Virus record (IMG/VR): IMGVR_UViG_3300021142_000117
Location: 1 to 32,040 of that record
DNA: 32,040 nt
Direction: 5' to 3' (one strand)
Source: a virus
In this document: in pieces, positions 1 to 32,040 of the stretch
Numbering within the stretch: position 1 is the first letter of the stretch
Layout of the letters: the number at the start of each line of letters is the position of its first letter
Made by a program: the position numbers and the translations under genes
The notes under the pieces: generated by a model
Told to the model about the DNA's origin: nothing
The model's input: the letters and a program-made list of their open reading frames with translations, nothing else
The model's database searches: none

Positions 1-592
1 TACTTGCATTTTGAGCTTGAGATGAGCTAAGTGCTTGAGTTGCATATGAAGCTGTACCTAGTATAGATCCAGTATGAATACCTATAAAAGAACCAGTAAA
101 AGATCCAGTATTATATGAAGATGTAAAGCTAACTGGAGTGTAATTAGGAGCATATGAGGCTGTGCTTGCATAAGAACTACTTACAGCATTAAGTACATAT
201 GATGCCGTCACTGCATTTAAAACATAAGATGCACTTTGTGCATTCTGAACATAGCTAGCAGTATTTGCTAATTGTGCTTGTGATGAACTTATAGAATAAG
301 AAGCACTTAAACTATAACTAGAAGATATTGAATAAGAGGCGCTTAGACTACTAGATGCATATGAACTACTTACTGCATTAAGTGAGTATGAGGCGGTATT
401 TGCAGATTGTGCTCTACTAGAGCTTATTGAATAAGAAGCCGATAATGAATAAGATGCACTTAATGATTGTAACCCATATGATGATGTTATAGCATAACTA
501 GATGAATCAGTGTATGATGCTGTACCAAATAATGAACCCGTAAATGATCCACTTAAAGGATAGAATAATTGTTTACTATTTAATTTAGACAT
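1..592 (-). CDS. Tail fiber/structural protein with Ala-Ser-Tyr repeats (partial)
   Basis: The reading frame is open from the ATG at 592 to the left edge (197 codons, C-terminus missing). The start reads MSKLNSKQLFYPLSGSFTGS. After this the protein is almost wholly a degenerate repeat built on SASYS/TASYxL/SSYA units, more than a dozen copies, dominated by Ser, Ala, Tyr and Asn. Similar ASY-type repeats are common in fibrous tail or adhesin proteins of phages, where they precede receptor-binding or chaperone-like C-terminal domains; the exact family cannot be named from the repeat alone. It starts 2 bases after the stop of the gp15-like gene, so it is probably cotranscribed with the neck/tail-completion genes. 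A role in the tail or fiber is inferred from composition and position. Confidence 0.7.
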   Translation of the reverse strand, partial: MSKLNSKQLFYPLSGSFTGSLFGTASYTDSSSYAITSSYGLQSLSASYSLSASYSISSSRAQSANTASYSLNAVSSSYASSSLSASYSISSSYSLSASYSISSSQAQLANTASYVQNAQSASYVLNAVTASYVLNAVSSSYASTASYAPNYTPVSFTSSYNTGSFTGSFIGIHTGSILGTASYATQALSSSQAQNAS

Positions 593-594
593 GT

Positions 595-1863
595 TTATGC
601 AAATTTACCTATAGCGAGTATAATGTCAGTATTTGAAAGAGTATAACCTAATGTAGTTGTATCTACTACTAGTGTAGATGTGGAAATATCATCTGTTGTA
701 AAAGACACTATAGATGATTTCTCTATAAAAGTACCATTGATAAAAAAACTAAAATTATCAATACTAGTAGGTGGTAGCCCAGCAGGTGCTACTGCAAATA
801 TTCCATTAAATTGTGCAGTATTATCAGTAATTACAGTGGCCGCTATTTGAGTATTTATAGCTAGATAATGTACTACTGCTACATCAACTCCACTATTATT
901 TGTTATATTATACACATTATTTATTGAGTCTTTAACTAGCGCAGATTTAACTCCTGATGCCGCTGCTGCAGCTGCTCTGCTTGTTGCTGTCTCTGTGCCA
1001 CTTGTTGTCTCTAGACCAAATATAATTTTAGTTAATCCAAATGCTCTGCTTGCACCTGCTATTTTACTCATATCTGTATCTGGAATAAGATATCCATTTA
1101 ATGTAAGATTAAAGCTGTTTCTAACCAGCCTATCGTCTCCAAGATCATAAGATATTGTATCATTGAATGTTTCTATCGCACTATAAAATAGAAAGCGATT
1201 AGGATCGCCCCAGTAGCTTCTAGATGCAAAGTTTAAAGATTCAATAATTCCATCCATTTGTTCTACAAAATATGTCCACACTATACATTCATATTCTACT
1301 GTGACATAATCTGGAATTATAGCTGCTATATATTCTGTTTCTGGAGATCTTGAATTTAGCGCATTAAAATTACTATAATTATTTCTTTGAGTATAGGCCT
1401 TTTGAAAATATTGAATATTCCTTGATTTATTTCCATCAAGTTTATTTCCTAAGTTTCTATTTTGAGTTATTGAATTTCTTTTAAACATCAAAAGAGGAGC
1501 CATTAATTTTCCTTTTTGATCTCTATAATACCCGTCTGACTGTACACTTTTCCAATTTTCAGGAGTTCCATATAATATAGGTATTGTTATTTTTGAATTA
1601 TTTTGATTTACTGATAATTTTAATATATTATTAAAATAGTACATTACAGCATCATCTATATCTTTTATGCCTATAGAAAATACTTTATCAGTATCATTTT
1701 TTAAAGAGTATTCATATGCTCTATTAAACTCTGGTTGTCCTAATTTTTGAGGTTCAGTAAATACAGATTCAATAAGTCCAGCATCAGGAACATAGGGATT
1801 TTGTAGAGTTTGCATAAACTCTCTTCTATTCTTTGGTCTTGTTTGTTGTATTCCTCCTGGCAT
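595..1863 (-). CDS. gp15-like tail sheath stabilizer/completion protein with extra C-terminal domain
   Basis: 422 residues. Residues of about 60-275 resemble T4 gp15, the protein that caps the tail tube and sheath before head joining: a YYFNNILKL segment followed by IPILYGTPENW, and later DYVTVEYECIVWTYFVEQMD and a closing FNLTLNGYLIPDTD strand. The match is by pattern memory and is moderate. From about residue 285 an alanine-rich linker (TSRAAAAAASG) leads to about 120 further residues, rich in Thr, Ser and Ile, ending LGYTLSNTDIILAIGKFA. T4 gp15 is about 270 residues, so this tail is an added, probably beta-rich domain. The gene directly follows the gp14-like gene (start 1863 overlaps its end) and precedes the fiber gene, the expected neck/tail-completion context. 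Confidence 0.55.
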   Translation of the reverse strand: MPGGIQQTRPKNRREFMQTLQNPYVPDAGLIESVFTEPQKLGQPEFNRAYEYSLKNDTDKVFSIGIKDIDDAVMYYFNNILKLSVNQNNSKITIPILYGTPENWKSVQSDGYYRDQKGKLMAPLLMFKRNSITQNRNLGNKLDGNKSRNIQYFQKAYTQRNNYSNFNALNSRSPETEYIAAIIPDYVTVEYECIVWTYFVEQMDGIIESLNFASRSYWGDPNRFLFYSAIETFNDTISYDLGDDRLVRNSFNLTLNGYLIPDTDMSKIAGASRAFGLTKIIFGLETTSGTETATSRAAAAAASGVKSALVKDSINNVYNITNNSGVDVAVVHYLAINTQIAATVITDNTAQFNGIFAVAPAGLPPTSIDNFSFFINGTFIEKSSIVSFTTDDISTSTLVVDTTTLGYTLSNTDIILAIGKFA

Positions 1864-2354
1864 TATATCATATTTATATTTATACCTAGACTATCAGGAC
1901 TAGTATAGTGTCCTTTTAGTATTATTGAATATGAAGATCCATAATTTTCATATCCTGGTCTATAAGCATATTCATTATCTCTGCCCATTATAAGTTGATT
2001 CTCATTTACATTATCAATTTGATAATAGAGCTCATTATACATAATTACATCACCCACTTCTGGAACTACATTAGCCTCTATAAGATGATCTTTTAAAAAT
2101 CTAAATTCTATATCTTCAGTATTATCTGGACCAAATTCAGTCTGATTAAATTGAAAATCTGATCTTTGCACAAGACAATATATAAGAACTGGTCCAATAT
2201 AAGTTTTAGTAGAAGATTCTCCATATGTATTTACTGGAGTGTCTTTAAGTACAATTTTATAATATCCAATAGACGTAGAAATAATATTTTCCATGTACTC
2301 TCTGGAAATTCTTTTCATTGTTCCTATATCTCTAACTGATCCAAATAATGGCAT
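1863..2354 (-). CDS. gp14-like neck/head completion protein
   Basis: 163 residues. In T4-like phages the gp13-gp14 pair builds the neck that closes the filled head and receives the tail. The assignment rests on order (between gp13-like and gp15-like genes), size class and a gp14-like pattern: an N-terminal helix (ISREYMENIISTSIGYYKIV), a central QFNQTEFGPDNTEDIEFRF stretch, and then VVPEVGDVIMYNELYYQIDN, which resembles the 'GD-I-YF-L-F-I' strands of gp14 and head-completion proteins. It is shorter than T4 gp14 (about 256 residues). The start overlaps nothing upstream and lies 10 bases after the gp13-like stop; its own end overlaps the next start by one base. Similarity is weak, so a generic neck or tail-terminator role is the safer reading. 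Confidence 0.5.
   Translation of the reverse strand: MPLFGSVRDIGTMKRISREYMENIISTSIGYYKIVLKDTPVNTYGESSTKTYIGPVLIYCLVQRSDFQFNQTEFGPDNTEDIEFRFLKDHLIEANVVPEVGDVIMYNELYYQIDNVNENQLIMGRDNEYAYRPGYENYGSSYSIILKGHYTSPDSLGININMI
1871..1884 (-). promoter_or_regulatory. Two overlapping TATAAATA (T4 late promoter-like) octamers
   Basis: On the minus strand, two overlapping TATAAATA octamers (1871-1878 and 1877-1884) lie 8 to 21 bases upstream of the gp15-like start. TATAAATA is the T4 late promoter -10 element read by gp55, and a gp55-like protein is encoded at 31287. The DNA is very AT-rich and the distance would give an almost leaderless transcript, so chance is not excluded. Confidence 0.25.
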
Positions 2355-2364
2355 ATATTAAATT

Positions 2365-3528
2365 TTATCCTATGTATATCAATAGAGGTACTTGATTTAA
2401 AGTATTATTTATAGATTGAGCCTCTGCTGCTTTTCTTTCTAATTGAGCCTGCCTTGTCATATCATCTAATTCTATTCTCAGTCTCTCTTTTAGTGCCACT
2501 TGTGCTGTTTGTCCTTTTTGTATTAGATCAGATCCATTTAGACTCATTTCTGATCCAGGATTGCCTATTTGTGTGTACTTACCTCTCACAAGTCCTAGTA
2601 ATTCAGATGATAGCGCTAAAGTATATTCATAAATCCATTGTCTACCTGGGCGATTAATCTGAGAATATGTAATAGTCCCATAAGGTGCTTGAGATGGATT
2701 TGCTACTAGATTAGCACTTCCTGAAAAAGGACTATTTATCATAGGATTTCCAATCTCACTTTTCTTTGAGTATCTTATCCAAAGAGTACTATTTACTTCT
2801 GGATTTGGAAATATCTTTAATTTATTATTTATTATCTCAAAAGAATACGCACTTCTACGTACTATATTTGACATTTCAATTTCTTGAATTCTTTGAATAT
2901 CCCAATATATAGGAAATAAAGTAAAGTTTAGTCCTGGTGAGTAGCTAGCCCAACCAAAATTTTCTGTTGCACCTTGATAATTAATAGATCCTCCTATATA
3001 TGGATCATAGAATTGATTTATAGCTGGATTACCAGTATAGTATACTTCTTGAACTACTACTCTGTCTCCAGGTTGAATCCAACCATTAGATATACCAATA
3101 GCCTGTAAATCATATATCTGAGATCCACTTAATATTGATATAGAGCCAGTGTACCATTCAACATCACCACCAACTCCTGCTGGAGCTCCATAAGTATCAG
3201 CTATAGTGATAATATTACTTAGATTAGGAACTACTACAGTATTATTTAAATTAGATCCTGTAGGTGAACCCTCTAATGTAAGATAGTTATCTTTTATTTT
3301 AGATTGATAAATCTCTAGAGCATATGTTGATACTGCCTCCTCAAAACAAGCAAAAAATTGAGTATCTTGAAGTTCTACATCCATTGTAGGATAACCTAAT
3401 TTCTTTGCGCAATAATCAGCTACTCTTACTGATTCACTTGCAAATGTAGGGTCTAAATCATAGAGTCCAAAAGGCGTGCTTCCTGGTGAAAAAGATGCAC
3501 TACCTGGCCAGTTTTGTGGGTTACTCAT
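2365..3528 (-). CDS. gp13-like neck protein
   Basis: 387 residues. T4 gp13 forms part of the head-tail neck. The N-terminal part (about residues 30-75) has the recognisable gp13 pattern, VADYCAKKLGYP followed by DVELQDTQFFACFEEAVSTY: a short helix ending in LG-P, then a predicted helix with E-A-x-x-x-Y. A central QRIQEIEMSN and YSFEIINNKLKIFPNP region precedes WIRYSKKSEI, which fits the later gp13 domain. The C-terminus is helical (MTRQAQLERKAAEAQSINNT). It follows the PhoH gene by a 33-base gap containing an ATATTTATT-type motif and lies upstream of gp14- and gp15-like genes, the T4 order 13-14-15. The function is inferred from family pattern plus order. Confidence 0.68.
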   Translation of the reverse strand: MSNPQNWPGSASFSPGSTPFGLYDLDPTFASESVRVADYCAKKLGYPTMDVELQDTQFFACFEEAVSTYALEIYQSKIKDNYLTLEGSPTGSNLNNTVVVPNLSNIITIADTYGAPAGVGGDVEWYTGSISILSGSQIYDLQAIGISNGWIQPGDRVVVQEVYYTGNPAINQFYDPYIGGSINYQGATENFGWASYSPGLNFTLFPIYWDIQRIQEIEMSNIVRRSAYSFEIINNKLKIFPNPEVNSTLWIRYSKKSEIGNPMINSPFSGSANLVANPSQAPYGTITYSQINRPGRQWIYEYTLALSSELLGLVRGKYTQIGNPGSEMSLNGSDLIQKGQTAQVALKERLRIELDDMTRQAQLERKAAEAQSINNTLNQVPLLIYIG

Positions 3529-3545
3529 CTAAAGAATTATTTAAT

Positions 3546-3555
3546 AATAAATATC
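3546..3555 (-). promoter_or_regulatory. Recurrent spacer motif GATATTTATT upstream of gp13-like gene
   Basis: Coding-strand GATATTTATT lies 18 bases before the gp13-like start, in the short gap after phoH. It is one of nine sites of the form (G/T/A)ATATTTAT(A/T/G) found in gaps or just before starts on this strand. It is a candidate phage promoter element; the function is inferred. Confidence 0.3.
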
Positions 3556-3561
3556 AATATA

Positions 3562-4239
3562 TTAAACTCTGTAGTCTAAATATATTTTTGTGATTTTGTC
3601 TACTAGATCATGACGGTGATTGGTTTTCAAAGTAATAATTTTTACTATGCCTTCATCTTCAAGAGTCTTAAAGAATCCAAATCCACTATCTGTTTTATTT
3701 GGAAGATCGCACTGAGACATATCTCCTGTAATTATCATCTTTGAATTTTTACCTAGTCTACTTAGCGCAGTATAAACTTGAGATAATTTTGCATTTTGAA
3801 ATTCATCTAATATGACTACTGAATTATTTAATGTCATACCTCTCATAAATGCAAGTGGTAATATACTTATAATTCCATCTCTTAATAAATTATCAATTTT
3901 TTCTTTATTATAGAGATTATACATATTATCTATAATTGGGGTAGTAAGCCCTATTAATTTTTCAGATACTCCACCAGGTAAAGCTCCAAGTTTTTCATTT
4001 TCAGTATATACAAATGGTCGTGCTACGTAAATCCTCTCAACTTCTTTTTTAAAAAGTAAATCTAGTCCTACATTACATGCTAATAAAGTTTTAGATGAAC
4101 CAGCTGCGCCTTTTAGTACTGTTATATCATGTGCTAATATTTGTTCTTTTGCTGCCTTTTGTTCTTCATTTAATTGGATTTGAAATTTTATAGGACCTTT
4201 AGGTCTTCTCTTTTCTGAAACTGTCTGATCTTGACTCAT
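3562..4239 (-). CDS. phoH: PhoH-like P-loop ATPase
   Basis: 225 residues, a compact PhoH-family ATPase. A Walker A motif GAAGSSKT (about residues 44-51) follows LKG; ARPFVYTENEKLGALPGG is the PhoH-typical segment; Walker B is VVILDEFQNA (about 140-149); then ITGDMSQCDLP and the C-terminal TNHRHDLVDKI (the arginine-rich end of the family). PhoH proteins are ATPases, sometimes linked to RNA metabolism. They are very common in marine and environmental phages, where the role is unresolved. The gene stands alone between a terminator after the major capsid gene and the neck genes, a place normally held by structural genes. It has an ATATTTATA-type motif 38 bases upstream, suggesting its own promoter. 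Family identification is secure; the role in infection is unknown. Confidence 0.93.
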   Translation of the reverse strand: MSQDQTVSEKRRPKGPIKFQIQLNEEQKAAKEQILAHDITVLKGAAGSSKTLLACNVGLDLLFKKEVERIYVARPFVYTENEKLGALPGGVSEKLIGLTTPIIDNMYNLYNKEKIDNLLRDGIISILPLAFMRGMTLNNSVVILDEFQNAKLSQVYTALSRLGKNSKMIITGDMSQCDLPNKTDSGFGFFKTLEDEGIVKIITLKTNHRHDLVDKITKIYLDYRV

Positions 4240-4276
4240 ATTTACATTTTAAGAAATTAAATTAAACTCTCTTTTA

Positions 4277-4286
4277 TATAAATATC
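4277..4286 (-). promoter_or_regulatory. Recurrent spacer motif GATATTTATA upstream of phoH
   Basis: Coding-strand GATATTTATA lies 38 bases before the phoH start and just downstream of the capsid-gene terminator, a sensible position for a new promoter. Candidate only. Confidence 0.35.
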
Positions 4287-4305
4287 TCATTATTATTATA
4301 AACAT

Positions 4306-4335
4306 AAAAAAACCCAGTAGAAACTGGGTTTTTCT
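4306..4335 (-). terminator. Rho-independent terminator after major capsid gene
   Basis: A perfect inverted repeat with stem AAACCCAGT/ACTGGGTTT around a four-base loop is followed on the minus strand by a run of T. It lies 24 to 53 bases beyond the stop codon of the major capsid gene. The GC core (CCCAG/CTGGG) stands out in AT-rich surroundings. T runs occur on both sides, so it could also act on the plus strand, but no plus-strand gene ends here. It separates the highly expressed capsid unit from phoH. Confidence 0.88.
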
Positions 4336-4358
4336 TTTATCTATTTTAACACTTAAAC

Positions 4359-6071
4359 TTAAACAATATTCAAGTCAGATACGAACAAGTTCGCATAGTA
4401 TTCGGGTCTCACCATTGTCATAGCGTAACGAGTCATAATACCTTTTCTTGGAGTAAAGGTGTTAGGATCGTATACTAGAGGAGTCATGATCAATGGAACA
4501 TATGGGGCATATACAGCACCACACTCCAGGAATTGATTACCTCTAAAGCCCATCAGAATTACGTTCTCAGTCATGTACGGGTTTTTGTAAACCTTATAAC
4601 GACTATTAAGAGCACCAATCTTCTGTACACCAAAAGCATACTTCATTGTGTCTGCTGCGCCGTCAGTATCAGCTGCAAATCCTGGAATAGTTTCAAGGAT
4701 AGTGGCTACTGCTGGAGAACATACTAGGAAGTTTGCACCGCCACGCATTGTTTTCTGGTGGATGATATTAGAAAGCTTCTGCATCTTAATACCAATAGTC
4801 TGGAACCAAGTCATCTGAGTATAATATACTCCATTTGTATTTGCAACAAATGCTGTACCAGTAGAGTTGATCTGATTACCAATCTTAGCTGACCAGTAGT
4901 CAACAGTTGGCGCCTTTTGAATCAGCATATCAAGAACTTCAAGATCAATTTCAAGAGTAATATACTCAGAAAGTAGACCAGTCAATTCAGCTTCAGCATC
5001 CACAGAGTGGTAAGCATTCAGATCTTCTGCAAATTCTGGAGTCCATTGTGCTTTCAATTTACGAGTCTTAGCAGAGATAGTTTGGCTAATCATCTGAACG
5101 TTAACTTCAGGAATTGAAATAGAACTAGGAGAATAAGCATTTGGTACAGATGGAGTACTTGTACGATCTTCAAAATCACCTATTGCGTTAAAGTCAGTCT
5201 GCTTATTATAAAATACAGTCATTAAGCTACCAGTCAGTAGGTTATTTGTTGCTGTAGGGAAAGTAGAAGAGCCACTTACAATTACAAAAGACAATGTATC
5301 TGTAATATTATTGTAAGAAGTAAACTGATTTGCACTTGTAGTAGGACTTACTGTAGTTGCAAGACTAGCTACTGCACCAGTAATTTCAAAAGCACGAACA
5401 CCGTATTGATTTAAATAAGGGAATAATGTTGCACTAGCATTTGCAAAGTTTACAATTGCAACTGCGCCTGCAGCAACAGATGCAGAATAGTTTGCATCAA
5501 AATTAAGGTTTGCCCAAGAAACTTGAGAACCAGTCAATACTGAAGAGGCTGTATAGCTTGCACTAAATAAGTTTAATGAATACCCAAAAGTACCAGCGCC
5601 ATAAAGACCACCTGTATTTGAGTTACCAAAATCCTTAGCATCTTTTGTACCATATACTGAGCCACCTTGTGTAAAGCCAGGGTTACCAGCAGTACCATAT
5701 TGGAAATCCAGATAGAATACTAGACCAGCAGGCAGATTCATTGGCTGCACAGATACGAATTCTTTTGATGCTAATTGACCAAAGATTTTACGTACCAGTG
5801 GAAGAGCCACACCAGCCCACTGTTCACCGGCGCCTGCTGTGAAAGTAGCACCTGAACCCGCAGAAGAGTTACCGCTTGATGTAGAAGTTTCAACTACAAG
5901 TTGCTTGGTTTGGTTTTCAAGAATTTGCGCCATTGTGCGCTGATCATTTTCATTCAGGTTTTTCAATAGACCTGATTTAGCCCATTTCTTAACGAGCTTT
6001 TGAGATACCGACATCTGAGTACCATATGAATTCTGAGCGGTTTCTGTAAGTAGTGAATTTACTAAACTCAT
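4359..6071 (-). CDS. 23: Major capsid protein (T4 gp23-like)
   Basis: 570 residues (T4 gp23: 521), the main head shell subunit. Family signals include ALPLVRKIFGQLASKEFVSV followed by QPMNLPAGLVFYLDFQYG (the 'GVQPM..PTGQVF' region of gp23), TRKLKAQWTPEFAEDLNAYH, and C-terminal YKVYKNPYMTENVILMGFRG and APYVPLIMTPLVYDPNTFTP. Residues of about 150-330 are a Ser/Thr/Ala-rich stretch that probably forms the surface insertion domain. The first 61 residues look like the propeptide removed by the gp21-type protease; Glu61 is a candidate cleavage site, and the next 22 residues are shared with the 318-residue protein at 10039. The gene is visibly less AT-rich than its neighbours, consistent with high expression. 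An A-rich leader precedes the ATG and a terminator follows the stop. Confidence 0.97.
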   Translation of the reverse strand: MSLVNSLLTETAQNSYGTQMSVSQKLVKKWAKSGLLKNLNENDQRTMAQILENQTKQLVVETSTSSGNSSAGSGATFTAGAGEQWAGVALPLVRKIFGQLASKEFVSVQPMNLPAGLVFYLDFQYGTAGNPGFTQGGSVYGTKDAKDFGNSNTGGLYGAGTFGYSLNLFSASYTASSVLTGSQVSWANLNFDANYSASVAAGAVAIVNFANASATLFPYLNQYGVRAFEITGAVASLATTVSPTTSANQFTSYNNITDTLSFVIVSGSSTFPTATNNLLTGSLMTVFYNKQTDFNAIGDFEDRTSTPSVPNAYSPSSISIPEVNVQMISQTISAKTRKLKAQWTPEFAEDLNAYHSVDAEAELTGLLSEYITLEIDLEVLDMLIQKAPTVDYWSAKIGNQINSTGTAFVANTNGVYYTQMTWFQTIGIKMQKLSNIIHQKTMRGGANFLVCSPAVATILETIPGFAADTDGAADTMKYAFGVQKIGALNSRYKVYKNPYMTENVILMGFRGNQFLECGAVYAPYVPLIMTPLVYDPNTFTPRKGIMTRYAMTMVRPEYYANLFVSDLNIV

Positions 6072-6090
6072 GTTTTTTTATTTTTGTTTT
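6072..6090 (-). promoter_or_regulatory. A-rich translation leader of capsid gene, no Shine-Dalgarno
   Basis: On the coding strand the 19 bases before the capsid ATG are almost pure A (AAAACAAAAATAAAAAAAC). There is no GGAG-type sequence. A-rich leaders replace Shine-Dalgarno sites in many Bacteroidota genes. Here the strongest-expressed gene has the purest example. Confidence 0.5.
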
Positions 6091-6103
6091 TAAATTAATT
6101 TGA

Positions 6104-7315
6104 TTAAAGTCCTGCTAATTTTTGCATTCTTGCTACAAAAGAGTCAGATTCAACTGTGTTTATTTTTGGAGCATTTCCTGCTGGCTTTGAAGCAAAACCA
6201 TATGATTCTTTAAGTTGTGCTTTTGGAGTAGCTGCTACTGCTTCATTAAGAGTTGCATATACATTCTTAACTTCTTTTACTGTAGTTGCTCTATCAAATG
6301 CATTTAAAACCTTTACTTTTTGGCTTTCAGTAAGAGATTTAGTTTTGAAGATCTTATTAACATAAAGAAGTTTTGCATTTAGAAGATTTATTTCATTAAG
6401 CTCTTTTTGCATTTTCTTGATTGCTTTCTTAGCTTCTTCAAGTTCTTCAGCTTTAATTTTGTAGTCAGTTTCTTTTTCTGATGCCTTTACTGCTGCGCCT
6501 TTAGTACCTGCTACTTTTGTTTTTTTAGCTTCATCCATTTCTTCTTCTTCGCCTTCTTCTTCAAGTTCTGCTAGAATTTCATCAAGAGAAACTTCTGAAT
6601 CATCTGACATTTCTGGAGCTTCATCACCATCTGGTTCTGCATGTGTGCCAGCCATAGCTGATTTAATTGCATCTACAAGATCACCAAGTGTAATATCAAC
6701 TACTTTAGTCTCTTCTTCAGGCTCTTGACCATCTTCTTCTTCCTCCTCATCTTCTTCTTTAGCCTCGTCCATTTCATAAGACTCATCTAATTCGTCCTCT
6801 TCTTGATCTTCTTCGCCATCTTCGTCCATTGAACTAAGTTCATCTAAGATTTCATCTAGACTAGCTTCATCCATCTCTTCTTCATGATGCATTTCATCCA
6901 TTTCGTCCATTTCTTCTTCAAGGTCTTCTATTGCACCTTTAGGAGCTGGCGCTGGCATATATCCTGCTTCATGACTACGAGATGATTTTTTTGTGTGAAC
7001 AATGTGCTCTGCTTCGTCCATTTCATCTTCTTCACTTTCTTCCATCTCATCATATTCTTCTTCAAGGTCTTCTATTGCACCTTTAGGAGCTTTAGCTGGA
7101 GCATATCCTGCTTCATGACTACGAGATGATTTTTTTGTGTGAACAATGTGCTCTGCTTCGTCCATTTCATCCATTTCAGATTCTACGATAGACTTACGAA
7201 GCATAGCCTTAATTTTTGGCTCAAAAGCCTCATGAATTGTTGCTTTTGCATTTGCTATAGCACTTTCTCTTACGGCTTTAGCATCAGCAATTGCTTGTGT
7301 GTAAATACTTTCCAT
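6104..7315 (-). CDS. 22: Prohead core scaffold protein (gp22-like)
   Basis: 403 residues, extremely acidic. The N-terminal helix (IYTQAIADAKAVRESAIAN) and C-terminal helix (VARMQKLAGL at the very end) match the ends of gp22-type scaffold proteins, which fill the prohead and are degraded by gp21. Between them lie long Glu/Asp runs and a duplicated 48-residue module containing HIVHTKKSSRSHEAGY and PAPKGAIEDLEEE. A lysine/leucine coiled coil (about 280-345) precedes the C-terminus. Its place directly between the protease (21) and major capsid (23) genes is the conserved T4 order 21-22-23. T4 gp22 is about 269 residues, and the excess is mainly the acidic repeats. Several (L/I)xE sequences could be protease sites. 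Role from family and order; sequence conservation itself is low, as usual for scaffolds. Confidence 0.85.
   Translation of the reverse strand: MESIYTQAIADAKAVRESAIANAKATIHEAFEPKIKAMLRKSIVESEMDEMDEAEHIVHTKKSSRSHEAGYAPAKAPKGAIEDLEEEYDEMEESEEDEMDEAEHIVHTKKSSRSHEAGYMPAPAPKGAIEDLEEEMDEMDEMHHEEEMDEASLDEILDELSSMDEDGEEDQEEDELDESYEMDEAKEEDEEEEEDGQEPEEETKVVDITLGDLVDAIKSAMAGTHAEPDGDEAPEMSDDSEVSLDEILAELEEEGEEEEMDEAKKTKVAGTKGAAVKASEKETDYKIKAEELEEAKKAIKKMQKELNEINLLNAKLLYVNKIFKTKSLTESQKVKVLNAFDRATTVKEVKNVYATLNEAVAATPKAQLKESYGFASKPAGNAPKINTVESDSFVARMQKLAGL
6911..7171 (-). repeat. 117-bp direct repeat within scaffold gene, 144-bp period
   Basis: Segments 6911-7027 and 7055-7171 are near-identical in DNA; differences are concentrated in the part encoding YAPAKAPKG versus YMPAPAPKG. 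The period of 144 bases equals 48 codons, so frame is kept. Low divergence points to a recent in-frame duplication of an acidic scaffold module. Confidence 0.95.
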
Positions 7316-7422
7316 ACTCTTTTAAAGTTTTTTTTGGTATTTTTCTAATTGCTCATTGGTAGGATGTGGAGCAATATACGGAAATTGATTATTAGTGTCA
7401 TATTAGAAATAACACATCTGAT

Positions 7423-7432
7423 CATAAATATC
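7423..7432 (-). promoter_or_regulatory. Recurrent spacer motif GATATTTATG upstream of scaffold-capsid unit
   Basis: Coding-strand GATATTTATG sits 15 bases downstream of a terminator-like hairpin and 108 bases before the scaffold start, the right place for a promoter of a separate scaffold-capsid transcript. Candidate only. Confidence 0.35.
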
Positions 7433-7451
7433 ACACTTTTGGCGAAAACAA

Positions 7452-7482
7452 AAAAAAATGCGCAAAAATAGCACATTTTTTT
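7452..7482 (-). terminator. Terminator-like hairpin after prohead protease gene
   Basis: Two 12-base arms (7452-7463 and 7471-7482) pair with one mismatch around a seven-base loop. The stem has a GC core (TGCGC/GCACA) flanked by A and T runs, so it ends in T on both strands. It lies 20 to 51 bases past the protease stop codon, in the 187-base spacer before the scaffold gene. It probably ends or attenuates the upstream head-gene transcript. Confidence 0.6.
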
Positions 7483-7502
7483 AAAATATTTTTATTTTTT
7501 AT

Positions 7503-8132
7503 TTATTTTATGCAACAAACGCCGCTTTGCACACATATTATATCTCTTATAAGACTATGAGCTCTACTGTATTTATCTTCTTTTACTGAATATTGTACTG
7601 ATTCTCTTAAACCAGTTTGTAATTCAGGTTTCATATAACTGCCAAAATTACTAGGCGTGCTTACAAAATCCCAACATATAAGATCTAAATCATCTTCTAC
7701 TTGCATAAGACCTTCTCCTATTTGAGTTACAGATCCTAATGCTCTTGAAGAAATACCAACGCTTAAATTTCTATTAAATAATTTCATTAGTATTTCTCCA
7801 GAAGGTGTGTCTAATATTTCTACTCTGCCATAAAGATCTTTACCTTCCCACCATATTTCTAATATAATATGACTTACATTTTTTAAGTTTATTATAGTAG
7901 TATCTGGATGGTCTAATTCTCCAAATGATCTATTCTCTTTAATTGGACCTTCTGCATATCTTTTAGCCTGTTCTTTTAATATCTCAAAAGGATATATTCT
8001 TTTATTTGCATTGGGTATATCTGCTGAAGATAATTTACCTACTACTATCATAGCACCACCATTACGCATACCCTCTTTAAGCATGCCAATTGGTTTAAAT
8101 AATGAATAGTCTATAAGAAGCTGTTTGTTCAT
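7503..8132 (-). CDS. 21: Prohead core protease (gp21-like)
   Basis: 209 residues, matching T4 gp21 in size (212). This serine protease matures the prohead by cutting scaffold, capsid and internal proteins after (L/I)xE. Catalytic landmarks are visible: GELDHP (residues 71-76, catalytic His75), VGISSRALGS (125-134, catalytic Ser128 or Ser129), then the family strand ICWDFVSTPSNFGSY. The N-terminal IVVGKLSSADIPNANKRIYP is also typical ('..GxF..ad..N.NgR.Y'). The gene starts 3 bases after the preceding stop (8136), so it is cotranscribed with the upstream head genes. Its presence makes the (L/I)xE-ending N-termini seen elsewhere in this window biologically meaningful. Confidence 0.96.
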   Translation of the reverse strand: MNKQLLIDYSLFKPIGMLKEGMRNGGAMIVVGKLSSADIPNANKRIYPFEILKEQAKRYAEGPIKENRSFGELDHPDTTIINLKNVSHIILEIWWEGKDLYGRVEILDTPSGEILMKLFNRNLSVGISSRALGSVTQIGEGLMQVEDDLDLICWDFVSTPSNFGSYMKPELQTGLRESVQYSVKEDKYSRAHSLIRDIICVQSGVCCIK

Positions 8133-8135
8133 TTA

Positions 8136-10010
8136 TTATATATTTACTATATCGCCTTTGTCTATTGCAGTATTAGCTGAATTCTTTTGATTTTGATTCA
8201 GTCGAGAATTACTTGCTATTTTTTGTTTAAGCGCTTGTTTATTTGAAGATGTAGGTATTAAAGTGTCCTCTTCCACCTTCTTTTTTTTCTTCTTAAGAAA
8301 CTCCACTACTTTTTTTATAATAGCGTCTTTTTTCTCATCTGAATTTGAAGTTTTATTTTCTTCTTTCTTTGATACTGGAGAAATATGATTTATAGACTTT
8401 TGTCCTTTATCAGCAATATGATTTATTACATTTAGTTGATAATCATGAGTATCTCCATTTTCAAGTTCTACAGTTAAAGTGCCCCCCATTATATTTTTTA
8501 TAATACCATGTCCATCAGGAGTCTCTACGCCTTGATTAATTCCATATCTCCAATGAGTGTCTTCATTTATTTTTTTTTCTAAAAGACTCTCTATGATAGA
8601 CTCCATTACTTTATGTTTTTTCTCAGGCTGCTTCATTTGTTTCATGCCTTTATGACCTTTAGCATGAGATGACATTTCTTTTACACCTTTTGGTTTGCCC
8701 TTTTTATTCTCAGTCTTAGTCTCTTTTGTATTAGATTTAACTTTTTCTAGACCTTTAGGTGATTTCATTTGATGGTGTGGATCTTTAAGCTCACTCTTTA
8801 CTGGCACCATCTTACGTTTTTCATCTTCTTTGCGCATCTGTTTTGCATTTGATATTATAATATCATCATATGCAGTAGGATCTTTTTTAAGTCTATTGAC
8901 TACTTTCTCAAGAGTTTTTTGATAAATCTCTTTTGAAATTTCTGGAAGTTTTGCAAGTTCTGTATTTACTGCTTTATAAACGAGTATAGGATTCATTCTA
9001 TCAATAGAAAGATATAGCTCTTCTTGAGATTCTTTTATGATTTTCTTTGGAGATTTGCTTTCTTCTAATCCTTCATATGAACTCCACTTTCCACCATAAT
9101 CTTGGCTTAAATATCCTGCAATATCTTTTGGAGTAAGATAACTCATATACGTTTTACCTCCCCAACCATATGGTTTTTTTCCTTTTACTATATCCCCTTC
9201 TATCCAATGACTTCCATCTTTATATAAAGAAACTGTAGTATTTCCATCTGTGAATTCTAAATAATCTGTAGAATCAAAGTCATCTTGATCATCTACTGCA
9301 TCTACTGGCTCTCTTCTGTATATAGGCTCATAGTCATGGTCTCTGGCTTCATCTAAATTCTTAGCTTGTGCTTTTGCAAAATCAGTAAGTAACTCGACTC
9401 TTTCTGGTATAGTCATATGCTTCCAATTCGAGTCTATATCTGGGATTCTATTAAAGTAGTGATTTGCATATTTAGGCGATCCAACTCCAAGTTCGTATTG
9501 TATGTCAGATATAGCTGAATCTAGATCATTATCTTTTGCGGCTTTTTTTATAGTATATTGACTAACAGATTCACTCATTTTTTTACTCTCATCTAAAATT
9601 TCTCCCTTTTCGTGTGCCTTCTTAATTATTTGAGCTGCTACTGTATCATCACTAGGCTTATATCCTTTATTTGAATATCCTTTTAATGATTCTATTTCTC
9701 CAGCATATTTTTTTATAAGATTTACAGCTTTATCATGTGAAATAGTTTTTTTATACCTATCTCGTGCAATAATTATTACTGATTTCGCTAGACCATCTAT
9801 ATTAGGACCTTCATATGAATCTTTCTTTTTACCAAATCCAAGAAATGACTCTTTAATCACGCCTTTTTGCTTCAATATTTTGATAGCATCATCATATGAA
9901 GTTAAATTTGATATCCAAGGCAGATTCTGATCTTTGCGAACTTCTATAAGAAATTTATCTTTTGATATTTCTCCAGCTCTGTGTTTTGCAAATAAATTTG
10001 CTACTGTCAT
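8136..10010 (-). CDS. Large lysine-rich head-associated protein of unknown function
   Basis: 624 residues, not recognised as a named family. The N-terminal 25 residues look like a short helical domain (LFAKHRAGEISKDKFLIEVR). There is a tyrosine-rich segment at about 240-300 (YLEFTDGNTTVSLYKDGSHW, then YGWGGKTYMSYLTPKDIAGY), a strongly basic, low-complexity region at about 390-470, and near residues 495-540 an SH3/KOW-like strand set (VETPDGHGIIKNIMGG, then LTVELENGD). The C-terminus is basic with a run of six lysines. It lies between portal-side genes and the prohead protease, where T4 keeps prohead core genes 67 and 68. An internal head or core protein is likely; no enzyme activity can be claimed. 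The start has an A-rich leader, and an ATATTTATA motif lies 15 bases upstream. Confidence 0.75.
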   Translation of the reverse strand: MTVANLFAKHRAGEISKDKFLIEVRKDQNLPWISNLTSYDDAIKILKQKGVIKESFLGFGKKKDSYEGPNIDGLAKSVIIIARDRYKKTISHDKAVNLIKKYAGEIESLKGYSNKGYKPSDDTVAAQIIKKAHEKGEILDESKKMSESVSQYTIKKAAKDNDLDSAISDIQYELGVGSPKYANHYFNRIPDIDSNWKHMTIPERVELLTDFAKAQAKNLDEARDHDYEPIYRREPVDAVDDQDDFDSTDYLEFTDGNTTVSLYKDGSHWIEGDIVKGKKPYGWGGKTYMSYLTPKDIAGYLSQDYGGKWSSYEGLEESKSPKKIIKESQEELYLSIDRMNPILVYKAVNTELAKLPEISKEIYQKTLEKVVNRLKKDPTAYDDIIISNAKQMRKEDEKRKMVPVKSELKDPHHQMKSPKGLEKVKSNTKETKTENKKGKPKGVKEMSSHAKGHKGMKQMKQPEKKHKVMESIIESLLEKKINEDTHWRYGINQGVETPDGHGIIKNIMGGTLTVELENGDTHDYQLNVINHIADKGQKSINHISPVSKKEENKTSNSDEKKDAIIKKVVEFLKKKKKKVEEDTLIPTSSNKQALKQKIASNSRLNQNQKNSANTAIDKGDIVNI

Positions 10011-10024
10011 GTTTTATATTTTTT

Positions 10025-10034
10025 TATAAATATA
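10025..10034 (-). promoter_or_regulatory. Recurrent spacer motif TATATTTATA upstream of 624-residue protein
   Basis: This copy of the ATATTTATA-type motif lies 15 bases before the start at 10010, in a 28-base gap. Candidate promoter element. Confidence 0.3.
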
Positions 10035-10038
10035 GAGA

Positions 10039-10995
10039 TTATTTTAATTTTTTATGCTTTGCATAAATAGATTTAATCATTTCTGTGATTTTATCCATTG
10101 TCTTTCTGGTGTGAGTCATTTCTTTAAGATCACTTCTAGAATTAAGTTCTTCTTTTAATTGAGTTAAATACTCCATCATTCTAGATATTTTACCTAATTC
10201 TTTTCTTACTATACCTACTCCAGTATGATATTGCTCGGCATTATTACGCTCTTTTACTGCCTTTTTAAATCTTGAGTAACTTTCTTGCAATTGATCTGAT
10301 TCATCCCAAAGTGATTTATACTGAAATCCACCTTTTGATGGTCTATTTGGAATTGAAGGTGCTGGAGTGAAACCAAATTTATCTACATCATATATATGCT
10401 TACGCTCTCCTGCTGCAAGTTTTGGTTCTTTGTCTTTAGTCTCTTTTATTGGTCTATATTGTGTTGAGTACCCTGTTACAATTTTTCCATCTTTAGTTTT
10501 ACCTGCAATTCTTACTCGACTTCCGTCTTTCATTATTCTAGTTATTGTAACCTCATCATATCCATATTTTACCTTATCTCCTACTTTAACTTCAGAGCCA
10601 TCGTGTATTTTAGCAGATTTTAATTTTGCAAATATACGATCAGAGTCAGATTTAAACTTTCCTGATTCTTGTGAAGTGTATATATTATCTTTTTCTGGAG
10701 ATCTATGATTCTGCGCCTCTTTTTTTATTTTTTTCCCTATTGGTGCAGCATAGGCCATTCCAGGTCCAGGAGTAAATGTAGCACCACTACCAGCAGTTGC
10801 TCCACCACTTGTTGCAGACATTTCATCTAAAGTTATATTATGCTTAGAAAGAAAATCTTGCAGATCTTTAATATTTAATTTTCCAGATTGTATTGCCTGT
10901 GCTATTGAATTTGAAATATTCCCAATTTCATTTTTAACATCTGTTAGACTTTTTTCTTCTTCTAGAAGATGACTCATCATTGAATGTATATCCAT
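10039..10995 (-). CDS. Head-associated protein sharing a capsid propeptide-junction motif
   Basis: 318 residues, family unknown. The first 58 residues are helical and end NITLDE. From Glu58 onward a glycine/serine/threonine segment (MSATSGGATAGSGATFTPGP, residues 59-78) aligns without gaps to the major capsid protein just after its Glu61. LDE fits the (L/I)xE rule of gp21-type proteases, so Glu58 is a candidate processing site. Residues of about 125-185 look like an SH3/KOW-like barrel (EVKVGDKVKYGYDEVTITRI). The C-terminal 90 residues are helical and basic (ERNNAEQYHTGVGIVRKELG). It sits in the head cluster between portal and protease. A core or internal head protein processed at the same stage as capsid is the favoured inference. 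Confidence 0.75.
   Translation of the reverse strand: MDIHSMMSHLLEEEKSLTDVKNEIGNISNSIAQAIQSGKLNIKDLQDFLSKHNITLDEMSATSGGATAGSGATFTPGPGMAYAAPIGKKIKKEAQNHRSPEKDNIYTSQESGKFKSDSDRIFAKLKSAKIHDGSEVKVGDKVKYGYDEVTITRIMKDGSRVRIAGKTKDGKIVTGYSTQYRPIKETKDKEPKLAAGERKHIYDVDKFGFTPAPSIPNRPSKGGFQYKSLWDESDQLQESYSRFKKAVKERNNAEQYHTGVGIVRKELGKISRMMEYLTQLKEELNSRSDLKEMTHTRKTMDKITEMIKSIYAKHKKLK
10759..10824 (-). other. Capsid-shared junction segment (GSGATFT motif), copy in 318-residue protein
   Basis: Codons 58-79 encode Glu followed by the Gly/Ser/Thr-rich segment containing AGSGATFTPGPG. The matching segment of the capsid gene is codons 61-82 at 5826-5891 (AGSGATFTAGAG). Both start at Glu and keep the same spacing. 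Likely a shared protease junction or assembly tag. Confidence 0.6.
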
Positions 10996-10998
10996 ATT

Positions 10999-11853
10999 TT
11001 ATATTGTTTTTTTGAGTTCTTCTATTAAATCTATATATTGCAATATTCCAGATAATGTTTCATCTTTTACTCTACTAGTCTGCTTTATAGGTTTTATAAA
11101 TTTAGAAATTTCTTCTAATTTTATTTTTATAACTTGATCTGGTATTTTTTTCATTAATATTTCAATATCTGCTTTTATTGCAGACATCTCCTCATTAAGA
11201 TATTTTTTTAATTTTGTAGTATCTGATATACTTGTAATATATTTATTTAATACTTGCTTTTGTCTTTCTGATAAATTATCATACTTATCATTAAACTTTT
11301 CTACTAGTATTTTATAAGTAAGAATTCTAATCTCTTTATCCTCTTTCATTAAATCTTCTACTATACTTTTTGAAGCTGGTAGTTGATTTAAATTTGTCTT
11401 TGTAATATGCTCTAATATTACTACTTTATTTAAAAAGATATGCTTAGAATCTGTTTCATTTACATTTTCAGATTCAAAAGTATTATATATTGCAGCATAT
11501 GTTTTATAATTATCTATTTTCGCTTTAAAAAATTCATCTAAATCATAATTAGCTTTAATTTCTCTAATAAGATTATATTTCATTTTTTGTAAAGACTCTT
11601 TATTTAGCTTTTTATGCTGCTCTAATACTGTAGAAATTAACATTTCAGCTTTTGATTCTGAAAGTTTAGGACTTGTAGTAAGAGTATTATACATAGCGTA
11701 CTCTCTACCAAGTTCAGTATTAGTAAAATATTTTTTCAATATCTTTACAGCTTTAGACTCTCTATTTGCTATTAGATCTGAAGTAGTCTGTCTTACAAGA
11801 AGTTCAAATAATACCCCAGAGTTGCGATATTTTGAATGCTTTATTTTTATCAT
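10999..11853 (-). CDS. Conserved T4-like phage protein of unknown function (head cluster)
   Basis: 284 residues, helical and lysine-rich. The N-terminus IKHSKYRNSGVLFELLVRQ is a pattern I recall from uncharacterised proteins next to portal genes of environmental T4-like phages; no function is established. Repeated long helices with Leu/Ile spacing continue to the C-terminus (LQYIDLIEELKKTI), suggesting a helical bundle or coiled coil with no visible catalytic motif. It follows the portal gene by 46 bases and precedes the 318-residue head protein by 3 bases. Position suggests a prohead core or portal-associated initiator role similar to T4 gp67/gp68, but that is inference from synteny alone. 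The ATG lacks a Shine-Dalgarno site and an ATATTTATA motif lies 20 bases upstream. Confidence 0.75.
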   Translation of the reverse strand: MIKIKHSKYRNSGVLFELLVRQTTSDLIANRESKAVKILKKYFTNTELGREYAMYNTLTTSPKLSESKAEMLISTVLEQHKKLNKESLQKMKYNLIREIKANYDLDEFFKAKIDNYKTYAAIYNTFESENVNETDSKHIFLNKVVILEHITKTNLNQLPASKSIVEDLMKEDKEIRILTYKILVEKFNDKYDNLSERQKQVLNKYITSISDTTKLKKYLNEEMSAIKADIEILMKKIPDQVIKIKLEEISKFIKPIKQTSRVKDETLSGILQYIDLIEELKKTI

Positions 11854-11872
11854 GAATTCAATTAATTCTGTT

Positions 11873-11884
11873 TATAAATATATC
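11873..11884 (-). promoter_or_regulatory. Recurrent spacer motif GATATATTTATA upstream of 284-residue protein
   Basis: The coding-strand motif lies 20 bases before the start at 11853, within the 46-base gap after the portal gene. Candidate promoter element. Confidence 0.3.
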
Positions 11885-11899
11885 AATTTATCTGCTAAT

Positions 11900-13813
11900 T
11901 TAGTCTTCTTTTATATTTCTTTCATCTAAGAGCGAAGATTCTTCTGATTTTTCTTCAAAAAGAGAAACTTTTTTTCCTGGAAACATCTTTTCCAAACTCT
12001 CTTTATTCTTTAGATATACAGCCATAGTACTTTCAAAACTCATTGGTCCGCCTTTATATTTAGGTTTTAATGAGTCTTCTCCAGTCTCTGCATTAGATTT
12101 CATACCATATCTTCCAATACCATCTCTGCCAAAAGCACTACTATCTGTACCAAATGTAGATTTATATTTTCTAGGTCGACCTGGTAATTTTACAGGCTCA
12201 TTTGGATTTGTTTCATTATATCCAGTAGGCACATTTAAAACTTTTTGTCCTCCATAAAGACCGGCAATTTGATGTGGAGTTCCATAAGCCTGTCCAGATT
12301 CTAGTGGATCATTACCTTCTGTAGTTATTTGATCATATCTGAATTTACGTTTTTGATCTTCTACTATCATATCCTCAAGTTCACCAAAACTATCAGGTGA
12401 CATATGGAATATATTTTCCCATACATATTCTCTTGGTAATATATTGCCTTCTATAGATTGATTAGCAAGATCAATTTTCTCTTTAAATAAAGCTATTCTT
12501 TCTTGATCATATATAATTGATGGGTTTGTAAGTGATAAGCTAAAATTAGCCATAGAATCATCTGTGTACCCATTTGCATAAAGATGTACAAGCGCAATCT
12601 TTTTTAGCTCTGATGCAATAATTCTTTGAATTCTTTCTATAGTACGTGCAAATCTAATATCTTCTGCAGCAAGAGTTGCTTTACCTGTGAGATCTTTTTC
12701 ATATCCCATAAAAGCTTTAGGAATTTTCAAAGCAGCAAATAACTTCTCTCTAAAATATGCTACATCATCTATTCCATTATATTCAAGTCCTTTTGCGGTG
12801 TCTATTCTTGTTGTAGAATCATTGCCTCGTACTGGAATAAAGAAGTCTTCTAGTAGATTTTGCTGATTATATTTAAGATTATATTGTCCAGTATTAGGAT
12901 CTATAAGAGGCGTTTTTTTCATCTTATTGATCATTTTTTGAACATAATTTTCAACTTCATTTGGTGGAATTGCGCCCACATTTACATAAAATATTCTGCG
13001 TTCTGGGGCTCTAGTAATACGATGTATTAACATTGCATCTTCAATAAGCGTATATTGCTTAAATAGCTTTCTTGCAGGCTCTAGATATGATCTACCATAG
13101 GGTAAATAATTAACGTCTCCAATTAGCCTAAAATGCGCCATTTCATAGTTATCAAACCACACACCTGGATCTTGATTATTAAATGCTGATGTATATCCAG
13201 AAGTAGCCGATAGTGCTGCATTAGGGTCAAATTTAAAACGGACCTCATTTGGATTATGTGGATTATACCCCTCTTGACGTACTATATTATATGCAGAAAA
13301 TGGAATTACATTATATACTCCATATTTTTCAGAAATTTCCATTTTAAGATAAAAATCTCCATATTTACACATATTTCTTATCCAAGACCAGAGATTAAAT
13401 TCTATATTTAAGACAGAATAAAATAAATTTTCAAGTAATTTTTGTATAGTCTCATCTGAAGATCTTATAGTAAGTACTTGACCTTGTTCATTTTTAAGTG
13501 TGCATTCATCGGCTATTATATCGAGTGCTGAAGCTATAATTGCATCTGTGTCCATAGCATCATAATCAGCATATATCTGAACTCTTGCAGATTGATAATT
13601 TTGGGCCAAATTTAGATTTACGCCATACGCAGTAGATGTAGTATAGACTTTGTGAAATCTATCTATAAGACTATTTGTCTGGATAACGCCATTTGATTGG
13701 ATATTATCTGGATCCATAACACTTAGCATATTACCGCCATCATTACGGATTATTACATCAGTACTAAATAGTCTTCTTAATGCTGAAAATAGATTTTGTT
13801 GATTATTTGCCAT
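11900..13813 (-). CDS. 20: Portal vertex protein (gp20-like)
   Basis: 637 residues (T4 gp20: 524). The portal forms the dodecameric DNA channel at one head vertex, nucleates the prohead and docks the terminase and neck. The T4-type signature is clear: RAPERRIFYVNVGAIP, ENYVQKMINKMKKTPLID, LLEDFFIPVRGNDSTTRID, then the portal core helix region AYFREKLFAALKIPKAFMG and ARTIERIQRIIASELKKI. The extra length is mostly a hydrophilic C-terminal extension after about residue 520 (glycine, proline and lysine-rich, ending LLDERNIKED). It starts 9 bases after the terminase stop. In T4, genes 18 and 19 separate 17 from 20; here they are adjacent. Confidence 0.97.
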   Translation of the reverse strand: MANNQQNLFSALRRLFSTDVIIRNDGGNMLSVMDPDNIQSNGVIQTNSLIDRFHKVYTTSTAYGVNLNLAQNYQSARVQIYADYDAMDTDAIIASALDIIADECTLKNEQGQVLTIRSSDETIQKLLENLFYSVLNIEFNLWSWIRNMCKYGDFYLKMEISEKYGVYNVIPFSAYNIVRQEGYNPHNPNEVRFKFDPNAALSATSGYTSAFNNQDPGVWFDNYEMAHFRLIGDVNYLPYGRSYLEPARKLFKQYTLIEDAMLIHRITRAPERRIFYVNVGAIPPNEVENYVQKMINKMKKTPLIDPNTGQYNLKYNQQNLLEDFFIPVRGNDSTTRIDTAKGLEYNGIDDVAYFREKLFAALKIPKAFMGYEKDLTGKATLAAEDIRFARTIERIQRIIASELKKIALVHLYANGYTDDSMANFSLSLTNPSIIYDQERIALFKEKIDLANQSIEGNILPREYVWENIFHMSPDSFGELEDMIVEDQKRKFRYDQITTEGNDPLESGQAYGTPHQIAGLYGGQKVLNVPTGYNETNPNEPVKLPGRPRKYKSTFGTDSSAFGRDGIGRYGMKSNAETGEDSLKPKYKGGPMSFESTMAVYLKNKESLEKMFPGKKVSLFEEKSEESSLLDERNIKED

Positions 13814-13822
13814 TTTATATTT

Positions 13823-16531
13823 TTATATTAACCATGAAATATCCTCTGAATGAGTACCTCCCATATGAGGAATATCCATTTTCCAAGGATTTGTATTTGA
13901 ATTATTTATTGAATTATATATTAAATTTGAATTTCCTGATTTAGTCATAGAGTCAAGACTAGCATAAGTTAAGCTCTCTGCAGTTTTTCTAAATCTTATA
14001 GATGAGTCTCTCATATACATGCCTATTGCAAAAGACATTACTAAATCATCATTATATCCACTTAGCGCTTGAGGTTTGCTATTTTTCCATATAAAAACTC
14101 TCAATTCTTCTAAAAGCCTCACTGATCTTATATTGACCTGCTTTGTCTCTATAAAATCTCTCATTCTTTCAATAATAATAGGTCTTGATTTTGTAGTCAT
14201 TGTAAATCCAGGAACTAGAGTACTAGTATTATCAAATCTATTCATTTGCTTGTCCTGATCTAGACTAAAATCTGCTTTATGGCTATAATGTAAATTTGTA
14301 TACCCCCTTTCTAAAATAGATTGAAGAACATCCCAACCAATATTTGCATTTTCTACTGCAACTAGAGCATTATTATATTCTGCAGCTGTTGCTAATATTA
14401 TATTTGCATATTCTCGTGTATCACACTGAGATTGAAATTCTGCTACTTGAGTTAATGTATCTACATCAATTACATGAAATGCTGAGTAGTCTGCGCCATC
14501 ACCTCTAGCAACGTCTGCTGAAAGTAGATATGTTTTTGTAGGAGCTGGATATTCCCAAATCCATAATGATTTATCTAACCCTCTTCTTTCTAAAGGTTCT
14601 AATACTATATTCTCTTCATACCATGAAAGTATTTCTGGAATTATTACTGTAGCACCAGAACTTGAGAAATCGCAATCGCAATTATGAACTATACCATGTT
14701 CTGTTACATATGTATGATCTTCTTCAACTTCTATATTATAAACATAACATTCATATTCACCCTCTAAGTCTTCTTTTATTAATTTTGCTTTTCTATCTCC
14801 ACCTAAATATATGCTAGATAACTCTTCATTTTTTGTTTTTAAAAAAGATCCATTAAATTTAGGATGACATATACACATTCTTCCTAATATTTCAGATATA
14901 TAAGGATCTAAATTTTTTGGATATTTAATACTTATATTATTAGCCCCCAATAAATTAGATAAATAATAAATATCATAATACAGATCTTCAGATGTTGTTA
15001 TATATTGCTTATTATAATCTAATTTTAAACATCCATCCCCTAGTAAATATCCTTCTAATACACCTTTAGATAATTCTATATTATTATTATTATAGTAAAA
15101 ATTAGATAATTTTTTATTTATAGAACTATCGCCTTCTACAAACATAGAAATTACTTGAGAAATTATTTCTGAGCATATAGAAATCTGACCCGTATTATCT
15201 TGTCTTCTTATATTAAAGGAGCTTACTCCAAATACAAGTTCTATATATTTTTGTAAATCTTGCACCCATGTATTTAATTCTGTAGAATAATTAAATGCAT
15301 ATGTTACTCTTAATCTAGTCTTAGATCCTTTAGCTAAATATAATCCTATTATCTTTCCTAATTCATAACCTAATTCTATATTACAATTATGCTTTATTTT
15401 ATGTTTTCTGTCATTTATATAAAAAGTAGAACCAGCGCATATTTTTTTAAAATGTAAAGGATTAAATAATTCATAAATATCTATAGTATCTATTTCTCTT
15501 TTTAAATTTATGTTTTTTGGTATAGTATATACTTCATCTATCTTAGAAATAGCATCATATTTATTACTATTTTCATTAGATAAAAATGGGTGATCTTTTG
15601 TAACATAAACACATTTAGAATTTTTACTGGTTTTTATTTTGTATAAATCATTACTTTCTTTTTTATATAATCTTTTTACTCTTTTAAAATTTCCGGTGTG
15701 AGTTAATACTAAATCATCAATTTTTATATCTTTTATCTCTTTTAATCCTACTGATGTAAAAATTCTAGTATTTGCACTAAAACACTCTTGTGCCGCCATT
15801 CTTATTCCAAGATCTTGATCTTGTTTATCTCTCCAAATTTGAGTTCTTTCAGGATGTACTGTCCATGGAAGTGATACAGGCACAAAACTATTTTCTTTCT
15901 TCTGAGCTTTTATATAGGATTTATGAAACCAATTACCAACACCATTAGGAGTTGACAATGCTATACACTTACCGCCAGTTGCTAATGTTTGTTGAGCTGA
16001 GCCAAAAAGTTCTTCTGCATTATCGATAAATGCAGCCTCATCCATTATAAGTAATGATACAGCTTCAGAACGTGCTGAATCACTAGCTCCAGATACTGCT
16101 TTAATTTGACTGCCATTTGTAAGTCTTAAACTAAGTCTATTATCCTCAGTAGATCCAATCTTAAGCCAAGTAGGTAGATTATCATATGCAAATCTTACTT
16201 TAGTAACCATATTCTTAGCCGTCTCTTGCTTTGTTGCAATAACTAAGACGTTTTTATCTTTATGGAATAACATCAACCACAGACTATATGCTGATGCTAA
16301 AGTAGATATACCTAGCTGCCTTGATTTATTTATAATAACATTTTTATCCCCTGAAAATAATTTTAATACTGCCTCTTGAAATGGATATAAATCAAATAAC
16401 TGCCTCCCTCTTTGAGGGTGTTGAATCATATAATATTTTCTCATAAAATAGACAGGATCTGTAGCACATTTTACAAACTCCTCTCTAATTTTATCTTTTA
16501 TATTAAGTTGTTTATTTTCATTTTCTGGCAT
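13823..16531 (-). CDS. 17: Terminase large subunit (gp17-like) interrupted by an intein
   Basis: 902 residues as translated; removing the intein (residues 250-617) leaves 534. The terminase motor packages DNA into the prohead and cuts it. The ATPase half has a deviant Walker A, NKSRQLGIST (about 68-77), with Lys69 at the start of the loop and no Lys in the usual GK(S/T) place, as in several large terminases. Walker B is LLIMDEAAF (about 160-168), followed by ALSTPNG (191-197), the coupling motif. The C-extein nuclease half begins CDCDFSSSGATVI and contains the RNase H-fold first acid in LLSADVARGDGADYSAF. The host protein is complete on both sides of the insertion. No separate gp16-like small terminase is recognisable in the window. 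Confidence 0.96.
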   Translation of the reverse strand: MPENENKQLNIKDKIREEFVKCATDPVYFMRKYYMIQHPQRGRQLFDLYPFQEAVLKLFSGDKNVIINKSRQLGISTLASAYSLWLMLFHKDKNVLVIATKQETAKNMVTKVRFAYDNLPTWLKIGSTEDNRLSLRLTNGSQIKAVSGASDSARSEAVSLLIMDEAAFIDNAEELFGSAQQTLATGGKCIALSTPNGVGNWFHKSYIKAQKKENSFVPVSLPWTVHPERTQIWRDKQDQDLGIRMAAQECFSANTRIFTSVGLKEIKDIKIDDLVLTHTGNFKRVKRLYKKESNDLYKIKTSKNSKCVYVTKDHPFLSNENSNKYDAISKIDEVYTIPKNINLKREIDTIDIYELFNPLHFKKICAGSTFYINDRKHKIKHNCNIELGYELGKIIGLYLAKGSKTRLRVTYAFNYSTELNTWVQDLQKYIELVFGVSSFNIRRQDNTGQISICSEIISQVISMFVEGDSSINKKLSNFYYNNNNIELSKGVLEGYLLGDGCLKLDYNKQYITTSEDLYYDIYYLSNLLGANNISIKYPKNLDPYISEILGRMCICHPKFNGSFLKTKNEELSSIYLGGDRKAKLIKEDLEGEYECYVYNIEVEEDHTYVTEHGIVHNCDCDFSSSGATVIIPEILSWYEENIVLEPLERRGLDKSLWIWEYPAPTKTYLLSADVARGDGADYSAFHVIDVDTLTQVAEFQSQCDTREYANIILATAAEYNNALVAVENANIGWDVLQSILERGYTNLHYSHKADFSLDQDKQMNRFDNTSTLVPGFTMTTKSRPIIIERMRDFIETKQVNIRSVRLLEELRVFIWKNSKPQALSGYNDDLVMSFAIGMYMRDSSIRFRKTAESLTYASLDSMTKSGNSNLIYNSINNSNTNPWKMDIPHMGGTHSEDISWLI
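14681..15784 (-). other. Intein with LAGLIDADG homing endonuclease inside terminase
   Basis: 368-residue in-frame insertion. Splicing elements are present: Cys1 (CFSANTRIFTSVG, block A), VYVTKDHPFLS (block B TxxH), YVYNIEVEEDHTYVT (block F), and GIVHN ending in His-Asn followed by Cys+1 of the C-extein. Autocatalytic splicing is therefore expected. The middle has two dodecapeptide-like LAGLIDADG motifs: LGKIIGLYLAKG (terminase residues of about 391-402) and VLEGYLLGDG (491-500). In the first, the usual Asp/Glu is Lys401; in the second, Asp499 is intact. The endonuclease may thus be inactive or altered. The insert is visibly more AT-rich than the surrounding terminase coding sequence, suggesting separate origin or relaxed constraint. 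Confidence 0.95.
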
Positions 16532-16542
16532 AAAAACTTTTA

Positions 16543-16554
16543 TAATAAATATAC
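16543..16554 (-). promoter_or_regulatory. Recurrent spacer motif GTATATTTATTA upstream of terminase
   Basis: The coding-strand motif lies 12 bases before the terminase ATG, in the 96-base spacer. Candidate promoter element of the same type as those before phoH and the scaffold gene. Confidence 0.3.
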
Positions 16555-16570
16555 TATATTTTTTTATGTA

Positions 16571-16578
16571 TATTTATA
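16571..16578 (-). promoter_or_regulatory. TATAAATA late promoter-like octamer upstream of terminase
   Basis: Minus-strand TATAAATA 40 to 47 bases before the terminase ATG, in the 96-base gap after which the head operon begins. It matches the T4 late -10 sequence and is at a normal promoter distance. Chance occurrence in AT-rich DNA is possible. Confidence 0.35.
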
Positions 16579-16627
16579 TCATAATAATATAAAATAAATA
16601 TTATATAAAATCTATCTTAAAAGTTCT

Positions 16628-17077
16628 CTATGTAGTTTCAGGTTTTTCTACTGGAGTTTCTTCTTTTGGAATTTCAGATTTAGGTCCTATTTCTGATTCT
16701 GGTCCTTGAGCTTTTGCTGGAGCGCCAAATCTTTGTAATCTTGATATTGCAGTAGTAGCTCTTTGTATTTCTGCTATATTTAAAAGATAGTATCTCTTTC
16801 CTAATACAGTTGCTTCATAGGCTTTGCCCATATAAGTCATATAAAATATTTGACTATTTTTAAGAAGTACTTTAAATGTAGTAGGTTTTTCAGACATAAT
16901 AAATACTCCAGAAAGATATTCTTTAAAATTATCCCCCATAAGTGTAATAAGATTTTGATTTAATCTTTTATACTTTTTAAGAATATATCCCATTGGATCA
17001 GCATCAAATTCTGGATTTGAATGATCTTCATGAACTTCTTTTATTATTATTTTTAGTATGTCTGCTAATTTTATCAT
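16628..17077 (-). CDS. Small phage protein with capsid-targeting-like N-terminus (extended form)
   Basis: 149 residues, family not named. It begins MIKLADILKIIIKE; the first nine residues match the repeated MIKLxxILK pattern of this locus, but the first (L/I)xE-type end comes at Glu14. The middle (about 40-115) is a compact domain: LITLMGDNFKEYLSGVFIM, then TTFKVLLKNSQIFYMTYMGK, then VLGKRYYLLNIAEIQRATTA. I recall similar proteins beside terminase genes in environmental T4-like phages, function unknown. The last 35 residues are Pro/Glu-rich and disordered. It abuts the 86-residue gene upstream and precedes the terminase across a 96-base gap. Packaged cargo or a packaging accessory protein are both possible. 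Confidence 0.72.
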   Translation of the reverse strand: MIKLADILKIIIKEVHEDHSNPEFDADPMGYILKKYKRLNQNLITLMGDNFKEYLSGVFIMSEKPTTFKVLLKNSQIFYMTYMGKAYEATVLGKRYYLLNIAEIQRATTAISRLQRFGAPAKAQGPESEIGPKSEIPKEETPVEKPETT

Positions 17078-17337
17078 TATTTTTTTATTTGTTTTAATGT
17101 TATTATAAGATCTAGTATTTTATCAGAAATATAATTTTCATAATCTGAACTTATTTCTTTTCCTTTAAGATAATAATCTTTTATATAATCATCTATCTCA
17201 ATATCATAAAAATCTTTTAGATCTTCAATAATATCTTTATCTAGTTTTCCAGAAATTCTTAATTTTACTATTATAGAATCTAGAGTTTTTATAAGATTAT
17301 CTATATCTTTATTTCCTTCTAAAAGTCTACTTGACAT
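17077..17337 (-). CDS. Small acidic helical protein, unknown
   Basis: 86 residues, no recognised family. Composition is Asp/Glu/Lys/Ile-rich and predicted helical (IDNLIKTLDSIIVKLRISGK, then KDIIEDLKDFYDIEIDDYIK). It starts inside the end of the 125-residue gene (11-base overlap) and its last base overlaps the next start, so translation is probably coupled. It lacks the MIKL-type start of its neighbours. RLLEG near the N-terminus contains an LxE sequence, but that alone is weak. No motif suggests an activity. Confidence 0.6.
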   Translation of the reverse strand: MSSRLLEGNKDIDNLIKTLDSIIVKLRISGKLDKDIIEDLKDFYDIEIDDYIKDYYLKGKEISSDYENYISDKILDLIITLKQIKK

Positions 17338-17704
17338 ATCCTCTATCCTTTAATTTTTTCATTATATGATCTATTTTACTTGATATTTTTTCATAATGAG
17401 ATTTCATTATAGATTCATTTAATGATTCATTTACTCTAGATATAGGTTCTATATGATATCCAAAATAATTTTCTTTATTTTCTGGATTATAATACATGAC
17501 TCTTGTTTTAAAAACATAATCATTAATTTTAGGATCATACTCTTCTATGCCATGTTCTTCCCATTTATTTGATTCCGCCCAATTCTCAGCTTCATCTTCT
17601 GAATCAAAAATTTTATTTACTGGATATTCTTCATCTCCATAATCTCTAAATATAACTTTATATTTTACTATACTTTCTTTTAGTATATTTGCTAATTTTA
17701 TCAC
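17327..17704 (-). CDS. Small protein with capsid-targeting-like N-terminus, GTG start
   Basis: 125 residues, unknown family. It starts with GTG at 17704, which overlaps the TGA of the secreted nuclease gene (GTGA). This start is chosen because it yields the locus-specific N-terminus MIKLANILKE, followed by SIVKYKVIFRDYGDEEYPVN. After the ten-residue leader comes a small alpha/beta-looking part (KIFDSEDEAENWAESNKWEE resembles the helix of small 'SPOR-like' or DUF domains that bind by an edge strand, but this is not certain) and a helical Lys-rich C-terminus (YEKISSKIDHIMKKLKDRGY). If the leader is removed by the gp21-type protease at Glu10, the mature protein would have 115 residues. Candidate head-packaged protein; function unknown. 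Confidence 0.68.
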   Translation of the reverse strand: MIKLANILKESIVKYKVIFRDYGDEEYPVNKIFDSEDEAENWAESNKWEEHGIEEYDPKINDYVFKTRVMYYNPENKENYFGYHIEPISRVNESLNESIMKSHYEKISSKIDHIMKKLKDRGYVK

Positions 17705-18345
17705 TTTTTTTCAAATTTAAATCCTGTTAATTTTTCAATCTCTTCAAGATCAGTTTGCCAATGATCTAATCCTAATGGATGATCTGTTGAATTTTTAAAT
17801 ATATAAGACTTAAATTCACCAGTCTTTTTAATATAAATAACTTTCCAACATACCATAGGAATAGTTAAAGATTTTATTTTTTTAGCACATCCTACTGATC
17901 CACACCATACATATATAGAGTCATATTTAAGAGCTAATTTTCTAGTTTGAGTTTCTAATGATTTCCAATCTCCAGCATTAAGAGAGTGATATTGTGGAGC
18001 CATATTAGAAAAATAAAAACACTCTTGTAAAAGTTTTTTATCTCCACATTCATTATCTGCTGCAGGACACATATGTCCACGATCAGTACCAGAACCCACA
18101 TAATCTTTTGCTAAATTAGTCTCTTCATATAGAAGTGGATCTGGTGCAAATGCATCTTGTCTAGGAAGTGGAGTAGAACATTCAACTCTAGCTTTAGTCT
18201 CCCACCATTGTACTAATACTGGATAATGTAGACTTTTTGAATATGTAGTAGTATATCCAGTATGATATAATGTTACTGTGTCTTGACCATAGCAAATGAG
18301 TATAGATAATATACTTACTATAACTAATAATATTATTTTTTTCAT
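17701..18345 (-). CDS. Secreted DNA/RNA non-specific endonuclease (NUC/EndA family)
   Basis: 214 residues from the ATG at 18345. The longer frame begins at 18396, but its first 17 residues are unlike a leader. Starting at 18345 places a clean signal peptide at the N-terminus (MKKIILLVIVSILSILICYG) behind an A-rich leader. The catalytic motif DRGHMCPAAD (about 88-97) is the DRGH signature of Serratia-type betabetaalpha-metal nucleases (His91 general base), and SNMAPQ (about 113-118) supplies the conserved Asn for the metal site; a closing DHWQTDLEEIEKLTGF matches the family end. Several cysteines suggest disulfides outside the cytoplasm. The Cys near the signal end is not in a proper lipobox. 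It would act in the periplasm or outside the cell. It sits within the small-protein block with 4-base overlap to the next gene. Confidence 0.9.
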   Translation of the reverse strand: MKKIILLVIVSILSILICYGQDTVTLYHTGYTTTYSKSLHYPVLVQWWETKARVECSTPLPRQDAFAPDPLLYEETNLAKDYVGSGTDRGHMCPAADNECGDKKLLQECFYFSNMAPQYHSLNAGDWKSLETQTRKLALKYDSIYVWCGSVGCAKKIKSLTIPMVCWKVIYIKKTGEFKSYIFKNSTDHPLGLDHWQTDLEEIEKLTGFKFEKK

Positions 18346-18364
18346 ATTTATATTTAATATTTGA

Positions 18365-18802
18365 CTAATGTGATGATCTCTCTTGTGCATACTCATTTAC
18401 GCTATGAATATAATCGCTTGCTAATGTTATATATGCTGCAACCCATCCTGGAAGTTCAGTTCCTGGTTGTATTAAATTATATAATTGACTTGCATTTTTA
18501 ATCATATCTTTGATTTCTGCTCTTGCCATAGTAGCCTGATGTCCAGAGTCTGGTTGACCCCATACATCATTTTCATGAGATTCTTTACCACAATCTGAAC
18601 AATAACCATTAGGTTCTATTTGACCATCACATTCTAAACATGTCATATCTTCAATTGGATAAATTGATTTTATTGAATTCATATCTTGATTTTGTAAAGA
18701 TGGGATTGTATATGAATCTCTGCTTTCATTACCATATGATATTCTAGGAGTCTCTTTTGAATTTCCAGTAAATTCTTTTATAAATTGTGATAATTTTATC
18801 AT
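18365..18802 (-). CDS. Zinc-ribbon protein with capsid-targeting-like N-terminus
   Basis: 145 residues. It starts MIKLSQFIKE, ten residues ending (I)KE as in neighbouring genes, then a Ser/Asn-rich linker. A four-cysteine zinc ribbon, CLECDGQIEPNGYCSDCG, lies at about 54-71. The C-terminal part (about 88-140) is a helical module, QATMARAEIKDMIKNASQLY then ELPGWVAAYITLASDYIHSV. I recognise this LPxWV...A.DYI pattern from many uncharacterised proteins of T4-like and other marine phages; no function is known. It has an ATATTTATA motif and A-rich leader just upstream, and may begin a short transcript including the nuclease. Cargo protein is the favoured inference. Confidence 0.75.
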   Translation of the reverse strand: MIKLSQFIKEFTGNSKETPRISYGNESRDSYTIPSLQNQDMNSIKSIYPIEDMTCLECDGQIEPNGYCSDCGKESHENDVWGQPDSGHQATMARAEIKDMIKNASQLYNLIQPGTELPGWVAAYITLASDYIHSVNEYAQERSSH

Positions 18803-18815
18803 ATTTTTATTTTTT

Positions 18816-18825
18816 TATAAATATT
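18816..18825 (-). promoter_or_regulatory. Recurrent spacer motif AATATTTATA upstream of zinc-ribbon protein
   Basis: The coding-strand motif lies 14 bases before the start at 18802, in a 32-base gap. Candidate promoter element. Confidence 0.3.
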
Positions 18826-18834
18826 AATTATTTT

Positions 18835-19077
18835 TTATTCTTTTACAGAAAACCAGTCACTACACCACTTATTTGGATCTTCTATATCCATAACTCCACT
18901 CCCATTCCAAGACTGAAAATATTGATTTCCACAAATATGCTGATCATTAGTAAAATGATAATATTTACATTTTGCACAGCTAAAACCATGTTCACTATAC
19001 ATAAAAGGTTCATGATTTGAAGGAAGATCTATAGGACCTTTATTTTCCTCTTGTAATATTTTTATTAAACTTATCAT
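18835..19077 (-). CDS. Small cysteine-rich metal-binding protein with capsid-targeting-like N-terminus
   Basis: 80 residues. It starts MISLIKILQE, a ten-residue leader ending LQE, then ENKGPIDLP. The rest is a compact cysteine-rich fold: FSCAKCKYY (CxxC), HICGNQYF, and a closing DPNKWCSDWF. Four cysteines with several aromatics suggest a metal or Fe-S site; the C..C...C.N..F...DP..WC.DWF layout resembles small proteins seen in other phages, but I cannot name a family with certainty. It overlaps none of its neighbours but is one base from the 324-residue gene, so it is cotranscribed. If cleaved at Glu10 by the prohead protease the mature protein has 70 residues. Confidence 0.72.
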   Translation of the reverse strand: MISLIKILQEENKGPIDLPSNHEPFMYSEHGFSCAKCKYYHFTNDQHICGNQYFQSWNGSGVMDIEDPNKWCSDWFSVKE

Positions 19078-20052
19078 TTATATCTCTTTAGAATGATTAA
19101 ATAATTTTTCTGGATATATTCCAAATCTGGCATTTTCTATTCCAGCCTGATTATGTCCATACCTATATGATACAGCCATTATTGGATTATATTCACCAGT
19201 AGGAACATTTCCATATTCATAAATTCCATGTGTTCCTATTAATTTATATACAGACCCTGATTTTTTTATTCCTAAATTACCTATAACTAATATTTGCACT
19301 TTATTTAATCCAAAGCTCTCTCCAACTCCAAATACTGACTGCTCTTTTAATTCATTACTTTTAATATTTCTATAAAAAGAATCACGTGGATTTATAATAT
19401 AGTCATATTCTTTTTTTTCATCTAACTCTTTTTTAGATTTAATAACTGCTTTAACATCTTTTACAAAATTTTCTACTTCCTGATTTGAATTTTTTATAAA
19501 ATAGTTTATTCCACTATATTGCTGATATTTTGTTCCTCCTTTATGAGATACAAATATTTCATCTCCACTATCAGAAAATAATACATAATCTGCTTTTTTA
19601 TTAGTATAATCTCTTCTTCCTCCAATTATATTTTTATATACTTTTCCATCTTCTAATTCTATATCAACTGATCCTCCAAATTTATCAAGATCTGCTAAAA
19701 AAGATTCAAGTCCAGCCTGTTCTCCTTTTGCACCTCTTAAATTTTCAGCTTTTGATACTACTATATAAACCTCTTGACCTGTTTTATAATCCCCAATATC
19801 ATTATTTATTTTTATTTTATAGGTTTCATATATAGATGATTTTGAACCTGCAGAGTAGTCTTTTCTGTCTATTTTATTTAGACTATAGTTTTTTTCTTTT
19901 ACTCCTAAAGACTCCATAATATTCTTTATTACCTCATCTGGTTTATCGGATTCAGGTATTATATATCTAAGATGCTCTCCACGACTTATTTTTCTGCCAC
20001 CTCTATATCCTCTATGATCAAGTTCTTTTTGTATATCATTAAATAATGGCAT
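19078..20052 (-). CDS. Phage protein with possible PD-(D/E)xK-like nuclease region
   Basis: 324 residues, not assigned with confidence. Residues of about 150-190 contain KKADYVLFSDSGDEIFVSHK followed by GGTKYQQYSGINYF. An Asp at the start of a strand, then a strand ending in S-x-K, then an aromatic/Gln-rich helix, is the arrangement expected of a PD-(D/E)xK-type nuclease (D...(D/E)xK with Ser-His-Lys). I recall similar 'ISHKDG...QWGG' phage proteins, none characterised. The N-terminal basic region (RGYRGGRKISRGEHLRYIIP) may bind nucleic acid. The first ten residues MPLFNDIQKE have the length but not the usual (L/I)xE end of neighbouring leaders. It lies between endolysin and small cargo candidates. 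Nuclease function is inference. Confidence 0.65.
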   Translation of the reverse strand: MPLFNDIQKELDHRGYRGGRKISRGEHLRYIIPESDKPDEVIKNIMESLGVKEKNYSLNKIDRKDYSAGSKSSIYETYKIKINNDIGDYKTGQEVYIVVSKAENLRGAKGEQAGLESFLADLDKFGGSVDIELEDGKVYKNIIGGRRDYTNKKADYVLFSDSGDEIFVSHKGGTKYQQYSGINYFIKNSNQEVENFVKDVKAVIKSKKELDEKKEYDYIINPRDSFYRNIKSNELKEQSVFGVGESFGLNKVQILVIGNLGIKKSGSVYKLIGTHGIYEYGNVPTGEYNPIMAVSYRYGHNQAGIENARFGIYPEKLFNHSKEI

Positions 20053-20097
20053 ACTTGTTTTTATTTCAAATAATAAATCAATAAGTTTTATTATTTT

Positions 20098-20688
20098 TTA
20101 TTTTATAGAATTATAAATAATATTAAAGTTTTTAATTCTTTCTTCTATCCCAATATGACCCCCATTTACACATTTTGTTACTGCTGTTACTGCTTCTACT
20201 GATGCATCTGTACACTTTGATAGACATCTTTGAAAAAACCACGCTGCTGAAGCTAGTGGATATTTAGTAGAAACTAGATCTGGGTTTGCTACACAATCTT
20301 CTCCTATTGCTTTTGAAAATAGGGCGTAATTATCTTTTCCGGTAAGTTGAATATATCCTCTACCTCTAAATTTATACCCCTCTCCAGATATTTCTGAACC
20401 ATTGCCCATTCTATTAGCATATATTAAATTAGCTATTTTTTCAGGTTTACGTTCATATAAATTGGCTTTATCATCAGTAGGAAAATACTTGCTAAATATA
20501 GATCTTAATCCTTTAGCTCCATAATTTAGATTCTCAATAATTGATTTAAAATTTCCAGATTCGTGCATTACTTGCGCTAAAAAATGAGCTAATTTTAATG
20601 GCGTATCTAATCCAAATTTAGCTATTGTATCTGGTAATTGCTCTATAACATTATCAGAAATATGTCCTTTTAATTTTTGAATATCCAT
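20098..20688 (-). CDS. Endolysin, glycoside hydrolase family 19 (chitinase/lysozyme-like)
   Basis: 196 residues, a single GH19 catalytic domain. GH19 enzymes hydrolyse beta-1,4 links of chitin or peptidoglycan sugars by an inverting mechanism; phage members are endolysins that cut the cell wall at lysis. Visible landmarks are LAHFLAQVMHESGNFKSI with the catalytic Glu43 in HESGNF, NLIYANRMGNGSE (the second acid region), and the family core FRGRGYIQLTGKDNY (about 107-121). No signal peptide or wall-binding domain is present, so release through a holin is expected; the holin-like gene ends just 3 bases upstream. The substrate (peptidoglycan) is inferred from context. Confidence 0.95.
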   Translation of the reverse strand: MDIQKLKGHISDNVIEQLPDTIAKFGLDTPLKLAHFLAQVMHESGNFKSIIENLNYGAKGLRSIFSKYFPTDDKANLYERKPEKIANLIYANRMGNGSEISGEGYKFRGRGYIQLTGKDNYALFSKAIGEDCVANPDLVSTKYPLASAAWFFQRCLSKCTDASVEAVTAVTKCVNGGHIGIEERIKNFNIIYNSIK

Positions 20689-20691
20689 ATC

Positions 20692-21009
20692 TTAATTTTC
20701 AATGGGTTTATCACTATTAGTTTTTTGTGTTCCAAAATAATATGAGAATATCATTAGAGTTAATGTCTTAATCATATCAAATAACTGATTACTCATTTCA
20801 TCAGTCAATAATTTAATCTTAAATGCAATTACTTTATCTACTATAAATAAGGCAACTAAAGATGCAAATATCATTAATATAAACCTAACTAATACGTCTC
20901 TAGTTTGATGTATAAATAATTTATTAACATAGACTGCTGATCCTATTATGAAGCCAAGCCCCATAACTATACCAGAAATCATTATTATCATATTATCACT
21001 TGAAAACAT
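20692..21009 (-). CDS. Holin-like small membrane protein
   Basis: 105 residues with three hydrophobic segments: IIMISGIVMGLGFIIGSAVY (about 8-27), VRFILMIFASLVALFIVDKV (about 41-60) and IKTLTLMIFSYYFGTQK (about 80-96). The last segment ends in the YYFG-(T/S) pattern often seen in holin-like phage proteins, followed by a short hydrophilic tail. Holins form holes in the inner membrane that time lysis and release endolysin. Its place immediately upstream of the GH19 endolysin, in the same orientation, supports the call. Sequence alone could also fit another small phage membrane protein. Confidence 0.75.
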   Translation of the reverse strand: MFSSDNMIIMISGIVMGLGFIIGSAVYVNKLFIHQTRDVLVRFILMIFASLVALFIVDKVIAFKIKLLTDEMSNQLFDMIKTLTLMIFSYYFGTQKTNSDKPIEN

Positions 21010-21020
21010 ATTTTAAATTT

Positions 21021-21491
21021 TTATGACTTTACTAATTTTATTTTATCAATAAAATCTGCTCGGCGTATTGCTGGGATTTTTTTTATTTTTTCGATTATAC
21101 CATCGATTATAGTTTTATCAAATTTATCAAATGGTGCTGGATCTACTTTTACACTAATATCTACAATATATTTTTTAAGTTTTTCTGCAGATGGCTGCCG
21201 ATTATTTGTAACACGTACTACAGTAATACCTGTGATAGCTCTTATATCAGAGAGAATATCTGCAAGAGATCTTTGAGTAGTATCTGCCATAAGTGTACCA
21301 TTTATTTGATATATTTTAGGACTAAGTGATTCTTCTACAGTTGAGTTTATTTTTTTAGCCGCAGCGACTGCATTTTTAAAAGCTACACTACCTTTACGAG
21401 CAGGTTTCTCTCCTCGTTTATGTTTAGCTTGAATATTTGCCCAAAGTCCAGGTTTATTGACTTCTTTTAATATGTCTATTAATTTTATCAT
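21021..21491 (-). CDS. Two-domain phage protein with capsid-targeting-like N-terminus
   Basis: 156 residues. It starts MIKLIDILKE, the clearest example of the locus leader: ten residues ending LKE, then VNKPGLWANIQAKHKRGEKP. The GLWANIxxKxxRGExPxRxGS segment (about 15-37) is a short basic motif I recognise from many uncharacterised phage proteins. The C-terminal half (about 70-150) is an alpha/beta domain with SLADILSDIRAITGITVVRV and KYIVDISVKVDPAPFDKF, ferredoxin-like in outline, with no catalytic motif seen. Function is unknown; the leader and the basic motif together suggest a packaged or structural protein. It precedes the holin gene by 11 bases and directly follows the 85-residue protein. 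Confidence 0.75.
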   Translation of the reverse strand: MIKLIDILKEVNKPGLWANIQAKHKRGEKPARKGSVAFKNAVAAAKKINSTVEESLSPKIYQINGTLMADTTQRSLADILSDIRAITGITVVRVTNNRQPSAEKLKKYIVDISVKVDPAPFDKFDKTIIDGIIEKIKKIPAIRRADFIDKIKLVKS

Positions 21492-21492
21492 A

Positions 21493-21750
21493 TTATAATT
21501 TTAATATTTTTATTTTTAGTAACCCTCTCCCCTTTATTACTCTATGCCAAACTCCTCTGGGTATAAATATTTGACCTTTTATTTCAATTGGTAAATTATT
21601 ATCTAATTGAAATTTCCAATCTGCGCTGTCTATAGATTCTATTATTCTGTCTTCTTTATCTCTGTGCCACTGTAATTCTATAGGATCAATATTCTCATCA
21701 AATTCTCTGATCAAAACTTCATTTTCTAAAACATCTTTATATGGTCTCAT
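21493..21750 (-). CDS. Small cupin-like phage protein
   Basis: 85 residues. The pattern ELQWHRDKEDRIIESIDS, then DWKFQLDNNLPIEI, then FIPRGVWHRVIKGRGLLKIK matches a short single-domain beta-barrel protein seen in numerous environmental phages. HRDKxDR with a later WHRVIKG recalls the two metal-binding strand motifs of cupins (His, acid, His). Metal binding is inferred; no substrate is known. The gene sits 1 base from both neighbours in the accessory block and is certainly cotranscribed. A structural, virion-associated role is as likely as an enzymatic one. Confidence 0.65.
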   Translation of the reverse strand: MRPYKDVLENEVLIREFDENIDPIELQWHRDKEDRIIESIDSADWKFQLDNNLPIEIKGQIFIPRGVWHRVIKGRGLLKIKILKL

Positions 21751-21751
21751 A

Positions 21752-22351
21752 TTACCAAAATCCTGAAAAATTACTTTTTAATCCTAAAAGTTTTGCAAAT
21801 CGTGGCAATCTGCACGACCACCAGCCAGCTTGAGTTTTATCTTTTTTCTGTGCGCATTTATGTCTTGCTGCAAAGCTCTTTCTGGCTGCTGGATTATTAA
21901 TTTTAGCCTTAAGCCCAGTAGTATCTCCAAAACTAACCTTCTTTATCTTTCCTGTCTTGGGATTTCTGACAAATACATAAAACTTCTTGCTGCCTCCTCT
22001 ATGTGGTTTATTGAGCTCTACATGCTTTTTTGGTTTAGACTTTGCTTTAACCTCTAGTAAAAAATCAATTGTCATTGGGTAGTCTAGCGGAACTGATATG
22101 CCATTGTAGTTTCCGGTTAATCCTAGATCAGTTTCTGTCAGGTACCATGTATCTTCATCGCCTAATGATAAAAGTCCCCTATTTAGCAACTGACGCGCTT
22201 CTGTGAAAAGAGCCACAAAGTTTGCTGATTGAGGACGATAAATATTTTCATTTAAATCAAGTGAATTGTCCAAATGATAAGCAAGCCCCTCAGATATAAG
22301 GAGCTTGTTTACAGATTCATCTAAAGTTATCTTGCTTCTATCACAGCACAT
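21752..22351 (-). CDS. Conserved phage protein with Cys/His C-terminal module
   Basis: 199 residues. The C-terminal 90 residues form a module I recognise from many T4-like and other large phages: HRGGSKKFYVFVRNPKTGKI, then KKVSFGDTTGLKAKINNPAA, then RKSFAARHKCAQKKDKTQAG and WWSCRLPR. Its conserved RxxFxARHxC...WWSC arrangement suggests a small metal-binding or nucleic-acid-binding fold; the function is not established. The N-terminal part (about 1-110) is more variable and mixed alpha/beta. Near the start, MCCDRSKITLDE contains an LxE end at residue 12, a weaker form of the locus leader. The base composition is a little less AT-rich than its neighbours. Confidence 0.72.
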   Translation of the reverse strand: MCCDRSKITLDESVNKLLISEGLAYHLDNSLDLNENIYRPQSANFVALFTEARQLLNRGLLSLGDEDTWYLTETDLGLTGNYNGISVPLDYPMTIDFLLEVKAKSKPKKHVELNKPHRGGSKKFYVFVRNPKTGKIKKVSFGDTTGLKAKINNPAARKSFAARHKCAQKKDKTQAGWWSCRLPRFAKLLGLKSNFSGFW

Positions 22352-22352
22352 A

Positions 22353-22727
22353 TTAGTGTAAATATTGTAGTTTATAAAGGGTTGTCTCTATCAGCTGGTA
22401 GATCTCATCAATTAGATTCTGAAGATATGTGTCTTGTGGAAGTCTAGTTCTAATAGTATCTACATATTTAGATAGAGCCATAAAATAAACTATAGGATCA
22501 TTATCTTCTCTAAAAATTGCTGGACCATCATATCCAGTAATAATTCCATATTTGCCTTGATATGCTTCTACCCACTCATCTACTAGATCAACTATCTCAT
22601 CATAGTATTCATTAAGAGCTTTATGTTCAGCAAAAGAAGAATCTCCTTGAGCTTGCCAATGAAATATATGAGCTTGTGTTCTTGAAGCTAAAAGAGTTGA
22701 TACGAATTTTGATATAAATGGATTCAT
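22353..22727 (-). CDS. Ferritin/Dps-like small phage protein (DUF5856-like)
   Basis: 124 residues, helical. The segment HIFHWQAQGDSSFAEHKALN followed by EYYDEIVDLVDEWVEAYQGK resembles the Dps core, where HW...(F)xxxHxxxxxxYxx...D...E supplies ferroxidase ligands. Phage proteins of this type are grouped in a family of unknown function that I recall as DUF5856. The visible candidate ligands are His20, His23, His35, Glu40, Asp43 and Asp50. It is shorter than true Dps (about 150-170 residues), lacking one helix. Iron or DNA binding has not been shown for such proteins. It lies in the accessory block next to a DUF3008-type protein and the Cys/His protein, all in one transcript. Confidence 0.75.
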   Translation of the reverse strand: MNPFISKFVSTLLASRTQAHIFHWQAQGDSSFAEHKALNEYYDEIVDLVDEWVEAYQGKYGIITGYDGPAIFREDNDPIVYFMALSKYVDTIRTRLPQDTYLQNLIDEIYQLIETTLYKLQYLH

Positions 22728-22732
22728 ATTTT

Positions 22733-23719
22733 TTATTTTAAATCTAATTTTTTAATTGTATCTACTATAAATTTAGCAGCATCTTTAGAAGAATATCCAA
22801 ATTCTTTTGCAATTCTTTTTACAAATGATTCAACCATTTTTTGCTCAGCAGATAAATTAATAGATGCTTCATCCATATGCGCGCTTAAATCTTCTTCACT
22901 TGCACTTACTGCACCTTGCCCGTATTGATTTTTATCTCCAGGAAAACGAGGTATTGGTTTTATATTATATTTACCACCTACACCCGCATGTATTACTTTA
23001 TGTTTTTGACCTTTATGTGGTCCTTTATTTGGAATAACTATATCTCCTATTTTATATTTAGAGACTTCAGCATTCTCATTCACTTTCTTTTTTCCGTCTT
23101 CATCTTCTTCATTTTCATCTTCTTTCTTAGACTTTGAAACTTTTTCAAGTTTATCCATCAAGTCTTCTATTTGACTTTGTATTTGAGATATATGCTGCTT
23201 ATGTTCACTTGCATGATCTGGATTCTCTTTTGCAAGCTTCATATGATCTTTGCGCTTCTTTTCAAGTTTATCAATTGTAGTAGTTAATTTTTTAGCTACA
23301 CTATCTTTCTTCTCTTCTAGCTTTTTCATATCACCTTCATATTGTTTATGAATATCTTCTGCTACTTTTTTAGCCTCATCTTGAGTTGGATATACACCAT
23401 GTATAGTCTGATGATCAATACCATGATGTTGAGCGCCCATTACTGGATCAATTTGTTTAACCATACTATCAGGAGTACATCCAGGATATGGCTTAAGTAC
23501 TGTATGAATAGCGCCTATTGCATTATCATAATTTTCTTTTACTACTTTCTTTTTAGTAGGAAGTCCTTTAGTTTTAGTAGAAGCAAACTCTTTTGCTGAT
23601 TTCTTTGTCATTGATTTAGCTAGTTTAGATATTTTTTTTGATGGAGATTTCATTTTTCCTGTTTGCACAGCATGAACCATGCCCATTAAATGTTGTTGTG
23701 ATTTTGATTGACTTGGCAT
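22733..23719 (-). CDS. DUF3008-like N-terminus fused to coiled coil and KOW-like domain
   Basis: 328 residues. The N-terminal 55 residues (PSQSKSQQHLMGMVHAVQTG, then SKLAKSMTKKSAKEFASTKT, then KGLP) match the DUF3008 pattern common in phages and bacteria, a short basic segment of unknown function. Residues of about 120-215 form a charged coiled coil with Lys/Glu/Asp runs. Residues of about 222-262 (YKIGDIVIPNKGPHKGQKHK) look like an SH3/KOW-like barrel. The C-terminus is helical (EQKMVESFVKRIAKEFGYSS). DUF3008 proteins occur beside head and internal-protein genes of large phages; the role is not known. The basic N-terminus could bind DNA in the head. Confidence 0.7.
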   Translation of the reverse strand: MPSQSKSQQHLMGMVHAVQTGKMKSPSKKISKLAKSMTKKSAKEFASTKTKGLPTKKKVVKENYDNAIGAIHTVLKPYPGCTPDSMVKQIDPVMGAQHHGIDHQTIHGVYPTQDEAKKVAEDIHKQYEGDMKKLEEKKDSVAKKLTTTIDKLEKKRKDHMKLAKENPDHASEHKQHISQIQSQIEDLMDKLEKVSKSKKEDENEEDEDGKKKVNENAEVSKYKIGDIVIPNKGPHKGQKHKVIHAGVGGKYNIKPIPRFPGDKNQYGQGAVSASEEDLSAHMDEASINLSAEQKMVESFVKRIAKEFGYSSKDAAKFIVDTIKKLDLK

Positions 23720-24246
23720 TATATGTATATTAAATAATTATTTTTCTTTTTTAATTCTGGATAAATTTTAATAATTTTATTCATTATCATATCCGCAATT
23801 CTTTCTCTTGATTTTGATACTGGATTAAATTCTAATTTATTTGATTTTTTATTTAATAAATATTTTGGTATTATTTCATTAATTAATATTTTATAAATAG
23901 TATTTATTTTCCTATCATCTGGGCAAGATTTTATAACTGTGGGATCTTTTAATAATTTAGGATTAAAAACTATTGGTGCGTCTTCATTTACTTTATATCC
24001 ACTTTTAAACTCCTCAACTCCTATAATATACACTGCTATAATAATATTGCCGCATCTATCCTCAAACTCCCATGCTACGTGATCTCCTAAAAATTTTCCA
24101 CTAGAATACTCTGATTTACGATAATCATATGTAGAAAATTCATCTATTTTTAATTCATTTAATTTAATATACTTTTCTTCTAATAAGTCTGAGGCGTTAT
24201 GCCCTTCTATAGACCACTCTTTTAATAAATTAAAAAAATCTTTCAT
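23719..24246 (-). CDS. Unknown protein with capsid-targeting-like N-terminus
   Basis: 175 residues, unknown family. It starts MKDFFNLLKE, ten residues ending LKE, then WSIEGHNASDLLEEKYIKLN. This start resembles the T4 internal-protein leader MKTYQEFIAE in layout. The body is mixed alpha/beta: VAWEFEDRCGNIIIAVYIIG is two strands, DDRKINTIYKILINEIIPKY a helix, and the end (SKSRERIADMIMNKIIKIYP) is another helix with an S-R-x-R-I-A-x-M-I pattern I have seen in other phage proteins. No catalytic motif is apparent. It overlaps the downstream DUF3008-like gene by one base and has an ATATTTATA motif 5 bases before its ATG. Confidence 0.7.
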   Translation of the reverse strand: MKDFFNLLKEWSIEGHNASDLLEEKYIKLNELKIDEFSTYDYRKSEYSSGKFLGDHVAWEFEDRCGNIIIAVYIIGVEEFKSGYKVNEDAPIVFNPKLLKDPTVIKSCPDDRKINTIYKILINEIIPKYLLNKKSNKLEFNPVSKSRERIADMIMNKIIKIYPELKKKNNYLIYI

Positions 24247-24250
24247 TTAC

Positions 24251-24260
24251 TATAAATATA
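24251..24260 (-). promoter_or_regulatory. Recurrent spacer motif TATATTTATA upstream of 175-residue protein
   Basis: The coding-strand motif lies just 5 bases before the ATG at 24246, in a 14-base gap. Here it is too close to act as a promoter with a normal leader, so the motif may also have a translational role. Confidence 0.25.
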
Positions 24261-24836
24261 TTATATTCTCACTTCTTTTGCAGCTTGTAAATTTTTCTTT
24301 ATCTGCTCATATACTTTGGATTTATCTCCACCTTTCCAACTTTCAATTTCTCCATTTTCTGAAACAAAAGACTCATCTTGAGCATTATACCATTCTTCAA
24401 GGGCGTTTTCTACCTCCTCTAAACTTGAATTTTTATTTGAATTTAAAATACCTCTTTCATACTCTTCCCACTTTCCAGATCTTTTAATTTCAGCCTCCAT
24501 CTCTATAACACAATCAAAACATTTTCCATGTATAAAGTACATTTTTTTATTTATACCATGTGATTTAAATGGAGTATTACAATTTGGACATTTTATAGGA
24601 AGAGCAATTAATTTCTTTATAGAATCTAATTTTGTGATTGTCTGCTTTATTCCTTTTTTTATTGTCCAAGTTTTTCCATTCTCTTCCCAAATGTCTCCTT
24701 CTGAATGGTCTTCAGTCTTCTTTTCATATCCTGACTGTATCTGGGTCTTGTCTCCAGTTTTACCCTTTAATAGATTTCTTAATCTGGATATATCTTTTTT
24801 TGAAAACTCTTTATTTAAAACCGTTTCTTTTTTCAT
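24261..24836 (-). CDS. Conserved T4-like phage zinc-finger protein
   Basis: 191 residues. The pattern KDISRLRNLLKGKTGDKTQI, then WEENGKTWTIKKGIKQTITK, then a zinc knuckle formed by IKCPNCNTPFKS (CxxC) and IHGKCFDCVIEMEAEIKR (CxxC) is one I recall as a conserved hypothetical of T4-like marine phages, with a GKWEEYERG helix. Four cysteines form a treble-clef or ribbon-type zinc site. The function is unknown; zinc ribbons of this type often bind nucleic acids. It is followed by a Glu/Asn-rich C-terminal helix region (EEVENALEEWYNAQDESFVS). It lies between the metallopeptidase and the 175-residue gene, cotranscribed. Confidence 0.78.
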   Translation of the reverse strand: MKKETVLNKEFSKKDISRLRNLLKGKTGDKTQIQSGYEKKTEDHSEGDIWEENGKTWTIKKGIKQTITKLDSIKKLIALPIKCPNCNTPFKSHGINKKMYFIHGKCFDCVIEMEAEIKRSGKWEEYERGILNSNKNSSLEEVENALEEWYNAQDESFVSENGEIESWKGGDKSKVYEQIKKNLQAAKEVRI

Positions 24837-24847
24837 ATTATATAACT

Positions 24848-25234
24848 TTATTTTTTTGATTCATATATCAATGGTTGAATTTCTCCATAATTTCTTAAAA
24901 TTACACCAGCTATATCGTGTGCGTCATTTTCAATAGGGCTTCCAGTCTCTCCTGAATCTGGTTGTAATAGTCCTAATTCATTTTGTCTATGATGAGCAAG
25001 CTCATGGGATAGTGTCCTACATATATCAGCAAGATTTCTATTTTTAATATAGACTACAAGAGATCTGGTTTGATTTGAATATTCTCCAAAAGTTCTTTTT
25101 CCTAAGACCCAATTTTTATCAGATATAAATTTGATCTTTGGCAACTTTTCAATTTCTAGAGCCTTTTTACAAAAATTTATAAAATCTACTAATATTTGTG
25201 CTTTTTTCTGTAATTCCATGCTTATAAATATCAT
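24848..25234 (-). CDS. Small zinc metallopeptidase-like protein (HExxH)
   Basis: 128 residues. The motif RTLSHELAHHRQNELG (HELAH at about 77-81) supplies two His ligands and the catalytic Glu; the third ligand is probably Glu102 in SPIENDAHDIAGVIL. The GETGSPIENDA...AG(V)I.R segment is typical of small phage metallopeptidase-like proteins related to SprT/IrrE-type gluzincins. The target is unknown; cytoplasmic, with no signal peptide. Two starts are possible: the ATG at 25234, overlapping the preceding stop as TAATG, and the ATG at 25219, which would put a GATATTTATA motif in front of the gene. I keep the longer one. It follows the Mre11-Rad50 fusion gene without gap. Confidence 0.88.
   Translation of the reverse strand: MIFISMELQKKAQILVDFINFCKKALEIEKLPKIKFISDKNWVLGKRTFGEYSNQTRSLVVYIKNRNLADICRTLSHELAHHRQNELGLLQPDSGETGSPIENDAHDIAGVILRNYGEIQPLIYESKK
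25223..25232 (-). promoter_or_regulatory. Recurrent motif GATATTTATA at start of metallopeptidase gene
   Basis: The same GATATTTATA sequence as before phoH lies 4 bases before the alternative ATG at 25219. It may mark that start or a promoter, or it may be coincidence because it lies within the first codons of the longer frame. Confidence 0.2.
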
Positions 25235-28200
25235 TATTGAAATCTAACGCTAGACACACCTTCTTTATTTTTTACTATTTCAATATGAGAATCTACAACA
25301 TCTCTTATTGTATCAATATGAGAAATCATAATAATAAACTTAAATTGAGTTTTAAGATAATTTAAAAGTATAGATATATTATTCATATTACTATGATCTA
25401 ATGCACCAAATCCTTCATCTATTGCTAAAAAATTAGGTCTAGGCAATGATGTTATATTGATCAAAGAAGATCTTATTGCAAGTGAAGATATAAATTTTTC
25501 CATTCCAGAACTCAATTCTATAGGCCATATTTTACTATCTTCATAGACTATATATGTATTTATATTTTTACCATCAGATTGAATCATTATATGAAAATCA
25601 ACTATTTGAGATAGTATATTATTAATATCATCTTGTATTTTTGGTATTACAGAACTAATTAAATTATACGGTAAACCATCTCTGCTTACTGCCATTAAGT
25701 AGTAATTATAATACTTAAATTCATTTTCTAAAGTCTTTAATTTTTCAATACTCTGCTCAGTTATTATTTTTTCTTTTTGCGCTAATTGAAGATCGGTATT
25801 ACACTGAGCTATTTCATTATTTATGATATTGAGTTCATTTTTTATGATATTTATTTTATTTTTTAACTCTTTTAATTGTGCACTTATCTCTTTATTTGAT
25901 TCTATAGCGGCCTCTTGCTCTCTATATTTTAAAATCATATTCTCATATTCACCAAGATCTTTATTGCTCTGATTTAGCTCTAATGATAGTCTATGATGAT
26001 CTGTCTGAGCTTTTAATTTATTAATTTTTTTATCTGATAATGATTTTTCTAGAGTATTATATAGGTCTATTGATTTTTCATAAATTTTAAGTTCGGCTAT
26101 ATCTTCTCTTATTTTTTTTAATTTATTAATAACCTCCGTAGCATTTTCTTTATGCCGCTCTATAGAAGCTTCTGTGGCAATTGCATCTTTTACAAATACA
26201 TTTTCCATGCAGAATTGACAATTCTTATCATATTTAAGATCCTTAAGTTTTTTCATTTTTTCAAGTTTATGAGACATTTCTGTCTTTAATTTTTCTACTT
26301 GAATTGAAAGATCCTTTTCTATTTTTATATAGTCTTGTATCTGAATTGATTTTTGATTTAGGGAGTCTATATCTATTTCTAAAATACTGCTTTCTATTTT
26401 CAATATTTCATCATCAATATCTTGTATAATCTTTTCAGATTTTTCAAGTTTTTCTTCTATTTTTTTAATATCACCTTCTATTTTTATTTTATTATTCTCA
26501 TACTCTTTAATATCAATATAGTTATTTTCTATATTTATAAGTTTAGAATTCAAAGATATGTATTCAGAATTTATAGATTCATGATTAGTCTCAATTTCAT
26601 CTTTTTTAATTTGTAAATTTCTATACTCATTAGAGTATGCGCTTATATTTAATTCTATATCTTTGAGTTTTTCAAAATGATCTATTTTTTTATACTCTTT
26701 TATTAATATAGAGTGCTCTTTTTGCTTTTCATTTGCCACAAAAGACAAGTCTTCAAATATCTTAATATCTAAAAATTGAGATAGTAAGTCTTTACGCTCA
26801 GTCTGACTCATATCTATAAATCCAGTATTATTATTTTGCATTGACATACTAGTTAATACAAAATCTTCATATGTACCTATATAAGAACGAATAATCGAGT
26901 TTGTATCTGCTCTCTCTTTTCCATTTAATGAAATCTCTACTCCATTTTCATCTATATGATAGAAATTTACATCTAATTTTACATGATCTGATTTTTGTCG
27001 TTTTGCATTTTTTTCTATGATATAGGTTTTATTATTAAATTCAAATTCTATCTTACAATGAAAATCTTTTGATTTATTATTCATTACTAAAGATGCTTTA
27101 GATGTTTTTGAACATTTATCAAATAGACAATATGTAAGTGCCTCTATAACTGAACTTTTGCCATTTGCATTTGCTGCAAATATTCCATATACGCCAGTCA
27201 TATTTGTAAAATCAATAATATTATCCTTACCATAACTAAACATATTTGAAAATTCAAACTTTTTTATAGTCCACTGTAAATTTCTAGTAGTTTCAGATTT
27301 TGGTAAATTTTCATTAAATTGTCTATTTAATGCACATATTTTAATTATCTCTTCCTCAGATAAATTAAATTTAGTATTAAGATATTCACTCAATATAGAA
27401 TTTTGATATTCAATATCTCTAACATTGATTATATTTGATTGCTGTTTAATAGAAGAACTAGAAAAATCATTGATAGATTGCAGTGATAATTCTATGACAT
27501 TTCTATCTTTTCTTAATTCTGCGCCTATCTCTTTTATTCTAGATTGAGATGTATTTTTAGTTCTAAGTCTTATATAAACATTATTTGGTATTGTAGTTGG
27601 CGCATCTTCATAAAGGCCATTTTCTACGTTTATGGTATAAAAGCAAGTATCGTTTTTGATCTCTACAAACTCTGATGTTTTAGAATCAATATCCCAAACT
27701 AGTATACCATGTACTAGAGATTCGGCATGATTTTGCATTATTAAGGAGCCTGGATAGGCTATAGTCTTAGCCTCATTTAGAAATTGCCTTTTATGAATAT
27801 CTCCTAAAAGTACTATGTCATATCCTTTAAAATCTGAAACACTTATAGAATTGTCTTCAAGTAAAAAGCCCGCATCTGTTAGTGAGCTATTAACTGGACC
27901 ATGGTACATACAGATCTTGAAGTCTGAATCTATATCAGAGGCTTTAATATAATTTTTAGGATCATCAAAAACAGACCAATGAATAAAATCAATATTTGCA
28001 AATTTATAAACTCCAGTATCTTTTATGTAGATAATATTCTTTTCTGATACAGCATTTATAATAGGTGATAAACTATCTAATCTTTGATTATTATTTAAAT
28101 TTGCATCATGATTACCTGGTATTATCAATGTGGGTAGTAAAGATGCCATTAATTTTATAAAATTTTGCACCTCTTGTACTAATTCCGGAGTTATATCTGT

Positions 28201-28395
28201 TTTTGAATGCACAATATCACCAGTAATGCATATTATGCTTTCGTCATTCTTTGTATTTTTTATATAATCAGCTAGGGTATTCATCACTCTTCTATACTCT
28301 TCATGACGTTTAAAATTTCTGAAGTGAATATCTGAGATATGATATATTTTACTAATTTTTTTTATACTAGTCTCTATAATATGAGGATTTAACAT
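25234..28395 (-). CDS. Fused Mre11-Rad50 (T4 gp47-gp46) recombination nuclease
   Basis: 1053 residues in one open frame. Residues 1 to about 370 are Mre11/SbcD/gp47: SDIHFRNFKRHEEY (21-34), ITGDIVHSK (57-65), IPGNHDANL (92-100), MYHGPVNSS (163-171), LLGDIHKRQ (196-204), the metal-binding motifs of the calcineurin-like nuclease. Residues of about 378-1053 are Rad50/SbcC/gp46: Walker A GIFAANANGKSS (about 404-415), a long coiled coil with zinc hook CQFC (726-729), ABC signature ELSSGMEKF (960-968), Walker B NFLAIDEGFG (988-997) and H-loop ISHID (1024-1028). T4 uses two separate polypeptides, 47 and 46, that resect DNA ends for recombination-dependent replication. The two halves are joined by a short Ser/Asn-rich linker with no stop or frameshift. 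Confidence 0.97.
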   Translation of the reverse strand: MLNPHIIETSIKKISKIYHISDIHFRNFKRHEEYRRVMNTLADYIKNTKNDESIICITGDIVHSKTDITPELVQEVQNFIKLMASLLPTLIIPGNHDANLNNNQRLDSLSPIINAVSEKNIIYIKDTGVYKFANIDFIHWSVFDDPKNYIKASDIDSDFKICMYHGPVNSSLTDAGFLLEDNSISVSDFKGYDIVLLGDIHKRQFLNEAKTIAYPGSLIMQNHAESLVHGILVWDIDSKTSEFVEIKNDTCFYTINVENGLYEDAPTTIPNNVYIRLRTKNTSQSRIKEIGAELRKDRNVIELSLQSINDFSSSSIKQQSNIINVRDIEYQNSILSEYLNTKFNLSEEEIIKICALNRQFNENLPKSETTRNLQWTIKKFEFSNMFSYGKDNIIDFTNMTGVYGIFAANANGKSSVIEALTYCLFDKCSKTSKASLVMNNKSKDFHCKIEFEFNNKTYIIEKNAKRQKSDHVKLDVNFYHIDENGVEISLNGKERADTNSIIRSYIGTYEDFVLTSMSMQNNNTGFIDMSQTERKDLLSQFLDIKIFEDLSFVANEKQKEHSILIKEYKKIDHFEKLKDIELNISAYSNEYRNLQIKKDEIETNHESINSEYISLNSKLINIENNYIDIKEYENNKIKIEGDIKKIEEKLEKSEKIIQDIDDEILKIESSILEIDIDSLNQKSIQIQDYIKIEKDLSIQVEKLKTEMSHKLEKMKKLKDLKYDKNCQFCMENVFVKDAIATEASIERHKENATEVINKLKKIREDIAELKIYEKSIDLYNTLEKSLSDKKINKLKAQTDHHRLSLELNQSNKDLGEYENMILKYREQEAAIESNKEISAQLKELKNKINIIKNELNIINNEIAQCNTDLQLAQKEKIITEQSIEKLKTLENEFKYYNYYLMAVSRDGLPYNLISSVIPKIQDDINNILSQIVDFHIMIQSDGKNINTYIVYEDSKIWPIELSSGMEKFISSLAIRSSLINITSLPRPNFLAIDEGFGALDHSNMNNISILLNYLKTQFKFIIMISHIDTIRDVVDSHIEIVKNKEGVSSVRFQ

Positions 28396-29324
28396 AACGC
28401 TATTTTCATTTTAAGTAACATTAATTCTGAACTACTCAAAGGAGTAGCATATTGAAGTAATTTTATCATATTTTCAAATCCTATATCTGAAGGATCTTTA
28501 CCTTGTAATTGAATTAAATACACTTCTTTTCCTAAATCAATAAGTTTTTGTGCACTATCTATTGATTCCATTAGCGCATCTGCATCTAATGCTAAATATA
28601 TAGTTTTGACTTCTGATTGTAAAAGTTTTATCATTACACCTTTAGGAATTGTTTTACCAAAAAGCGGTATTGCATTTCTTTTAATTGCTATTGCATCAAA
28701 TACTCCTTCACATAATATTACAGGAACATTCCAATTTATATAGTATTCAAATCCTACTATTTCAGATTTTTTACATTCTGGAGAATCTATTTTTAATCTT
28801 GGTTCTTTTTCAAAAGATCTAGCTATAAAATAGTTTAATTTTCCGCTGGCATCATAAGATGGAATTATAATTTTATTTGCGTACCTTCCAATTTTGCAAT
28901 ATCCAATATTATATTTTTGAATATCTTGTAAAGTCAAACCTCTATTTTTAAGATATGCTATTGCATGTCTACATTCTAAATCAGACATATTATCAAGTAT
29001 ACTTTTAAATTCTTTAGGAATAGTGATAGTTTTTACTTCTGGAGTATTAATGATTTTAAAAGTATCATTTACAAAATAGCTTTTCATTTCTATAAGTGCA
29101 TCATTAGGTGCGCCTATTTTTTTAAGAAGTGCTATAGGAGATCTTCCTTTAGTGGGAGGGTGACAAGTAAAACAATTATAATCTCCTGTTTTTATATTGA
29201 CCATTAATTTTGGATTATGGTGCTTACAAAAAGGACAATAAAATGCAACATCTCCCTTAGAAAGACGCTTACCTTTCCCTAAGTAATTTTCTAGTAAATT
29301 TCGAATTAAATTAGAATTATCCAT
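28389..29324 (-). CDS. DnaG-type primase (gp61-like), zinc finger plus TOPRIM
   Basis: 311 residues from the ATG at 29324 (a TTG at 29333 is in frame but less likely). The zinc-binding domain has VAFYCPFCKHHN (CxxC...H) and YNCFTCHPP (CxxC), the DNA-recognition zinc finger of DnaG/T7-gp4 type primases. The TOPRIM region has NVPVILCEGVFDAIAIKR with catalytic Glu at about 206, and IYLALDADAL with Asp at about 247 and 249, which bind the metal ions. The RNA-polymerase core between them includes RYANKIIIPSYDASGKLNYF. The protein would make RNA primers for lagging-strand synthesis. No helicase domain is fused; gp41 must lie elsewhere. The gene is the first of the leftward set, facing the divergent spacer, and its end overlaps the recombination nuclease start by 7 bases. 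Confidence 0.93.
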   Translation of the reverse strand: MDNSNLIRNLLENYLGKGKRLSKGDVAFYCPFCKHHNPKLMVNIKTGDYNCFTCHPPTKGRSPIALLKKIGAPNDALIEMKSYFVNDTFKIINTPEVKTITIPKEFKSILDNMSDLECRHAIAYLKNRGLTLQDIQKYNIGYCKIGRYANKIIIPSYDASGKLNYFIARSFEKEPRLKIDSPECKKSEIVGFEYYINWNVPVILCEGVFDAIAIKRNAIPLFGKTIPKGVMIKLLQSEVKTIYLALDADALMESIDSAQKLIDLGKEVYLIQLQGKDPSDIGFENMIKLLQYATPLSSSELMLLKMKIALC

Positions 29325-29466
29325 AATAATCAATATATAAAATTAATAATAAGAAAAAAATTTAAAAAAAAAGTAAAAAAAAATTTTTTTATTTGAAAAT
29401 AATCATTATATTAAATTATATAAAAAGGGGAGGGGGGAGAAAGTTTAACTATATTATATATACTAT
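29325..29466. promoter_or_regulatory. Divergent intergenic region with phased A-tracts and G-rich tract
   Basis: The 142-base gap between leftward primase and rightward operon is the only strand switch here. It holds three A-tracts (29354-29360, 29364-29372, 29375-29383) spaced close to one helical turn, joined by a T-run to 29390, followed by an all-purine G-rich stretch at 29422-29443 (AAAAAGGGGAGGGGGGAGAA and two further purines). The bent A-tracts and the divergent layout fit a control region for both operons and possibly a replication origin. No conventional -35/-10 pair is convincing. Confidence 0.6.
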
Positions 29467-29625
29467 ATGAAATTAGAAGATATAAAAGATAAGAAAATAT
29501 TAACTAGTACAGAATTAGATATTCTATATTCTTATTTAGATTCTAATATTATTGATATGTCATTAGATGAAATAGAATTATGGAAAGAAATACTTAAAAA
29601 TTTAGATCCTAATTATGAAGAATAA
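29467..29625 (+). CDS. Small acidic protein, 52 residues, first in rightward operon
   Basis: 52 codons, starting ATG at 29467 (MKLEDIKDKKILTSTELDIL) and ending ...LKNLDPNYEE at a TAA. It is acidic (many Asp/Glu) and predicted to be mostly helical. Its 3' end overlaps the start of the glutaredoxin-like gene by 11 bases in another frame, the kind of overlap used for translational coupling in this operon. Codon choice (Leu as TTA, Ile as ATA/ATT) matches the downstream genes. No family is recognised. The A-rich codons could favour spurious open frames, but the overlap and position at the head of a tight operon support it as real. Confidence 0.6.
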   Translation: MKLEDIKDKKILTSTELDILYSYLDSNIIDMSLDEIELWKEILKNLDPNYEE

Positions 29626-29938
29626 TATAGTATTAGTAACTCTTTCTGGATGTAGTAAATGTAAAAAATTAATAGAAATATTAAATACTAACCAGATTAA
29701 ATTTATAGAAGTCCCTTGTGATAAAGATCCTGGAATGTGTGATGAACTAGAATCATTGACAAATTCTAATTTATACCCTATGATGATAATAAAAGATGAA
29801 ACTAGAAACTTAAATAATATATATTATACTACTTTTGATTATAATTTATTAGGAAATCAACAGAGAATTAATAATTCAGTAATATTAAATCCAGTGTATT
29901 CTCCAGAAGAAATGGCAATTAAAGCAAAATATAATTAG
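29615..29938 (+). CDS. Glutaredoxin/thioredoxin-like protein
   Basis: 107 residues with a thioredoxin fold pattern. The active site is CSKC (residues 13-16) in VLVTLSGCSKCKKLIEIL, following the first beta strand; the cis-proline is Pro55 in NLYPMMIIKD. These are the glutaredoxin-type CxxC and 'xxP' elements. It has an added Cys35 and Cys42 in PCDKDPGMCDE, which might matter for redox state. T4 gene nrdC is also a phage glutaredoxin supplying ribonucleotide reductase, but no reductase gene is present in the window, so the partner is unknown. The C-terminal part (about 65-107) is less typical. Cotranscribed with the flanking genes. Confidence 0.75.
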   Translation: MKNNIVLVTLSGCSKCKKLIEILNTNQIKFIEVPCDKDPGMCDELESLTNSNLYPMMIIKDETRNLNNIYYTTFDYNLLGNQQRINNSVILNPVYSPEEMAIKAKYN

Positions 29939-29943
29939 AAATT

Positions 29944-30573
29944 ATGAAAAAATTAAAAGAACAAGATTTAGTTGATAATTTAGGTAAATTCTATGATTTA
30001 TTATCTAAATATTTACCAGATAATAAAAGAACATCTAATCTTATTAATTTCTATAAGTCTATAGAGATTGTATTATTGACATCTCCAGCTTCTGCAAGAA
30101 TTACTCAAACTGGATGTTATCCTGGAGGATATATTGAGAGTACTATAAAAATTATAGAATCTGCTCTTATTTTAGATAAAGTTTGGGATAAATTACAACA
30201 GACTAAAAATTATACTATTGAAGAATTAGTATTTTCTGCTGCAAATTGCAATTTGGGTCGTTTAGGAACTAATGATAAGCCATTTTTTAAGCCTAATGAT
30301 AATCAATGGGAAATAGATAAAAAAGGTGAATTATTTAAATTTAATCCAGAAATGACTCATATGAGATATTCTGATAGAGCAATATACACTCTTCAAAATG
30401 CTGGAATAAATATGACTGAAAATGAATTTTTATCTATAAAATTAAAAGATGGAGCATTTGATGAATCTAATAAAGTCTATCTAATTCAGTACTCTCCAGA
30501 ATTTGAATTAAAAAGTAATTTGCCATATATTATACATCAAGCAGATCTTATTGTAAATAAATGTAATCTATGA
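29944..30573 (+). CDS. HD-domain-like protein with lost metal ligands
   Basis: 209 residues. The overall layout resembles phage HD-superfamily phosphohydrolase-like proteins: a PGGYxxH-type helix here reads YPGGYIESTIKII, an LxxAxxxHDLGK-type motif here reads VFSAANCNLGRLG, then KPFFKPNDNQWEIDKKGELF, SDRAIYTLQNAGINMTENE, DESNKVYLIQYSPE, and SNLPYIIHQADLIVNK. If this alignment is right, the His-Asp doublet is replaced by Cys-Asn (residues 102-103) and the upstream His by Glu/Ser, so the metal centre would be gone. The last HQAD motif (198-201) is kept. An inactive scaffold or nucleotide-binding protein is possible. The family call is from pattern recall and not certain. It ends by overlapping the SmpB start (ATGA). 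Confidence 0.62.
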   Translation: MKKLKEQDLVDNLGKFYDLLSKYLPDNKRTSNLINFYKSIEIVLLTSPASARITQTGCYPGGYIESTIKIIESALILDKVWDKLQQTKNYTIEELVFSAANCNLGRLGTNDKPFFKPNDNQWEIDKKGELFKFNPEMTHMRYSDRAIYTLQNAGINMTENEFLSIKLKDGAFDESNKVYLIQYSPEFELKSNLPYIIHQADLIVNKCNL

Positions 30574-30998
30574 TGATCACTAAAAATAGAAAAGCTTATT
30601 TTGAATATGATATTATAAAAGAGTACACTGCTGGTATTGTTTTACTTGGATCTGAAGTAAAATCTATAAGAGTGGGTAGAAGTAGTATAAATGAAAGTTT
30701 TATTTATGTATCAAAAGGAGAGTGTTTTATAAAAGGAGTACACATTTCTAGAATTAATGGAGCACTTCATGAAGAGAATAAAGATAGAAAATTACTATTA
30801 AATAAAAAAGAAATTGAAAATATAAATTCTCAAATAAAAGAAAAAGGAGTAACTGCAATTCCAATTGAACTTTTTATAAAAAATGGAAAAATAAAAGTAA
30901 AAATAGGAATTGGAAAAGGTAAAAAATTATATAATAAAAAAGAAAGTATAAAAGAAAAAGATATTAAAAGACAAATACATAGAGAATTAAAAATGTAA
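30570..30998 (+). CDS. smpB: SsrA-binding protein SmpB
   Basis: 142 residues, normal SmpB length. SmpB binds tmRNA and the ribosome to rescue stalled translation. The match is full length and specific: NRKAYFEYDIIKEYTAGIVL at the start, then GSEVKSIRVGRSSINESFIY (bacterial consensus GTEVKSLR.G..sl..sf), GECFIKGVHIS, a RKLLLNKKEI segment, GVTAIPIELFIKNGKIKVKI, GKGKKLYNKKESIKEKDIKR and the C-terminal helix RQIHRELKM. The gene begins within the stop of the HD-like gene. No tmRNA gene was recognised in the window. It is not explained by a bacterial context, since the flanking genes are phage genes in one operon. Confidence 0.97.
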   Translation: MMITKNRKAYFEYDIIKEYTAGIVLLGSEVKSIRVGRSSINESFIYVSKGECFIKGVHISRINGALHEENKDRKLLLNKKEIENINSQIKEKGVTAIPIELFIKNGKIKVKIGIGKGKKLYNKKESIKEKDIKRQIHRELKM

Positions 30999-31001
30999 AT
31001 T

Positions 31002-31286
31002 ATGGGAATATTAATGATTATAGGAATAATAGTAGCATCTTGGGTGCTTTTAGCAATGGGGTGGGTAATATATAATCTATATAGTAAAAATTATAAATTT
31101 GAGCAAATTATTGTAAATCAAAGTAATTTTATAAAATCAATTTTACAATTAGCTGATAGTATAGATAAGACTGTACAAAAAATAGACTCAACTTTATGGG
31201 TTAGTGGAGATCAAGAGCTTAAGCAGCTTTTTAATGATGTAAAAATCATGCAAGAAAATATTCAGCAATTTACAAAAAAGCTTTAA
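31002..31286 (+). CDS. Single-pass membrane protein with cytoplasmic helix
   Basis: 94 residues. One hydrophobic segment (GILMIIGIIVASWVLLAMGW) at residues of about 2-21 is followed by YNLYSKNYKFEQI and a helical soluble part (NFIKSILQLADSIDKTVQKI, then DSTLWVSGDQELKQLFNDVK). The pattern 'xxDxIDxxxxKIDS...GD.E....F...K..qe.l..f' is one I recall from small conserved proteins of T4-like and cyanophage relatives, function unknown. Orientation is predicted N-out with a cytoplasmic helix. It lies 3 bases after smpB and directly abuts the sigma-like gene. Confidence 0.75.
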   Translation: MGILMIIGIIVASWVLLAMGWVIYNLYSKNYKFEQIIVNQSNFIKSILQLADSIDKTVQKIDSTLWVSGDQELKQLFNDVKIMQENIQQFTKKL

Positions 31287-32027
31287 ATGGAGAGTGTAGA
31301 ATTAACAAAAAAAGGAAAACCTAGAAAAAGAAAACCTAAAACTAAAAATGTCTATTTTACTTTAGATACTCAAGACGCTATTTTAGTATATAGAAATACT
31401 GAAAATTTAAATGAAAGAAATAAGATCTATAATTCAAAAATACACAATGCATTTTATAAATTAGTAGAAAATATTATTCATACATATAAATTTTATCAGA
31501 CTGAAGTAGATGATCTTGAAGATTTAAAATATGAAGTAATATCTTTTTTACATAAAAAAATATCTTTATATGATGAAAGTAAAGGCAAGGCATATTCATA
31601 TTTTGGTACTATAGCAAAAAGATATTTAATAGCTTATTGCAAAAAAAACTATAGTAAATTAATTGAAAAAAAACAAATTAGTACTATAGATACTGAAGAG
31701 AGTACTATAGATAAATTAATAGTAAATCCTCAAGAGAGTGTACCTGATAGAGTTTCATTAATATATGAGCTAGTCGATTATATTGAAATTAATGCCTTTA
31801 ATTTATTTGAAAGAGAAGAGGAGATTAAAGTTGCAGATGCGCTTGCACTAATACTAAAAAGACATGATACTATAGGAATTAATAATAAAAAGGCTCTTTA
31901 TATATATATTAAAGAGATTGTAGATGTTAAATCTAGTATTATAACTCCAGTAATTGATAAAATAAAAATAGAATATAAAAGACTACTAAATCATAAAATA
32001 GAAAATGAAGATGGGGAATATTTATAA
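31287..32027 (+). CDS. 55: gp55-like late transcription sigma factor
   Basis: 246 residues (T4 gp55: 185). A basic N-terminus (KKGKPRKRKPKTKN) is followed by a helical region resembling sigma region 2: AFYKLVENIIHTYKFYQTEV, then DDLEDLKYEVISFLHKKISL, then YDESKGKAYSYFGTIAKRYL and IAYCKKNYSKLI. The YDxSKGxAYSYFxTIAKRYL segment (about 95-114) is the sigma-2-like strand and helix of gp55-type proteins (FxYFTxI in T4). In T4, gp55 directs host RNA polymerase to TATAAATA late promoters, helped by gp33 and the gp45 clamp. Its operon-partner genes and the TATAAATA sites on the opposite strand fit this role. Divergence from T4 is large, so function is probable, not proven. Confidence 0.75.
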   Translation: MESVELTKKGKPRKRKPKTKNVYFTLDTQDAILVYRNTENLNERNKIYNSKIHNAFYKLVENIIHTYKFYQTEVDDLEDLKYEVISFLHKKISLYDESKGKAYSYFGTIAKRYLIAYCKKNYSKLIEKKQISTIDTEESTIDKLIVNPQESVPDRVSLIYELVDYIEINAFNLFEREEEIKVADALALILKRHDTIGINNKKALYIYIKEIVDVKSSIITPVIDKIKIEYKRLLNHKIENEDGEYL

Positions 32028-32040
32028 AAAAATAATCTTT

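Follow-up and report, generated by a model that had tools for sequence, protein, structure and literature searches.

The locus analyzed here raises the question of why several genes for small proteins of one virus begin with nearly the same short peptide while nothing behind that peptide seems shared. The window, by which we mean the whole stretch of 32 040 nucleotides that was analyzed, carries six such genes between positions 16628 and 24246, with start positions and leader sequences all as given in the initial annotation:

16628..17077, minus strand: cargo gene 1, carrying leader MIKLADILKIIIKE
17036..17077, minus strand: leader 1, MIKLADILKIIIKE, 14 residues, from the sequence and a family alignment
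17327..17704, minus strand: cargo gene 2, open reading frame of 125 aa
17675..17704, minus strand: leader 2, MIKLANILKE, GTG start, from the sequence
18365..18802, minus strand: cargo gene 3, 145 aa, with the C-terminal module PGWxxAYITLASDY
18773..18802, minus strand: leader 3, MIKLSQFIKE, from the sequence
18835..19077, minus strand: cargo gene 4, 80 aa, Cys-rich, representing an eight-member leader-bearing family
19048..19077, minus strand: leader 4, MISLIKILQE, from the sequence
21021..21491, minus strand: cargo gene 5, 156 aa, segment GLWANIQAKHKRGEKP plus a ferredoxin-like domain
21462..21491, minus strand: leader 5, MIKLIDILKE, from the sequence
23719..24246, minus strand: cargo gene 6, open reading frame of 175 aa
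24217..24246, minus strand: leader 6, MKDFFNLLKE, from the sequence

Assuming a cut after the conserved Glu, the leader has 10 residues in five of these genes and 14 in one, and the GTG-started gene at 17704 does retain its leader, as had been pointed out. In the five 10-residue leaders residue 4 is L/L/L/L/F, residue 7 is I/F/I/I/L, residue 8 is L/I/L/L/L and residue 10 is always Glu; at 17077, the 14-residue leader has Leu at 4, Ile at 7 and I-K-E at its end. This longer form is usual among close homologues of cargo gene 1 (e.g. MIKLTDILKKILKEA in L006/L007), with one homologue, in L223, having the 10-residue MIKLIDILKE. A local slippage of four residues as the origin of the longer leader was considered and dropped, because the longer form prevails in the close homologues.

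Behind the leaders, the bodies of these proteins of 80–175 aa were indeed unrelated, with a best pairwise BLAST E-value of 0.11 and nothing found by phmmer at E≤1 among the six. No Pfam or PHROG match to any of them named a function, nor did any name an internal protein of T4. Cargo gene 1 belongs to a family of 24 members, itself included, in the loci searched, and also occurs as a domain within a protein of 841 aa (L105:13962-16487) of the leader-rich Flavobacterium phage immuto; its AlphaFold model (mean pLDDT 76.3, the leader within a helix at lower confidence) had no match in the PDB at E≤0.001 and two in a viral structure library at E≤0.001, both uncharacterized. Pfam gave nothing for cargo gene 2 at E≤0.1; the L223 homologue of this gene has Pro at position 8. 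The segment GLWANIQAKHKRGEKP of cargo gene 5, which we take to be DUF5872-like, matches phrog_11180; the model of this protein gave generic ferredoxin-like fold matches only (best E 1.0e-03), and its ferredoxin-like domain has a relative in L168:8252-8575 that forms a protein by itself, with MIKLIDILNE as leader. Cargo gene 6 matched neither Pfam nor PHROG at E≤0.1, and the loci searched yielded no relative. Certain homologues of the cargo bodies have no recognized leader (e.g. L126:8232).

The leader was expressed as a rule, M-x-x-h-x-x-h-[LIVM]-x-E, which recovered T4 IPII, IPIII and gp24 as positive controls. It matched 6 of the 37 window genes versus 0.1 expected upon shuffling of residues 2–30, these being the five 10-residue cargo leaders and the major capsid protein (MSLVNSLLTE), and none of 179 internal Met-anchored 10-mers. 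Scanning viral contigs for MIKLxxILKE gave at least 119 stretches, compared with 28 in total for the same codons reordered. In these 119 leader-selected loci, genes besides the MIKLxxILKE ones matched the rule in 98 of 1154 cases (3.4 expected), the corresponding values being 1 of 259 (0.8) in control-selected loci, 0 of 112 (0.3) in crAss001 and, with the capsid gene itself included, 18 of 1221 (3.0) in loci with capsid or protease relatives. These chance-match counts exclude any gene that fits the pattern used for selection, as well as genes whose last 60 residues are identical. All 119 stretches were used for them and for the gene set described below, 80 of the 119 being used in some counts; one count dropped proteins shorter than 60 aa, which removed 5 of 88 rows, three being tiny open frames. 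Whole records contained 39 pattern matches across 10 of 12 records, eight of the ten having been chosen for carrying MIKLxxILKE; the reversed pattern gave none, as did T4 and crAss001.

A search of related phage genomes for the leader on other proteins, which had been proposed initially as a check, proved productive. Applied to the window, to related viral contigs and to three reference phages, the rule gathered 236 leader genes in 117 body families, as defined by coverage-limited BLAST, with chance matches estimated at about 8 and possibly somewhat more, since this set permitted starts further in (90 instead of 45 nt). The T4 IPII and IPIII bodies were singletons in this clustering. Preferences were seen at residues 4, 7 and 8, with variation at 5, 6 and 9, and family-based counts showed position 11 to be non-random (Ile 28.5, Ser 20.3, Val 10.1 and Ala 9.8 of 117, with no Pro); Ile at this position is not known to be typical of T4 cleavage sites. 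Within families the leader was more conserved than the body (e.g. 0.61 versus 0.26); as these genes had been selected by the leader rule, we did not count this as proof. The leader genes do in part form families, the largest comprising 30 of the 236, as would be expected if they were diverged duplicates with the leader as their last recognizable part, but with so many separate families, recognizably distinct ones among them (ART, P-loop kinase, exonuclease, hydrolase), and no mutual similarity of the six window bodies, we find ordinary homology extremely unlikely.

At the DNA level, four of the window leaders have ATAAAATTA directly after the start codon, and the initial annotation had taken this as a sign of a tag. 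The sharing itself stands, but it is only partly informative given the codon usage of the window (ATA 0.59, AAA 0.83, TTA 0.49), from which ATAAAATTA would be expected at each MIKL start with a probability of about 0.24. Finding it in four of four leaders is nonetheless unlikely from codon usage alone, and the Ile7 codon is ATA in 84% of leaders versus 46% in bodies, so that a DNA or RNA element at the start codon (a translation enhancer, regulatory site or recombination hot spot) could be thought to give the shared N-termini. Such an element is very improbable, considering that the codons for Lys3 and Leu4 track body usage, that the constraint follows the residue positions given above, and that 96 MIKLxxILKE genes have 23 distinct first-12-nt sequences, a diversity from which we conclude that selection is mainly on the protein.

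The constrained columns agree with those described for T4. In the available text of PMC9026906, T4 mutants link residues 4 and 7 to capsid targeting and residues 8 and 10 to processing by gp21, which cleaves after L/I-x-E, and the T-even internal proteins are portrayed there and in the corresponding part of PMC3012670 as diverse defence proteins with the CTS as their only common part. The likeness to T4 internal-protein leaders that had been noted initially thus extends to the very positions, 4, 7, 8 and 10, for which that text gives a targeting or processing role. As in the CTS of IPI, IPII and IPIII, the leader is an N-terminal propeptide of about 10 residues, within the range of about 10–19 typical of such sequences, with hydrophobic residues at 4 and 7, L/I at 8 and Glu at 10, shared by unrelated bodies and accompanied by a gp21-type S77 protease in the window. 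It differs from them in sequence (MIKLxxILKE versus MKTYQEFIAE), in its far larger scale of 117 body families across many phages, and in that the window bodies are not homologous to T4 internal proteins. L/I-x-E is in itself a weak motif.

The head genes of the window bear on this reading:

7503..8132, minus strand: gp21-type prohead protease (Peptidase S77), PF03420 E=1.5e-24, phrog_207 E=1.6e-44
4359-6071, minus strand: major capsid protein gene, by homology to annotated capsid proteins
6042..6071, minus strand: leader-like N-terminus of the major capsid protein, MSLVNSLLTE, matching the leader rule
8136..10010, minus strand: probable prohead core protein, 624 aa, role from position
6104..7315, minus strand: putative scaffold of 403 aa, in the gp22 position immediately upstream of the capsid gene
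6107..6133, minus strand: C-terminal motif ARMQKLAGL of scaffold gp22, apparently copied by class B leaders (see below), from motif search and profile

The protease that had been assigned at 7503 is well supported by its Pfam match and is the presumed leader-cutting enzyme. Among the 50 of 119 leader records examined for it (the 25 listed at 30 kb or more, and L191-L215), an S77 protease was found in 24, fragments included (23 above cut-off), versus 2 of 28 control records; in records of 100 kb or more it was found in 8 of 8 and 1 of 3, respectively. The probable core protein has 11 [LI]xE sites, beginning with KFLIE at residue 23; since it matched neither a PHROG family at E≤0.1 nor a Pfam family above cut-off, its role was taken from its position. 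The leader-like set is wider than the initial annotation had it, in that the N-termini of the capsid protein and of core-like head proteins resemble the leader as well. In T4, too, gp24 fits the rule (MAKINELLRE), although the gp24 and gp23 propeptides are on shell proteins and not on cargo.

Besides the class A leader, MIKLxxILKE, there is a class B leader, R-MQKLAGIITE, in the same register, and a new feature of this system is that class B appears to copy the C-terminus of the scaffold gp22, a gene assigned here by its position. The class B motif occurred 84 times in 832,957 residues, 52 times C-terminally, 31 times N-terminally and once internally. Of the C-terminal copies, 44 were at the gp22 position and 5 extended to residue 10; the N-terminal copies had Glu10 in 25 cases and not in 6. 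At gp22-position C-termini an [LIVN]A[GN] core was present in 59 of 61 distinct sequences, and a few proteins other than the scaffold also have the peptide at the C-terminus. A class B profile built with no window sequence ranked the gp22 C-terminus first of 9,966 window positions (23.0 versus 11.7 bits) and the window cargo leaders 1, 3, 5, 10, 20 and 54 of 9,855. With residues 8–10 removed, these leaders ranked 4, 5, 34 and then 159 or lower, hence much of the shared signal is Met1 and the cleavage end. A direct match of class A to the scaffold was tried and rejected, as a class A profile (67 body clusters, positions 1–7) did not place the gp22 C-terminus among the best 16 of 9,966 window positions; the link between class A and the scaffold therefore goes through class B. 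At the end of the window scaffold itself, the upstream cut site is TVE, not [LI]xE. T4 gp22, when checked, was without the class B motif, a further difference from the T4 system.

The connection between leader and scaffold C-terminus had been missed in the initial annotation. The module PGWxxAYITLASDY of cargo gene 3 recurs behind leaders of either class, with class A in the window, L008, L027, L112 and L179 and class B in L215 and L111, the L111 copy being without Glu10.

We consider it likely, with good confidence, that the leader serves as an address for packaging into the head, cleavable and of the T4 capsid-targeting type, and that it mimics a scaffold docking peptide. The resemblance of the tag to the tail end of the scaffold suggests that it probably marks unrelated proteins of this uncultured T4-like group for packing into the head and delivery to the next host cell. 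The earlier reading of a modular tag with a gp21 site is well supported by the coincidence of constrained columns with those of the T4 CTS, the association with S77 protease, the number of body families and the scaffold-derived version of the tag. Packaging, cleavage after residue 10, injection and a physical docking partner are what we infer from these patterns. During prohead formation, hydrophobic residues 4 and 7 would dock the protein into the scaffold or shell interior, probably at the site used by the scaffold C-terminal peptide R-[MWF]-Q-x-L-A-G-[IL]-(I)K-end, with class B leaders copying that peptide and class A leaders imitating the same register. The gp21-type protease would then cut after Glu10 (L/I-x-E), releasing the body within the head, and the freed body would exit with the DNA at infection. 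As the leader alone would be needed, any body could carry it, in keeping with more than 100 body families in the group. A literature search on phage immuto found no virion proteomics of leader phages.

We lean slightly towards the more specific view that scaffold and cargo share one address peptide, so that cargo loading would be a natural mimicry of the scaffold docking peptide. The scaffold would keep the address uncut at its C-terminus, mostly stopping short of the cleavage residue, and cargo would bear it at the N-terminus with a Glu allowing removal by the prohead protease. In phage P22 and herpesviruses, scaffolds have a C-terminal coat-binding peptide that can be used as a packaging address on cargo; here the peptide has apparently been moved to the cargo N-terminus and joined to a protease site, and may dock to the shell.

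Being short, amphipathic and at the extreme N-terminus, the leader could alternatively direct proteins elsewhere, for instance to the host membrane, the starting place of T4-type proheads, or act as a degradation or translation signal, its likeness to the T4 targeting sequence then being convergent. That is improbable in our view, since it fails to predict L/I at 8 before Glu10, the non-random residue 11, the S77 association, the class B copy of the scaffold and the occurrence of both leader classes on one module.

A cleavable packaging address would matter because T4-type phages are abundant and the proteins that enter the cell with their DNA are not known for most of them. With a tag that can be recognized from sequence, the products of many anonymous genes of uncultured phages could be predicted to be injected, which would lead to candidates for early counter-defence functions. 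If the shared-address reading is true, sequence alone yields a large catalogue of such proteins, including ADP-ribosyltransferases, zeta-toxin-like kinases, NadR-like and nucleotidase enzymes and a possible Acb1-like phosphoesterase. The scaffold link also suggests in concrete terms how cargo might be selected by T4-type heads, for which the available text of the T4 head papers PMC9026906 and PMC3012670 gave no explanation, and it provides one more tag with which proteins could be packaged into phage heads.

As for what the cargo would do, 88 of the 117 family representatives were annotated, leaving out capsid, T4, most class B and some others, and these gave 26 Pfam families, 23 of the 25 families listed being hit by a single member each. 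Some were recognizable enzymes (an ADP-ribosyltransferase, a zeta-toxin-like kinase, a NadR-like transferase and an exonuclease), with matches to ART-PolyVal (E=1.3e-27), Zeta_toxin (8.9e-14), RNase_T (7.1e-11), thioesterase (5e-10) and CTP_transf_like (4.9e-08). Matches to Acb1, 2_5_RNA_ligase2, PTS_2-RNA, DHH and NT5C fell under the Pfam curated cut-offs and are leads only, and PADLOC on the 88 representatives gave eight families of one member each, mostly weak, which were kept out of the evidence. Cargo annotation is in line with a host-takeover function in a minority of families only, and some of the cargo may be anti-defence factors.

It is also possible, if rather doubtful, that the leader targets and is cut as proposed but that most cargo has a structural part in the head core, as scaffold helpers, inner-body proteins or DNA-condensing proteins, instead of being effectors that act in the host. 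Most families have no enzymatic annotation, the capsid and core-like proteins start in a similar manner, and the 841-aa immuto protein, encoded upstream of the immuto terminase gene, combines the modules of cargo genes 1 and 3; yet the clear enzymes just listed, and a content far more varied than that of essential head proteins, argue for effectors. Long multidomain virion proteins with fused effectors, as in polyvalent proteins, are not what the short window cargo resembles, some of its relatives, such as the immuto protein, being long fusions. The ART-PolyVal domain, present in one leader-bearing protein (L136), is reminiscent of T4 Alt and other head-packaged ADP-ribosyltransferases or polyvalent proteins. 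Packaging of ARTs in phage heads has been proposed from gene context and fusions, according to the available text of PMC9503650, whereas the clue here is a short, putatively cleavable tag and not a MuF, portal or long-polyprotein fusion.

The head module of the window, a 32,040-base IMG/VR record, is T4-like and lies on the minus strand, with the leader block (16628–24246) adjoining the terminase on its far side. Among cultured phages, the capsid protein is closest to those of Flavobacterium phage immuto (51% identity; grown on Flavobacterium sp. LMO8) and Microcystis phage Mel-JY01 (48%).

Head-module genes of the window
4359–6071, minus: capsid protein (homology)
6104–7315, minus: scaffold (gene order and sequence only)
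7503–8132, minus: S77 protease (Pfam and PHROG)
8136–10995, minus: two large core-like proteins (gene order and sequence only)
10999–11853, minus: further gene
11900–13813, minus: portal (gene order and sequence only)
13823–16531, minus: terminase (gene order and sequence only)

The six leaders listed in the initial annotation were confirmed in the window genes together with their coordinates (cargo genes 1–6, starting at 17077, 17704, 18802, 19077, 21491 and 24246), and the bodies behind them proved as unrelated as had been claimed, with a best BLAST E-value of 0.11 in mutual comparison and no phmmer match at E ≤ 1. A leader rule (M-x-x-h-x-x-h-[LIVM]-x-E over residues 1–10) matched 6 of the 37 window genes, compared with 0.1 when residues 2–30 were shuffled, and none of 179 internal Met-anchored 10-mers. 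The capsid gene supplies the sixth match, and the cargo leader at 17077, a 14-residue variant, falls outside the rule. Pfam and PHROG searches with the six cargo proteins gave no match to a family of named function. In AlphaFold models, with a mean pLDDT of 76.3 for cargo gene 1 and 73.6 for cargo gene 5, the leader forms a lower-confidence helix ahead of a folded body; the body of cargo gene 5 is ferredoxin-like by model and fold search, and fold searches with either model named no function.

Outside the window, a DNA scan of viral contigs for MIKLxxILKE (class A leader) gave at least 119 stretches, compared with 28 in the whole collection for a control pattern in which these codons were rearranged. 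The search of related phage genomes for the leader on other proteins, proposed with the original observation, found it there: leaving out genes that match the scan pattern itself, 98 of 1154 genes in the 119 leader-selected loci carried a leader (3.4 expected), although Poisson and Fisher values exaggerate the significance, many of the 98 being related to one another. The 28 control loci gave 1 of 259 (0.8 expected). The excess was weaker in 100 loci chosen by capsid or protease homology (18 of 1221 against 3.0 expected, the capsid gene itself counted). Among reference phages the rule matched 8 of 217 genes in immuto (0.5 expected), 4 of 237 in Mel-JY01 (0.9 expected) and 3 of 71 in a 50-kb stretch of T4 (0.2 expected), these being IPII, IPIII and gp24; T4 IPI, whose propeptide differs, was not picked up. 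None of the 112 genes of crAss001, an AT-rich Bacteroides phage whose head is of a different type, matched. A wider DNA pattern had 39 matches over 12 whole records and its reversed form none, but as eight of the 12 had been picked for carrying MIKLxxILKE, the independent comparison is only immuto (1) and Mel-JY01 (4) against T4 (0) and crAss001 (0). The constraint on the leader is mainly on the peptide, with 23 distinct first-12-nt sequences over the 96 MIKLxxILKE genes, and Lys3 and Leu4 codons matching body usage, although Ile7 favours ATA.

Altogether 236 non-redundant leader genes were collected (198 from leader-selected loci, 18 from the capsid/protease-homology loci, 8 from immuto, 5 from the window, 4 from Mel-JY01 and 3 from T4), about 8 of them expected as chance matches. 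They fall into 93 single-linkage clusters, or 117 body families under a coverage rule that prevents chaining. Alignment of 88 representatives gave the consensus MIKLxxILKE, in which Met1 and Glu10 are imposed by the selection rule, followed by almost nothing conserved.

The leader shares with the T4 capsid-targeting sequence each feature that can be tested from sequence. According to passages of PMC9026906, the first ten residues of IPIII suffice for packaging, residues 4 and 7 chiefly govern targeting and 8 and 10 processing, and gp21 cleaves after L/I-x-E. Of our 236 leaders, 210 have Leu at residue 4, 221 have Ile or Leu at residue 7 and 232 have Leu or Ile at residue 8, with residues 5, 6 and 9 variable; because the rule itself requires hydrophobic residues at 4, 7 and 8 and Glu10, and 96 of the 236 match the scan pattern, these classes are fixed and the free information is only the within-class preference in the remaining leaders. 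Residue 11, outside both rule and scan pattern, is also restricted (Ile 28.5, Ser 20.3, Val 10.1, Ala 9.8 and Pro 0, with one vote for each of the 117 families). Peptidase S77, the gp21-type prohead protease, was present in 24 of 50 leader records, 23 of them over cut-off, and in 2 of 28 control records (Fisher p = 1.6e-4), in 20 of 33 and 2 of 12 of those of at least 30 kb (p = 0.017), and in 8 of 8 and 1 of 3 of those of at least 100 kb, the misses proving no absence because the records are fragments. T-even internal proteins are described, in part of PMC3012670, as diverse defence proteins with only a conserved targeting sequence in common; an excerpt of PMC9391042 reports that infection of strain ECOR17 needed IPIII, and one of PMC9503650 proposes head-packaged ADP-ribosyltransferases from gene context. 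No such leader appears in parts of the jumbo-phage survey PMC7824862. Judged from sequence, the leader is a real, widespread and modular N-terminal tag, for which packaging, cleavage and injection are predicted.

Several bodies behind the leader match enzyme families (L-numbers denote the related viral loci searched).

Pfam families behind leaders
ART-PolyVal: L136, over curated cut-off
Zeta_toxin: L207 and L117, over curated cut-off
CTP_transf_like, as in NadR-type transferases: L114 and L135, over curated cut-off
RNase_T: L120, over curated cut-off
Thioesterase: L219, over curated cut-off
DUF5661: L135, over curated cut-off
NT5C nucleotidase: immuto, leader MGNLADLLLE, below cut-off, suggestive
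2H phosphoesterase (Acb1 match, 20.7 bits; cut-off 27): L161, below cut-off, suggestive
PTS_2-RNA: L203, below cut-off, suggestive
DHH: L183, below cut-off, suggestive

NadR-like transferases with leader-like starts were seen at L114:5152-8496 and L135:5019-7367, and the protein at L203:3953-5524 starts MIELKTILQQ and has a nucleotidase-like domain inside; these three are possibly packaged NAD-related enzymes.

Related bodies also occur with different leaders. Six of 225 leader genes contain the PGWxxAYITLASDY module of cargo gene 3, compared with 1 of 2771 other genes (L223). The leader in front of it is of class A in the window, L008, L027, L112 and L179 and of class B (R-MQKLAGIITE type) in L215; in L111, a more distantly related protein opens with a class B start that lacks Glu10. 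Class B starts are also seen in L101 and L102 on core-type proteins, whose usual start is ...REKFLYEVRRD, as in relatives of window 8136-10010. A relative of the second domain of cargo gene 5 (SLSPKIYQI...) stands alone in L168 behind a leader of its own (MIKLIDILNE-SYNPKIYQI), and nucleotidase homologues carry varied leaders, with none in L126. A third type, approximately M-x(2-3)-F[DN][LMIY]K[KQ]FL[TVM]ENKL, opens several proteins in L103, immuto (L105), L092, L096, L097, L102 and L111; also ending in FLxE, it may be another targeting leader.

The class B leader matches the scaffold C-terminus and probably mimics it. A conserved peptide closes the product of the gene at the gp22 position, immediately upstream of the capsid gene, with an [LIVN]A[GN] core in 59 of 61 distinct C-termini (exceptions L048 and T4); 52 of the 59 read R-[MWFL]-[QKM]-x-[LIV]-A-[GN], and 43 have an [LI]xE site 6–18 residues upstream, where the window scaffold, ending ...NTVESDSFVARMQKLAGL, has TVE. 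Scaffold-type peptides open other proteins, as with MKKQILSEQFRRMQKLAGIITES in immuto and many in L038–L215. The motif [RK][MWFLI][QKLEM]x[LIM]AG[ILV] has 84 non-redundant copies in T4-like loci (832,957 residues, with overlapping loci counted twice): 52 at the C-terminus, 31 at the N-terminus and 1 internal. Control loci plus crAss001 (110,444 residues) have none. The gp22 position accounts for 44 of the 52 C-terminal copies; a further three, at the edges of contigs, belong to scaffold-like ends, and the other five close different proteins (L121:1865-4072, L131:1352-3586, L161:2276-2548, L097:7608-8498 and L210:4005-4724), two of which, those of L121 and L210, have a leader-like N-terminus as well. 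The address may function at the C-terminus too. The L121 leader is of class A. Glu occupies leader position 10 in 25 of the 31 N-terminal copies, and only 5 of the 52 C-terminal copies extend to that position at all.

With a profile of positions 1–7 built on 28 class B leaders from outside the window, the window gp22 C-terminus ranked first of 9,966 positions (23.0 vs 11.7 bits). Over positions 1–10 the window cargo leaders ranked 1, 3, 5, 10, 20 and 54 of 9,855. Class A leaders were mostly low on positions 1–7 only (34, 159, 204 and 211; the other two ranked 4 and 5), and the scaffold end was not among the 16 best window positions for a profile of class A; what the two classes have in common is therefore the register, Met1, to some extent Lys3/Leu4, and the cleavage end. 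We infer that both classes would dock at a single site. In the open-licence literature, a limited negative, we found no paper that connects the scaffold C-terminus with the targeting sequence or reports such a leader from environmental phages; the link between leader and scaffold C-terminus is new.

Some further features of the window were seen. The leader block also holds, without leaders, a DNA/RNA non-specific endonuclease (17701–18396; PF01223, E=1.5e-34) with, by eye, a signal-peptide-like stretch behind an in-frame Met, a Dps-like/DUF5856 protein (22353–22727) and a protein with a DUF3008-like N-terminal module, MPxQSKxQQ (22733–23719); a chitinase-type endolysin (20098–20688; phrog_181, E=2e-63) lies inside it. 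By eye, the 902-aa terminase (13823–16531) has an apparent intein, inserted from CFSANTRIF to HGIVHN, then C; a gp47-like phosphoesterase and a gp46-like SMC ATPase are apparently fused in a single 1053-aa protein (25234–28395); and a GSGATFTxGxG motif, which takes the form GATFTPGTGEQ in relatives, lies close to the N-terminus of both the core-like protein at 10039–10995 and the capsid protein (4359–6071).
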